From Akkermansiaceae bacterium (GTDB lineage Bacteria > Verrucomicrobiota > Verrucomicrobiia > Verrucomicrobiales > Akkermansiaceae): a stretch of DNA of 50,641 nt. The stretch spans positions 1-50,641 of the forward strand of contig CAIVKO010000009.1 in NCBI GenBank assembly GCA_903906515.1, given 5' to 3'. A model generated the notes under the pieces. That model searched no databases, had not been told where the DNA came from, and worked only from the letters and a program-made list of their open reading frames with translations. Numbering within the stretch: the stretch's first letter is position 1; each line of letters begins with the position of its first letter. Positions 1-50,641 of the stretch are shown here, in pieces. The position numbers were made by a program, and so were the translations under genes.

Positions 1-1
1 C

Positions 2-3001
2 GCCAAGCTGCTAGTGAATCTTGCTCCTTCACCACTTTCCTCAGGAAAAGAAACCGGGAGTTTCGCCTGGTGGGTCAGCGGAGAGAATCAAAAGGCCCGT
101 ATCCCAAAGCCATACAAACCCACCAATGATACGGTTGCGGGCTGGGCACCGCAGGTCAAGTCACACACGGTTGTCGATCCGTCGGTTTTTCGCTTGGACC
201 CTTTGTTGACCGATACCACACCCGCCAATAAGGCAATCACCCTGCACCAGGCCGATCTAATCGCCACCGACCCCGCTAACAAAACATCGTGTGAGTTTTT
301 CCACGATCTCTCGGCAACGTCGGTGGGACTGCTCACCAACACGGCCACCGGCGGCTGGCGCAAGGATCTCTCCCTGCTCACGGAAAATTGGGATCAGGAA
401 CCCAAGTCCAACCAGCCGTTTTTCCGCCTGAAACCCGATCAGGACATCGCCTTCAATATTCCCGTGAGCAGTGGTGACTACCGCCCCAGCACATCCCTGT
501 TTTATCCTTGGTCGGCATACCGCAGTACTACCGGCGACTGGCCAACCGAGCATCATGGAGCGGTGACCAGTTGGGAAAACCTCAAGGACTGGGCCACCCT
601 CTACAAGCGAATGAATTCCGGCGGCACCACCATACCCCGATTTGCCTGCAATTTCGGTGATAGGAGTGCTACCAACGTGTTCAACTACCTGCATAGAACC
701 CGCATCGTCCCCCTCATTGCCCGTATGCAGTGGGTTTTTTCCCACTACGCCACTCTAGATCCAGTGACTTCCCTCTATACACCTCAGCTGCTGATTACAC
801 CGATCATCACCCTGTGGAATCCCTACAACGTGTCGATCAATTCCGCAAACGGATTCAAGTTCAGCCTCCTCTATTGCACACCGGAAGCATTCCGCTTCCA
901 AGTCGGCGCGGTCCAAAACACGCTATATAACAGCGTTTTGAAATGCAACAACAGCTCTTTCCCGCCTGCTAACACCTATTCCTCTGCCTCGCTGACTGGA
1001 CGGACTGGCATGGATTTCAATATTAGTTCAACATATACCATCAAGCCTGGAGAAACTCTCATTTTCAGTCCCGATGCGGCTCCGGTTCCATCCAGCGGTA
1101 GTATCGTTCTCAAAAAGGGCGCGCGCTTGAATGGCGGCTTCTATGTCCCCATCAGAAAAGACGACGGGACCCAGTTTACCGCGCTTCCAGGCAGCACCAA
1201 CGTGAAACCCGAAGCCCGGTTCGACGCCTTTTTCAATGACGGGGGCGGGGGATTCTTTGGCGCTCCATGGCAAGGCACTGGAATCATCATGGATGAGGTT
1301 GATAATGATTTTGGTAAAATGCTGGCGTATCGCTATCAAGTTTACCCTGACGTCGCGAGAGCAGTGTTTAAACTACCAGACAATACTGCCCTTACACCCG
1401 CCACCCTCTCAGACTCGGTAATCTCGCCGCGACCGTTCATGACCACGGTTTTCGGCGCGCGAACCGCGAGCCAAACCTTCTTCCCCGCCAAAGGCTTTGT
1501 CCAATCCAGTCCGTTCGTCAACATCACCACCATGGGCGGGGCGCGGACTTCGAAGGATTGGCAACCACAACTCCAGTATCCCGGCACCGCCCATCCTGTC
1601 AACTCACCCTTTGATTACAGCTTCAGGGCCGTTGCCCCCTTCGACAGCCTCCTTCCCAACGCCGATGCCGACAACCACGGTTTCATTGTCAGCGGCTTCC
1701 AGAGCTCCGACGGGCTCTCCCGCTGTATCATTGACGAACTCCCGACCCAGCCCATCCAGTCGCTTGCCGAGCTCCAGAACTGGAACCTGCGTTCCGATAA
1801 TCCCATTCCTCCCTTTTGCTTCAACATCATCGGCAATAGCGATGCCACCCCCCTCATTCCGGCCAATACGGTATTCAACTATCCCCCTCCCGGTCCACAA
1901 GCCGGCAAGGAGCTCCAGTATGACGACTTCTATTGCGCGAATCACATCCTTTTTGATGACTGGTTCGTTTCCTCCATCGCTCCGAAATCAGCCAATCTCG
2001 GTTTGCCTGCGGTTACGGAGACTTCCCAGAAAACATTCACCGATTTCGTATCCGGCACCGACGCGCTCCCCAACCGCGCTTACCTGCCCCTCAAGGCGGA
2101 TGCCGCCGCCGCGCAGACCCCGGCGGGAGCCGTCGGTCTTTTTACCCAATACGCAAGCAAGCCGGGTGCTTGGAAAACCATCGCTTCCCGCATCGAGGTG
2201 GAAGGCATGTTCAACGTCAATTCCACCTCGGTCAAAGCCTGGCGAGCCCTGTTAGGCCACGCCCGCAATCAGAAGATTCCTTACGTCACCCCCACAGGCC
2301 ACACCTTGTCTGGCGCGCAAGACTACGCCAACAGCCACTTCTCTGTTGCGGGCGATGTCGAGGCCAAATCGATCGGCACTTCCGGCCAGTTTTCCGCCTG
2401 TGCGGAGTTTGCCGGATACCGCAAGCTCACCGGCCCGGTTCTCGACCGCTTCGCCGAGGAAATCGTCAATCAGGTCCGGGCTCGCGGGCCGTTCCTCTCG
2501 CTGTCAGAGTTCGTCAACCGGCAGTTGTCATCCGGAAATTTGGCCCTTGCCGGAACCATTCAGGCTGCCCTCAATACCTTGGCCAATGACAGTTCGACCA
2601 ACCCCTATTCAGTGATTCAGGCCGGATCCACCAAAGTCGACCTAGCCAATCTGCCCTTTGCCGCGAGCGATGGATATAATTTTACCGCAGCGGCTGAGGG
2701 CTACAGTGCTTACGGTCTTCCGGGTTGGACACGCCAGGCCGATGTGCTCCGCCCCATCGCCCCGATTCTTTCGGCCCGCGATGACACCTTCACCATCCGG
2801 GCTTACGGGGATGCCCGTGACAAATCCGGTAAAATCACGGCTCGCGCAACCTGTGAAGCCGTCGTCCAGCGCACCCGCGACTTCGTGGATCCCGCGGACG
2901 CTCCTGACATCACCACCCAGCCCAAGTCCGCCGCCAACCTCATCTTCGGCCGACGATATGAAATCGTCTCATTCCGCTGGTTGAACAGCTCTGAAATATG
3001 A
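2..3001 (+). CDS. Verru_Chthon cassette protein A, 5' end missing
   Basis: Large protein read open from the left window edge, so the true start lies outside; the first start-like codon (GTG at 14) is probably internal. It resembles Verru_Chthon cassette protein A, a family restricted to Verrucomicrobia/Chthoniobacter relatives and usually encoded beside pseudopilin-like cassette proteins B, C and D. Recognisable stretches are ISPRPFMTTVFGARTASQ in the middle and FTIRAYGDARD followed by TARATCEAVVQR at the C-terminus. The family is presumed to be exported and associated with a type II secretion or pilin-like assembly; its function is not known. At least 995 residues are present. B, C and D are not seen downstream, so if present they lie upstream. 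The family call rests on memory of motifs. Confidence 0.65.
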   Translation, partial: AKLLVNLAPSPLSSGKETGSFAWWVSGENQKARIPKPYKPTNDTVAGWAPQVKSHTVVDPSVFRLDPLLTDTTPANKAITLHQADLIATDPANKTSCEFFHDLSATSVGLLTNTATGGWRKDLSLLTENWDQEPKSNQPFFRLKPDQDIAFNIPVSSGDYRPSTSLFYPWSAYRSTTGDWPTEHHGAVTSWENLKDWATLYKRMNSGGTTIPRFACNFGDRSATNVFNYLHRTRIVPLIARMQWVFSHYATLDPVTSLYTPQLLITPIITLWNPYNVSINSANGFKFSLLYCTPEAFRFQVGAVQNTLYNSVLKCNNSSFPPANTYSSASLTGRTGMDFNISSTYTIKPGETLIFSPDAAPVPSSGSIVLKKGARLNGGFYVPIRKDDGTQFTALPGSTNVKPEARFDAFFNDGGGGFFGAPWQGTGIIMDEVDNDFGKMLAYRYQVYPDVARAVFKLPDNTALTPATLSDSVISPRPFMTTVFGARTASQTFFPAKGFVQSSPFVNITTMGGARTSKDWQPQLQYPGTAHPVNSPFDYSFRAVAPFDSLLPNADADNHGFIVSGFQSSDGLSRCIIDELPTQPIQSLAELQNWNLRSDNPIPPFCFNIIGNSDATPLIPANTVFNYPPPGPQAGKELQYDDFYCANHILFDDWFVSSIAPKSANLGLPAVTETSQKTFTDFVSGTDALPNRAYLPLKADAAAAQTPAGAVGLFTQYASKPGAWKTIASRIEVEGMFNVNSTSVKAWRALLGHARNQKIPYVTPTGHTLSGAQDYANSHFSVAGDVEAKSIGTSGQFSACAEFAGYRKLTGPVLDRFAEEIVNQVRARGPFLSLSEFVNRQLSSGNLALAGTIQAALNTLANDSSTNPYSVIQAGSTKVDLANLPFAASDGYNFTAAAEGYSAYGLPGWTRQADVLRPIAPILSARDDTFTIRAYGDARDKSGKITARATCEAVVQRTRDFVDPADAPDITTQPKSAANLIFGRRYEIVSFRWLNSSEI

Positions 3002-3040
3002 TGCCGTCTTGATTCAACTTTGAAAACTCCTGACCTTGCC

Positions 3041-3754
3041 ATGCGTGCCGCCCTTTTACTTTTGATCCTCAGCCTTGCCGCCACGGCGGCGCAAAAATCC
3101 ACCCGCACCTGTCGCATCCTTTTTATCGCGGCACCTGAAAGCGCTCTAAAGACCCTGCATCTGTTTGATGGCAGGACGACCCAGGAAGTCGAGCTCACCC
3201 GCATGGGATTTTCCCCCATTTATAAAATCAGTCCGGAAGCGGTTAGTCTTGCGTTGCTGTCCACGGTGCCGCCCACCACTACCACCGCCACGAGTGCCGC
3301 TGCTGCGGTCCCGGCAGGCGCACCCACGGCCGGGATCGCCGCATCAATTCGGGATTTCTATCTCATCGTGTGCAGTGACCCCGCAAACCAGGTGGCACCA
3401 GTGAAAATGCAGGTTATCGACGCGGATGCTGCGAACTTCAAACCTGGCCAGATGCTCTGGTTCAATCTCACTCAAAACACGGTGGGGGGCTACGTCGGCA
3501 CGCAGAAGCTCGCCATCAATCCCAAATCGCGACTGATCCTTGAGGCGCCTGCCGACCGCTTGGCAGAATACCACGTGAACATTGGCTTTGTCGCGCCAGG
3601 CAAGGAGCGCCGCGAACCACTTTGTGAAACCAACTGGTTCCATGACCCTCGCAGCCGCAGCGTCCTCTTCATTCTTCAAACCCCGGGAAGCATCATTCCA
3701 CGTATCCAAGGCTTCCCTGACTTTCGGGACGCCGATCCTGTAATGAAGAATTAA
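3041..3754 (+). CDS. Secreted protein of unknown function next to cassette protein A
   Basis: About 237 residues. The ATG at 3041 gives a clean signal peptide (MRAALLLLILSLAATAA, then QKST); a TTG at 3020 in the same frame would add seven residues and is less likely. The mature part has an Ala/Thr/Pro-rich linker near residues 80-105, then a compact domain rich in beta-type sequence. No catalytic motif is visible. It starts 39 bases after the cassette A stop, in the same direction, so co-transcription is likely and it may be an accessory of that cassette. The frame stays open for about 200 bases after the TAA stop, so the C-terminus may have been shortened by a nonsense mutation. I do not recognise the family. 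Confidence 0.6.
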   Translation: MRAALLLLILSLAATAAQKSTRTCRILFIAAPESALKTLHLFDGRTTQEVELTRMGFSPIYKISPEAVSLALLSTVPPTTTTATSAAAAVPAGAPTAGIAASIRDFYLIVCSDPANQVAPVKMQVIDADAANFKPGQMLWFNLTQNTVGGYVGTQKLAINPKSRLILEAPADRLAEYHVNIGFVAPGKERREPLCETNWFHDPRSRSVLFILQTPGSIIPRIQGFPDFRDADPVMKN

Positions 3755-3955
3755 TGCGCCAGTGCCCGCATCCTTGACAAGAACAACCCGCCAGTGCTCG
3801 GCGTGTGGACCAACTGGCAAGGCAACGCCATCTACACGCGACCCTCCACAGGCAACCCCATTCCTACCGGCTCACTGCTCTATCCGACGGCGGCCTTCCT
3901 GATTTTCAGATCGACGAACGAACCCCTACCAAATGAAATAACGACACTAAAAATT
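3755..3955 (+). pseudogene. Open in-frame extension after the stop, possible lost C-terminus or gene remnant
   Basis: The 201 bases between the TAA of the secreted protein and the next gene contain no stop in the same frame and have coding-like composition. They translate to a peptide including VLGVWTNWQGNAIYTRP and TGSLLYPTAAFLIF, which look like real protein rather than random sequence. Either the upstream protein once read on and is now truncated, or this is the 3' fragment of a lost neighbour. The stretch also sets the frame of the following UroD-like gene, so an automatic start could be placed too far upstream, at a GTG at 3794. Confidence 0.3.
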
Positions 3956-5101
3956 ATGACACAAATGACATCAAGAGAGAGGGTGCTATCGGCATTCAAC
4001 CGGACAGGCTATGACCGGATTCCCGTCAAGCATGAGGCCACGCCGGAAGTCAACCGGATGTTGATGGACCATTTCGGCCTGACTAACATGGAGCAACTGC
4101 TACGGGTTGTCGGCGATGATTTCCGCTATGTGGATCCGGTGTATGTCGGTCCCGAACTGCGGACGTTTCCCGATGGTAGCATCGAGGGCTATTTCGGAGA
4201 ACGCTACAAGCGCGCCGAGTTCCAGGGCGGCAGTTATCTGGAGGCCTGCTACCTGCCCTATGCGGGCATCGAGACGCTCGACCAACTGGACCGTTCGCAT
4301 TTTCCAAGCGCCGACTGGTTTGACTACTCGACCATCCGGGCGCAGTGTGAAAAGCTCCGCGATCAGGATGTTGCGATTTGTTTTGGCACCGCCGGCGACA
4401 TGGATTTCATCAACAGCATCGCCCGCTCCCGGGGCATGGAGGAGGTGCTCATGGACCTGCTCGAGGACAACGAGGTTTTCATCGAGATCATGCAGGCGCG
4501 CTTTGATTTCTATCATGAGATGCATCGCCGCGTGCTGGAGGCGGCGGGTGGATTGATCGATTTCACCCACATCGGCGAGGATCTCGGAAACCAGCGGGGC
4601 GCAATGATCAGCAAGGATATTTTCGAACGGCATTTCGCCGGGAAATTCAAGCAATACTTCGACATGGCCCACAGTTACGGCGCCCGCACGATGATGCACA
4701 TGTGCGGTTGCGTGGAGTCATTCCTGCCGCGCTTGATCGAACTCGGACTGGATGTCCAGGATGTGGTGCAGCCGACGACTCCGGAAATGGACATCGCCTA
4801 TCTTCACGATCACTACGCCGACCGGCTGCGTTTTTGCGGCAGCATCTGCGTTCAGAGCACCCTTGCATTCGGCACGGCGGAGGAGGTTGTGACCGAGGTT
4901 CAGCGGCGGCTTGAGTTGTTTCCACAGGGCGGCTTATTCCTCGGCCCCACCCATGCGATCCAAGTCGGCTCGCCCCTCGAAAACGTCCTCGCTCTCTATC
5001 GAACGGCCGGCAGCCTGTGCGAAACGATCGATGATGAAATTCTTTCTGTTAGCGTGGATGCTGCTGAAACCAACGAGATCAACCTGTCGAAACTCTTTTA
5101 A
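3956..5101 (+). CDS. Uroporphyrinogen decarboxylase-like (MtaA/CmuA-type) protein
   Basis: About 381 residues of the UroD/MtaA superfamily (Pfam URO-D). The typical opening MTSRERVLSAF follows the ATG at 3956, with an alternative ATG at 3965. A histidine-x-cysteine pair in MHMCGCVE, about two thirds along, matches the first two zinc ligands of MtaA/MtbA methyltransferases. The C-terminal Cys ligand of those enzymes is not apparent; there is a P-T-H there instead. True HemE is unlikely because the protein is paired with a sugar transporter and a paralogue. Superfamily members move methyl groups between substrates, corrinoid proteins and cofactors, but many bacterial branches are uncharacterised. 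It is the first gene of a three-gene operon, with five bases to the symporter. Probably cytoplasmic. Confidence 0.8.
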   Translation: MTQMTSRERVLSAFNRTGYDRIPVKHEATPEVNRMLMDHFGLTNMEQLLRVVGDDFRYVDPVYVGPELRTFPDGSIEGYFGERYKRAEFQGGSYLEACYLPYAGIETLDQLDRSHFPSADWFDYSTIRAQCEKLRDQDVAICFGTAGDMDFINSIARSRGMEEVLMDLLEDNEVFIEIMQARFDFYHEMHRRVLEAAGGLIDFTHIGEDLGNQRGAMISKDIFERHFAGKFKQYFDMAHSYGARTMMHMCGCVESFLPRLIELGLDVQDVVQPTTPEMDIAYLHDHYADRLRFCGSICVQSTLAFGTAEEVVTEVQRRLELFPQGGLFLGPTHAIQVGSPLENVLALYRTAGSLCETIDDEILSVSVDAAETNEINLSKLF

Positions 5102-5106
5102 ACATC

Positions 5107-6186
5107 ATGGCCGCAAATGCATTGTTAGGGGTTTGTTTACATGCCATCGGGGGGGTGGCGCATGGAAGTTTCTATGTACCATTGCGCAAGCTCCGGCACT
5201 GGCGCTGGGAGACCGGCTGGCTGGTGCAGGGGAGCGCCGCCTGGCTGGTTGCGCCGTGGTTGGTTGCGATCATAACCGGGACCCATCCGCTGACGGTTCT
5301 CCAACAGAGTCCAATCGGAAACCTGATGCTCGCCTACCTCTTCGGCATGATGTGGGGATTCGGCAGTCTGACGTTTGGCTTGACCATGCGCTATCTCGGC
5401 ATGTCGCTCGGGATGGCGGTGGCGCTTGGATACTGCGCGGCCTTTGGGACCTTGATTCCGCCGCTGGTGGAGCGAAAGTTCGGAGTCCTCCTTACAACCG
5501 CGTCAGGCTGGATGCTGTTAGCGGGCGTCGCGGTTTGTCTCATCGGCATCGGCATTTGCGGTTATGCGGGGATCCGCAAGGAAAGGGAAATGACCGCCAC
5601 GCAGAAGAGCGTCGCAATCTCGGAGTTCTCTCTGGCCAAGGGCTTCCTGGTGGCAACGTTCTCGGGCATCATGAGCGCGGGATTTGCCTATGGCATCAAT
5701 TGGGGAAAGCCCATTGCACAACTGGCCATGGACCTGGGCGCACCTGATATCTTTAAAAACGCGCCGGTCTTCATCGTGGTCATGGCAGGCGGCTTCACCG
5801 TGAATTGTCTGTGGTGCCTGCTGCTCAACTGGCGCAACCGATCGCTACGCGATTATGTGACGATCAAGGATGAGAATGGCTCCATACCGGCAAACGGTGG
5901 CGCGGTGATGAGGGCCAATTATCTCCTGGCGATCGCTGCCGGCATGATCTGGTATACCGGATTTTTCTTCTATGGCATGGGCACCACCAAGATGGGCCAT
6001 TATGACTTTTCCAGTTGGTCGATCCACCTCGCCTTTGTCATCATGTTCAGCACCCTGTGCGGAATCCTCGCCCTTGAATGGAAGGGCGTCAGCCGCAAGA
6101 CCATGCAATGGGTGTTTATCGCGATTCTCATTCTAATGTTGTCCACGGTGATCACCGGATTTGGAAACGCCTGGGCTGCAAAATAA
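5107..6186 (+). CDS. rhaT: L-rhamnose/proton symporter RhaT family transporter
   Basis: 359 residues and about ten hydrophobic segments, the size and topology of E. coli RhaT (344 residues). Family signatures are GSFYVPLRKLRHWRWETGW near the N-terminus, GLTMRYLGMSLGMAVALGY near residues 93-111, and WYTGFFFYGMGTTKMG toward the C-terminus. RhaT imports L-rhamnose, and in some bacteria related deoxysugars, with protons across the inner membrane. No rhamnose isomerase, kinase or aldolase is in the window, so the substrate may be a related or modified deoxysugar. The gene lies between two UroD-like genes with gaps of 5 and 14 bases, and an alpha-L-fucosidase follows on the other strand. Confidence 0.88.
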   Translation: MAANALLGVCLHAIGGVAHGSFYVPLRKLRHWRWETGWLVQGSAAWLVAPWLVAIITGTHPLTVLQQSPIGNLMLAYLFGMMWGFGSLTFGLTMRYLGMSLGMAVALGYCAAFGTLIPPLVERKFGVLLTTASGWMLLAGVAVCLIGIGICGYAGIRKEREMTATQKSVAISEFSLAKGFLVATFSGIMSAGFAYGINWGKPIAQLAMDLGAPDIFKNAPVFIVVMAGGFTVNCLWCLLLNWRNRSLRDYVTIKDENGSIPANGGAVMRANYLLAIAAGMIWYTGFFFYGMGTTKMGHYDFSSWSIHLAFVIMFSTLCGILALEWKGVSRKTMQWVFIAILILMLSTVITGFGNAWAAK

Positions 6187-6200
6187 CAAAAGATCATACG

Positions 6201-7271
6201 ATGATGAATTCACGGGAACGATTACTTACCGCACTACGCAGAACGGGCATTCCGGATCGGATTCCCTTCGAGATCAGTTGGGGCGCATTCACCCCCTTGC
6301 TGATGAAAACCTACCGCGAAAAAACCGGGTCCGACCTGCCGCCCGAAGAGTATTTCGATTTTGATACCCGCTTCGTCCTGCCCGGCCCTACCAAACTCAA
6401 AACGGACTTTTCCAAGTATTTCCCAGAGCTTGATGCGGACGTGAGTTTCGACGAGTGGGGTGTGGGGTCGGTTCCCACGCTCTACGAGATACCAGACTAC
6501 AAATATCATCCGCTGGAACGGATGGAGGATGCCAGCCAGATCGACGCCTATGCGTGGCCGGACCTGGGCGAGGCCTACCGCTACGAGGATGTGCCGGCCA
6601 AGGTGAAGTCCTATCAGAAGCGCGGTTATGCGGTTTGTGGCGAGATGTATCAGACCATCTTTGAATTGGCCTGGTTGATGCGCGGCATGCAGACGTTTTT
6701 GACGGATTTTTACCTGGAGCCGGAAATCGCACACGCCATTTGCGGGCGCATCACGGAGATCAGAATCAGCCAGGCCCGCCACTTCGCGCACGCCGGTGTG
6801 GACATCATCCGCCTGGGCGATGATGTGGTGACGCAGCAGGGACGCATGATGTCAGCCGAAATCTATCGGGAGTTTATCCAGCCCGGCGTGAAACGGATTG
6901 TGGCTGCCGCCAAGGAGGTCAATCCCGAGGTGATTGTCTTCATGCACTGTTGCGGCCGGGTCGAGGATGTGATTGACGATCTGATCGATGCCGGCATTGA
7001 AGTGCTCAATCCCATCCAGCCGGAATGCAATGACCTGCGCCGGATCAAGGAGAAATACGGCGACCGTCTCTCATTCTGGGGCGGAATCGGCGTCCAATCG
7101 GTCATGCCGCACGGCACCCCTGAGGATGTCAGGCGGGCCGTACGGGAAACCGCCGCAATCCTTGGCGCGGACGGCGGCCTGTTGATCGCACCCGCCCACA
7201 TCCTGGACCCGTCCGTGCCATGGGAGAATGTCGAGGCCTTTATCGACGCCGCACGCCGGCTGCACGATTGA
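6201..7271 (+). CDS. Uroporphyrinogen decarboxylase-like (MtaA/CmuA-type) protein, second copy
   Basis: About 356 residues, a distant paralogue of the protein at 3956. It opens MMNSRERLLTALRRTG; ATGs at 6201 and 6204 are both possible. The frame is open further upstream inside rhaT, but homology starts here. The zinc-type H-x-C is present in FMHCCGRVED, and a later P-A-H replaces the usual cysteine-containing segment. The N-terminal half differs clearly from the first copy, so the two probably have different substrates or partners. It is the last gene of the UroD-RhaT-UroD operon and converges on the fucosidase gene, with about 110 bases between the stops. No corrinoid-binding protein is encoded nearby, so a partner would have to come from elsewhere in the genome. 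Confidence 0.8.
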   Translation: MMNSRERLLTALRRTGIPDRIPFEISWGAFTPLLMKTYREKTGSDLPPEEYFDFDTRFVLPGPTKLKTDFSKYFPELDADVSFDEWGVGSVPTLYEIPDYKYHPLERMEDASQIDAYAWPDLGEAYRYEDVPAKVKSYQKRGYAVCGEMYQTIFELAWLMRGMQTFLTDFYLEPEIAHAICGRITEIRISQARHFAHAGVDIIRLGDDVVTQQGRMMSAEIYREFIQPGVKRIVAAAKEVNPEVIVFMHCCGRVEDVIDDLIDAGIEVLNPIQPECNDLRRIKEKYGDRLSFWGGIGVQSVMPHGTPEDVRRAVRETAAILGADGGLLIAPAHILDPSVPWENVEAFIDAARRLHD

Positions 7272-7380
7272 TTTAATTCTGAAAGCAAGGGCCTCGTTGG
7301 CTGCCGAAAAAATCCATTCGCCCCGTCAAACGGATGACTCACGCAAAGAGAGCCGCCGCGGCAGGCGTGGGATAGTTGAG

Positions 7381-8556
7381 TCACATGGTCCGATAAGCGG
7401 TTTTTGGCACAGGCCTATCCACATGGAAGGCAGAAAAATCCCGGATTGATGCCGAACCAATGGATTTTTCAACTTTCAGGCGTAAACCCGTCACTGTGAC
7501 TGCCGGAATGGGGATGATTTGGCGCACTCCGATCTGGCTGCCTTTAAAGAGGACGTTGATTTCATCGCCGAATTCCTTGAGTCGCTGGATTTGAGCTTCC
7601 GGCACTGCGCCATGTCCATCCGGAGTGATGTTGAGCAGAAGATTCGTGCCACGGCCGACGGACATATAATAAATTTCCACCAGATCATTGAGGCTGAGGA
7701 TGCGGTTGTCGCTGCCTTCCTTCCAGAACCAGTTGGGGCGCAGAATGGAAACGTCACACTCCGCCGGGCACCAGACATTGCCGGTGGGAGAGCCCGCACC
7801 TTCCTTGGGTGATTCGCCATCCTTCCAATCGATCGCGCTCCAGCACGGGTATGGGGCAAAGCCGTGCTCGGTGCCGACCCAGCGGATAGACTTGGTGCGT
7901 GCGCCCTGGAAGGTGATGATGTCGGGGGCCAGCTTGTCGATCAGGTCGTTGACCGGCACGACGTTGCCGCCGTCAAACCACATCTCAAACATCGGCCCGT
8001 AATTGGTGAGGATTTCCGTGAGTTGCTTGCGGTAGATTTTGTTATATTCCTTTTGTTGCTCCGGGGTGGCGGTGCGCCCGCCGACGTCGGCCTTGTGCAC
8101 GTCCGAACGTGGTGACAGATAGACCCCGAAGCGCAGACCCTGTTCCTTGCAGGCCTTGGCCATATCGCCCACCATGTCGCCCTTGCCATTCTTCCATGGC
8201 GAGGTCTTGATAGAATAATCGGTCGTCGCGGTCTGCCACCCACAGTAACCGCCCACATGCTTCGCCACAAAGATCATGTAGCTTGCGTTGGCAGATTTGG
8301 CTGCCATTGCGATTTTCCCGGCATCGAACTCGTCAGGGTTGATCTTTTCCCGCAGGGTCGTGAGAGCATCCTTTTCGGTGTCCTGTCCCTGATAAACACT
8401 CGGTGACCAGTGCACGAAGATGCCAATGCCCGCATCCAGCCATTCCAGTTCGGTGGCATTTGGCTGGGGAATTTCTGATTTCTCCTTGGCATTGCAGAGG
8501 CTAATGGTGACGGCAAACGCCGCGGCTACGATGCAGGTCATGGGGGAGTTTTTCAT
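7381..8556 (-). CDS. Secreted alpha-L-fucosidase (GH29)
   Basis: About 391 residues. The ATG at 8556 gives a signal peptide (MKNSPMTCIVAAAFAVTISLCNA); the frame extends upstream but adds only an unlikely charged leader. The GH29 barrel is recognised by FVHWSPSV near residue 48, KHVGGYCGW near 99-107, and EMWFDGG near 191-197, whose Asp (about residue 195) sits where the family's retaining nucleophile lies. GH29 enzymes release terminal L-fucose from glycans. The protein ends soon after the barrel with a short beta-rich tail, without the longer carbohydrate-binding domains of some relatives. It is likely periplasmic or secreted, and the nearby RhaT-type symporter could import a released deoxysugar. 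Confidence 0.88.
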   Translation of the reverse strand: MKNSPMTCIVAAAFAVTISLCNAKEKSEIPQPNATELEWLDAGIGIFVHWSPSVYQGQDTEKDALTTLREKINPDEFDAGKIAMAAKSANASYMIFVAKHVGGYCGWQTATTDYSIKTSPWKNGKGDMVGDMAKACKEQGLRFGVYLSPRSDVHKADVGGRTATPEQQKEYNKIYRKQLTEILTNYGPMFEMWFDGGNVVPVNDLIDKLAPDIITFQGARTKSIRWVGTEHGFAPYPCWSAIDWKDGESPKEGAGSPTGNVWCPAECDVSILRPNWFWKEGSDNRILSLNDLVEIYYMSVGRGTNLLLNITPDGHGAVPEAQIQRLKEFGDEINVLFKGSQIGVRQIIPIPAVTVTGLRLKVEKSIGSASIRDFSAFHVDRPVPKTAYRTM

Positions 8557-8640
8557 GAGTTTGTTTTTTCTACGGATTTCGCGGGGATCTGGGATTGGAT
8601 CGAAGTGGTGCATTGTGGACTATTTCGCCCATGGATGGGT

Positions 8641-8657
8641 ATCCTTATTTATAGGAT
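8641..8657 (-). promoter_or_regulatory. Inverted repeat around a -10-like box upstream of the fucosidase
   Basis: The + strand reads ATCCT-TATTTAT-AGGAT, a perfect 5-bp inverted repeat. On the minus strand the centre reads TATAAA, five of six matches to a sigma-70 -10 box, about 90 bases upstream of the fucosidase start. No good -35 was found at the expected distance. A promoter with an operator over its -10 is possible but weakly supported. Confidence 0.28.
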
Positions 8658-8786
8658 GCGCAACGCCTTTATATTCGGAGGGTTTCGCATGAAGACGGAT
8701 TGCTAGGAAATTGCTTTTCGGGGTTGGTGTGCATGTGGCGTAACCGCCAGCAAGGTTGTAAAAAGGAGGGATTGTTTCATTGAATA

Positions 8787-8933
8787 TTACTGATGGGTAT
8801 TCCCAATGCGTAACAGTGCTTCGAGATAGTAGTAGTCCGCTATTTTGCTTGTTTCCGGATTATAGTCCACGATGTGATACGCGCTTCCGTCCGGCCGATA
8901 GTGATTCTTCAAAGTCATATCCGCATGGCACTC
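8787..8933 (-). pseudogene. Internally deleted GH88-like unsaturated glucuronyl hydrolase remnant
   Basis: An open minus-strand stretch joins two segments that are far apart in GH88 enzymes: HADMTLKNHYRPDGSAYHIV (with DYNPETSK following) from the middle of the barrel, and ADYYYLEALLR from the extreme C-terminus. The central region with the QGYADES-type segment and about 150-180 residues is missing, and the join near 8846 keeps the reading frame. The upstream sequence is not recognisable as GH88, so the N-terminal half is also gone. GH88 enzymes cleave unsaturated uronic acids produced by polysaccharide lyases. The piece ends at a TAA at 8787 and cannot be functional. Confidence 0.6.
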
Positions 8934-9211
8934 AATGCCCACAATCGCATGCCCTTTGAAGGCAAAAAACACAAGAGCCTCCCAAAAATGCGAACTCCGC
9001 GCCACCCACGACCCTTCCTACCTCGAACAACTCCTCTCCCTAATGTCGGGACCCTGGGAAATAGGACTGTCAATTACGGCTTGACCACTCGCGCAATATT
9101 GGCCATACACCGCTTGTCTTTTTGTGTATTCCCGTGCCGCTGTCACCGTTTGAAGCAGCGAGTCTGTTCTCATGAGTTCGCAGAATTTTCTGTGGATCCA
9201 TGGCGACGGTG
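8934..9211 (+). other. Intergenic stretch without a recognisable gene
   Basis: No supported gene is seen between the GH88 remnant and the glm promoter. A + strand frame through about 8936-9077 reads as plausible protein (THDPSYLEQLLSLMSGPWEI) before a stop, but it has no start, no match I can name and no continuation. It may be another gene fragment. Confidence 0.3.
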
Positions 9212-9253
9212 ATTCAATTTGAATTTTAGCAACTGTTCGTTATTTTACGAACA
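9212..9253 (+). promoter_or_regulatory. glm operon promoter with two perfect palindromes over -35 and -10
   Basis: TTGAAT at 9219-9224 and TATTTT at 9241-9246 are spaced by 16 bases and fit a sigma-70 type promoter 37 bases upstream of the glmM ATG. The -35 is the right arm of a perfect palindrome, ATTCAA-T-TTGAAT (9212-9224). The -10 is exactly the spacer of a perfect 7-bp inverted repeat, TGTTCGT (9234-9240) and ACGAACA (9247-9253). This layout suggests repressor control of amino-sugar synthesis; the regulator is unknown. Confidence 0.5.
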
Positions 9254-9282
9254 AAACTTCCAATCTCCCATACAAAACTATC

Positions 9283-10629
9283 ATGAAACTATTTGGAACC
9301 GACGGCATCCGAGGCCGCGTGAATGAATTTCCGATCACGGCAGAAGTCGCGTTGCGGATGGGCAAGGCTGTGGCCAATGTATTACGGTCATCCGGACCTA
9401 ATCGAAACCGGGTGCTGGTGGGAAAAGACACCCGGATTTCCGGATACATGTTGGAAACCGCACTCACCAGCGGCTTGGTCTCGATGGGGATGGATGTGTT
9501 CATGGTCGGCCCGTTGCCCACGCCTGCGGTGGCGCACTTGACGAAATCGATGGGTGCGGCCGCCGGCATCATGATCACCGCGTCTCATAATCCCTATGAG
9601 GACAACGGCATGAAAATCTTCGGCCCGGATGGCTACAAGCTGTCCGATGATCTGGAAGGATTGATCGAACGTCACATTCTGGGCGAGGAACCCGAATCGC
9701 CGCCGCTTCCACCACGCCAGATTGGTAAAGCGCACCGGATTGACGACGCCCGCGGCCGTTACATCGAGTTCGCCAAGCACACGGCGGACAATGTGCCGCT
9801 GCACGGATTGAAGGTGGTGGTCGATTGCGGGCACGGGGCCGCTTATTTTATCGCACCTTTGATTTTCAAGGAACTTGGAGCCGAGGTTATTACCACAGGT
9901 ATCCAACCGGATGGTCTCAATATCAACAGCGGTTGCGGCGCTCTCTATCCGGAAAATGCCGGTGAATTGGTGCGTCGTTCCAACGCGGATCTCGGTATTT
10001 CCTTCGATGGCGATGCGGACCGCGTGATTTTCACCGATGCCAACGGGCAGGTGGTGAGCGGGGACCGGATCCTGGCGATGTGTGCCATCGGATTGAAGGA
10101 ACAAGGAAGATTGAAAAACAACACCTTGGTGGCGACGGTGATGAGCAATCTTGGGCTCAACGAGGCGATGAAACACCACGGCATCAAGGTGGAAACCACG
10201 GCGGTTGGCGACCGAAACGTGATCGAGTGCATGAGAAAGCACGGCCATTCCTTTGGCGGTGAGAATTCAGGCCACCTCATTTTCGCGGATCACGCGACCA
10301 CGGGTGACGGCATTCTCAGCGCCTTGTTAGTCTTGCGCATGATGCGTGACCGCAATGCCACCCTCGCCCAGCTTTCCACAGTGATGAACGAGTATCCCTC
10401 ACAGCTCGCCAATATTACGGTTTCCTCAAAACCGCATCTCGATTCATTGCCGAAACTCATGAAGCTCATGAAAAAAGCGACAGCGGAGTTCGGAGAAAGC
10501 GGGCGGCACCTGATTCGCTACTCGGGTACGGAGAACAAGATCCGCGTCTTGGTGGAGCACCGGGATGTCGAGGAATGCCGGACATGGGTCAGCAAGTTCG
10601 CCGCCGTCATCAGCGAGGAAATCGGTTGA
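9283..10629 (+). CDS. glmM: Phosphoglucosamine mutase
   Basis: 448 residues, the usual GlmM length. It opens with the hallmark KLFGTDGIRGRVN. The active-site serine lies in ITASHNPYEDNGMK (Ser about residue 101), the magnesium loop is FDGDADRV, and the C-terminal phosphate-binding loop is RYSGTENKIRVLVE. GlmM converts glucosamine-6-phosphate to glucosamine-1-phosphate in the cytoplasm, on the route to UDP-N-acetylglucosamine for peptidoglycan and lipid A. It is the first gene of a three-gene operon with the acetyltransferase and glmS, so the steps before and after it are encoded alongside. Conserved throughout, with no sign of damage. Confidence 0.96.
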   Translation: MKLFGTDGIRGRVNEFPITAEVALRMGKAVANVLRSSGPNRNRVLVGKDTRISGYMLETALTSGLVSMGMDVFMVGPLPTPAVAHLTKSMGAAAGIMITASHNPYEDNGMKIFGPDGYKLSDDLEGLIERHILGEEPESPPLPPRQIGKAHRIDDARGRYIEFAKHTADNVPLHGLKVVVDCGHGAAYFIAPLIFKELGAEVITTGIQPDGLNINSGCGALYPENAGELVRRSNADLGISFDGDADRVIFTDANGQVVSGDRILAMCAIGLKEQGRLKNNTLVATVMSNLGLNEAMKHHGIKVETTAVGDRNVIECMRKHGHSFGGENSGHLIFADHATTGDGILSALLVLRMMRDRNATLAQLSTVMNEYPSQLANITVSSKPHLDSLPKLMKLMKKATAEFGESGRHLIRYSGTENKIRVLVEHRDVEECRTWVSKFAAVISEEIG

Positions 10630-10653
10630 AGACTTACCTAACATCCATTTATC

Positions 10654-11493
10654 ATGCTCCTCCCCTGTTTGTCACCTGTCCGCCCGCTCGGAGAGTATCC
10701 GATCGGTAATATCCCGCTTCACCAGCACCAAAGGATGAAATGCGTGGGGCCATGCGAGACCCTCCATATCCACCCGGATGCGTGGCTGGATGCGGAGGAT
10801 GCCGCGTGTTTTGCCGACACCGCTCTACTGACACTAACGGATTCCGACGGTATTGCACTCGCATGGCGCGGTGCGGAGCCGGATTTTTCCCGGTCCATGG
10901 TGGCCGCCCATTCGTTTTTGATCCGCCATCCATGGGACCTGCTCCGCGCCAACGAACGCTTCGTTGCCAACATCTCCGAATCAATCACCGCGCACGGGGA
11001 CGTTCATTCCTCCGCCGTGATCGAGGGGGTGATACACCTTGGTCCGGGCACCCGCATCCTGCCGGGGGTGTTCATCGAGGGCAACGTGGTGATCGGCTCC
11101 AACTGTAAGATCGGACCGAATTGTTATATCCGTGGCAGCACCAGCATCGGAAACGATTGCCACATCGGCCAGTCGGTGGAGATCAAGAACTGTCTGATTC
11201 TATCAAAAACCAACGTCGGTCATCTTTCATATGTCGGAGACTCGGTGCTTGGTGAGAAAGTCAATTTCGGGGCCGGCACCACCACATCCAACCTGCGTCA
11301 CGACGGTAAAAACCACCGTTCCATGGTGGATGGTGTGTTGATCGATACCGGACGGCGCAAGTTCGGCGCGATCGTCGGCGATGGTGTCCATACCGGGATC
11401 AACACTTCCATCTATCCAGGGCGCAAGCTGTGGCCCGCCACCACGACCCGCCCTGGCGAAATCGTGCGGCACGATATTCTAACTAAAATCTGA
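10654..11493 (+). CDS. GlmU-like glucosamine-1-phosphate N-acetyltransferase with reduced N-terminal domain
   Basis: 279 residues. From about residue 115 onward it is a left-handed beta-helix of hexapeptide repeats. GHLSYVGDSVLG (189-200) followed by NFGAGTTTSN aligns with the GlmU acetyltransferase site, keeping the catalytic His and the neighbouring Tyr. The N-terminal 110 residues (LLPCLSPVRPLGEYPIGNI, later HPWDLLRAN) resemble the flanks of the Bacteroidetes-type sugar nucleotidyl transferase domain, but the catalytic core of that domain is missing. It therefore probably acetylates glucosamine-1-phosphate but cannot by itself make UDP-GlcNAc; a separate uridylyltransferase would be needed. 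An internal ATG at 10735 is an alternative start. It lies between glmM and glmS with gaps of 24 and 21 bases. Confidence 0.8.
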   Translation: MLLPCLSPVRPLGEYPIGNIPLHQHQRMKCVGPCETLHIHPDAWLDAEDAACFADTALLTLTDSDGIALAWRGAEPDFSRSMVAAHSFLIRHPWDLLRANERFVANISESITAHGDVHSSAVIEGVIHLGPGTRILPGVFIEGNVVIGSNCKIGPNCYIRGSTSIGNDCHIGQSVEIKNCLILSKTNVGHLSYVGDSVLGEKVNFGAGTTTSNLRHDGKNHRSMVDGVLIDTGRRKFGAIVGDGVHTGINTSIYPGRKLWPATTTRPGEIVRHDILTKI

Positions 11494-11514
11494 AATCTCA
11501 AAGCTCAAATTCAA

Positions 11515-13356
11515 ATGTGCGGAATCGTAGGATACATTGGAAAATCGGACGCACCCACGGTGCTCATCAACGGGCTGCGCCGTCTCGAATACCGTGGGTA
11601 TGATTCCGCAGGGCTCGCCATTATCGACGACGAGCGCATCATCATCTCAAAATCCGCAGGAAAGGTCTCATCGCTCAATGAACGGGCGAGGACGGATTGG
11701 TCGCCTGATTTATTCTCACGCAGCACACTGGGTATTGCACACACCCGCTGGGCGACGCACGGGCCGCCCACAGAAGTCAATGCCCACCCTCACCTCGACC
11801 GGACTGGTGAAGTGGCGTTGGTTCACAACGGCATCATTGAGAATTACCGTTCACTGCGGGCGCGTCTCGAGGGCAAGGGGCACCATTTTTATTCCGAGAC
11901 GGATACCGAGGTGCTCGCCCATCTCATCGGGGATTGCGACAAGGGGGATCTTTTTCAGGCGGTCTGTGACGCACTCCATCAAGTGGAGGGGACGTTCGGT
12001 ATCGCCGTGCTTTCTTCCAGGGAGCCGGAGAAAATCATCACCGCCCGCCGGGGAAGCCCGATTGTCATCGGTGTCGGCGATGGAGAAACCATCATCGCGT
12101 CGGATGCGGCGGCGATTCTGGCGCACACCCAGAGGGTGATCTATCTGGATGATGACGACATTGCGATTGTCACCGCGGATTCGGTGGACATCAGGGATCT
12201 GCACAACATTCCGGTCACCCGTGAGATTGCCGAGTTGGGTTTTGACGCCGCAGCCGCCGAAAAATGCGGGCACGAGCATTTCATGCTTAAGGAGATTCAT
12301 GAGCAACCGGAGGCGCTTGCCAATGCAATCCGCGGACGTCTGGATTTCAATCTCGGCTCATCGGTGCTGGCCGGCATGGGCACGTCCCCGCGCGAGCTTG
12401 CGGATCTGGGCCGCGTGGTGCTTGTCGGATGCGGCACCTCGCTTCATGCCGGACTTGTGGGCGAGTATGCCTTCGAGGACCTGGCGGATATTCATGCGGA
12501 AGTCCAACAGGCGGCCGAGTTCCGATATCGCAATCCCATCATCGGCAACCGTGATCTGGTGGTCGCCATTTCCCAGTCCGGTGAAACGGCGGACACCTTG
12601 GCCGCCGTGCGCGAGGCGAACCAGAAAGGTGCCTTCGTGATGAGTCTGTGCAACGTGGTGGGTTCCACGATCGCCCGCGAGACCGGCCGCGGGGTCTATC
12701 TTCATGCCGGACCCGAGATATCGGTGGCATCCACCAAGGCATTCACCTGCCAGGTGGCGGTGCTGCTGATGATGGCGCTCAAACTCGGCCGCGGACGCCG
12801 GTTTTCGCGGGAAGACGGCATCAGGCTGGCCCGGGAAATCGAGATGATCCCGGCTCTTGTCGCCAAGGTCATCCAACAGAACGACCACATTGCCGAGATC
12901 GCCGGGACGTATGCGAAGTGCGAACACGCGTTTTTCATCGGACGCGGGCCGATGTATCCCGTGGCGATGGAAGGCGCGCTGAAGCTCAAGGAAATTTCCT
13001 ATATCCATGCCGAGGGATTCCATGCCTCCGAGCTGAAGCACGGACCCATCGCGTTGTTAGAGAAAGGCACACCTGTCATTGCCATTGCCTGCGATGTTCC
13101 GGGCAAGGACAAGATGCTCGGCAATATCGAGGAATGCAGGGCACGCGGCGCACACATCCTCGGCTTGGTCAGCGAAGGAGATCATGAAACGGCGGAGTGC
13201 ATGGATGATTTCATCACCATTCCCCGCTGCCATCCGCTGGTGGCCACCATCCCCGCGGTCGTGGCATTGCAACTCTTCTCCTATCACGTCGCCAGGCTCC
13301 GCGGCTGCGAGATCGACCAGCCTCGCAATCTCGCAAAAAGCGTCACCGTCGAGTAA
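11515..13356 (+). CDS. glmS: Glutamine--fructose-6-phosphate aminotransferase (isomerizing)
   Basis: 613 residues, matching the family (E. coli 609). The mature N-terminal cysteine of the class II glutaminase follows the initiator Met (MCGIVGYIG), with HTRWATHG near residue 80 and HNGIIENY near 104. Two SIS sugar-binding domains follow, with SQSGETADT and the C-terminal stretch AEGFHASELKHGPIALLE. It ends in KSVTVE as GlmS proteins do. The enzyme makes glucosamine-6-phosphate from fructose-6-phosphate and glutamine, the committed step of amino-sugar synthesis. It is the last gene of the glm operon and all catalytic motifs are intact. No ribozyme or other leader is visible in the 21 bases before it, so control is probably at the operon promoter. 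Confidence 0.97.
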   Translation: MCGIVGYIGKSDAPTVLINGLRRLEYRGYDSAGLAIIDDERIIISKSAGKVSSLNERARTDWSPDLFSRSTLGIAHTRWATHGPPTEVNAHPHLDRTGEVALVHNGIIENYRSLRARLEGKGHHFYSETDTEVLAHLIGDCDKGDLFQAVCDALHQVEGTFGIAVLSSREPEKIITARRGSPIVIGVGDGETIIASDAAAILAHTQRVIYLDDDDIAIVTADSVDIRDLHNIPVTREIAELGFDAAAAEKCGHEHFMLKEIHEQPEALANAIRGRLDFNLGSSVLAGMGTSPRELADLGRVVLVGCGTSLHAGLVGEYAFEDLADIHAEVQQAAEFRYRNPIIGNRDLVVAISQSGETADTLAAVREANQKGAFVMSLCNVVGSTIARETGRGVYLHAGPEISVASTKAFTCQVAVLLMMALKLGRGRRFSREDGIRLAREIEMIPALVAKVIQQNDHIAEIAGTYAKCEHAFFIGRGPMYPVAMEGALKLKEISYIHAEGFHASELKHGPIALLEKGTPVIAIACDVPGKDKMLGNIEECRARGAHILGLVSEGDHETAECMDDFITIPRCHPLVATIPAVVALQLFSYHVARLRGCEIDQPRNLAKSVTVE

Positions 13357-13524
13357 GCCGCCGGTGGAAGAGAAGAACAATGGTTCCCGTTCGGTATCCG
13401 ATCTGGCGGGCTGGCCGATCCCTCGCCATTTTCGGAGGGCGGATTGCTTGCCAACAATGCTGCCGATAACGGCGAGCAAGCGACCGTCGGCGATGCCGGG
13501 CCACTGCTCGTGGAGGGATTGTTT

Positions 13525-14385
13525 TCAGACAGCTTTCCGTAGCGCCTCGAATGACAGGGCGGTGCACTCCATGGGTGTCTTGCCGTCCGGGTAGGCTTCC
13601 TGTTCGAGGGTGAGCCACTGGGTGCCGCCGAACTCTTGCAGAGCTTTGAGGATGGACGGCCAATCGACGGAGTCCTGGCCGAAGATGGCCTTTTTACCAG
13701 CCTCCTTGTCCACCACGGTTGGCTTGAGGTGGACGACGCCCATGCGGCCGGGGTGGCGTTTGACGAGGTCGGGACCATCCTGTTTGGCGGCGGTGGTCCA
13801 GCCGAAATCGACCTGCAAGACAACATCCTTGGTGGTGCGTTCGGCAAAGATCTCCCAATGGTTGGAGTCACCGACCTTTTCAAACTCCTGCTTGTGGTTG
13901 TGATATCCGCAGGCCATTCCGAGCGGCTTGAGCTTGGCGGCGACCTCGTTGAACAGATCGGCGAGGGCCTTGCTCTTGTCGGGCTTGGTAAAATCACCTT
14001 CCATCGGAACGATCAGATAACGACAGCCGATTTCCTGATGAAACTCGATGGTTTGCTGGAGTTTGTCGGCTCTGAAGTTGGCTGTGCCGATGTGGGTGGC
14101 GGCGGCCTTGAGGCCGAGATTATCGAGGCGGGCTCGAAGCTCCTTCGGTTTGCCGTTGTAACTGTGGTAACCGGCGAACTCGACGCCGGCAAAGCCAAGT
14201 TTGGCGATCGCGGCAAGGGTGCCATCGAAGTCCTTGGCGCAGTCGCCGCGGACGGAGTAGAGCTGGAGGGAAATCGGGATTGCGCGGCTATTGGTAGCAG
14301 CCAGCAGCGGTTGAAAGGTGGCCGCGACAGCGGTCAAGGCTGTGGATTTGACGAAATGGCGGCGGGTCAGCAGTAGTGGCTTCAT
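13525..14385 (-). CDS. Tat-exported sugar isomerase/epimerase-fold (xylose isomerase-like TIM barrel) protein
   Basis: 286 residues. The N-terminus has a twin-arginine motif (LTRRHFVKS) and a hydrophobic stretch ending near AAT, so export by Tat is likely. The barrel (AP_endonuc_2 family) shows SLQLYSVRGD, GFAGVEFAGYHSY, ATHIG, YHNHKQEFE and LQVDFGW, in which His, Glu and Asp residues can bind a divalent metal. The catalytic chemistry cannot be read from the family alone. In Bacteroides 3-keto-glycoside loci a member of this fold acts on the keto-sugar products together with DUF1080 and Gfo/Idh/MocA proteins, and both partners are encoded nearby. It is separate from the glm operon on the opposite strand. 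Confidence 0.8.
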   Translation of the reverse strand: MKPLLLTRRHFVKSTALTAVAATFQPLLAATNSRAIPISLQLYSVRGDCAKDFDGTLAAIAKLGFAGVEFAGYHSYNGKPKELRARLDNLGLKAAATHIGTANFRADKLQQTIEFHQEIGCRYLIVPMEGDFTKPDKSKALADLFNEVAAKLKPLGMACGYHNHKQEFEKVGDSNHWEIFAERTTKDVVLQVDFGWTTAAKQDGPDLVKRHPGRMGVVHLKPTVVDKEAGKKAIFGQDSVDWPSILKALQEFGGTQWLTLEQEAYPDGKTPMECTALSFEALRKAV

Positions 14386-14446
14386 GGTTGCGCGAATCCA
14401 TACGGCTTATGTCAGCCGGATCATACACAGAATCGTGAGTTTCCAT

Positions 14447-14692
14447 TCATGGCACCGGGACGAGGCGGGTGGAGCGCAAAGTGACGGGGCCGATCAGGCC
14501 TGAGGGCAACAGGGGATCTTCTGCGTTCCAGTGTTTCCACGTTGTGAAGGTGATGCGGGATGGCTGGGGACGCGGGTTGGTGAAGCCCGCTTCAAGAGTG
14601 TCTCGTTCCGCAGACGCTTGCCCCATGACAAGCGTGGCCGAGGCAAACAACAAACTCAGGCGACTCAGCACATATAGCAGGCACGTTTTCAA
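14447..14692 (-). pseudogene. Internally deleted GH106-like (alpha-L-rhamnosidase type) gene
   Basis: 81-codon open frame starting at a TTG at 14692 that overlaps the TGA of the upstream esterase gene (TTGA). It has a complete signal peptide (MKTCLLYVLSRLSLLFASA region). Next comes LEAGFTNPRP, which looks like the N-terminal start of large GH106-type rhamnosidases, and directly after it RITFTTWKHWNAEDPLLPSG and LIGPVTLR, which look like their C-terminal end. Several hundred residues including the whole catalytic region are absent, yet the frame is kept. Short CCCGC repeats lie either side of the join. The product would be a small secreted peptide without catalytic function. The family call rests on remembered end motifs. 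Confidence 0.55.
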
Positions 14693-16275
14693 TCCACGTC
14701 CGTGCGGAAAGGCGAGGCGGGAAGGTCTTCCTTGTTGAACAGGTTCACGTCAGGAACATTCGCCCAGCCATAGCGGGCGGCTTTCGGAGCGGCCACACCC
14801 TCGGCGGAGACAACAACGGTCGCACCTTGGATTTTCGCCTGCGCAGGGACGAATTTCTTGTCCTCACCGGCGATGATGAAGCCTTTCAGCTCGCCGTCTT
14901 TCGCGACCAATCCGCCACCGACGTGCTTGAAGCTAAGGACGATTTTCCCGTCTTTCGCAGTCATCGAGTCATAGAGCGGACCGGAGTATTCGATCTTTTC
15001 GCCGTAGGTCAGGGCACGGGCGGCCAGGGCCAGGCGTTGACCGACGGGTTCCTTTTGCGTCGGGTGAATGTTCTTGGCATCTCCGACGTCGGTGGTCACG
15101 GCCATGGCGGTGTTTTTCGACTTCGCAAGCGTGAGAAACTGTGCCTCGCGGATTTCAGGCGGCTGACCGTTGAAGGGCGCGATCTGAACGAAGAAGAACG
15201 GGAAATCGCCTTGTTTCCAGAGAGCGCGCCAGTCGGCGATCATGGCTGGGAAAAGCGTGCGATATTGTTTCGATTGGTTGGCGTTCGATTCACCCTGATA
15301 CCAGATCGCTCCTTTGATGGCGTAAGGAATGATCGGAGCCACCATGCCGTTGTAGAGGCCTGTCGGTTGGCCCGATCCACCGTCCGGGTTCCCCGGGGCC
15401 TTCGGCTGCGGGCTGGATGGTGCGGGTTTCGGAGGCAGCGGTTGGCCGGCTTTCTTCGCCTCTGCTGTGGCCTCGGTCCATGTCTTCAATGCTTCCTGAT
15501 AGGCTTTGCCAACGGTTTCATTCCATTCCTTGTTCTTGGCGTTGAACTCCTCCATTTTCCCCGTGTAGGCGGCGACCTCGGCATCGTAACCTGAGAGCTT
15601 CTGCTTAGCCACATCCACATAACCTTTCAGCTCCGGATCGGTGCCAAATCCTTCCAAGCTCGTCCAGGCCTGTGCGGGAGTGCCGCCCCATGAAGTGTGA
15701 ATCATGCCGACCGGCACGCCGAGTTTCTGGTAGAGATCGCGGGCGAAAAAGTAGCCGACGGCGGAGAATCCGCTCACCGTTTGCGGGGAGCACTCGACCC
15801 AGCTGCCGACGGCTTCCGTCAGCGGTTTGACGGAAACTTTCTTCTGCACCGTGAACATCCGGATTTTCGGGAAAGTCGCTTTGGGGCCTTCTTCCTTGGC
15901 GTTGTGGGTGCCGGTGAATTTAAACTCCATGTTCGACTGACCGGAGCAAACCCAGACCTCGCCGACGAGCAGGTTGTTCACGGTCACGGCATTGTCGCCG
16001 GTGATCTTCATCGTGAAGGGGCCACCTTCTTTGAGCGGTTTCAGACTTACGCTCCACTTGCCTCCAGCGGCGGTAGTGGTGACTTTTTGGCTATCGATTT
16101 CCACAGTCACCTTCTCGCCATCTCGCGCCGTGCCCCAGACCGGAACCGGCTGGCCACGCTGAAGCACCGCGCCATCGGCGAACAACGGATTGGGTTTCAC
16201 ATCGGCGCGCACTTGGCCGGAGATAGCGACCGCAATCGCGAGCAAGGAAAAGATGGGAATGTTTTTTGATTTCAT
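14689..16275 (-). CDS. Secreted sialate O-acetylesterase-like SGNH esterase
   Basis: 528 residues with a signal peptide (to about residue 24, ending QVRADV). An N-terminal beta domain (residues 28-105) precedes the SGNH hydrolase core: VCSGQSNMEF carries the nucleophilic Ser (about residue 114), HTSWGGTPAQAW follows, WYQGESNAN is block III, and a DVGDAKNIHPTQK segment supplies the Asp/His pair. Family members remove O-acetyl groups from sialic acids or from acetylated plant and algal polysaccharides; in Verrucomicrobia the latter is more likely because no sialic acid genes are nearby. An insertion of about 60 residues rich in Lys, Glu and Pro sits near residues 255-300. It precedes the deleted GH106-like gene with overlapping stop and start. 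Confidence 0.87.
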   Translation of the reverse strand: MKSKNIPIFSLLAIAVAISGQVRADVKPNPLFADGAVLQRGQPVPVWGTARDGEKVTVEIDSQKVTTTAAGGKWSVSLKPLKEGGPFTMKITGDNAVTVNNLLVGEVWVCSGQSNMEFKFTGTHNAKEEGPKATFPKIRMFTVQKKVSVKPLTEAVGSWVECSPQTVSGFSAVGYFFARDLYQKLGVPVGMIHTSWGGTPAQAWTSLEGFGTDPELKGYVDVAKQKLSGYDAEVAAYTGKMEEFNAKNKEWNETVGKAYQEALKTWTEATAEAKKAGQPLPPKPAPSSPQPKAPGNPDGGSGQPTGLYNGMVAPIIPYAIKGAIWYQGESNANQSKQYRTLFPAMIADWRALWKQGDFPFFFVQIAPFNGQPPEIREAQFLTLAKSKNTAMAVTTDVGDAKNIHPTQKEPVGQRLALAARALTYGEKIEYSGPLYDSMTAKDGKIVLSFKHVGGGLVAKDGELKGFIIAGEDKKFVPAQAKIQGATVVVSAEGVAAPKAARYGWANVPDVNLFNKEDLPASPFRTDVD

Positions 16276-16330
16276 GGGATTCCGATCATACGCACCGGTT
16301 TCGGAATCCTTTCAAAAATCCTCGAAAATC

Positions 16331-17662
16331 TCAAAGCTCCCAGCCTTTGCGGCGAGGCATGCGGACCAAGGCGTCCGCCTCCGGGCGGTTGGTGGCCCGG
16401 CCAGCTTCGGCGTCCCATTCGATTTTGCCACCCAGATGGATCGCCAGATTTCCGAGGTGGGTTAATTCCGTTAGACCGGCGGCATAGACGAAGTCCGAGG
16501 AAACCGGCCCCTCTTTCTTGCAGGCGGCCACCCAGATCGCCTCATGGCTGCCACGCAGCCGGGGCATGGTTTGCGGGATATCGCGGGCGGCCTCGGCGAG
16601 GGTTTGCGGATGCAGCGCGAGACTGCCGCCGGGGTAAACGCCGTGGCTGATCATTCCTCGCGTGCCGATGATGACCGCACCTCCTCCGTCGTCGCCGGCT
16701 TTTTTTCCGGGGATCAATTCATCCACTTCCTTCGGCCGCTCGCCTGAATACCAATCGAGCTGCATGGCGGGAAACTTCCCACGGACCGGGAATTGATAGC
16801 GGACATGCGCCTTGTCGGGATGGACGAACTCGTTGGCACCCTCGATGGACAGCAATTCGATACTGGAAGGTTTTGCGAGGTCGAGTGCCCAGCATGAGGC
16901 GTCGAGCGTGTGCACTCCACGGTCTCCCATCATGCCGCAACCGTAGTCCCACCATGCGCGCCAACGTGCCGGGTGGTAGGTAGGGTTATAAGGGCGTTCC
17001 TTCCCGGCTCCGAGCCAAAGGTCCCACGCCAGCGTTTCCGGCACGGGAGTGGTTTCTGTCGGAGGACGGTCCGTCAGAGTGGACCAGTAAGCGTTGCCGA
17101 AAGGGCGGTAATTGAGCGAACACCAGGCAATCACCCGCGTGACGTCGCCGATCAAACCGGCTTGGACCCACTCGACAATCTTGCCGGCACCGGTGGATGA
17201 ATGGTGTTGGTTGCCCATCACCGCGACGCAACCTTTCGCCTCGGCGGCGGCCTTTGCTAACAAACGCGCCTCATAAATGTCATGAGTGAGCGGTTTCTGG
17301 CAGTAAACATGCTTGCCAGCCTTGAGCGCGGCCAGGGCGATGGATGCATGGGTGTGATCCGGCGTGGCAATCATCACCGCCTCGATTTCCGGTTGTTTCT
17401 CCAGCATTTCACGGAAATCCTTCCAACGTTTGGCGTCAGGAAATTTCTGGAACGCCTTTGCTGCGAACGCATGATCCACATCGCAGATGGCGACGACGTC
17501 CTCGCCCGCCAAGTTGGTCATGTTGTTGAAGCCCATGCCACCCACACCAATGCCTGCGATGCGCAATTTGCGGCCCGCCGGAGCGGCTTGGCCATAGAGT
17601 CCCCCGCTGGCGATCGCGGTGGCGAGTGTGGTCTGTAAAAACGTGCGGCGAGATTGGTTCAT
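16331..17662 (-). CDS. Tat-exported Gfo/Idh/MocA family oxidoreductase
   Basis: About 443 residues. The ATG at 17662 gives a Tat signal (NQSRRTFLQTT) followed by a hydrophobic run; the frame extends 13 codons upstream without signal character. The Rossmann motif is GIGVGGMGFNN, the usual E-K-P segment reads QKPLTHDIYEA, and the substrate-side region has YGCGMMGDRGVHTLD. Such proteins carry a tightly bound NAD(P) and oxidise or reduce sugar rings, often at C3. With an exported isomerase-fold protein and DUF1080 proteins nearby, a role as glycoside 3-dehydrogenase is a reasonable inference. A + strand remnant at 20128 carries the same C-terminal segment, so a second copy once existed. Confidence 0.87.
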   Translation of the reverse strand: MNQSRRTFLQTTLATAIASGGLYGQAAPAGRKLRIAGIGVGGMGFNNMTNLAGEDVVAICDVDHAFAAKAFQKFPDAKRWKDFREMLEKQPEIEAVMIATPDHTHASIALAALKAGKHVYCQKPLTHDIYEARLLAKAAAEAKGCVAVMGNQHHSSTGAGKIVEWVQAGLIGDVTRVIAWCSLNYRPFGNAYWSTLTDRPPTETTPVPETLAWDLWLGAGKERPYNPTYHPARWRAWWDYGCGMMGDRGVHTLDASCWALDLAKPSSIELLSIEGANEFVHPDKAHVRYQFPVRGKFPAMQLDWYSGERPKEVDELIPGKKAGDDGGGAVIIGTRGMISHGVYPGGSLALHPQTLAEAARDIPQTMPRLRGSHEAIWVAACKKEGPVSSDFVYAAGLTELTHLGNLAIHLGGKIEWDAEAGRATNRPEADALVRMPRRKGWEL

Positions 17663-17733
17663 AGGATTAGGAATACAAGGGTTGGCAGTGTGTTTTATCA
17701 TGCTTGTGCTGCCAATTTGTGAAATTCTCGATT

Positions 17734-19074
17734 TCAGCGTTGGACGACGTTGCGGAGTTTCAAGCGATGTTTCCGTGAAAGTCCATCGAGCATCATCGCG
17801 ACCAGCGTGCTGCTCATGCTGTAATCAGGCACGCCGAGGGCCTTGCCCGTCACGGAGTCGTAGTTCTCGCTGATGCCGTTCTTGATGGCATTGGCGATGG
17901 TTTTGTCGCAGATGTCCGCGGCGAGCTCGTGGTGGCCGTATGCGGCGAGGCCGGTCGCAATCTGATAGTTGGTGGGCGGCCAGACATCGCCACGCCAGAA
18001 AGCGCCGGATTTCCAGCGACTGTCGTTGCGGTCCACAGTGGGCACCGGCAAGGGTGTCTGCCAGGAAGGTGAGGCGAGCACTTCCGCCATGCGTTTGGCC
18101 TGCTCCGCAGTGGGCACACCGGCCGCCAGCGGAATCCAACTGCCGATCGTGGCGACGGGGATTTTTTCGAGCGTCTCGCGTTTGACGGAAAGGAAGGTGC
18201 CGGCTTTTTCGTCCCAAAGATGCTTGCGCATACCCTCGACGCCCTTTTCGATGCGTGCCTTGCGGCGTTCCACCATCGCCTTGTCGCCCATGATTTCCGC
18301 GAGACGGACGAGGCTGCGTTCGCCCATGATGAGATAGGCATTGTTGCCGGGCACGCAGATGTCGGCATACCAAGTGCCTTCGTTAGGTCCCTTGCGCGTG
18401 GGGTGGACGGTCATCTTCATGCCATCCATGTTGCATTCGTAGTCGAAGGTTTCCCACTTCGCATGCTGCACATTTCCCGTGTATGCACCGAGCGTGATCA
18501 AACCATTGTCGTGAAGGTCGCGTTCACGCCAATACCACTCATGAAAACGTTCAATGCGGCCGAGACACAGCTCTAGCAGCTTTTTATCGCCATTGTGCCG
18601 GAACACGCGCTCGACGCCCCAAGCGAGAATCGGGATCTGCGAAAACTGCCGTTGTTCCTGCGGGTCCGTCTTGATGGCCACCGTGATCATGTCGCGGGCA
18701 TACTCGGGCATGCTGGCATTCCAACGGTCCTGGAAATCCCAATAATTTTGGAAAATGTCGCGAATCTGACCTTCCCTGCCGGGCAGGATGCTCAAGTGAT
18801 CGAGCACAAACATCGTATCCCAGATCCACTGGCCGCGATAGTGAGGTCCGCCGGGGGTAATCCAGGTGTGTTTGAGAGGCGGCACTGGCTCCCGAATCAT
18901 CGCCAGCACGCACTTCTCCATCACCCGCTTGGCCAAGGCGAGGACTTCCGGGCTGCTTGCTTCGAAAAGCCCGTCGAGATCGACAGTTGGGAAATCAGCC
19001 GCACGAAGAGGATGGAAGGAAAGCCCGGCCAGAGGCGCGGCTGTCGCGGTTTTGAGGAATTGTCGGCGTTTCAT
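17734..19074 (-). CDS. Tat-exported MGH1-like (alpha/alpha)6-barrel glycoside hydrolase
   Basis: 446 residues. Tat-type leader KRRQFLKTATAAPLAGL. The barrel resembles the GH63/MGH1-like clan: GQWIWDTMFVLDH near residue 80, RDMITVAIK near 125, and the strong FWRGDVWPPTNYQIATGL signature near 360, followed by ENYDSVTGK. Members cleave alpha-glucosidic or mannosylglycerate-type linkages with acid and base carboxylates in these segments; the substrate here is unknown. There are about 70 bases to the oxidoreductase gene downstream on the same strand, so the two may be co-transcribed. No truncation: both ends look complete. About 225 bases upstream (19075-19301) contain no recognisable gene. Confidence 0.8.
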   Translation of the reverse strand: MKRRQFLKTATAAPLAGLSFHPLRAADFPTVDLDGLFEASSPEVLALAKRVMEKCVLAMIREPVPPLKHTWITPGGPHYRGQWIWDTMFVLDHLSILPGREGQIRDIFQNYWDFQDRWNASMPEYARDMITVAIKTDPQEQRQFSQIPILAWGVERVFRHNGDKKLLELCLGRIERFHEWYWRERDLHDNGLITLGAYTGNVQHAKWETFDYECNMDGMKMTVHPTRKGPNEGTWYADICVPGNNAYLIMGERSLVRLAEIMGDKAMVERRKARIEKGVEGMRKHLWDEKAGTFLSVKRETLEKIPVATIGSWIPLAAGVPTAEQAKRMAEVLASPSWQTPLPVPTVDRNDSRWKSGAFWRGDVWPPTNYQIATGLAAYGHHELAADICDKTIANAIKNGISENYDSVTGKALGVPDYSMSSTLVAMMLDGLSRKHRLKLRNVVQR

Positions 19075-19301
19075 TTGAAATCAGGATTATCGCGACTCCG
19101 ATGTCAGCGGGTTGGTGCATGTTACCCGCCGATATCGATCCTGCAAGCCTCAGCTTCATTTCACGCTAGTGCGACGCTATGACTCCACAGCTGACAACTC
19201 GCACACAACATCACCCACGCTACGTGAATGCACGGCATCACAATCTGGACCAACAAGAACGTTTGCTATGCCATCGAAGGCTGATTCGAAGCCGTTGAAG
19301 T

Positions 19302-19991
19302 TCATTCAAGGCGTTTCACCCGGATATTCCGATACTCGATCTTCATCGGCGGTCCGACATGGACCTGCACACCTAACAAACCTGTCATCATGCGTTTTTC
19401 CGGATCCTCGTCGCACACTTCGGACATGAGCACCCCGTTGGTGAAATGTTGGATGAGATTTCCCTTTGCAATGATGTGGACATGGTTCCAGTCGTCCTTG
19501 AGGACCTTTTTCTGAAGCTCGGCGCGGTCACCCAGTATTTTGACGATTTCGGGTTTCGCTGCGGGTTTCATGACCACGCTCTGCCCGCGGTAAGCGAGGA
19601 AGGTGCGGCCGCGTTCCTCGTAGTTCTGTCCACTCCATTGATCATTGCCGTCGATATCGTCCTGATAGCCTTTGAGCGCCCATTTCATGTCAGGCACTTC
19701 GACGCTGCGGTAATTGATGCCGCTGTTACCCTGGGCGGAAACGCGGTATTCCAGCTTGAGCTCGAAGTCGCCGAGCTCACCACCACGCCAGATGATGAAG
19801 GTGTTGCGTTTCAACAATGTCTCCGGCCGCACCTCGCCGATGAGCGTGTTGTTTTCGGTCTTCCAATAGACCGGATCGCCGTCCCAGTTCTTCAGGGTTC
19901 CATCGAAAATTGATTCAAAACCCTCCTCTGCCGCAAGAGACCAAACGGGGAGAAGGAAAAGCGCAAATGTGGAGATGGACAAAACTTTCAT
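19302..19991 (-). CDS. Secreted DUF1080 protein (3-keto-disaccharide hydrolase family)
   Basis: 229 residues with signal peptide (MKVLSISTFALFLLPVWSLA). The concanavalin-like DUF1080 fold is marked by FESIFDGTLKNWDGDP, a WRGGELGDFELKLEYRVS strand, SGINYRS, the WALKGYQDDID-type segment and a C-terminal YRNIRVKRLE. Characterised members hydrolyse or lyse 3-keto-glycosides; the window also encodes candidate exported partners for making and processing such keto-sugars. Start: ATG at 19991 directly before the signal peptide. The intact gene is read divergently from the MocA remnant at 20128. Confidence 0.87.
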   Translation of the reverse strand: MKVLSISTFALFLLPVWSLAAEEGFESIFDGTLKNWDGDPVYWKTENNTLIGEVRPETLLKRNTFIIWRGGELGDFELKLEYRVSAQGNSGINYRSVEVPDMKWALKGYQDDIDGNDQWSGQNYEERGRTFLAYRGQSVVMKPAAKPEIVKILGDRAELQKKVLKDDWNHVHIIAKGNLIQHFTNGVLMSEVCDEDPEKRMMTGLLGVQVHVGPPMKIEYRNIRVKRLE

Positions 19992-20127
19992 AACTCAACT
20001 CTACATAGACCGGAGCTCAGGGCGATGTTTTTCCGACAGGAATTTCGAATGCACCGCACATCAAAACATGGAAGACACTCCCCTCCCCTGTCCGTGTGTG
20101 TTCACATCCGCGGCGACGCCCCCCCAC

Positions 20128-20313
20128 GCTGGTTCAAACTTCGATTACGGCGCCGAAATCACGGAGATGATTTTGTTAGGTGTTATCGCTGTGCGATTCG
20201 TCGGACACATCGAATACGACGACGCCCAAATGAAAATCACCAACCGGCCAGAGCTCAATGCATGGCTGCGCCTCCCAGCCCGCGACGGTTGGAAATACAG
20301 CGAAGCGGTCTAA
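20128..20313 (+). pseudogene. C-terminal remnant of a Gfo/Idh/MocA oxidoreductase
   Basis: About 60 codons ending in TAA at 20313 encode AGSNFDYGAEITEMILLGVI, then VRFVGHIEYDD, ITNRPELNAWL and RDGWKYSEAV. This matches the typical end of Gfo/Idh/MocA proteins and aligns with the C-terminus of the intact gene at 16331 (AAGLTELTHLGNLAI, ATNRPEADAL, RKGWEL). Sequence upstream of 20128 has no Rossmann fold or signal peptide, so nearly 90 percent of the gene is gone. It lies on the + strand, opposite to the intact copy. Confidence 0.6.
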
Positions 20314-20314
20314 C

Positions 20315-20716
20315 TCAACCACCGGAGAAAACCGGCTGGAAGCCAGCTTCCGTCAGGATGCGCTTCATTTCTTCCCGTTTGTCGCCCTGGATTTCGATGC
20401 AGCCATCTTTCACCGTGCCTCCGACACCGCAGGCTTTCTGCATCTTCTTCGCGAGTTCCTGTTTTTCCAACAGCCCGATTCCGATGAAATTTTTCGCCAC
20501 CGTGACCGCCTTGCCACCGCGGTGCGCGGTCTGACGGACGATGTCCACCCGGCCCCGCTTGGTGTTCTGCTGCCCCCGTTGGGAGGTTTTGGCTGGAATG
20601 ACTTGAGCGGTATCTGACGTTGCCTTTGGTCCCGCAGGCAAACAGTGAAGCCCGGCCAGCGCCCCAAATGGATCCGGCGTCAGACTGATTCCTTCAATTG
20701 CTTTTTTCGCACTCAT
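20315..20716 (-). CDS. SUI1/eIF1-like translation factor (YciH family)
   Basis: About 133 residues. The ATG at 20716 is chosen over a TTG three codons upstream. The C-terminal 80 residues form the SUI1 domain: RQTAHRGGKAVTVAKNF, then KKMQKACGVGGTVKDGCIEIQ and REEMKRILTEAGFQPVFSGG. The N-terminal 50 residues are a variable linker. Bacterial YciH proteins resemble eukaryotic eIF1 and can affect initiation fidelity on the 30S subunit; they are not essential in E. coli. It is a housekeeping-type gene between carbohydrate genes, with its stop one base beyond the MocA remnant stop on the other strand. Confidence 0.9.
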   Translation of the reverse strand: MSAKKAIEGISLTPDPFGALAGLHCLPAGPKATSDTAQVIPAKTSQRGQQNTKRGRVDIVRQTAHRGGKAVTVAKNFIGIGLLEKQELAKKMQKACGVGGTVKDGCIEIQGDKREEMKRILTEAGFQPVFSGG

Positions 20717-20791
20717 GTCCGCCAATATACCACAGAGATCTCAATGTTCACGCTTTTTCGGCCCAGAGCCCGCTCATCCCGCCTCGCCGGA

Positions 20792-21532
20792 TCAATCCCC
20801 CGCTTTTCGCCATCTCACACCGCGCACTTCGGCGCTTGTCACCCATGTGGCAAGACCGAACGGCGCACACACCCCGATCGGCCCCTCGCGCAGTGAAAGC
20901 TTTTGCTCCTCGGTGTATGCATCCACCACCTGACGGTCATCGATCCATGCCTGCAACCGCTCTTGTCCAACCTCCACCCGGATTCGATACCACCGCTGGT
21001 CCTCGAACTTATACTGTGAACCGGTGGAATTCTCCGAAGCATCGAGGTTGTTGATCGATGAAATGCCCACAAGCCCCCCTCCCCAACCGCCGACGATCAA
21101 ACTAACAAATTCCTTCCCGGAGCGGACGGGAAAAGTCAGGCCGCAAAAAAAATCACTGCCAGTCATCCGTCGTGCTTCCAACTCCACCGTGTATGGCACG
21201 GTCGGCAACGGTCCCGTCCAACGCGCACCGTTGAGATCCGTGCCCACTCCGATCCGCATGATGCGACTCCCGTCGTCCCATGCCAAGTCCGTCGCTCCTT
21301 CGATAGCCTCCCATTTTCCAGGTGCCAGCGTCGCCATCTCCACCCAGCCCTTGTCGGATTTTTTGGTATCGGCAGCCGCCGGAACCGCTTCGGGGACCGA
21401 TGAAACATACTTCGAGGACGCCTCCTTCTGACGACACCCGGACAACCCGCCAACAAGCACCCCCATCATGCACAGCACCGCCGTGAGGCCGAACCGGCAG
21501 GACGCTTGTCTCCAATGCATCAAGATTTTCAT
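20792..21532 (-). CDS. Lipoprotein with DUF1080-like concanavalin-type domain
   Basis: About 246 residues from the ATG at 21532. The leader MKILMHWRQASCRFGLTAV continues to a lipobox LSGC, so the protein is probably lipid-anchored at about Cys32. After a Ser/Ala/Lys-rich linker the domain has GKWEAIEGATDLAWDD, YTVELEARRMTGSDFFCGL, and a tail with RWYRIRVEVGQERLQAWIDD, a layout like DUF1080/laminin-G sugar-binding folds. No catalytic residues can be assigned. The frame is open upstream to 21676, but that part lacks signal character. It faces away from the DUF1080 gene at 21692, so the 160 bases between them probably hold both promoters. Confidence 0.75.
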   Translation of the reverse strand: MKILMHWRQASCRFGLTAVLCMMGVLVGGLSGCRQKEASSKYVSSVPEAVPAAADTKKSDKGWVEMATLAPGKWEAIEGATDLAWDDGSRIMRIGVGTDLNGARWTGPLPTVPYTVELEARRMTGSDFFCGLTFPVRSGKEFVSLIVGGWGGGLVGISSINNLDASENSTGSQYKFEDQRWYRIRVEVGQERLQAWIDDRQVVDAYTEEQKLSLREGPIGVCAPFGLATWVTSAEVRGVRWRKAGD

Positions 21533-21691
21533 ACTTCGATGCTGCGCCCGCCCGTCCGTTCTGGCAAGTCTTCTCGCGAAGTCTGACGACGAGGCGCAGG
21601 AAACTTTCCACCAACTTATTGACCCTTTCCTGAGAGATCCGCGCGCATGGGTCCGTTTAAACGACTCGATCCACATCCAACACCATTTGAA

Positions 21692-22672
21692 ATGAATTCC
21701 ACAATCCGCTCACTCTCCGTATTGGCCGTTCTCAGTCTCAGCAGTGCCGTGAATGCCGCTGAAAATCCTTACATCGGCCGTTGGGCGCTGACCATTCCGG
21801 GCGGCGGCGCGGGTTGGCTTGGTGTTGAGGAAAAAGGCGGCACCCTAAGTTCCAGTGTACTGTGGGGCGGCGGCAGTGTGGTCCCCACCACCAGCACGAA
21901 AGTCGATGGCGACTCGCTCATCGTGACACGCGAGCAGAAGGAAAAAAACGGCAACGTGATCACCGAAACCATCACCGCCAAGGCAACCGGAGAAACCCTC
22001 AATCTCACCACGATCAAACGCGACACCACGGGCAAGGAACTCAGCAAAGCCACTGAATTCACCGGCAAACACATCGCCGACCTACCCGCGCGGCCCGACC
22101 TCTCGAAAGTGAATTTCGGCAAACCCATCCAGCTCTTGAACGGCAAGGACCTGAGCGGCTGGCGCTTGCTCAAGGAAGGTGCCGACAACGGCTGGAGCAT
22201 GGTGGACGGCGTGCTGCAAAACCGCGTCACCAAGGAAAAAGGGAAGCATTTTGGTAATCTGCGCACCGACGCCGAGTTTGAAGATTTCAATCTGAAAACG
22301 GAAGTCCTTACCCAGCAAGGCAGCAACAGCGGCATCTACCTGCGCGGCATCTACGAAGTGCAAATCATGGAGAGCTTCGGGAAACCGCTCGACTCACATA
22401 ATATGGGCGCACTTTACAGCCGCATTACACCAAGCATTGCCGCCGAAAAGCCGGTCGGCGAATGGCAGACACTCGACATCACCCTGGTGGCCCGCCATCT
22501 AACAGTTATCCTCAATGGCAAAACCATCATCGACAATGCTCCCGTGCTCGGCTGCACCGGCGGCGCCATCACCAGCGATGAAACCAAGCCCGGACCCATT
22601 TACCTGCAAGGCGACCACACCAATGTGGACTACCGCAACATGGTCCTGCGCCCGGTGGTCCCAAGCCATTGA
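21692..22672 (+). CDS. Secreted DUF1080 protein with N-terminal lipocalin-like domain
   Basis: About 326 residues. ATG at 21692 with signal peptide (MNSTIRSLSVLAVLSLSSAVNA). Residues 25-130 form a beta-rich domain (YIGRWALTIPGGGAGWLGVE) common before DUF1080 in Verrucomicrobia and Planctomycetes. The DUF1080 domain starts at GKPIQLLNGKDLSGWRL and includes FEDFNLKTEVLTQQGSNSGI, YLRGIYEVQIMES and HTNVDYRNMVLRPV. Related enzymes act on 3-keto-glycosides. A possible alternative start at 21647 adds an unlikely leader. The stop overlaps a TTG that could begin the following cupin, suggesting co-transcription. All expected parts are present. Confidence 0.87.
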   Translation: MNSTIRSLSVLAVLSLSSAVNAAENPYIGRWALTIPGGGAGWLGVEEKGGTLSSSVLWGGGSVVPTTSTKVDGDSLIVTREQKEKNGNVITETITAKATGETLNLTTIKRDTTGKELSKATEFTGKHIADLPARPDLSKVNFGKPIQLLNGKDLSGWRLLKEGADNGWSMVDGVLQNRVTKEKGKHFGNLRTDAEFEDFNLKTEVLTQQGSNSGIYLRGIYEVQIMESFGKPLDSHNMGALYSRITPSIAAEKPVGEWQTLDITLVARHLTVILNGKTIIDNAPVLGCTGGAITSDETKPGPIYLQGDHTNVDYRNMVLRPVVPSH

Positions 22673-22728
22673 TTCCGGTCATCATCCCGCTCCTTGACCA
22701 AGCGCGCCCCGGGTGGTTTCATCCGTGC

Positions 22729-23082
22729 ATGGAAATCCGTGCCAGGGAACAACAAACACCATTCACCACCAAGGACGGATCCACCATCCGCAGCCTGCTC
22801 GATCTTTCCAACGCACCGGTCGCCAACCAAAGCCTCGCCGAAGCCGCACTCCCCGCCTGCGCGCAAACCGATCGCCACTACCACAAGCTCAGCGAGGAAT
22901 TCTATTATCTCCTCGCCGGTACCGGCGTCATGGAAATCGATGGCGAATCCCGCGAAGTATGCCCCGGCGACGCCATCCTCATTCCCCCCGGCGCATGGCA
23001 CCAGATCCGCGCCATCGAACCCCTGCAATTCCTCTGCTGCTGCGCACCGCCCTACGCACACGAAGACACCTACTTCGCATGA
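22729..23082 (+). CDS. Small cupin-domain protein
   Basis: About 117 residues from the ATG at 22729; the frame is open to a TTG at 22669 that overlaps the upstream stop, giving an alternative longer form. The single cupin barrel has motif 1 as HYHKLSEEFYYLLAGTGVME and motif 2 as PGDAILIPPGAWHQI, keeping the two His, the Glu and the later His that normally hold a metal. Small cupins of this type act as sugar isomerases, dioxygenases or ligand sensors, and the sequence does not decide. The tail LQFLCCCAPPY has three adjacent cysteines, which is unusual. Probably in one transcript with the DUF1080 gene. Confidence 0.8.
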   Translation: MEIRAREQQTPFTTKDGSTIRSLLDLSNAPVANQSLAEAALPACAQTDRHYHKLSEEFYYLLAGTGVMEIDGESREVCPGDAILIPPGAWHQIRAIEPLQFLCCCAPPYAHEDTYFA

Positions 23083-23264
23083 GAGGAATTCGAATGGGTA
23101 TTCGGATCCCCTTGGCACCGGCGCTCATCCATCTCCACAACACACGGCAGCGAAGCAACCTCGTTGGTTCCACTCCGGCCCAAATTCACTTCCGCAACCG
23201 CACCTCAACCTGAACGCGCAAACGCCGTCACGAAATTTTCACCTGGATTTCGACACGTGCGCGA

Positions 23265-23270
23265 TATAAT
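23265..23270 (+). promoter_or_regulatory. Consensus TATAAT -10 box upstream of the small lipoprotein
   Basis: A perfect TATAAT lies 25 bases before the ATG at 23295 in an otherwise GC-rich region. No -35 resembling TTGACA is found 16-18 bases upstream. Position and exact match make it the most likely promoter for the lipoprotein gene. Confidence 0.35.
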
Positions 23271-23294
23271 CTCGAAACAAGATTGTAAACGTAT

Positions 23295-23756
23295 ATGCAC
23301 TCGACGACATTGTTGCAGATTGTGGTCCTATGCGTGTCTTTCATGTCGGCTCAGGGATGCAGACGTCCTATCGCAGGTGGGAAAGAAACAGGATCGATTG
23401 TGCCGCCGCCTAGCGAATCGGGAGGAGATTCAAAGACTGGTCCGTATATCCTACGTCCACTCATGGAGGCTAATGAGGAGAACGGAATCTGTATAATTGA
23501 ATCAAGCTCAGAGAGTTCAACTAACCCTGCCGATGCTTTTGGATCATTACAGGTGAATACCTTCTCCGGTTTTGATAGAGACGGTGCGGGCGAGCAAAAA
23601 TTACGGGATTCGAGGTGCATTTTTTCGATTAATTTCTTTGGGAAAAGTCCTTATAAGTGGGTGATTGGTCCTGAGGATGTCGTCATCACAAATTCCAAGG
23701 ATCAAACAGAAATAAGAATCGCCAATCCACGCTCTGGAAATTCACTCAAGTTGTAG
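23295..23756 (+). CDS. Small putative lipoprotein of unknown function
   Basis: 153 residues. The leader MHSTTLLQIVVLCVSFMSAQ ends in a lipobox-like SAQGC, so lipid attachment near Cys22 is plausible. A Gly/Ser/Pro-rich linker follows, then a domain with two further cysteines (near residues 66 and 108) and strand-like sequence (KWVIGPEDVVITNSKDQTEIRI). No known family is recognised. The gene is clearly AT-richer than its neighbours, with codons such as ATA, AAT and TTT common, suggesting separate origin. It has its own -10 box and no partner gene. Confidence 0.55.
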   Translation: MHSTTLLQIVVLCVSFMSAQGCRRPIAGGKETGSIVPPPSESGGDSKTGPYILRPLMEANEENGICIIESSSESSTNPADAFGSLQVNTFSGFDRDGAGEQKLRDSRCIFSINFFGKSPYKWVIGPEDVVITNSKDQTEIRIANPRSGNSLKL

Positions 23757-23814
23757 ATCTTATCATAACTAGAGCTTGTCCGTGACAATCGCTAAACCGG
23801 CACAATTTTTCAGC

Positions 23815-23883
23815 TCAGCTACGCCGCAGGACGAGGCCGAGAATCATGGCTGCGATGGCGAGGAAGCGAGGGATTATCTGATT
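23815..23883 (-). pseudogene. PEP-CTERM-like tail fragment
   Basis: A minus-strand frame ends NQIIPRFLAIAAMILGLVLRRS before a TGA at 23815. A short hydrophobic helix followed by two arginines at the very end resembles the PEP-CTERM sorting signals common in Verrucomicrobia, although the P-E-P triplet is not intact (I-P-R). The frame has no convincing protein upstream, so if real it is the 3' scrap of a lost exported protein. Confidence 0.25.
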
Positions 23884-23953
23884 GTGGGCGAGATACGGGC
23901 AGGTAAACTCATCATCTCTGAATAAATCACATCCAAAATCCGTTTTAGTCTGC

Positions 23954-24490
23954 ATGAAGGCAATTTCCCTTTTCGCTCTGATGTCTGTCGTTTTAGCCAA
24001 CACGCTGACCGCCGAAACATGCCGTGAGGTGGTGCGGGATTCTTCCGGTCGGATTGTCCAGACCATCGACCGTCAGAAGCAGTCCGGCGGCACGGTGCAG
24101 GCCACGGTCCGTGACGCATCGGGACGTATCATCAGCACCTCGACAACCCGCACGGATTCAGGGGGCTCCGCAAGCACCCAATACAGGGACGCCAGCGGAC
24201 GACTGACTGGATCGGCCACGACACAACCGACATCCGGCAGTTCCTCGGCAAGCACGACCTACCGCGATGCCAGCGGACGCATGGCAGGCAGCGCCAACAC
24301 GCGAACTGACGGAACACACACCAACGCCACCACTCAATACCGTGATGCATCCGGCCGGTTGACCGGAACCTCTAACACTAGTGGCAACTCCACCACCGAG
24401 CGCGATGCCTCCGGTCGACTCACCGGCACCAGCACGGCGAGCGGAAAATGCACGGCGCCGGTGAAGGTTCCGGTTCCACCGTCTCGATAA
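23954..24490 (+). CDS. Secreted protein built of RDASGR repeats
   Basis: 178 residues. The ATG at 23954 gives a signal peptide (MKAISLFALMSVVLANTLTA). The rest is almost entirely a repeat with the core R-D-A/S-S-G-R at about residues 28, 53, 78, 104, 130 and 150, a period of 25-26 residues except the last (20). The linkers are Ser/Thr/Gly-rich, and the tail is KCTAPVKVPVPPSR. Such a unit resembles short beta-hairpin repeats of secreted, possibly Ca- or surface-binding proteins, but no family is recognised. Two cysteines (residues 23 and 166) bracket the repeats and could form a disulfide. The reading frame is solid and unbroken. Confidence 0.7.
   Translation: MKAISLFALMSVVLANTLTAETCREVVRDSSGRIVQTIDRQKQSGGTVQATVRDASGRIISTSTTRTDSGGSASTQYRDASGRLTGSATTQPTSGSSSASTTYRDASGRMAGSANTRTDGTHTNATTQYRDASGRLTGTSNTSGNSTTERDASGRLTGTSTASGKCTAPVKVPVPPSR
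24035..24418 (+). repeat. Six tandem coding repeats (RDASGR unit)
   Basis: DNA-level tandem repeats of about 75-78 bases built on a core such as cgtgacgcatcgggacg or cgcgatgccagcggacg, diverged in the linkers. Six copies, the last spacing being shorter (60 bases). The repeats are in frame, so changes in copy number would change protein length without a frameshift. Confidence 0.75.
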
Positions 24491-24503
24491 GAAGGCTTGT
24501 CGC

Positions 24504-24944
24504 TTACGCCGCCCGCTTGCGAAGAAACAACATCTCACTCCACGCACCCAGGCCGATGCCCAGCGCGTAGACGGGCAGATCCGGCCAATTGAAGGTGGAA
24601 CCCAGCACGAGGCGTCCCGGCAGCGTGGCACGCACGGCATCGATCCACGGCGCATGGTAAAGCTGAGAGAATTCGATGGCCCAGGCAAAGATCAATGCCA
24701 ACAGCGCCAGCGTCAGTGTGGATGCCCGTGGAATCAGAAACCCGAATCCCACAAACACCATCAGCGCCCACAACGCGTCGCCACCGTATTTCGACAGCCA
24801 TTCCGGCATGGATACCAGCGGCGAACGCCAAAGCAAACCGGCTGCCACAACCACGATTGCCAGCACCAGATAGACCCCACGGCTACGGATCGGCGTCTGA
24901 GACGCGTAGCGCCTGGCAGGAATGATGTGAAGGCGGTGCTGCAT
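24504..24944 (-). CDS. DUF2809 family membrane protein
   Basis: 146 residues with four hydrophobic segments. The family signature is visible in WLSKYGGDALWALMVFVGFG and IEFSQLYHAPWIDAVRAT, followed by GRLVLGSTFNWPDLPVYALG. DUF2809 proteins are small inner-membrane proteins of unknown function. ATG at 24944; the first 20 residues are basic and cytoplasmic. It ends 13 bases from the RDASGR-repeat gene on the opposite strand, so the two are convergent with hardly any space for a terminator. Confidence 0.88.
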   Translation of the reverse strand: MQHRLHIIPARRYASQTPIRSRGVYLVLAIVVVAAGLLWRSPLVSMPEWLSKYGGDALWALMVFVGFGFLIPRASTLTLALLALIFAWAIEFSQLYHAPWIDAVRATLPGRLVLGSTFNWPDLPVYALGIGLGAWSEMLFLRKRAA

Positions 24945-25075
24945 GGAGTGAACGGGTTGTGTAACCGCACCTGCGGGGTTTGTGCAAGTTCATACACGCA
25001 CCGACAGAATATAAAGTTACTCATTGGATTCTAATGTCTGATCGGGCAGACTGCGGCACCCCTAGCCCACCCCAC

Positions 25076-25837
25076 ATGAAAAAACTTCCTGAAATCCTGT
25101 TCGCCTTCTGGGTGATGAAAATATGCGCCACCACCCTGGGCGAAACGGCGGGCGACCTGCTGTCCATGACGATGGACGTGGGCTATGCAACGAGCACGAT
25201 AATCCTGATGTCTATCTTCCTGGTGACGGTGGTGGCCCAGCTCCTGTCGAAACGCTACCACCCTTTCCTTTACTGGGCGGTGATTCTTTCCACGAGCACC
25301 GCAGGCACGACGATGTCCGACTACATGGACCGCACGCTGGAACTGGGATATGCGAAAGGCAGCGCTATTTTGTTAGGAATTCTACTCGCCATTTTCACTT
25401 ACTGGCGCTCGACCGGCAGCTCGCTCTCGGTGGAAAAAGTCCACACGCCGAAAGTGGAGATCCTCTATTGGACGGCGATCTTGTTTTCCAACACACTGGG
25501 CACGGCGCTGGGTGACTATCTAGCAGATGATTCGGGGCTCGGGTTTGCAGGGGGCGCGATGCTGATCGGCGGCTTGCTGGCGGTGGTGGTGGCGCTGACG
25601 TTTTTCACCAACATTTCAAGAGTGTTGTTATTCTGGATCGCCTTCGTTCTGACGCGGCCGTTCGGAGCGACGCTGGGAGACGTATTAACGAAAGATCATG
25701 ATAAAGGCGGTCTGGGTTTCGGCACCATCGGCTCATCGGCCGTACTTGGAGGCGTGTTGCTGTTGCTGGTGTTGGTTGAATTGTGGAGACACAAGAACAT
25801 ACCGACCGAGCCGGAAGTGATCGCGGAAGAATTGTAA
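25076..25837 (+). CDS. COG4705-type membrane protein with fourfold internal repeat
   Basis: About 253 residues and roughly eight membrane segments. The ATG at 25076 (MKKLPEILFAFW) is chosen over upstream in-frame starts at 24980 and 25034, which add a hydrophilic leader. Four homologous units are visible, each with a T/F-x-G/S-x-x-x-G/S-D motif followed by a G-x-G/A turn: TLGETAGDLLSMTMDVGYA, TTMSDYMDRTLELGYA, TLGTALGDYLADDSGLGFA and PFGATLGDVLTKDHD. The fourfold repeat with conserved Asp within the membrane suggests a channel or transporter built from duplicated two-helix units. Homologues are annotated only as uncharacterised membrane-anchored proteins. No operon partner. Confidence 0.8.
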   Translation: MKKLPEILFAFWVMKICATTLGETAGDLLSMTMDVGYATSTIILMSIFLVTVVAQLLSKRYHPFLYWAVILSTSTAGTTMSDYMDRTLELGYAKGSAILLGILLAIFTYWRSTGSSLSVEKVHTPKVEILYWTAILFSNTLGTALGDYLADDSGLGFAGGAMLIGGLLAVVVALTFFTNISRVLLFWIAFVLTRPFGATLGDVLTKDHDKGGLGFGTIGSSAVLGGVLLLLVLVELWRHKNIPTEPEVIAEEL

Positions 25838-26226
25838 CGAACCGAGGGAAGCGAATGATCACATCATTGACTCTTTACACCCGCATTGCCTCGGATAGCA
25901 AACCTCAAACGTTGAATAAATTTCATCCCTATGATCTGAGGCGCTCCTTTGCGGTTAAGCCGATTGCCAAAAAAGCCCTTGCAGCAACGGTGATTCTTGA
26001 TGAATGAATTCGTGCCGCTACACGGGTGTGACATCGGGAGTAACTTCTGTTTGGAAGCTCCGGGCAGAATGCCCGGGCCATTTGGCACGGAAATTCCTGT
26101 ATTCCAGAACCCTACGTTTCCTGGAAAGAACTGCGGTGATGGTGGGATTTTCGGAATACGCTTGGAGGTTGACGATACGACCGGTGTTTGTAATCTCGTG
26201 GTGTTGAAAGCATCCAGCCCCGCCAA
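25838..26226 (+). other. Intergenic region with hairpins, no supported gene
   Basis: About 390 bases between the COG4705 gene and spoIIM. Open frames on both strands here lack starts, family features and codon bias, and I do not support any. There is a strong GC hairpin at 26060-26076 and a second inverted repeat, TTCCAG ... CTGGAA, near 26104-26125. It may be a non-coding element or repeat family member, and it must also hold the promoter of the SpoIIM operon, which I could not place. Confidence 0.35.
26060..26076. repeat. GC-rich perfect hairpin
   Basis: CCGGGCA-GAA-TGCCCGG: 7-bp perfect stem with a 3-base loop. No T-run follows on either strand, so an intrinsic terminator is not indicated. 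Could be part of an interspersed palindromic repeat or a structured RNA. Confidence 0.4.
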
Positions 26227-27198
26227 ATGACATCCGGAGATTTCGAGCACAAGAACCAGGCGCGCTGGCTGGAGTATGAGCGGTTGGTAGAGCGCTTGGA
26301 AAAAGGCGGAGTGGTTCCGGAGGCCGGTCAGATGCCGCAGAGGTTCCGCGAGTTGTGTGTGGACTTGTCTTTGGCGGAATCGCGGATGTATGGGGCGCGC
26401 GTGACCGAGCGGCTCAACGCGCTGGTGATCCGCGGATACGAGGTGATTTACCGGACGCGGCGGGGCGGTTGGGAAAAAGCGCTCTCGTTCGTGACCACGG
26501 AGTTTCCGCGCACTGTGCGGCGCGAGTGGCGTCTTTTCTGGCTTTGCAATCTGGTGTTCTGGGTGCCGTTTTTCGTGATGATGATTTCCGCCGCGTATGA
26601 CATCCGCTGGACGCAAGCGATGCTCGGGCCGGACGGCATGGTCTCGATGGAGCAGATGTATGGCGGCAAGGAGGAACAAATCGCGCACCTCAGATCGGAA
26701 TACGGCTCCAATTTCATGATGTTCTGTTTTTACATCTACAACAACGTGGCAATCGACTTCCGGATCTTCGCTGGAGGCATGGCGGGCGGCGTGGGGACCT
26801 TGTTTTTCCTGTTGTTCAACGGGCTCTCGATGGGGGCCGCCGCCGGATATGTGAACCACGCGTGCAATCCGGAATCGTTCTGGACATTCGTGTGCGGACA
26901 TTCGTCGTTTGAGTTGTTAGGCATGATCGTCTCCGGGATGGCGGGTATGCGGTTAGGACTGGCGGTGTTGCGGCCGGGACGCCTGCCGCGGGTGCGTGCG
27001 CTGGTGGAGGCCTCCAAACAGGCGCTGCCGCTGATCTACGGCGCTGCGCTTCTAACCGGTCTAGCGGCGGTGGTGGAGGGATTCTGGTCGGCGCAGGAAA
27101 TCCCGTCAGGGGTGAAGTATGCCTTCGGGATCAGCGGATGGATTCTGCACACCGTGTATTTTTTACTAGCAGGAAGGGAGACGACCAATGCGGCTTGA
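26227..27198 (+). CDS. Stage II sporulation protein M-like (SpoIIM/DUF95) membrane protein
   Basis: 323 residues. A hydrophilic N-terminal helical part (to about residue 95, with the family stretch FRELCVDLSLAESRMYG) precedes six or so membrane helices including FIYNNVAIDFRIFAGGM-like sequence (YIYNNVAIDFRIFAGGMAGG), GLSMGAAAGYVNH and HSSFELLGMIVSGMAGMRLG. In non-sporulating bacteria this family regularly accompanies MoxR and DUF58 genes, as here, so sporulation is not implied. The stop overlaps the start of the next gene by 11 bases. First gene of a five-gene operon; an RDD-family partner often found upstream is not seen. Confidence 0.88.
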   Translation: MTSGDFEHKNQARWLEYERLVERLEKGGVVPEAGQMPQRFRELCVDLSLAESRMYGARVTERLNALVIRGYEVIYRTRRGGWEKALSFVTTEFPRTVRREWRLFWLCNLVFWVPFFVMMISAAYDIRWTQAMLGPDGMVSMEQMYGGKEEQIAHLRSEYGSNFMMFCFYIYNNVAIDFRIFAGGMAGGVGTLFFLLFNGLSMGAAAGYVNHACNPESFWTFVCGHSSFELLGMIVSGMAGMRLGLAVLRPGRLPRVRALVEASKQALPLIYGAALLTGLAAVVEGFWSAQEIPSGVKYAFGISGWILHTVYFLLAGRETTNAA

Positions 27199-28696
27199 AT
27201 CGGTGACGGCGGAAATCCGCCCGCGCAGCGATTGGGAGGCCGTGGATCTGGGTCTGGCGCTGGCACGTCGGGATTTCTGGCGCTGTTTCGCGATTTGGTG
27301 GCTGGCGGTGTTGCTGCCGACGGTGGCGGCGGGATGGTGGTTGTGGGATTCTCCCATGTTGGTGCTGGTTTTATTCTGGTGGTGGAAGCCGGTGGGATCG
27401 CGAATGGTGTTGTTTGAGATCAGCCGCCGCCTGTTCGGCGAGGCGCCGACATGGAAGGCATCGCTGCGGGAGATTCCGAAGGCCTGGGTGCGGCGGTTTT
27501 TCTATCGGCTGGTATGGGCGCGGTTCTCACCATGGATGCCGGTCACTCTGGCGGTGGAGGAACTGGAAGGGCTGCGCGGAAAAGCCTATCAACAACGTTG
27601 CGGCCAGGTCAACCGCCGTGGAGACGGTGTGGTGATGTGGATTTACGTGCTCGCGGATCTGGGAGCGTGCTGGTTCGGCATGGCGATCCTCGTGGTGGTG
27701 CTCATGTGCGTCCCGGATGGTCAGGATGGTGCTTGGCGTGCCGCGGCGGAGAGTTGGGAACCCAGCACACCATGGGAAATCCCCGGACTCATTATGCGCA
27801 CGGTGTTGTGCTGTGTGATGCTGGCGATGTCCCTGATGGAAATTTTCGTAACCGGCGCGGGTTTTGGCATCTACATCAACAACCGCACCTGGATCGAGGG
27901 TTGGGATGTGGAACTGGCATTCAAACGCATGGCCGCACGCCTGAGCAAGGTGGTGCTGCCGTGCGTGATGATTTTCCTGATGCTCTCCCCCACCCCGGCC
28001 CGTGCTCAGGAGGCACCTGAACCAGCACCTGCACCCGTGACCGCACCAGCGTCCGTGTCCAAACCCGTGCGGGTGATGCGTGAGGTGAAGACCGCGCCGG
28101 AATTCAAGGTCCACACCGTGAAGCAGAAGGTGCCGTTGGAATCCAAAACGTCATGGAGTTGGCTGGAGCAACTGCTGCGGATGCTTCATTTCTTCGGCAG
28201 TGGCGGCGCGTGGTTAAGTAATGTTTTCACGGTGAGCATGATCGCATTGTTAGTCGGGCTGATCGGATGGCTGGTGTGGATCAACCGCCATGCTTTCCTA
28301 CGGCGCGGAAACTACGGAGGCGGAGATAGTCCGATCTCGCCGCGGGCACGGGTGGTGATGGGCATGGATATCTCCCCGGAGAATCTGCCGACGGATGTTC
28401 CGGGTGCGGCTTTGGCATTATGGCGGCGGGGCATGCACCAGGAAGCATTGGGGCTGCTCTATCGGGGAGCCATCTCGCGGGTGATCGAGATGGGCCGTGT
28501 GGAAATCCAGGAATCCGATACCGAGGGCGATTGCGTGCGGCGTGTCAACCAGGCCGGCGACGCGGTGCATCCGGCATATTTCCAAGGAATCACCGGGGTA
28601 TGGATGCGCCTGGCCTACGCCGGGAACCGGCCGCAGGACGAAGAGGTGGAATCGTTATGCCGACAATGGCCGTTTGGAGACAGGAGGGGCGCATGA
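27188..28696 (+). CDS. Membrane protein with C-terminal DUF4129-like domain
   Basis: 502 residues. ATG at 27188 preceded by a good ribosome-binding site (AGGGAG). N-terminal half: several membrane helices with many Trp and Arg (WWLAVLLPTVAAGWWLW, LVLFWWWKPVGSR). A signal-like segment and Pro/Ala linker (PTPARAQEAPEPAPAP) near residues 270-290 is followed by another helix near 345-370. The C-terminus resembles DUF4129: ALWRRGMHQEALGLLYRGAIS followed by D-x-E-G-D-C-V-R-R. Such proteins accompany MoxR/DUF58 systems; molecular role unknown. Overlaps spoIIM upstream by 11 bases, and its TGA overlaps the next ATG (ATGA). Confidence 0.75.
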   Translation: MRLESVTAEIRPRSDWEAVDLGLALARRDFWRCFAIWWLAVLLPTVAAGWWLWDSPMLVLVLFWWWKPVGSRMVLFEISRRLFGEAPTWKASLREIPKAWVRRFFYRLVWARFSPWMPVTLAVEELEGLRGKAYQQRCGQVNRRGDGVVMWIYVLADLGACWFGMAILVVVLMCVPDGQDGAWRAAAESWEPSTPWEIPGLIMRTVLCCVMLAMSLMEIFVTGAGFGIYINNRTWIEGWDVELAFKRMAARLSKVVLPCVMIFLMLSPTPARAQEAPEPAPAPVTAPASVSKPVRVMREVKTAPEFKVHTVKQKVPLESKTSWSWLEQLLRMLHFFGSGGAWLSNVFTVSMIALLVGLIGWLVWINRHAFLRRGNYGGGDSPISPRARVVMGMDISPENLPTDVPGAALALWRRGMHQEALGLLYRGAISRVIEMGRVEIQESDTEGDCVRRVNQAGDAVHPAYFQGITGVWMRLAYAGNRPQDEEVESLCRQWPFGDRRGA

Positions 28697-29802
28697 AACG
28701 CTGGCTGCTGATCCTACTGCCGGCGCTCTTTCTAACGGCATGTGAATACAAGGAAGAGGAACGCGAAATCGGCTACAAGGGCAAGGCCAGGATCAACCCG
28801 TGGCTGGCAGTGGAACGCTATGCCACCCATACCGGCAGGCAAGTCCAACCGGTGATCGCATGGACACCGCCGGAATCAAAGGACGCAGTGTGGATTATTC
28901 CCGCCTCCATTTTAGGCAACGAAAGTTATACCCGCAGGATGGAGAGTTGGGTAAAATCCAGAGGCCACCTGATTTTGTTAGTTGAGCACGCGGACTCCGA
29001 GACCAATGACTGGTCGGGTTACGCTATGCCACCGGATTTGAAACCCGCTCTTTTTTCGATGCTTGAACGGGCCGGCATCAAGCTGGACAAGATCGGCGCA
29101 TCCGGCGAAACCACGGCGGATACCATCAAATTCGAAGAAGAGGAATACAAGGTCAACGCCAAATCGGTCGCCACCGTCGCTACAAAAAATGAGAAAGCCG
29201 GAGTCTTCGCATCACGCGCTGTCGGCAACGGAAGAATTTCCGTCATCACGGACGGGCGAATTTTCCGCAACCGCTGGATAAGCGACAACGAACACGCCGA
29301 ACTCCTGCAAGCGCTCATCGACGCGACGGACAACGGTGGAAGAATCGGAATCATGCGCGGGTCCGGGCTTTCCCTGTGGGGGCTGATCGTGGAGTATCTT
29401 CCGCATGTTCTGCTAGGCCTTGGAGTGTGGATGCTGCTTTGGCTGTGGAAGAATCTTTCGCGTTTCGGTCCGATCGAGCCTGCCACCGCGCCGCCGGTGC
29501 TCAGGGGATACGAACATCACCTTGAAGCGCTGGGGGATTTCCAATGGCGGTTGGACCACGGAGCAGCGCTATTGGCACCGCTGCGCGGGCAGATCGTGGA
29601 AATCGGCCAGCGGACCAGCGTGCGCTCCGGCTGCCGCGACGATGATTTCTTCCAATTCCTGGCCGACCGTGCAGGCTTGACACGCGAGCGGGTTTTCCGG
29701 GCGTTGGCGGAACAAAAGCCGGCCGACGCCGCGATCCTCACCCGCACCACTGCGGATCTCCAACAATTGCTCAAAGTCCTCAACCCCAACCCACAATCAT
29801 GA
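28693..29802 (+). CDS. DUF4350-type membrane lipoprotein
   Basis: About 369 residues. The ATG at 28693 follows a near-ideal AGGAGG (28682-28687) and overlaps the upstream TGA (ATGA); the frame is open much further upstream but that part is a shadow of the previous gene. The leader MKRWLLILLPALFLTAC ends in a lipobox (Cys17). The extracytoplasmic domain matches DUF4350: WIIPASILGNESYTRRMESW, HLILLVEHADS, and a GNGRISVITDGRIFRNRWI region. A membrane helix lies near residues 225-255 and a cytoplasmic helical tail follows. DUF4350 proteins are constant neighbours of MoxR and DUF58 genes. Four-base overlap with moxR. Confidence 0.8.
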   Translation: MKRWLLILLPALFLTACEYKEEEREIGYKGKARINPWLAVERYATHTGRQVQPVIAWTPPESKDAVWIIPASILGNESYTRRMESWVKSRGHLILLVEHADSETNDWSGYAMPPDLKPALFSMLERAGIKLDKIGASGETTADTIKFEEEEYKVNAKSVATVATKNEKAGVFASRAVGNGRISVITDGRIFRNRWISDNEHAELLQALIDATDNGGRIGIMRGSGLSLWGLIVEYLPHVLLGLGVWMLLWLWKNLSRFGPIEPATAPPVLRGYEHHLEALGDFQWRLDHGAALLAPLRGQIVEIGQRTSVRSGCRDDDFFQFLADRAGLTRERVFRALAEQKPADAAILTRTTADLQQLLKVLNPNPQS

Positions 29803-30791
29803 CACAAGACCCACAAGACATGCCGGCAGCAGAAGTCCCACCAGCTAACACACTGGCGCACCTGATCCAACGCATGAGGGAGGAAATCCGCGGCGTCATC
29901 CTCGGCCAGGATGTCGTGATCGACCAGGTGCTCGCCGCGCTGCTGGCGGGCGGACACATTCTATTGGAAGGCAAACCCGGACTGGGCAAAACCCACCTCG
30001 TCACCACGCTGGCGAAGACCTTCGGCGGGGCATCCGGGCGCATCCAGTTCACACCCGACCTGATGCCTTCGGATGTCACGGGTTTCCGGCTGTTCGACAT
30101 GAAAAGCCAAACATTCCAACTCCGGCAGGGACCGGTGTTCACCAACCTTCTGTTAGCCGACGAAATCAACCGTGCTCCTGCGAAAACCCAGGCCGCCCTG
30201 CTGGAGGTCATGCAAGAACGACAGGTGACCATCGATGGCGAGACGCTCAAACTCTCACCGCCATTCATGACGCTGGCCACGCAAAACCCGGTCGAGCACG
30301 AGGGCACCTATCCGCTGCCGGAGGCGCAGTTGGATAGGTTCATCATGAAGGTGCTCATCGGCTATCCCGAGCGCGCGGCCGAGTGCGAGATCGTCACCCG
30401 CGCGTCATGCGAAAGCCCGGGAAATTCCGGTGGCGAGGTATCATTGGTTTGCGGACCGGAGGAAATCGTCGCCGCACAGCAGGCGACCGCTGCGGTGCAG
30501 GTGGTGCCGGAGGTGGTGGCCTACGCGGTGGCGCTGGCCAAGGCCACGCGCGAGTCGAGGGCCATTTCGCTGGGCGCCGGAACCCGTGGAGCGATCAGCC
30601 TCGTTAGAACCAGCAAGGCATTCGCTGTTCTGGACGGCCGTGATTACGTCACACCGGACGACATCAAGCGCGCGGCGCTGCCGGTGCTGCGCCACCGTGT
30701 GCAACTCACGCCCGAAGTGGCGATCAGCGGCCAGGAAGTGGACGAAGTGCTTCGTGCGATCGTCGAAAGCGTTCCCGCTCCCCGCGGTTAG
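29799..30791 (+). CDS. MoxR-family AAA+ ATPase
   Basis: 330 residues. Walker A is GKPGLGKT (58-65), Walker B is LLLADEINR, followed by the MoxR signature [19 protein letters not shown] and sensor 1 in [20 protein letters not shown]. The C-terminal lid domain ([20 protein letters not shown]) is complete. MoxR ATPases act as chaperones that mature or remodel protein complexes, typically with DUF58 and VWA-domain partners; the DUF58 partner follows at a 5-base distance. No VWA protein is in the window. The start at 29799 overlaps the DUF4350 stop. Cytoplasmic, intact, and highly typical in length. Confidence 0.95.
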
Positions 30792-30796
30792 AAATC

Positions 30797-32104
30797 ATGA
30801 TGACTCCCGCATACCGGTTGCTGGTGGTTTCCATGGCATGGCTGCTGCTTGGCGCGGTGGTCGCCGTGGTTCCGGCGCTGGCCCCGGCGTGGCAGTGGCT
30901 GGGTATGGCTGCGGCGGGGGTATCGTTGTTAGATTTAGCGTTGGCATGGTGGACGAGTCCGCTGGGTGTCACACGGCGTCTGCCCGGCCGTTTTGCGTTA
31001 GGACAATCCGGCGAGGTGACTCTGACACTTGGCAACGAAGGAAACACTCCGGCCCGGATCGAGGTTTTCGACGGCATCCCCCGCCGCGCGGTGGCGGAGG
31101 TGCTTCCGTGGTCGGGGGACTTGTCTCCGCGAAAGGAAATCCGGGTGATTTATCCGGTAACACTCGTCGAGCGCGGCGAGGCGGTCTTCGGGCCGGTGCA
31201 TGTCAGACGCCGGTCGCCACTGGGATTGTGGACGAAAACAACCCTGCATCTCGAACCGGAAATCGTGAAGGTCTATCCGAACTACGAACCGGTGATCCGC
31301 TTCGCGCTGCTGGCCATGCAACACCGCGAGAGCCCGATGGGCATCGTGCGACGGCCGCGCGCAGGGACCAGCCGGGATTTCCACCAACTGCGCGACTACC
31401 GCGATGGCGACCCGCTGGCCCAGATTGACTGGAAGGCCACCTCGCGCAGGCAGACGCTCATCAGCCGTGACTATCAGGAACAGCGCGATCAATCGGTGGT
31501 CTTCCTGCTGGACACCGGACGCCGGATGCGTGCGCTGGACGGTGGTCTGCCGCAGTTCGACCACATTCTCAACTCAGTTCTGTTAGTCGCGCACGTGGCG
31601 CTTCGCCAAGGCGACCAGGTGGCGGTGAAATCCTTCGGCGGGACCGACCGCTGGCTGCCGCCGATGAAGGGCTCGCACGCGATGCCGGTGTTGCTCAACC
31701 ATCTTTACGACTATCAAACCACGCCCGCGCCCAGCGATTTCGCCGGGGCGGTGGAAAAACTAATGATGCGCCAGCGCCGGAGGTCGCTGGTGATTCTTCT
31801 AACCAACCTACGCGGAGAGGATGGCAAGGAGTTGTTGCCCGCGCTGCAAGTGTTGAATTCCCGCCACCTGGTGTTGCTGGCAAGCATGAGGGAGGCCGCG
31901 GTGCAAGATGCGTTTACAAAGCCGGTGGAGTCATTTTCCTCCGCGCTGCGCTATTTGGCGGCGGACCGTTACGTGCAGGAGCGCCGGGAAATCCTCGCCA
32001 GTCTCGGCGCGTCGGGGATTCTGACGCTCGACTCCACGGCCAAGGACTTTCCGATGCGGCTTGCCAACAGCTATTTCGACATCAAGGCGGCCGGCAGGCT
32101 GTGA
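30797..32104 (+). CDS. DUF58 domain protein, MoxR partner
   Basis: 435 residues. Two N-terminal membrane helices (to about residue 60), a beta-rich middle part, then the DUF58 signature RPRAGTSRDFHQLRDYRDGD followed by IDWKATSR near residues 205-225. After it a VWA-like fold is suggested by VVFLLDTGRRMRA. The family interacts with MoxR ATPases. It closes the SpoIIM-DUF4129-DUF4350-MoxR-DUF58 operon; the next gene begins about 15 bases on and may be co-transcribed. ATG at 30797; a second ATG one codon later is equally possible. Confidence 0.92.
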   Translation: MMTPAYRLLVVSMAWLLLGAVVAVVPALAPAWQWLGMAAAGVSLLDLALAWWTSPLGVTRRLPGRFALGQSGEVTLTLGNEGNTPARIEVFDGIPRRAVAEVLPWSGDLSPRKEIRVIYPVTLVERGEAVFGPVHVRRRSPLGLWTKTTLHLEPEIVKVYPNYEPVIRFALLAMQHRESPMGIVRRPRAGTSRDFHQLRDYRDGDPLAQIDWKATSRRQTLISRDYQEQRDQSVVFLLDTGRRMRALDGGLPQFDHILNSVLLVAHVALRQGDQVAVKSFGGTDRWLPPMKGSHAMPVLLNHLYDYQTTPAPSDFAGAVEKLMMRQRRRSLVILLTNLRGEDGKELLPALQVLNSRHLVLLASMREAAVQDAFTKPVESFSSALRYLAADRYVQERREILASLGASGILTLDSTAKDFPMRLANSYFDIKAAGRL

Positions 32105-32119
32105 TACGGATTTTATGGC

Positions 32120-33427
32120 ATGGACGGAAACCGGATTTCTGATCAGTCTCGCGTTGTGATGTCCGACGAATCCGGCAAATCCTGGCCCCGCGGCTATTGG
32201 AACCTCATGTTCACCCAATTCCAGGGTGCGTTCTCGGACAACGCCCTGCGCTGGCTGGTGATCTTCCCGGTGTTGGCGTCCGCGACGCTCGCCGATGCGC
32301 AAAAAGACGACTTCGCCTCGCATGCCTCGCTGCTTTTCGCGGTGCCGTTTTTATTATTCTCCACCATCGGCGGATGGATGGCGGACCGATTCAGCAAGCG
32401 CTCGGTGATGATTGGGGTGAAACTGTGTGAGATCCTGATCATGTGTTATGCCGCGCTGGCCCTGGCATGGGAAAACCAAGCGCTGCAACTCGCCGCGATC
32501 TGCATGATGGGTGTACACAGCACGTTTTTCGCACCAGCGAAATACGGCATCATGCCTGAAATACTGCCGACCTCGAAGCTCTCCTCGGGCAACGGAATTC
32601 TGGAACTTCTAACATTCATCGGCATCATCCTCGGCACCTTCGCAGGCGGATGGATGGCGGAAACTCTGGTCCATCACGAAGTCTGGTCCGGGCTGCTGCT
32701 GGCGCTGTTGGCCGGGATCGGATGTCTCACCAGTTTTGGCATTGCCAAGGTCCCTGCGGCGGATCCGGTGAAAAAACTCAATTTCAATATCCTCGCCGAG
32801 ATTTGGATCAATCTCCGCGTCATGAAACAAGACCGCGACCTGTGGCGGGCCAACTGGGGGAACACCGGATTCTTTTTCGTCGCCACACTGGTGCAGATCA
32901 ATCTCGCGCTCTTCTCGCAGAAAGTTTTTCATCTCAAACCCACCGAACAGGCGTGGCTCCAGGCTGCGCTCAGCCTCGGCATCGGCGTCGGCAGCATGCT
33001 GGCAGGCAGACTCTCGCGAGGACGCATCGAATACGGACTCATCCCGTTTGGAACAGGGATGATGGCCTTGGCGGGATTCTGCATGGGCCTACCCGGTGTG
33101 AGCCAGGCGTGGTTCACTGCGGCGCTCGCATTGTTAGGTGTCGGCGGCGGCCTCTTCATCGTCCCGGTCGTTTCTGTCCTGCAGCACCGGCCGTCACCCC
33201 AAACCAAGGGGGCCGTGCAGGGTGCGGTGAGCTGGCTTTCATGGGTCGGCATCGCTGCGGCGGCCATCACCCAGAGCATTCTATCAGGCAAGCTCCACCT
33301 CGGATACGACCGGGTTTTCTGGTTCTGCGGTGCAGTCGCCGCGATCACCGGTCTTTTCGTCACATGGTCGCGCCCGAGCGCGGTGCCGGACATGATCGCG
33401 CGCTGGAAAAACCGTGGCACGGAGTGA
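32120..33427 (+). CDS. MFS transporter, LplT-like (lysophospholipid flippase type)
   Basis: 435 residues, 12 membrane helices expected. The opening GYWNLMFTQFQGAFSDNALRW is typical of the LplT branch that in many bacteria is fused or adjacent to phospholipid acyltransferases; GGWMADRFSKRSVMIG is the MFS loop 2-3 motif. The adjacent gene is a PlsC-like acyltransferase, which supports a role in bringing lysophospholipid or a related lipid across the inner membrane for re-acylation. Start: ATG at 32120 or, with a shorter leader, ATG at 32159 (MSDESGK); neither has a clear ribosome-binding site. Confidence 0.82.
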   Translation: MDGNRISDQSRVVMSDESGKSWPRGYWNLMFTQFQGAFSDNALRWLVIFPVLASATLADAQKDDFASHASLLFAVPFLLFSTIGGWMADRFSKRSVMIGVKLCEILIMCYAALALAWENQALQLAAICMMGVHSTFFAPAKYGIMPEILPTSKLSSGNGILELLTFIGIILGTFAGGWMAETLVHHEVWSGLLLALLAGIGCLTSFGIAKVPAADPVKKLNFNILAEIWINLRVMKQDRDLWRANWGNTGFFFVATLVQINLALFSQKVFHLKPTEQAWLQAALSLGIGVGSMLAGRLSRGRIEYGLIPFGTGMMALAGFCMGLPGVSQAWFTAALALLGVGGGLFIVPVVSVLQHRPSPQTKGAVQGAVSWLSWVGIAAAAITQSILSGKLHLGYDRVFWFCGAVAAITGLFVTWSRPSAVPDMIARWKNRGTE

Positions 33428-33445
33428 ATCAAAATTCATCAGACC

Positions 33446-34657
33446 ATGCAAAAAGTCGTCATCGATAAACCCTACTCGTTCATTCCGCCGGTCATGTCAC
33501 GATTCTGGGTCACTGCGGTGCGTCGGATCCTGCCACGGCAACTGCGCAAGGATTACGGAATCACCGACGTGGAGTGCATCGGCGCGGAGAAACTCAAGGC
33601 CTCACTCGATGCCGGACACGGTATCGTCATCGTCAGCAACCATTGCCGTCCCTGCGATCCGCTGATCCTCGATTCATTGGCAAAAAAGGTGAAGCGGCCA
33701 TTCAACACCATCGCAAGTTGGCACGTGTTCATGAGCAGCAAGGTCCAGCGGTTCCTACTCCCCAGGATCGGCAGCTTCAGTGTCTATCGGGAGGGAATGG
33801 ACCGTGAATCATTGAAATGCGCCGTCAAGATCGTGGCCGACGCGGTTCATCCGTTGTGCATCTTCGCCGAGGGCATCATCACGCGCAGCAATGATCGCAT
33901 GGTCAATTTCATGGAAGGCCCGGCATTCATCGCCCGCGCCGCCGCCAAACAACGCAAGTCCGGGAAAACCGTCATCCACCCGGTCTTCATCCGCTACTTT
34001 TTCGAAGGCGACCTGCGCAAGACGATCACCCCGGTGATCGAGGAAATCGAAACCCGCCTCTCATGGCAGCCGCAGGTCGAATTACCCATGCATGACCGCA
34101 TCCTGAAGATCGGCGACGCCCTGCTCACCCTCAAGGAGATCGAATATGCCAGCGGCGTGCGGAACGGAACCTTTCGCGAACGGCTGGACGCGCTGATCGA
34201 CGGGATTCTAACACCACTGGAAAACCGGTGGAGCGAAGGCCGCCACGACGGGGATGCCATGGGGCGAGTCAAACGCCTGCGCACCGCCATCCTTCCGGAA
34301 ATGGTCAACGGCGATCTGACGGACGCGCAGCGTGCGGAGCGTTGGCGGCATCTGGCGGATGTCTATCTGGTCCAGCAGCTCCATTGTTATCCCGGCAACT
34401 ATTTTGAAAACCCGACTCCCGAACGCATTCTGGAAACCGTCGAGCGCTATGAGGAGGACCTGAAAGACATCGCCCGCCCGCATTTCCCGATGCGCGCCGT
34501 GATCACCGTGGGCGACGCCATCGAGGTGGATGCCTCGCGCGACCGTTCGCTCAATGCGGATCCTATCACAATGGAAGTGCGCCAGAGGATCGAGGAAATG
34601 TTAGAAAGTTCCAAATTACACCGCAGGCACCAACCCACCGGAACTGATATCGTATGA
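33446..34657 (+). CDS. PlsC-like 1-acyl-glycerol-phosphate acyltransferase family protein
   Basis: 403 residues, longer than ordinary PlsC (about 250) because of a C-terminal helical extension from about residue 240. The catalytic H-x4-D is SNHCRPCDPL (His66, Asp71) and the phosphate-binding segment reads FAEGIITRSND near residues 133-143. It has no strong transmembrane helix, so it is probably a peripheral inner-membrane enzyme. It likely acylates a lysolipid delivered by the LplT-like transporter. The stop overlaps the ATG of the PAP2-type gene by four bases. The extension resembles the family found with LplT in the Verrucomicrobia-Planctomycetes group but I cannot name a subfamily. Confidence 0.85.
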   Translation: MQKVVIDKPYSFIPPVMSRFWVTAVRRILPRQLRKDYGITDVECIGAEKLKASLDAGHGIVIVSNHCRPCDPLILDSLAKKVKRPFNTIASWHVFMSSKVQRFLLPRIGSFSVYREGMDRESLKCAVKIVADAVHPLCIFAEGIITRSNDRMVNFMEGPAFIARAAAKQRKSGKTVIHPVFIRYFFEGDLRKTITPVIEEIETRLSWQPQVELPMHDRILKIGDALLTLKEIEYASGVRNGTFRERLDALIDGILTPLENRWSEGRHDGDAMGRVKRLRTAILPEMVNGDLTDAQRAERWRHLADVYLVQQLHCYPGNYFENPTPERILETVERYEEDLKDIARPHFPMRAVITVGDAIEVDASRDRSLNADPITMEVRQRIEEMLESSKLHRRHQPTGTDIV

Positions 34658-35283
34658 ACCCCATCCTCATCCGCCTCATCATCATCGCAGTGGCGCTGGT
34701 CATCTGGTTCCAGACCCAGAAACTCATCGCCCGCAAGAGCGGCGGGATGGATGGAGTCGGCGATTGGATCCACCAACTCACCGCACGATGGCACCGGTAT
34801 TTTGCGGAGAACGGGAAAGCCGCGAATGTCGCGCTCGCGGGCAGTTCGTTCCTGATCGATGTGTTAGGCATCTCATTGATTGCGATTTCGGTTTTCGGGC
34901 CGGATTTCACACCGTTCATCGCCATCATGATCGTCTTCATCCTGCGGCAGATCTGCCAACTCTGCTGCACGCTGCCGCCGCCACCCGGCATCATCTGGAG
35001 GAATCCCGGAGTGCCGACGGTGTTGGTGACTTATGATGTGGGCAATGATTTCTTCTTTTCCGGCCACACCGCGCTGGCGGTATTGGGGGCCATTGAAATC
35101 TGCCAAATCGCGCCGTGGTGGCTCGGGGCGATTGCCGTGGTCGTCGCGCTGGCGGAGGCGACCATCGTCCTGGTCCTGCGCGCCCACTACACGCTGGATG
35201 TCGTCACCGGAGCTTTTGCCGCATGGTTTGCCGCAGATATGGCAAACCGCCTCTCACCGTGGATCGACGCCTGGGTGAAGTGA
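34654..35283 (+). CDS. PAP2-type membrane phosphatase/transferase, sphingomyelin-synthase-like
   Basis: 209 residues, about five to six membrane helices. The active-site motifs are NDFFFSGHTA (136-139 SGHT) and RAHYTLDVVTGAF (178-183), which match the C-terminal PAP2 variant of sphingomyelin synthases and phosphatidylcholine:ceramide cholinephosphotransferases more closely than ordinary PAP2 (which has SRVYLG..H..D). The segment LPPPPGIIWRNPG also recalls that group. A head-group transfer or phosphatase reaction on membrane lipids is likely; the substrate is unknown. Last gene of the LplT-PlsC-PAP2 operon; ATGA overlap with the acyltransferase. Confidence 0.75.
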   Translation: MNPILIRLIIIAVALVIWFQTQKLIARKSGGMDGVGDWIHQLTARWHRYFAENGKAANVALAGSSFLIDVLGISLIAISVFGPDFTPFIAIMIVFILRQICQLCCTLPPPPGIIWRNPGVPTVLVTYDVGNDFFFSGHTALAVLGAIEICQIAPWWLGAIAVVVALAEATIVLVLRAHYTLDVVTGAFAAWFAADMANRLSPWIDAWVK

Positions 35284-35307
35284 GGGAAATAAGGAATATT
35301 CCCTCAC
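35280..35307 (+). terminator. Hairpin at the end of the lipid operon
   Basis: GTGAGGGAA (35280-35288) and TTCCCTCAC (35299-35307) form a perfect 9-bp stem with a 10-base loop. The TGA stop of the PAP2-type gene is inside the left arm. No T-run follows, so it may act as an mRNA 3' stabiliser or a Rho-assisted terminator. Confidence 0.45.
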
Positions 35308-35371
35308 GATATGCGCGAATATTGCCACCATGCGCGTTGTTTACCGGGAGCGTATGGAGTAGGCTGACCCT

Positions 35372-37048
35372 GTGAACATTTCCAAACCGACCCCGTCCCT
35401 GCAAGGAACCTGTGGCCCCGCACTGCCTCGCGGGACCGCCATGCTTGCGGATCCCTTGTTGAACAAAGGCACAGCCTTCAGCGATGAAGAGCGGGACGCA
35501 CTTGGCCTACGGGGACTGCTTCCGCCGCGAATCTTCACGCTCGATGAACAGGTCAACCGCGCCTACAGCAACTTCCAGCGCCAACCCGAACCGATCGACA
35601 AATACGTTTTCCTGACCCTGCTCCAGAACCGCAACGAAACCCTGTTTTTCAAGGTGCTGGAAACCTATCCGGAGGAGATGATTCCGATCATCTACACACC
35701 CACCGTCGGTCAAGCCTGTCTCGATTACGGGGTGATTTTCCGCCGTCCGCGCGGTATGTTCATCACCATCCGGGAACGCGGTCGCATCGCGGAAGTGCTA
35801 CGCCACTGGCCGCAGACGGATGTGCGGATGATCGTCGTCACCGATGGCGAGCGCATTCTGGGCCTTGGTGACCTCGGCGTGCTCGGCATGGGAATTCCCG
35901 TCGGAAAACTTTCGCTCTACACCTCCTGCGCGGGACTGCATCCACGGTACTGCATGCCGATCACGCTGGATGTCGGCACCAACAACGAAAATCTCCACAA
36001 CAATTCGACTTATCTCGGCATGAGCCAGCACCGCGTGCGCGGCGCGGAGTACGACGAATTCATCGAGGAGTTCGTCACCGCCGTGAAAACGGTTTTCCCG
36101 AAGGCCCTCCTGCAATGGGAAGACTTCGGCAACACCAATGCCTTCCGCCTGCTTAGCACCTATCAGAAACGCATCTGCAGTTTCAACGATGACATCCAAG
36201 GCACCGCAGCCGTGGCTCTTGCCGGAGTGATATCCGCCCTGCGTGTCACAGGCACCGCGCTTGCCGACCAGAAAATCCTCTTCCTGGGAGCCGGCGAGGC
36301 CGGAACCGGAATCGCGGATCTCTTCACCGCGGCCGCCGTGGATGCCGGACTCGACGAAACCGAAGCCCGCCAACGCTGCTGGTTCGTCGATTCGCAAGGG
36401 CTCGTCGTTCACGACCGCTTGGAGGGCCTGGCCCACCACAAGATCCCATACGCCCACGAACACCCACCGATAAAAACCCTCGCAGAAGCCGTGGAAATCC
36501 TCCGCCCCACGATTCTGATCGGAGTTTCGGGCACACCGAGCACCTTCACCGAGGCGATCATCGCCCAGATGGCGGAATTCAACGAGCGTCCGATCATTTT
36601 CGCCCTTTCCAATCCCACATCCAAAGCCGAGTGCACGGCGGAAGCCGCCTATCGGAATTCCGAAGGCAAGGCGATTTTCGCCAGTGGCAGTCCTTTCTCG
36701 GCCGTCGAGTATCAGGGCCAGACCTTCATTCCCGGACAAGGCAACAACGTCTATATCTTCCCCGGAGTCGGATTGGGAGCGTTGGTGGTGGAATCCGCAG
36801 AAGTCTCGGAACGCATGTTCCTCATCGCCGCCAGAACCTTGGCGGAACTGGTCACGGACGAGGATTTTGCCATCGGCAGGATCTACCCATCCCTCACCCG
36901 CATCCGCGAGGTTTCCGTGGTGATCGCCATCGAAGTCGCCAAGGAGGCCATCCGCTCCGGCCTCGCCCGCATCATCATCCCGGACGAAGAAATCGAAGCC
37001 GCAGTGAACAATAGCCTGTATCAGCCAGTCTATCAGTCCTACGCCTGA
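35372..37048 (+). CDS. maeA: NAD-dependent malic enzyme
   Basis: 558 residues, closely like E. coli MaeA (565). The start is the GTG at 35372; conserved sequence begins at DPLLNKGTAFSDEERDALGL. Diagnostic segments include EEMIPIIYTPTVGQACLDYG (catalytic Tyr), VVTDGERILGLGDLGVLGMG, QWEDFGNTNAFRLL, FNDDIQGTAAVALAG, and the Rossmann motif LGAGEAGTGIADL. The enzyme oxidatively decarboxylates malate to pyruvate with NAD in the cytoplasm and needs Mg or Mn. It stands alone, after the lipid operon hairpin and before a gene on the other strand. No defect seen. Confidence 0.96.
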   Translation: MNISKPTPSLQGTCGPALPRGTAMLADPLLNKGTAFSDEERDALGLRGLLPPRIFTLDEQVNRAYSNFQRQPEPIDKYVFLTLLQNRNETLFFKVLETYPEEMIPIIYTPTVGQACLDYGVIFRRPRGMFITIRERGRIAEVLRHWPQTDVRMIVVTDGERILGLGDLGVLGMGIPVGKLSLYTSCAGLHPRYCMPITLDVGTNNENLHNNSTYLGMSQHRVRGAEYDEFIEEFVTAVKTVFPKALLQWEDFGNTNAFRLLSTYQKRICSFNDDIQGTAAVALAGVISALRVTGTALADQKILFLGAGEAGTGIADLFTAAAVDAGLDETEARQRCWFVDSQGLVVHDRLEGLAHHKIPYAHEHPPIKTLAEAVEILRPTILIGVSGTPSTFTEAIIAQMAEFNERPIIFALSNPTSKAECTAEAAYRNSEGKAIFASGSPFSAVEYQGQTFIPGQGNNVYIFPGVGLGALVVESAEVSERMFLIAARTLAELVTDEDFAIGRIYPSLTRIREVSVVIAIEVAKEAIRSGLARIIIPDEEIEAAVNNSLYQPVYQSYA

Positions 37049-37057
37049 ATTTCAGGC
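37043..37057 (+). terminator. Palindrome spanning the maeA stop codon
   Basis: GCCTGAA-T-TTCAGGC: perfect 7-bp inverted repeat around one base, containing the TGA of maeA. As RNA it would form a 5-6-bp hairpin. No T-run follows directly. Confidence 0.3.
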
Positions 37058-37173
37058 AAAATTCAAGGAGCAGCGGAACGCATCCGCGTGGGCGATCATG
37101 CACCGCCCTTCCTTGAGGCAAGCGACTGCGGGTTATTCATCCCAAGAGGAGTGGCAGACTTCAATCCCCGATC

Positions 37174-37191
37174 CCTCACGCGAGCGTGAGG
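37174..37191 (-). terminator. Hairpin over the stop codon of the minus-strand unknown gene
   Basis: CCTCACG-CGAG-CGTGAGG: perfect 7-bp stem with a 4-base loop. The TGA of the gene ending at 37176 is inside it. It lies between two convergent transcripts and could serve both. No T-run on either strand. Confidence 0.4.
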
Positions 37192-37676
37192 CGCTCGTCG
37201 GAGTTGAGCTTTTCCGTGAGGTCTTGCCAGCCGCCGGCAACCTGGAGATTGAAGCAGTGGAGATAAAGGGTGAGCAGTTTCGGGTCGAAAATTTCGATCA
37301 GGCGATCCACTGTGGACGCGAGACGTTCCGGGTCCATTTTTTTCGGCAGGTCGCCGACGACAGAGCCTTTGCCATCGTGCGGAATGCCCATGCCGTCGCA
37401 GAACATCGCGAGCAGCGATTGCTGGCCGGCCATGAGGTAGGCTTGGAGCAGGTGCTCGCCAATCGTGTCGCAGGCATTGATCTTCAGGGTTTTGTGAATC
37501 CAAGCATATTGATCGACGAGCGGTTTGTTTTGGATAAAAACCGGACGCAGTTTGCGGTTGGACGCGAGCGTGGCGACAGCGGATTTGTAAACATTCCGGT
37601 CGTTGGCGCGGAACCAATCGAGGATTTGAGTAACGATGGCGGGATCGACTGCGGCGTAAAGTTCGTGGGATTTCAC
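37176..37676 (-). CDS. Conserved-looking hypothetical protein, helical
   Basis: 166 residues, ATG at 37676 (MKSHELYAAVDPAIVTQILD). No signal peptide or membrane helix; mostly amphipathic helix-type sequence with IGEHLLQAYLMAGQQSLLAMF in the centre and a D/G-rich loop (CDGMGIPHDGKGSVVGDLP). Codon use is like the neighbouring housekeeping genes and the frame is clean, so I consider it real. No family recognised. It converges on maeA and is about 105 bases downstream of the YjdF-like gene on the same strand, so it could be the distal gene of that operon. Confidence 0.65.
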   Translation of the reverse strand: MKSHELYAAVDPAIVTQILDWFRANDRNVYKSAVATLASNRKLRPVFIQNKPLVDQYAWIHKTLKINACDTIGEHLLQAYLMAGQQSLLAMFCDGMGIPHDGKGSVVGDLPKKMDPERLASTVDRLIEIFDPKLLTLYLHCFNLQVAGGWQDLTEKLNSDERLTLA

Positions 37677-37782
37677 TGTGGGAAAAGGATGATGGGACGG
37701 CCAGTCAATCGGTTTGCAGGCGCGGTGGCAAGGGCGGAGAGAGAAATTTCCATTGGATGGCAGGATCGATACGCTGAAATCA

Positions 37783-38409
37783 TCATTGAACGGGATAACC
37801 CTGGTTCAAACTGGCCATCGACCGGTTGTGTAATCCGGGTAGAATCGCGAGAGCTATCAGCGCGCCGATTCCTGCGAGAAACATGTCCCACTGGGTGTCC
37901 CAAGGATCGCCCTGAGTCCCGAGAAACGATTCGGACGCCTCGGCGGAAATCACTGCCGCCGCCCACTCGATCAATTCGTAGGTGGCGCTCAGGGCGAGGC
38001 AGAACGACAGCACGCAGAACCAAAGCCACCCGCGGCGGGCAAGCACTCCGTTGCGCAGGAAAATCTCCCGGCAGAGGATCGCCGGGACCAAGCCTTGGGT
38101 AACGTGACCGAGGCGGTCGTAATGATTTCGCTCCGCACCGCAGAGATGGCTCACCCAATCCCCCACTGGCACCCTGGCATACGTGTAATGCCCGCCGATG
38201 AGCAACACGGTCATGTGAAAACCTATCAGCCAGAGCGCGAAATTGGAAAACCGCCAGCCTCTGGCCTGCGCGATGAATATCGCGATGAAACCGATGAACA
38301 CCGGCACAACCTCCATCCACCACGTCAGATTATCGAAGGGATGCCACGCCGACCACGCGGTGATCGGAGCTATTACCGCTAACAGAATAAAGTTAGGATG
38401 AACCTTCAT
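37783..38409 (-). CDS. DUF2238/YjdF-like membrane protein
   Basis: 208 residues with five to six membrane helices. Typical family stretches: HYTYARVPVGDWV, NHYDRLGHVTQGLVPAI and LSFCLALSATYELIEW followed by G-D-P-W-D-T-Q-W-D-M near residues 170-180. The conserved His, Asp and Glu inside or near the membrane are reminiscent of metal-dependent lipid enzymes, but the function of YjdF is not known. Start ATG at 38409 overlaps the end of the LpxB-N-like gene by 17 bases, so it is translated from the same operon as the envelope glycosylation genes. Confidence 0.88.
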   Translation of the reverse strand: MKVHPNFILLAVIAPITAWSAWHPFDNLTWWMEVVPVFIGFIAIFIAQARGWRFSNFALWLIGFHMTVLLIGGHYTYARVPVGDWVSHLCGAERNHYDRLGHVTQGLVPAILCREIFLRNGVLARRGWLWFCVLSFCLALSATYELIEWAAAVISAEASESFLGTQGDPWDTQWDMFLAGIGALIALAILPGLHNRSMASLNQGYPVQ

Positions 38410-38815
38410 CGGTTGGAAATTTCCCGGATTTTTCCACGACTTCCGTGATGGGCGGCATTTCCTCCACCGGCGTTTGTGTTGGGGCGGCGGCGGTGGCGGC
38501 CTGCTTATGGCGTTTGATCAATTGGAGATTGCGCAGGTAGATGAGCGTGTTGGGAAGATTCGCCAGAATGCCCACCGGACTGCGCTTGAAAATCCAGTAG
38601 ATCGTTAGAACAAGGCTACCGGCGATGCTCCAATACCAGAAGGAAACCGGAATATAACTGATCCCACGTTTCTCCGACTCGATCCATTGTGAGATGAAGC
38701 GGAAAGAAAAAATCAACTGGCCGACCATGCCCAGCAAATCGAGCCAGCTCCAGTCCAGTCCGAGAAACCGATGTTCCTGACCAAACCAAGTCACTGCGAT
38801 GATGAGGTAATCCAT
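38393..38815 (-). CDS. Lipid-A-disaccharide synthase N-terminal domain (LAB_N) protein
   Basis: 140 residues with three membrane helices. The LAB_N signature is GMVGQLIFSFRFISQWIESE, then PVSFWYWSIAGSLVLTIYW and NLPNTLIYLRNLQLI. The fold also occurs alone, next to glycosyltransferases that modify lipid A or undecaprenyl-linked sugars, which fits the GT2 and ArnT-like neighbours upstream. An Ala/Pro-rich tail of about 30 residues follows the last helix. About 16 bases downstream of the GT2 gene, and its end overlaps the YjdF-like gene. It is not the catalytic LpxB. Confidence 0.9.
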   Translation of the reverse strand: MDYLIIAVTWFGQEHRFLGLDWSWLDLLGMVGQLIFSFRFISQWIESEKRGISYIPVSFWYWSIAGSLVLTIYWIFKRSPVGILANLPNTLIYLRNLQLIKRHKQAATAAAPTQTPVEEMPPITEVVEKSGKFPTDEGSS

Positions 38816-38831
38816 ATAAATTTTGCGGTGT

Positions 38832-39563
38832 TCAATTCAGGGTTTCCTTCACCCGATAGCGAATCATGCGTTGTTTCATCCAGCGAACGGCCATCAGGTC
38901 CACGAAGGATTTGAAAAGACGGTTCCATACACCATAGTGGCTGGAACCTGAGAAGCGCGGGTTGTGGCGGATGGCCACCTCCTTCACGGTAAATCCCTCC
39001 ATTTTTATCAGGGTCGGAAGAAACCGGTGTCCGCCCTTGAAGAATTTCACCTCGGCGATGCACTCGCGCCGAAACACGCGGAAACAGCAGCCCGCATCGC
39101 TGATTTCCTCGCCGGAAAGCCGGTTCCTAACCGAGTTGGCGATGCGCGAGGAGTAACGCCGCACCCAGTTGTCACCGGCGGCCCGTGCCGCAACCCGGGT
39201 GCCGCACACACAATCGGCCCCACTCAAACCGGCAAGCAGGTTGGGTAAATCCGCCGGATCGTTCTGCATATCGGCATCCAGCGTGGCTAACAAACGTCCG
39301 CGCGCGGCACGCAGGCCAGCCCACATCGCCGCCGACTGGCCGCCATTGACCTCGAAACGCAAGGCTCGGATGCGTGGATCCGCCTTGGCGAGTCGTTGCA
39401 ATTCCGCCCAACTGCCATCGGTGCTACAATCGTCCGTGATCACGATTTCATAGGACATGGAAATCGGTTCGAGTGCCTGTTGGATGGCACGCGTGAGCGG
39501 ACCTAGGTTATTTTCTTCGTTGTGGCAGGGTATCACCACACTGAGTTCGGGATCGGAATTCAT
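38832..39563 (-). CDS. Family 2 glycosyltransferase, ArnC/dolichol-phosphate-mannose-synthase-like
   Basis: 243 residues. SVVIPCHNEENNL at the N-terminus, DDCSTDGS, the metal-binding D-x-D as TLDADMQNDP near residue 97, and a C-terminal acceptor region GGHRFLPTLIKMEGFTVKEV with RHNPRFSGSSHYG. These point to transfer of a sugar to a polyprenyl phosphate on the cytoplasmic face. There are no C-terminal membrane helices; the LAB_N protein encoded next could supply the anchor. The start overlaps the ArnT-like stop by four bases (ATGA). Donor sugar unknown; the epimerase in the same operon suggests an epimerised UDP-sugar. Confidence 0.88.
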   Translation of the reverse strand: MNSDPELSVVIPCHNEENNLGPLTRAIQQALEPISMSYEIVITDDCSTDGSWAELQRLAKADPRIRALRFEVNGGQSAAMWAGLRAARGRLLATLDADMQNDPADLPNLLAGLSGADCVCGTRVAARAAGDNWVRRYSSRIANSVRNRLSGEEISDAGCCFRVFRRECIAEVKFFKGGHRFLPTLIKMEGFTVKEVAIRHNPRFSGSSHYGVWNRLFKSFVDLMAVRWMKQRMIRYRVKETLN

Positions 39564-41257
39564 TGTTTTGAGTTCACCAGTAGCAGACGCCGGCCGTCGT
39601 TGGCCAGTTCATGCAGTCCGTATTGTTTGATCAGATCCGCGGCGTATTGCTTGTCAGCTACGCAGAAAACGCGGGGTTGCCCCTCGAAAAGGGCCTGTAG
39701 TTTGGAAGGATCGTCCAGAATCGTTTCAGCTAGGTTCGATGCATCCCTGTATTCAAAGCCGGACGCGGACTTGGCGGACTCCGTGGGCGGCCGATACCAG
39801 AGCACGGGCCGCTGGAGGTAGAATGGCAGTCCGAGCGGCAGATTGCCGTGCATCAATACCACCGATTCCTGCCGCGGATCCTCAGCCATGATGCGGGCCG
39901 CGATGAACTTGGCCGGAGTCTTGCTGCCGAGGCGCATTTCAAACTGCGGAATGAGACTGAACAAACTCACGGACACCGCCAGCACCGATACAGCCAGCAT
40001 GCCCACCCCCGGTAAAAGTCCGCGCTTCTCGAACACCACCAGCACCACACCTGTGGTTATCACGGCCAGTAGCAACGGAATCATCGCCAGCGGCAACGGC
40101 AGATCATATTTTCGTGGACCAGTCACCAACATGAACACACCGGCACCGATCAAAACCAGCACCGAAATGACACCACAGCAACGCCTCACCCGTGCCATAC
40201 CCTCGGGTTTCAACACCAGAGGCAAACGCAACAACGTCATGACGGTGATCAACGCCAGCGGCGGCAGCAAGGGCACCATGTAAGTGGGCAGCTTCGACCG
40301 ACTCAGGGTGAACAACAACAAACCCGCACCGGCCCAGACCGCGCACATGCGCAACAGACGAGCCTCGCGTTCCGGCAAACCACGGCGGACCAGCGGCACC
40401 ATGGCGAGCCAAGGAGTCCACGGCAATAAACCTCCGGCCAGCACCGGCAGGAAATACCACCACACCTCGCCGCGGCCATGCACGTCGCTCAAGACGCGCC
40501 CGGCGACCTCGCGCCCGAGAAAGTAACCTAACAATCCCGGATTGCGCATCGTCACGACGACAAACCACGGCAGGGCGATGGCCAGGATGACGAGAATCCC
40601 ACGCAGCCAACCCATCCGTAACATGCGTAGATCCGGGTTACGCCAGCGCAATCCTGCGGCGGCAAAGAGCGGCAACACCACGGCTACCGGACCTTTGGTC
40701 ATGATGCCCAAACCCAGGAAAACATAGAACGGAACCAGATCAATCCACCGCCGCGATGGCAAATCATGCCAACGCCACAAGGCCCACACACTCCACGTCA
40801 CCCAGCAGGTGAGGATCATGTCTGTGGTGATCAGACGCGCAACGCCGAGAAACAATACGCTCGTCAGCAACACGACCACCGACCACAACGCGCCGGCCTC
40901 ACCCATCGCGCGACGACCGATCAGATAAACCGCAAGCAAAGTCGCCAGCGCCGAAAGAGCAGCGGGAAACCGGGCCCCGAATTCATTCACTCCGAACACT
41001 CCCATGCTGGATGCGATCGCCCAGTAAGTCAGTGGCGGTTTGGCGAAATGACGCACACCGTTCAAGCGCGGCGTCAGGTAGTCGCCCGAGGCCAACATCT
41101 CACGCCCACCCTCGGAGTAGCGACCTTCATCAAGTTCATTGAGACCACGTCCGCCTAACTGGAAAAGCATGACAAAAACCGCCACACACAGGACGCACAT
41201 GCGCCAGCGGCGCAGCACGTGGCCGACAACGGGGAAATTAGGAGCTAAGTGATCCAT
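39560..41257 (-). CDS. ArnT-like glycosyltransferase (family 39/83)
   Basis: About 565 residues. ATG at 41257 (MDHLAPNFPVVG); the open frame upstream overlaps the epimerase gene and is not coding for this protein. The first periplasmic loop carries the catalytic ELDEGRYSEGGREMLASGDY and KPPLTYWAIASSMGVFG, both close to ArnT. Twelve or so membrane helices follow, then a C-terminal periplasmic domain (from about residue 440). ArnT-type enzymes move a sugar from undecaprenyl phosphate to lipid A or another acceptor in the periplasm. One base separates it from the epimerase stop (TGATATG), so translation is coupled. Confidence 0.88.
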   Translation of the reverse strand: MDHLAPNFPVVGHVLRRWRMCVLCVAVFVMLFQLGGRGLNELDEGRYSEGGREMLASGDYLTPRLNGVRHFAKPPLTYWAIASSMGVFGVNEFGARFPAALSALATLLAVYLIGRRAMGEAGALWSVVVLLTSVLFLGVARLITTDMILTCWVTWSVWALWRWHDLPSRRWIDLVPFYVFLGLGIMTKGPVAVVLPLFAAAGLRWRNPDLRMLRMGWLRGILVILAIALPWFVVVTMRNPGLLGYFLGREVAGRVLSDVHGRGEVWWYFLPVLAGGLLPWTPWLAMVPLVRRGLPEREARLLRMCAVWAGAGLLLFTLSRSKLPTYMVPLLPPLALITVMTLLRLPLVLKPEGMARVRRCCGVISVLVLIGAGVFMLVTGPRKYDLPLPLAMIPLLLAVITTGVVLVVFEKRGLLPGVGMLAVSVLAVSVSLFSLIPQFEMRLGSKTPAKFIAARIMAEDPRQESVVLMHGNLPLGLPFYLQRPVLWYRPPTESAKSASGFEYRDASNLAETILDDPSKLQALFEGQPRVFCVADKQYAADLIKQYGLHELANDGRRLLLVNSKQ

Positions 41258-41258
41258 A

Positions 41259-42203
41259 TCAGGCGGAATGTCTATACCAGTCCACAAAGCGTTTAATCCC
41301 CTCTTCGAAGGGAACCTGTGGTTGGTAGTCCAGCAGGCGGCGCGCTTTGGAAACATCAGCACAAGTGACGGGCATGTCACCTGCCTGCTCCGGAAGCTGC
41401 AGGATTTCCGCTTTCTTGCCAAGTCCGCTTTCAATCAGGGCGATGAGCTCGTTGAGCGTGGTCGTCTGGCTTTCCCCAAGGTTGAAAATATCAAACATCT
41501 GGCCGCGATAAGCGATGGCCCCGAGAATCCCATGGACGATGTCATCGATGTGGGTGTAGTCGCGGCGGGTTTCACCACTGCCGAATTTCGGAATGGATTC
41601 GCCCCGATCAATCATCGCGCAGAACTTGTGGATCGCGAGATCCGGCCGTTGGGATGCGCCATACACGGTGAAAAAGCGCAGGCAAACCGCTCTCATTCCG
41701 TGGAGGTGCGAGTAATTGCTGCAAAGTTGTTCCCCTGCGATTTTTGTCGCGGCATAGGGGCTGAGCGTTTGCACAAGGGCGAGATCTTCGGAAAACGGGA
41801 CGGTTTTCGCGAGTCCGTAAACCGAGGAACTGGAAGCGAAGATGAAGTGCTTGCAACCCGCGAGCCGCGCGGCTTCGAGAAGTTGCCAGGTGCCGGTGAT
41901 ATTGGTTTCCAGATACAAATCGGGCCGTTCGATTGACGGGCGGACGCCAGCCCTCGCGGCCAGATGCACGATCATATCAAATCTACCCGGCGTGATGACG
42001 CTACGGACCAATTCCGCATCGCAGATATTACCCTCAACCACTTCCGCTCCCGCACAACGCTGGGCGATGTTGCCGCGCTTGAGCGCAGGATCGTAGAAAT
42101 CGTTGAAATCATCGAGGATCGTGACGGAATCGCCCCGGGCAAGCAGGGCCTTCACAAGATGGGAGCCTATAAATCCGGCTCCGCCAGTAACGAGAATTTT
42201 CAA
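41259..42203 (-). CDS. NAD-dependent nucleotide-sugar epimerase (UDP-glucuronate 4-epimerase-like)
   Basis: 314 residues. Rossmann motif TGGAGFIGSHL at the N-terminus, HLAARAGVRPSIERPDLY as in UDP-glucuronate 4-epimerases, Ser triad region FASSSSVYG, and catalytic Y-x3-K in SPYAATKIAGEQL. Substrate-side residues LRFFTVYGASQRPDLAI are typical of the group. It likely supplies an epimerised UDP-uronate or UDP-hexose to the downstream GT2 and ArnT-like enzymes. ATG at 42203. It is the first gene of a five-gene minus-strand operon; the sequence upstream (42204-42246) is short and separates it from a membrane protein gene. Confidence 0.9.
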   Translation of the reverse strand: MKILVTGGAGFIGSHLVKALLARGDSVTILDDFNDFYDPALKRGNIAQRCAGAEVVEGNICDAELVRSVITPGRFDMIVHLAARAGVRPSIERPDLYLETNITGTWQLLEAARLAGCKHFIFASSSSVYGLAKTVPFSEDLALVQTLSPYAATKIAGEQLCSNYSHLHGMRAVCLRFFTVYGASQRPDLAIHKFCAMIDRGESIPKFGSGETRRDYTHIDDIVHGILGAIAYRGQMFDIFNLGESQTTTLNELIALIESGLGKKAEILQLPEQAGDMPVTCADVSKARRLLDYQPQVPFEEGIKRFVDWYRHSA

Positions 42204-42246
42204 TTTGCAGGGATTCTATTGGAAAATCATTGGGCGTAATCCATCA

Positions 42247-43050
42247 TCAGGATGGATCCGGGCGTTCGGGAAGCAACATCGCCGTGATCAACATGAAAAG
42301 CAGGAATGCTATCACTCCGAACCATTCCCAAAACGCAAGCCGCCAGAACATCGTTTGGTTGAGATACATGCGCAACTGGTCGGCCCACCCGATACCTGCC
42401 TTGCGCGAAAGCTTCAGGCCACCCAGCAGCAAAGCAGAGACGATGGGCAGCAGCGTGACCAACGTCCAACTCGCAACCAACGCCCGACTCAGTTTTTTTT
42501 GCCCATAAAACCGGTCTCTGATGCCACACACGAAACAACTCACCATTCCGATGATGACGCAAATCCCGGCAGACCGCGCGAGCGCTTCATGCACCCAGCG
42601 GACACTCTTCGGCATTGCGGGGATGTTGAACGGAAGCGTAACACTCGCCACCAGAATGATGCCGATCCCCAAGCCTACACCCACCCAACGCGACAACCGC
42701 GGAGCAATACCCTTCAACCGACGCTCGAGGTAGCCGGCGAAGGGCAGGGCCAGCAACGCCGCCGCCGCCATCCCCAACGACGAAATCAGGAAGCCATCGG
42801 GATTGTAACGCGGCGAGATGAGGTGCGAAATGACATCCCTCCCCCAATCATAGGGTTTTGGAAAATAAAGCGTTGCAATGAAAAGCGTGCTGAGAAGCGA
42901 AAGATAGCTCAGTGGCAATAAAATGAACACCAATGTCGATTTGGAAACGTTTCCCGCCACATATTGCTGACCCGAACGCGGGAAAAATACGCATCGGTCC
43001 GCGCTGGACGATGTGAACGTGAGGGACGATTGCTCATCAGGCGGACTCAT
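42247..43050 (-). CDS. Hypothetical membrane protein with about six helices
   Basis: About 267 residues from the ATG at 43050 (MSPPDEQSSLTFTSS); the frame is open 160 codons further upstream but that part has no coding character. After a 40-residue polar leader come hydrophobic helices (STLVFILLPLSYLSLLSTLF, LGMAAAALLALPFAGY, VGLGIGIILVASVTL and others) with short loops. A DPDG/RYNPDGF-type loop and a conserved-looking WxxD loop recall DUF998-like proteins, though I cannot confirm the family. It precedes the epimerase operon by about 43 bases on the same strand and may be co-transcribed. Confidence 0.6.
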   Translation of the reverse strand: MSPPDEQSSLTFTSSSADRCVFFPRSGQQYVAGNVSKSTLVFILLPLSYLSLLSTLFIATLYFPKPYDWGRDVISHLISPRYNPDGFLISSLGMAAAALLALPFAGYLERRLKGIAPRLSRWVGVGLGIGIILVASVTLPFNIPAMPKSVRWVHEALARSAGICVIIGMVSCFVCGIRDRFYGQKKLSRALVASWTLVTLLPIVSALLLGGLKLSRKAGIGWADQLRMYLNQTMFWRLAFWEWFGVIAFLLFMLITAMLLPERPDPS

Positions 43051-43483
43051 TTTCCGATAAGCTACCCGCACGGAAGGACGGGTCAAGCTGGATTCTAGAG
43101 CCCCCCTTGGAAGGAGTAAGGAAAAACAGTCAATGGGCGGCGAAACACTTGTCTGGCGACGAAACCCGCGCTGCCTTGGAGTTCGGAAAAAGGCGTCATT
43201 GGCGGGGAATTCGTCCGCGCGTCCGACTGGAATGGAGGAATCCCATCCGCACGGCATCCACCAGCGTATCGTGCAGCCTGGAAAGCACTGGCCCACGAGC
43301 TCCAGGCGCGGAGAAGCCCCGATCCCGGAAGGTCCGCGCAATCCAAACGTCCGATTTACAAGGTGGATACCCAGGGTTTTGACAGAGCGAATCCAATGCC
43401 GAAGTGGTCGGATACCAAGCCAGGATCCATACCGCCGCGTGTACGAAATTTGAGCAAATGTTTTTGGCGCTTGGAGAGCATCA
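43051..43483. other. Intergenic region between the defence island and the membrane protein gene
   Basis: About 430 bases without a supported gene. Open frames exist on both strands but have odd amino-acid mixtures and no family features. A minus-strand TTGACC with a poor -10 (TAGCTT) lies just upstream of the membrane protein start and might be its promoter. I found no tRNA or inverted repeats that would mark an island boundary. Confidence 0.35.
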
Positions 43484-45274
43484 TTAAAAAGTAGCCATTT
43501 TGAATAAGCGACCGGAATCACCGCTGTCATCAAGAGTCAGGATAATTTCATCCGTAGATGGGCACATTTTGTCAGTGTCTTCCGAGTATGGGATGTCTTC
43601 ACTGATTGCGCTGAACATGTATTGGATGCCGTGCTCCGCGCACGTTTCACGTATGATTTTCAGCAGTGCGAGTTTGAGCTTGTTCTGGAGTCGTTCGAGA
43701 CCGCCATCATGATAGACAAAGTGAAAAAACGGCTCTTTGGCATAGCTGATGAGAATGGCTAAATCGAAAGCGATGCATAGCAATTGCCGGAATGATGTTC
43801 CCCGTGATTCTTCGGTGTGCAGATCTGTGGCGTCGTCATTGAACTCGGCATGAAAATCAAGGTTCCCTTCGCCGTTTTGATCGACGTAAAGCAAGGCGGT
43901 GCGTTGCGTTACTTCTTTAATGATTCTACTGAAGTTAAGCTGAATCTCAGCATATCGCTCGCTACCCTGATGAATCATCTGCTGGATGGTCGCAGTGAGT
44001 TCCTCCGCACGTGCCTTGGTATGGCGGACTTGCTCCTGAATGGCAATCAAGCTTTCCAATTTGGAAGCCTTGGTTTCCATGAGCGTCAGGTTGGCACGTT
44101 CATGGTCAATTTGACGCTGAAGATCTTTGAATTTCTGGAGGCTGTCTGTTCCTCCAAGAACCTGTAAAATCTCCATTCTACGCTTTGACAATGATGCGTT
44201 TTCATTCTCAAGCTTGGAAATTTTCGCTTTCAGCGATGATGCGCGCTCCATGAGTGCGGCGCGTCGCTCCGAATGAATGCGGCGATTGAATTCAAGCAAA
44301 TCACCGTAATCCCGGGCCAGTTGATCCGGAAAGGTGATTTGCGCTTCCTCAAACACTCGCCGCACATCATCGAGATCGAAGTGAACTTCATCTGCCAATC
44401 CACGCTCGACTTGCGCGAGATCATGGCGCGTGTTGTAGAGCAGATTGTTTTTTTCTGAGATTTCAATCTCCGTGGATTCCGCGACTTCGCGGGCGAGATC
44501 CGCTTCTTGGCCATGAAAATCAAATGCATCAATGGCGCGGACTTTGGTTTCCACTTCGTTTCGCTTTACCGCGATGCTGGCACGCAATTTATCAAAGTCC
44601 TTGGTCTTGAGTGTGACTTCGCTTTGGATTTCCGAGGCATCGTTCTGGAGCTTGGCGGTTGCCGCGTCGGCGTCATACTTTTCGGTTAATATCTCATCAT
44701 TGAAACCAAGGACTCTCGCAACGTAAGGTTTCCAGTCCTTGTGCCTCCCAGCGCCAAATTTCGAAAGTTGGAAAACATGTCCGTAATCGCTCTGTCCGCG
44801 GAGGAAATAGCCTAAGCCCTTGCGATATGGCCATGGCTTGATCGGAGTGAATGCGAGAATGCTGTCGAGCAGAACAGCGGCGTTATCAAATGTTTCACGC
44901 CAATGATCCCAATCCTTTTCATCGAGGTTGGCGTAATTTTGGCCTGCTTGAGTATGGCGCTTGAAGGCGATCTTGGTGGGTTCGCTCGCAGAACGCCGAA
45001 TCGTGAGAAAGCCGCCGTCGTGAAGCTGGATTTCAAGGAAGAACAGAAAATCCGAAAATAGTTCGGCGTGGCGCTTGAAGAGATGATCTTTCGTCACCTT
45101 CTTCAAAAAGCAGAAATCGAGGATTTCGATGAGCAGGGTTTTGCCAAGGTTGTGCCCTAGCTTGGAATCATCCTTAGGATGCCGGATGTGGGCAAAGACT
45201 ACATTCAAGCCGTCCCGAAAACGGATCGGGGCGAAAATGTCTGGTTGATCGGAGTAGAGGCAACTGAGCTTCAT
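43484..45274 (-). CDS. ABC-three-component system ATPase (DUF2326 family)
   Basis: 596 residues with SMC/Rad50-like architecture: Walker A GHNLGKTLL at residues 40-48, a long central coiled coil (about 190-460) rich in Glu, Lys and Leu, and a C-terminal half with SRGTSFRQLLCIAFDLAIL (signature-type helix) and a Walker B-like FFHFVYHDGG near residue 520. DUF2326 proteins are the ATPases of ABC-three-component systems, predicted to sense or remodel DNA and control an effector. It overlaps the middle-component gene by four bases (ATGA). Clearly AT-richer than the core genes nearby, which supports horizontal acquisition. Both ends look complete. Confidence 0.85.
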   Translation of the reverse strand: MKLSCLYSDQPDIFAPIRFRDGLNVVFAHIRHPKDDSKLGHNLGKTLLIEILDFCFLKKVTKDHLFKRHAELFSDFLFFLEIQLHDGGFLTIRRSASEPTKIAFKRHTQAGQNYANLDEKDWDHWRETFDNAAVLLDSILAFTPIKPWPYRKGLGYFLRGQSDYGHVFQLSKFGAGRHKDWKPYVARVLGFNDEILTEKYDADAATAKLQNDASEIQSEVTLKTKDFDKLRASIAVKRNEVETKVRAIDAFDFHGQEADLAREVAESTEIEISEKNNLLYNTRHDLAQVERGLADEVHFDLDDVRRVFEEAQITFPDQLARDYGDLLEFNRRIHSERRAALMERASSLKAKISKLENENASLSKRRMEILQVLGGTDSLQKFKDLQRQIDHERANLTLMETKASKLESLIAIQEQVRHTKARAEELTATIQQMIHQGSERYAEIQLNFSRIIKEVTQRTALLYVDQNGEGNLDFHAEFNDDATDLHTEESRGTSFRQLLCIAFDLAILISYAKEPFFHFVYHDGGLERLQNKLKLALLKIIRETCAEHGIQYMFSAISEDIPYSEDTDKMCPSTDEIILTLDDSGDSGRLFKMATF

Positions 45275-45525
45275 GCTGCACTGTCTTTCTGCGGTTGAAG
45301 GTATTCGAAGGAATCCGTCTGCGGATGGTATTCCACACGACCCAGCAGGTAAAGAAAGTGAACGGTTGGAAGGAAGACCACATCGGCGTCCTCACCGAGG
45401 GCGGACAAACTGTCGCGCAGTTCGTTGAAACGGCAGATCCGCTCACGTTGTAACCGCGCGAGCAGTTTGCTTGCCACGCGCAGCACGCAAGTATTGAGGT
45501 TCAGATGTTTTGCAGGGCGGATCAT
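45271..45525 (-). CDS. ABC-three-component system middle component 6
   Basis: 84 residues. Preceded by a clear AAGGAAG ribosome-binding site and an ATG at 45525. It matches the small winged-helix-like middle component 6 of ABC-three-component systems: start IRPAKHLNLNTCVLRVASKL, and later FLPTVHFLYLLGRVEYH. These proteins connect the nuclease-type effector to the DUF2326 ATPase. Its start overlaps the effector stop and its stop overlaps the ATPase start, each as ATGA, so the three proteins are likely made in fixed ratio. The size and position are exactly as expected for the family. Confidence 0.82.
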   Translation of the reverse strand: MIRPAKHLNLNTCVLRVASKLLARLQRERICRFNELRDSLSALGEDADVVFLPTVHFLYLLGRVEYHPQTDSFEYLQPQKDSAA

Positions 45526-46460
45526 GTTTCTTCCTTCTGGCCGATTTCACAATTCACATACATGTAATGGACGACGACTTTGGCCAGCCTTCTGACGTTA
45601 CGCAATTCAGGGCATCGCTCATGGATCAGATTGTAAAGGTGTTCGAGAGCATCGTCGAAACTAACGAATCGATAACGATGGAGGATGAGTTGCCCCTTCA
45701 GTTCATTGGCCACGGCGTGGTATTGTTCTTTGAGACCTTCATTGCGTGGATTCTTCAAAAACGATTCAATTTCTGGGAAATACGGCATCGAGTCCTCTTT
45801 GATGTAGCTGTCGTATCCCGGCGTGAGTCCGTTGATTGTGTTTTTCGCTGCGAGGCCGGGATAATTTCTGAAATCGTGTTCGCTGTCGAATGCGGTCGTC
45901 AGCGATAGGCGTTGGGCATGAAGCGCTAGGATGACGTCTCTCAAATCTTCAGGAACGAATTGGATGGGTGATCGAAGCTTGTCCAAACCAACGGCCGCGA
46001 CGATAGCGGGGTGCAGTAAGAGTTCGCGTTCGATATCCTCGAAACCTCGTAACCAGACGTGCTTAACATCTGTCTGCTCCCGGATTTTTTCCGTAATTCG
46101 ATCTTCCGCTCCTCCGGTTTTCCGGCGATTCGTGAAGATCAGGTAATGGGTGAGAGATCCCTCGTCGTATTGGCGTTTGATTTTAGGGATTTCTTTCCCG
46201 ATTAAAGTGGTTTCAAAATCATAGTCGGAGCAGGATGCCACAGGTGAAGTGGTATGCTTGGCTTGGACGATGAACTTTCCTATCGCCGGAGCCGCCTCAC
46301 TCGGAAATGCATTTGCCGTGCCCTCAAATTTGGCGTCTTTGCCACCATCTGGCCCGGGCGCGAATGAGGTGATGCCGATGCCTAAAATCTCCCGACAAAT
46401 CAGCACGACGAGTTTTTCGAACTCGGCATCGTTCAGATCATGAATGGGAAAGCGATGCAT
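45522..46460 (-). CDS. ABC-three-component effector with N-terminal Mrr-like nuclease domain
   Basis: About 312 residues from the ATG at 46460 (MHRFPIHDLNDAEFEKLV). An ATG at 46532 would add 24 residues and overlap the upstream restriction gene stop, but that part is AT-rich and holds a promoter-like TTGACA. The N-terminal domain looks like a PD-(D/E)xK nuclease: Glu15, GPDGGKDAKFEG with Asp38/Asp42, and FIVQAKHT giving Gln66-x-Lys68, a known variant of ExK in Mrr-type enzymes. The rest (about 160-312) is the C-terminal domain typical of these effectors. Presumed to cut DNA when released or activated by the ATPase module. Stop overlaps middle component 6. Confidence 0.8.
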   Translation of the reverse strand: MHRFPIHDLNDAEFEKLVVLICREILGIGITSFAPGPDGGKDAKFEGTANAFPSEAAPAIGKFIVQAKHTTSPVASCSDYDFETTLIGKEIPKIKRQYDEGSLTHYLIFTNRRKTGGAEDRITEKIREQTDVKHVWLRGFEDIERELLLHPAIVAAVGLDKLRSPIQFVPEDLRDVILALHAQRLSLTTAFDSEHDFRNYPGLAAKNTINGLTPGYDSYIKEDSMPYFPEIESFLKNPRNEGLKEQYHAVANELKGQLILHRYRFVSFDDALEHLYNLIHERCPELRNVRRLAKVVVHYMYVNCEIGQKEET

Positions 46461-46493
46461 ATCGGACGCGAAGATTAAAAATGTGTTCTTTTG

Positions 46494-46520
46494 ATTACTA
46501 TTCGGTGCGTTGATTGTCAA
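46494..46520 (-). promoter_or_regulatory. Candidate promoter of the ABC-three-component operon
   Basis: A perfect TTGACA (46520-46515 on the minus strand) is followed after 15 bases by AGTAAT (46499-46494). It lies in the AT-rich gap between the restriction gene and the effector ATG at 46460. If used, it lets the ABC module be expressed separately from the upstream restriction gene and supports the shorter effector start. Confidence 0.4.
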
Positions 46521-46528
46521 TAGATTCT

Positions 46529-49500
46529 TCATCCGCCCTCGACCATCGCGATCTCCTCGGGTGTGAGGTTGTAGAGTTGGTAGGTGAGTTGGTTGAGGGT
46601 GGTTTCGCATTTGGCGATGGTATGGTCGAGGGCGGTGATTTCGGCGTCCAGGGCGAAGATGCGGTCGTGGAGAGTTTGTTCGGTGGTGGTGCGGAGGGTG
46701 AGGAGGTGTTTGAGAAGGCGGGAGGAGTTGAAGGCTTCGGTGACGTTGAGATCGCGGAGGGCGTGCCGCCATTGGGCGGCGATGAATGGGGTGTCGGGGC
46801 GGTCGTAGAGGCGCAGGGCTTCACGACCACCGATGTGGAGGCTGATTTCGTCTTCGGTGTTGTGGACGGTGAGGGTTGCACCTGGCTGCAGCATGGCGTC
46901 GAGGGTGTCGCAGTGATCTTGCAAAGCTTTGATGTGTCGGGCTTTGGACCAAGCGGTGAGTTCGCGGGCGGTGATGGCAGCGGGGGCTTCTGGCGATTGT
47001 TTCCAGGTGGCGGGGGTGCCGATGTCGGACCACAGCCAGTCTTCCTTGGGCGCGGGGCTGAGCGGGGTGGTTTGGGCGCTGTGAAGACGTTGATCGAGTT
47101 TGGCGATGGTGTCGCGGCGGCGGGTGTGGAGGTCTTGCAACTCGCGGGCACGGTTGCCGATGTTCTCGCGCTCTTCGGACGTCGCGGCGGGAATGGGGAG
47201 CGGAGCGATAAACTGTTTTTCGATGTCAAAGAAACCACCCGACTTTGGACGTGCGATCCGTTTAAAAACGTAGCCGCAGGTAGGTGAATTAAGTAGCGCG
47301 AGCAGAAAGCCTAACTCGGCTTGGTCATCCACAGAGATTGCAAACACCCTGCGATCATCTTGAACCACTTCGCCATCGAAATCGGCAGAAACTCGCAATT
47401 CTGGTGCCGTGCCAGCGACAAGCAAACGAGGCTTCAATTGTTTCTCTATATTCTTCGGATAGTTGTATGCCCACCAGCCTGTAGGCAGATCCATCTTGCC
47501 ATTCTCTCGTTCGCGGAGCTGTTTTTCATAGCGGGAAAAGTAAGACCAGGTTTTCGGGTATTTGCTTTTCAAGTCCGCCTCCGGAATCAGAACGGCTCTG
47601 TTCCAATTCGTGGAGTATGGAACAAGAATTCGCATGTTGCCGCTTTCCCAACAATAACGCTTTGCCCCCGGACCTTTTACAAGCGGATGAATGAGATCGG
47701 GTTCCAATTCGACCACTTCTGAATCGGGCATGATCAGGTTTCGGAATTTACCGGGAGCGATCTCTTCCAGATGAAAGATGTCGTTCATGCTCGTTTGGAT
47801 GCCGACGAAAATTCCGGTGCACGATATCTCCATGCTTGCGAATCCACTAACCAATCTGCTAACAAGCTCCATCTCCGCCTTCGGTGCGAGCGTCCACGCG
47901 TCTTCTTCCGGCAGTTCTTCGTAGGGGATCTGGTCAGCATTTTCCCAATGGACTGCGGCTGCATTTCCATCGGGTGCGAATGCGCAAGTGAGCGTTTCGG
48001 AGGGCGTGCCGCTGAAGAATTGGAGCGAGGTGTAGGTGATGGCTTCGTCGAAGATCTGATGGCTTTTGAAGTCGAGCCAGCGGTCAAGGGAGCGGGTGCT
48101 GCGGACGAGTTGGCGGAGGGGTTTGCCGTATTCATTGACCATCCAGACGTTGGGAGCGATGTAGCCCATGCGGCCTTCGGGTTTGAGGAGGCGGATGCCC
48201 TTTTCGATGAAGGGCAGATACATATCGAAGTTGCCGCTTTGGGTGCTGGCGTAAACCGGCGTGCCGTCCGGGTTTCTGGCTTCGACGAGGTAGGCGGCGG
48301 TATCGGCCTGGGCACTGCGGAAGTGCTGGAGTTTGATATAAGGCGGATTGCCGATCACGCAATCGAATCCGCCGTGGCTGAAGACATCGGGGAATGCCGC
48401 CTGCCAGTCGAAGGCGTTGATGCGTTCGCGTTCGTTTTCATCGACTTGATCGAAGAGCGTTTGGTGGCGGGTGCGGTAGAAGTTAGAGAAATCGGGACCG
48501 ACGAGGCTGTTGCCGCAGCGGATGTTGGAGTCGAGGGAGCAGAGTGGCTTGCCGGGGGTGGCGGTGTGGAGCCAGAGGGCGAGTTTGGTGATTTCCACGG
48601 ACTCCTGATTGATGTCCACGCCATAGATGTTGTGGGAGAGGATGGAGCGGATGATCGAATCCTGATCGAAGAGTCTGCGACCTCCCGTGATGCGTTCTTC
48701 CTCGGCGACGACCCAGCGGTATTCGTCGACGAGGCGGTTGAGAGCCTGGATGAGAAATGCCCCGGAGCCGCAGGCGGGATCGACGATGCGCAGGTGATCG
48801 AGGCGGAAGCGGTAGTCATCGAGAAATTTCAGCCATTTTCCCGCCACTGGCGCGGCGCGGCGACGGTCGGCCAAGTGGGCGCGGTATTCGGCGATGGCGG
48901 CCTCGTCGAGCGGTGGTAGGGTGGCAAAACCGAGTTCGTTTTTGATGTCTTCAAGGCGGGTGCCGAGGGTTTGCTCGACGATCATGTTCACGACCCATTC
49001 CGGCGTGTAATAGACGCCGTCGGTTTTACGTTTGCTGAGGCGGTTGATCGAGACGCGGCCATCGGCCTCGGCCTCCATGATTTCGAGTTCGGTGATCGAT
49101 TGCTCGAAAATGCGGCCGAGCGTGTAGAGCGAGATCGCGCGTTCACCAGCGGCGGAGTTGAGGCCGAAGTTGTAGGCGGCTGAAAAGTGCAGCAGCGTGC
49201 GGGGATGCCCGAGGAGATTGGTGGCTTGACCTTGGGCACAGAAGACCTTGGCGGGGATGTGGAGGGAATCGAACTCGGGGTCTTCTTCAAACAGACCGCC
49301 GTTGAAGCGGTCGATGGCGTGGGAGCCGAAGTTTCCACCATCGCGCATGGCGCGGAATAGCGCTCGCATTTCATCCCACGGTCCGGAGCCTTCGGGGTCG
49401 TAGAATCGGCTTTGGCTTTTCTCCATCAGCAGATCCCGGAGCAGAAGGGGCGGATAACGTAGCATGCGTCCCATGTCCTCGCAGAAGAGAATGAAAATGC

Positions 49501-50362
49501 AGCGGTCGAGGAAGCGCTGGGTGAGGCGGACGAGCTGACCACGGCTGCCGGAGAAGCCGGGATTTGCATCGACGAGCGTTCGATAGACGAACTCGCGGTA
49601 ATCACGGTATTCGCGGTAGAAGTCCTTTTCGATGGTTTTTTCGCGAGTGATCTGGTCTCTCAGCAGTCGGTCGAGCAAGGGAGCTCCGCGATCTGTCAGG
49701 AGCATGTCGGGTTGGAAAATCCGCCAGAAGACAAAGCGGCGGAAGGCGGAGGCCGGGGTGTCGGCCAACAAGGATGGCTCGGTGGCGGAGCCGGTGTCTG
49801 AAAGCACAAAGCGTTGGAATTGCCCACGTCCGAGGCGGCGGACGTAGAGTCGGAATTCGTTCATATCCGTGACCAGCGCAAAAAATGGCTCTGTGAGCTG
49901 ATCGCGATTCCGTGATTGCCAGCCGGATTGGAGGTAGTCGAAACACTGCTCGACGGGAGAGCGGTTATTACCTTTACGGGCTTGTTTGGCATCGAGACCG
50001 GAGCGGATGTCTTTGAACTCGCAGAGGACTTGGGGGATGCCATCGCGGGCAGCTCCGAAGTTTCCGAGAGCGAGGTCGGCGAAGCCCGTGCCGCCGGATT
50101 GGCCCGCGCCCACCACCTCGAATTGTGGGCGGCACGAGTAAGCCGGGGTTTCATCGCCTTGCAGGCGGTATCCCCAGATATCCACGAAAAAGCGCTGGAT
50201 GAAAGCGGCTTCGGATGCTCGTTCGTTCAGTTGATCACGCTCTGCCCATGCACGCAGGCGTGCCAGTAGTTCCGTGGATGTCGCGCTGGCTTGGAAGATT
50301 TCGAATTCGCCACTCCATTGAGCGCGCAGGAAAGTATCGTCGAGTAAGGGTTGGGCTGGCAC
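46529..50362 (-). CDS. Type IIG restriction-modification enzyme (fused nuclease, methyltransferase, specificity)
   Basis: 1277 residues; GTG start at 50362. The N-terminal nuclease has Asp96 (FADLAL) and Glu115-x-Lys117 (CEFKD). A long helical linker precedes the gamma-type adenine methyltransferase: VYYTPEWVV near 450, motif I DPACGSGAF (528-536), and motif IV NPPY (672-675). The C-terminal third is a TaqI-like target-recognition and helical region ending in TPEEIAMVEGG. One polypeptide can cut and methylate, so no separate methylase is needed. The stretch 47200-47990, covering the recognition region, is AT-richer than the flanks. The TGA overlaps an ATG used only if the effector begins early. 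The first gene of the defence island on the minus strand. Confidence 0.9.
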   Translation of the reverse strand: MPAQPLLDDTFLRAQWSGEFEIFQASATSTELLARLRAWAERDQLNERASEAAFIQRFFVDIWGYRLQGDETPAYSCRPQFEVVGAGQSGGTGFADLALGNFGAARDGIPQVLCEFKDIRSGLDAKQARKGNNRSPVEQCFDYLQSGWQSRNRDQLTEPFFALVTDMNEFRLYVRRLGRGQFQRFVLSDTGSATEPSLLADTPASAFRRFVFWRIFQPDMLLTDRGAPLLDRLLRDQITREKTIEKDFYREYRDYREFVYRTLVDANPGFSGSRGQLVRLTQRFLDRCIFILFCEDMGRMLRYPPLLLRDLLMEKSQSRFYDPEGSGPWDEMRALFRAMRDGGNFGSHAIDRFNGGLFEEDPEFDSLHIPAKVFCAQGQATNLLGHPRTLLHFSAAYNFGLNSAAGERAISLYTLGRIFEQSITELEIMEAEADGRVSINRLSKRKTDGVYYTPEWVVNMIVEQTLGTRLEDIKNELGFATLPPLDEAAIAEYRAHLADRRRAAPVAGKWLKFLDDYRFRLDHLRIVDPACGSGAFLIQALNRLVDEYRWVVAEEERITGGRRLFDQDSIIRSILSHNIYGVDINQESVEITKLALWLHTATPGKPLCSLDSNIRCGNSLVGPDFSNFYRTRHQTLFDQVDENERERINAFDWQAAFPDVFSHGGFDCVIGNPPYIKLQHFRSAQADTAAYLVEARNPDGTPVYASTQSGNFDMYLPFIEKGIRLLKPEGRMGYIAPNVWMVNEYGKPLRQLVRSTRSLDRWLDFKSHQIFDEAITYTSLQFFSGTPSETLTCAFAPDGNAAAVHWENADQIPYEELPEEDAWTLAPKAEMELVSRLVSGFASMEISCTGIFVGIQTSMNDIFHLEEIAPGKFRNLIMPDSEVVELEPDLIHPLVKGPGAKRYCWESGNMRILVPYSTNWNRAVLIPEADLKSKYPKTWSYFSRYEKQLRERENGKMDLPTGWWAYNYPKNIEKQLKPRLLVAGTAPELRVSADFDGEVVQDDRRVFAISVDDQAELGFLLALLNSPTCGYVFKRIARPKSGGFFDIEKQFIAPLPIPAATSEERENIGNRARELQDLHTRRRDTIAKLDQRLHSAQTTPLSPAPKEDWLWSDIGTPATWKQSPEAPAAITARELTAWSKARHIKALQDHCDTLDAMLQPGATLTVHNTEDEISLHIGGREALRLYDRPDTPFIAAQWRHALRDLNVTEAFNSSRLLKHLLTLRTTTEQTLHDRIFALDAEITALDHTIAKCETTLNQLTYQLYNLTPEEIAMVEGG

Positions 50363-50499
50363 GAATGGGGCTTATTACATCAAACAAACGAATTTCTAGC
50401 GGATTTTTCGTCGGTGGTCACGCGAAAAAACGGGGGTGACGGGGGATGAAATGCGAATGGCTGAATCAGAACGGCTTTTCATTCTTCTCTCATTGACGC

Positions 50500-50521
50500 G
50501 GACCGCCCGGAGGTCGGGTCC
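50500..50521 (-). terminator. Hairpin downstream of the dihydroorotase gene end
   Basis: GGACC (50500-50504) pairs with GGTCC (50517-50521), with alternative inner pairing GACC/GGTC. It lies about 19 bases past the minus-strand stop at 50540. GC-rich but with no T-run after it on the minus strand. A weak terminator or a dispersed palindromic element. Confidence 0.35.
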
Positions 50522-50539
50522 CTGCCTTTGGAAGATGCT

Positions 50540-50641
50540 TCAGCGCTCAAGCAGGATATTTTCCCCGAGCACCACGAGATCGACGCTGCCCTTGAGGGTT
50601 TTGTCGAGGAACGGGGTGTTTTGCGATTTCGACTTCATGAA
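50540..50641 (-). CDS. Dihydroorotase, C-terminal end only (cut by window edge)
   Basis: The last 33 codons of a minus-strand gene, reading in from the right edge and ending in TGA at 50540. The peptide includes MKSKSQNTPFLDKTLKG and SVDLVVLGENILLER. S-K-S-x-N-T-P-F followed by L-K-G is the usual end of dihydroorotase (pyrimidine synthesis, carbamoyl-aspartate cyclisation). Only the end is visible, so the call is from this motif alone. It is a housekeeping gene that may mark the outer boundary of the defence island. Confidence 0.55.
   Translation of the reverse strand, partial: FMKSKSQNTPFLDKTLKGSVDLVVLGENILLER

Follow-up and report, generated by a model that had tools for sequence, protein, structure and literature searches.

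A candidate extracytoplasmic 3-keto-glycoside gene cluster in an Akkermansiaceae genome

Does a group of secreted sugar enzymes encoded together in an Akkermansiaceae bacterium constitute a pathway that oxidises glycosides at C3 and cleaves them outside the cytoplasm? The group lies at positions 13525-22672 of a 50,641-nucleotide stretch of DNA, the whole of which was analysed and is called the window here (contig CAIVKO010000009.1). The locus is best read as one lineage's own instance of an extracytoplasmic 3-keto-glycoside toolkit that is already known; that the seven candidate genes all act together is hypothetical.

Gene content and export signals

Profile searches located all seven candidate genes (ISO, SASA, GFO, MGH1, DUFa, LIPO and DUFb) within this interval. 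The original prediction of oxidoreductase, isomerase-fold, DUF1080, glycosidase and acetylesterase genes grouped together is thereby confirmed, with families assigned by Pfam and LIPO scoring below the cut-off. The features are as follows.

13525-14385, minus strand: ISO, isomerase-fold protein with a Tat-type signal (PF01261, 68 bits)
14689-16275, minus strand: SASA, carbohydrate acetylesterase family, Sec-like signal (PF03629, 73 bits)
16331-17701, minus strand: GFO, Gfo/Idh/MocA oxidoreductase with a Tat-type signal (PF01408, 74 bits; PF19051, 55.5 bits)
17734-19074, minus strand: MGH1-like glycoside hydrolase with a Tat-type signal (PF22422, 177.5 bits)
19302-19991, minus strand: DUFa, secreted DUF1080 protein (PF06439, 114 bits)
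about 20125-20310, plus strand: remnant, 3' end of another GFO gene, outside the pathway (NF058561, 20.4 bits)
20315-20725, minus strand: SUI1/YciH-type translation factor gene (PF01253, 53 bits)
20792-21676, minus strand: LIPO, lipoprotein with a weak DUF1080-like domain (PF06439, 25.5 bits)
21647-22672, plus strand: DUFb, secreted, with a C-terminal DUF1080 domain (PF06439, 142 bits, residues 160-334)

MGH1 precedes GFO by 32 bp and SASA follows GFO after 55 bp, so that MGH1 stands between DUFa and GFO, and SASA between GFO and ISO. The gaps to the neighbouring gene are 227 bp for DUFa and 303 bp for ISO. The cluster is interrupted by two features absent from the original prediction. These are the SUI1/YciH-type gene, which scores 69 bits on TIGR01158 (under the cut-off of 112), and the GFO-gene remnant, which aligns to positions 389-445 of NF058561 and is 55% identical over 58 residues to a paralogue in another locus (L129). 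As listed, LIPO and DUFb overlap at their starts; by inspection, the two genes are divergent and their true starts are likely near 21532 and 21692, respectively. Promoter and terminator scans of the locus gave hits at chance level (2 versus 2.6 in shuffled sequences, and 13 versus 11.5).

The translations were inspected by eye for export signals, and motifs are visible in all seven. Twin-arginine motifs are present in ISO (TRRHFVK), GFO (SRRTFLQ) and MGH1 (KRRQFLK), the last of which also matches PF10518 at 17.4 bits, under the 22.7 cut-off. SASA, DUFa and DUFb carry Sec-like signals, and LIPO has the lipobox LSGC. The genome has a TatC gene, and the motif RRxF[LIVMF] is found in 36 of 40 GFO rows including duplicates (34 of 38 distinct rows).

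Families and active sites of the core proteins

GFO scores 367 bits on NF058561, the NCBIfam model of the BT_2158 glycoside 3-dehydrogenase, below its 750-bit cut-off, in an alignment that spans model positions 2-438 of 487. The GFO of a Dysgonomonas locus (L029), used as a positive control, reaches 885 bits against the same cut-off. The closest PDB sequences to GFO are the dehydrogenases 8tdf (E 3.8e-74) and 8tdh (E 7.4e-73), with E-values some 57 orders of magnitude below that of the next match (3e-16). We take these two, together with 8tcd, 8tcs and 8tct, to be structures from Nasseri and Withers (Nature 2024), reportedly a study of the Bacteroides-type 3-keto-glycoside pathway. Aligned with 8tdf, GFO has the motifs GVGGMG, CQKP and GDRGVH. 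It thus keeps what are presumably the cofactor motif, the KP lysine and the D-x-x-x-H pair, with homology over most of its length. GFO is a distant BT2158-type oxidoreductase with a predicted activity of oxidising glycosides at C3. The source genome has 29 matches to the BT_2158 model, of which 14 are rows in a tree of 40 of 47 GFO rows; the duplicates L108 (= L019) and L109 (= L021) were dropped, as were five rows that were short or weak. Among these 14, only the window GFO falls in the 13-row group that also holds the two Bacteroidota rows. The support of the group is 82/92, drawn as an open fork, in a tree built without the characterised BT2158, BT4448 and BACUNI_RS05440 sequences.

ISO matches the PDB entries 3l23, 8tct, 8tcd, 8tcs and 8bvk. 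Since the residue numbers fit, we infer that 8bvk is AtOGE, the 3-keto-O-glycoside beta-eliminase of Agrobacterium tumefaciens. In the alignment, ISO H162, H164, D193, H219 and E261 correspond to AtOGE H132, H134, D163, H189 and E233. The full AtOGE set is therefore kept, with H162, D193, H219 and E261 as metal ligands and H164 as the catalytic His. Across 15 ISO-family rows, four of the five residues are invariant and the fifth is His in 14. According to passages of PMC10628242, the H134A substitution kills AtOGE activity, and a second isomerase-family protein of the AtOGE operon is thought to be a hydratase. From this AtOGE-like active site, an eliminase role is predicted for ISO.

Of the DUF1080 proteins, DUFa and DUFb score well over the 26.8-bit cut-off of PF06439 (3-keto-disaccharide hydrolase), and LIPO falls under it. 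In a 28-row alignment, several rows of which end too early for their C-terminus to be judged, a conserved C-terminal His is present in DUFa, is represented by Asp then His in DUFb, and has no counterpart in LIPO. Its distance to the C-terminus suggests that this residue is H275 of the Bacteroides lyase. The nearest PDB sequence to DUFb is 4qhz (E 2.7e-15); for LIPO, a sequence search of the PDB gave no relative (best E 0.074). Single-sequence structure predictions for LIPO and DUFb were unusable (mean pLDDT 32.7 and 36.2). The source genome is rich in PF06439, with 20 genes over the cut-off, and the presence of this family alone therefore says little. MGH1 matches the PDB sequence of TTHA0978 (2z07) at E 9.7e-18.

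The family likeness of GFO, ISO and DUFa/DUFb to the Bacteroides 3-keto-glycoside enzymes, also put forward in the original prediction, is borne out by profile scores, PDB matches and the ISO active site. Because of the relatives of GFO, the residues of ISO and the PF06439 scores of DUFa and DUFb, the core could plausibly carry out 3-keto-glycoside chemistry. Together with the export motifs read by eye and the gene spacing, these families and residues lead us to lean, by a little, towards the core (GFO, ISO, DUFa and possibly DUFb) being an extracytoplasmic 3-keto-glycoside toolkit of the Bacteroides kind. Weighing against this reading are the low score of GFO on the BT_2158 model, the genes that part DUFa and ISO from GFO and, as set out below, the orthologue loci of GFO, the BT2159 result, the rival loci of the source genome and the deletion data on raffinose-family sugars.

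The reactions of such a toolkit, their order, the substrate and the co-operation of the proteins can be proposed as follows. GFO would be exported by Tat as a folded protein with bound NAD(P) and would oxidise a glycosyl residue at C3. The resulting 3-keto group would acidify H2, which ISO (metal-dependent, with a His base) and/or DUFa may then take, expelling the aglycone by beta-elimination. The 2-hydroxy-3-keto-glycal would subsequently be hydrated, and the free 3-keto sugar re-reduced, plausibly by the NAD(P)H of GFO itself. With its cofactor recycled in this way, GFO could function outside the cytoplasm and need no soluble cofactor. The roles proposed for SASA and MGH1, encoded close to GFO, are deacetylation and trimming of the substrate.

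Genomic context and alternative explanations

The gathering of these genes could also be a recent accident. In this explanation, the locus is a variable island whose secreted sugar enzymes are unrelated, act on different substrates and came together by chance in a family-rich genome, which has nine near full-length BT2158-like genes besides its many DUF1080 genes. The comparison with relatives speaks for it. Around relatives of six window genes (all but SASA), none of 41 stretches contained an orthologue of another window gene (45% identity or more). The stretches comprised five distinct GFO loci at 73-89% identity (all among the matches listed at that level), 12 of 12 matching relatives for ISO, 8 of 8 for MGH1 (the best place in each, two more places in G075 being left out), the best 8 of 60 for DUFa, 2 of 2 for DUFb and 6 of 24 for LIPO; the sister-clade GFO loci L111-L114 were left out. 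Contigs are often short and stretches usually extend at most about 8 kb per side, so a partner missing from any single locus counts for little. The five closest GFO orthologue loci are without window partners, one of them on a contig of only 5.7 kb. Likewise, none of the seven genes lies downstream of the glmM-lpxD-glmS flank in 10 of 10 relatives examined (out of 58 matching); the genes compared across stretches and glmS loci did not include SUI1. A conserved-neighbour search (top 14 clusters per group) found nothing in common with the window beyond paralogues and, in L111, two genes that match no Pfam family. The SUI1 gene and the GFO-gene remnant inside the cluster fit an island as well.

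Against chance, a 9.2-kb grouping of this kind is rare when one OGE-type ISO, nine strong GFO and 20 DUF1080 genes are placed at random along a single line of 4.48 Mb (P = 6.75e-05), a value that is optimistic because the classes were chosen after the locus had been seen and contig ends were ignored. Moreover, neighbours of GFO with DUF1080 or isomerase-fold genes recur at other loci. In the source genome, a DUF1080 gene lies within 5 kb of four of the nine strong GFO genes, the window included (expected 0.39, P 0.00025). Among sister-clade loci of GFO, a DUF1080 gene follows about 10 bp downstream at L111, and a secreted PF01261 protein is encoded about 60 bp downstream at L112; at L020, a locus of a GFO orthologue, a DUF1080 gene in divergent orientation lies at a distance of 85 bp. 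On balance, we regard the chance island as a serious but doubtful alternative. The window gene set is not conserved as a unit in the relatives examined, its gathering looks lineage-specific, and clustering in one genome that is not kept in relatives calls for caution. The proposal that LIPO, MGH1 and SASA share a pathway with the other genes finds no backing in the 41 stretches, none of which holds two window orthologues (SASA was not a query).

Two further alternatives concern the proteins themselves. GFO and ISO could be an exported inositol-type dehydrogenase and an IolE-like dehydratase that act on cyclitols or free sugars, not on glycosides. ISO does match TIGR04379 (IolE) and GFO TIGR04380 (IolG), but far under the cut-offs (57.6 versus 290 bits and 71 versus 355 bits), and the isomerase-fold protein of the BT2158-type operon in L029 scores alike on IolE (58.7). 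The glycoside 3-dehydrogenase model is the best match of GFO by about 296 bits, and ISO has the metal-site His of AtOGE where C-glycoside eliminases have Glu. This makes a cyclitol or free-sugar pathway very unlikely. A GH109-like role for GFO, as a retaining, NAD-dependent glycosidase that cleaves the bond alone, is highly improbable. GH109 enzymes also use NAD and have the Gfo fold, and 6t2b (GH109) matches GFO at E 3.7e-9, yet only over residues 33-188, mostly the cofactor domain, and far behind 8tdf and 8tdh.

The toolkit also invites a bolder version, which we think unlikely, namely that the pathway was put together recently, and independently, within a single Akkermansiaceae lineage as a hybrid hydrolytic/oxidative-eliminative system that handles one acetylated glycoside extracytoplasmically. 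In this version, three Bacteroides-type families that are scattered in the relatives examined were gathered beside an exported MGH1-type glycosidase and an acetylesterase.

Other loci of the source genome are as good or better candidates for the pathway than the locus described here. The GFO of C225 scores 399 bits on the BT_2158 model, above the window GFO, and an isomerase-fold gene lies some 30 bp from it; at C57, C213, C15 and C6, a DUF1080 gene adjoins a GFO gene. The grouping of GFO with Bacteroidota enzymes and the complete eliminase site of ISO make these two good first targets among many paralogues. If the toolkit reading is true, the oxidise-eliminate-hydrate-reduce route extends to the secreted Gfo/DUF1080 repertoire of Verrucomicrobiota; a literature search found no paper joining 3-keto-disaccharide or Gfo/Idh/MocA with Verrucomicrobi-.

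Comparison with known 3-keto-glycoside systems

The Dysgonomonas locus L029, a stand-in for BT2156-BT2160 of Bacteroides thetaiotaomicron, encodes the same three families for extracytoplasmic action. By eye, its oxidoreductase has a Tat-type motif, as in the window, and its DUF1080 and isomerase-fold proteins have lipobox motifs, whereas ISO has a Tat motif instead. ISO and the L029 isomerase-fold protein are 29.5% identical (E 5e-28). The L029 trio is contiguous; that of the window is reordered, with SASA and MGH1 in between. In contrast to BT2156-BT2160, the window GFO is under the equivalog cut-off, and the source genome (96% complete) has no BT2159-type disaccharide 3-dehydrogenase over the cut-off (best 65.5 versus 650 bits). 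The one further GFO-type neighbour scored in L029 is also low on the BT2159 model (24 bits).

Export had been proposed to set the locus apart from Bacteroides as an extracytoplasmic version. This distinction falls away, since BT2158 is described in parts of PMC11300592 as a periplasmic glycoside 3-dehydrogenase and the proteins of the L029 operon carry export motifs too; export of 3-keto-glycoside chemistry is not new and is already known in gut Bacteroides. The same parts state that B. thetaiotaomicron with BT2158 deleted does not grow on trehalose, leucrose or palatinose. Deletion of BT2157 or BT2158 leaves growth on raffinose-family sugars unimpaired, as given in a portion of PMC11501099.

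With AtOGE, ISO shares the metal ligands and the catalytic His, the Tat-type signal being a feature of ISO. The operon partner of AtOGE is another dehydrogenase, GlycDH (PMC10628242, in part). In Caulobacter, unlike the locus described here, oxidation is carried out by the membrane-bound dehydrogenase LacABC, according to sections of PMC9007349. This oxidation is proposed to be periplasmic, as it is for the locus, and a DUF1080 protein (CCNA_01705) is proposed there to cleave 3'-ketolactose.

Gene content and layout of the cluster

The window is contig C9 of a source genome of 4.48 Mb in 265 contigs, 96% complete. The original prediction had recognized the cluster genes correctly, and Pfam and NCBIfam agree with its family assignments. 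Two further features lie among the seven genes.

13525-14385, minus: isomerase-fold protein (ISO)
14689-16275, minus: acetylesterase (SASA)
16331-17701, minus: Gfo/Idh/MocA oxidoreductase (GFO)
17734-19074, minus: MGH1-like glycosidase (MGH1)
19302-19991, minus: DUF1080 protein (DUFa)
20125-20310, plus: decayed 3'-terminal fragment of a second GFO-type gene, flanked by DUFa and the SUI1 gene
20315-20725, minus: SUI1/YciH-type translation factor gene, located within the proposed pathway cluster
20792-21676, minus: DUF1080-like lipoprotein (LIPO)
21647-22672, plus: DUF1080 protein (DUFb)

The minus-strand order is DUFa, MGH1, GFO, SASA, and ISO, with successive gaps of 227, 32, 55, and 303 bp; of these, MGH1-GFO-SASA alone is spaced like a tight operon. 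Past DUFa lie the SUI1-type gene, LIPO, and the divergent DUFb. The best matches of the GFO remnant show 55-59% identity over 56-58 residues (55% over 58 residues with the paralogue in locus L129), and the remnant points to gene turnover at the cluster site.

Elsewhere in the window, two URO-D-like proteins, a RhaT-type symporter, and an alpha-L-fucosidase-family protein (3794-8613) form a possible deoxysugar-use locus. The genes at 43487-46772 on the minus strand, encoding a DUF2326 protein and one that ends in an ABC-three-component domain (PF20279), are perhaps a defence-type module.

Families and active-site residues

GFO scores 367 bits on the BT_2158 glycoside 3-dehydrogenase model NF058561 (cut-off 750), and the Dysgonomonas (Bacteroidota) locus L029, a positive control, scores 885. 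The top two PDB matches of GFO are the dehydrogenases 8tdf (E 3.8e-74) and 8tdh (7.4e-73), with the third at 3e-16. ISO matches 3l23, 8tct, 8tcd, 8tcs, and 8bvk. The residue numbering published for AtOGE fits 8bvk in the ISO alignment. AtOGE is reported to bind metal through His132, Asp163, His189, and weakly Glu233, and to use His134 as the base, with H134A abolishing activity (PMC10628242). The ISO equivalents are His162, Asp193, His219, and Glu261, and His164 for the base. Across 15 family rows, four of these five positions never vary, and 14 rows have His at the first.

Both DUFa and DUFb score above the PF06439 cut-off, and LIPO falls below it. In a 28-row alignment with several rows cut short, DUFa has a C-terminal Q-x-H, DUFb has Asp-His, and LIPO lacks the motif. 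The H275N variant of a Bacteroides 3-keto-O-glycoside lyase is described as hydration-deficient (PMC13273386). We infer that this lyase is BT2157, reported to have 290 residues (PMC11003636); the L029 DUF1080 protein has its C-terminal His 15 residues from the end, the spacing that H275 would have in BT2157. The approximately 110 residues preceding the DUF1080 domain of DUFb (21767-22097, plus) have no Pfam match; a poor predicted model makes them all beta, with residues 81-140 at pLDDT 58-83.

Conservation and clustering

Searches for GFO covered 59 genomes; those for MGH1, ISO, DUFa, DUFb, LIPO, and GlmS covered 73 from the genus (own included in both). We read 41 stretches, part of all matches: five distinct GFO orthologues and 12 ISO, eight MGH1, eight DUFa (the best of 60), two DUFb, and six LIPO (of 24) homologues. 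None of the 41 contained another of the seven genes at an identity of 45% or above. On one G019 contig, MGH1 and ISO lie 23 kb apart. Among weaker relatives, ISO (L099) and DUFb (L124) each occur with a different GFO, a GFO gene lies 3.4 kb from MGH1 (L104) and another 3.5 kb from LIPO (L181), and a weak GFO match lies 7 kb from DUFa (L122). The GFO orthologue locus L020 has a divergent DUF1080 gene alongside. The flank of glmM, an lpxD-like gene, and glmS is kept in the ten relatives read (of 58). None of the seven genes lies within the 7 to 13 kb read downstream of this flank in any of the ten. The cluster segment thus looks lineage-specific.

By GFO protein, the nearest named records belong to Akkermansiaceae, Verrucomicrobiaceae, and other Verrucomicrobia, which makes the source genome verrucomicrobial. 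In a 40-row maximum-likelihood tree, GFO groups with five Verrucomicrobiota orthologues (support 100/100), then joins the L111-L114 clade (98/92); at an open fork with 82/92 support, L026 and the two Bacteroidota rows complete a 13-row group. The remaining 13 source-genome rows in the tree all fall outside this group. Within the sister clade, the GFO relative neighbours a DUF1080 gene in L111 and the gene of a secreted isomerase-fold protein in L112. At the left end of the window (2-3751), two genes that match no Pfam family have homologues adjoining the GFO-DUF1080 pair of L111 (L111:1863-6199), the large one there having no PDB match. In two genomes, cytochrome P450 genes adjoin GFO relatives or lie close to them (L109:9202-10353, L111:6313-7470).

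In the source genome, PF06439 has 22 matches (20 above cut-off), PF01261 has 13, and the BT_2158 model has 29 (nine near full length, none above cut-off). Measured start to start, a DUF1080 gene lies within 5 kb of four of the nine strong GFO genes, where random placement would give 0.39 (P 0.00025). Three of these cases lie outside the window, so the association is real for this genome as a whole. Under random placement, the full window grouping would arise with probability 6.75e-05, the classes having been defined post hoc. The same genome holds rival candidate loci on contigs C225, C57, C213, C15, and C6. C225 has the genome's best BT_2158 score (399 bits), and some 30 bp separate its GFO gene from one for an isomerase-fold protein that aligns poorly with ISO. 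In the tree, the C225 paralogue is placed beside Planctomycetota rows (83/85). The other four have a DUF1080 gene beside a GFO gene. For the window cluster, 3-keto-glycoside chemistry is a reasonable proposal where GFO, ISO, and DUFa are concerned. The argument that all seven genes act together is their proximity in a single genome. As to substrate, MGH1 and SASA give no more than a hint of an acetylated oligosaccharide.

Export and comparison with known systems

The proposal that the cluster is a new extracytoplasmic variant finds no support. BT2158 is already described as a periplasmic glycoside 3-dehydrogenase, and growth on trehalose, leucrose, and palatinose depends on it (PMC11300592). 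RRxF[LIVMF] occurs near the start in 36 of 40 GFO rows (including two duplicates) and a twin arginine in the remaining four, so that putative Tat-type signals are usual in this family. Periplasmic cleavage of 3'-ketolactose by DUF1080 has also been proposed in Caulobacter (PMC9007349). The L029 oxidoreductase carries a Tat-type motif, and the DUF1080 and isomerase-fold proteins there carry a lipobox each, as judged by eye. The oxidoreductase, DUF1080, and isomerase-fold genes are contiguous in L029, whereas in the window MGH1 lies between DUFa and GFO, and SASA between GFO and ISO.
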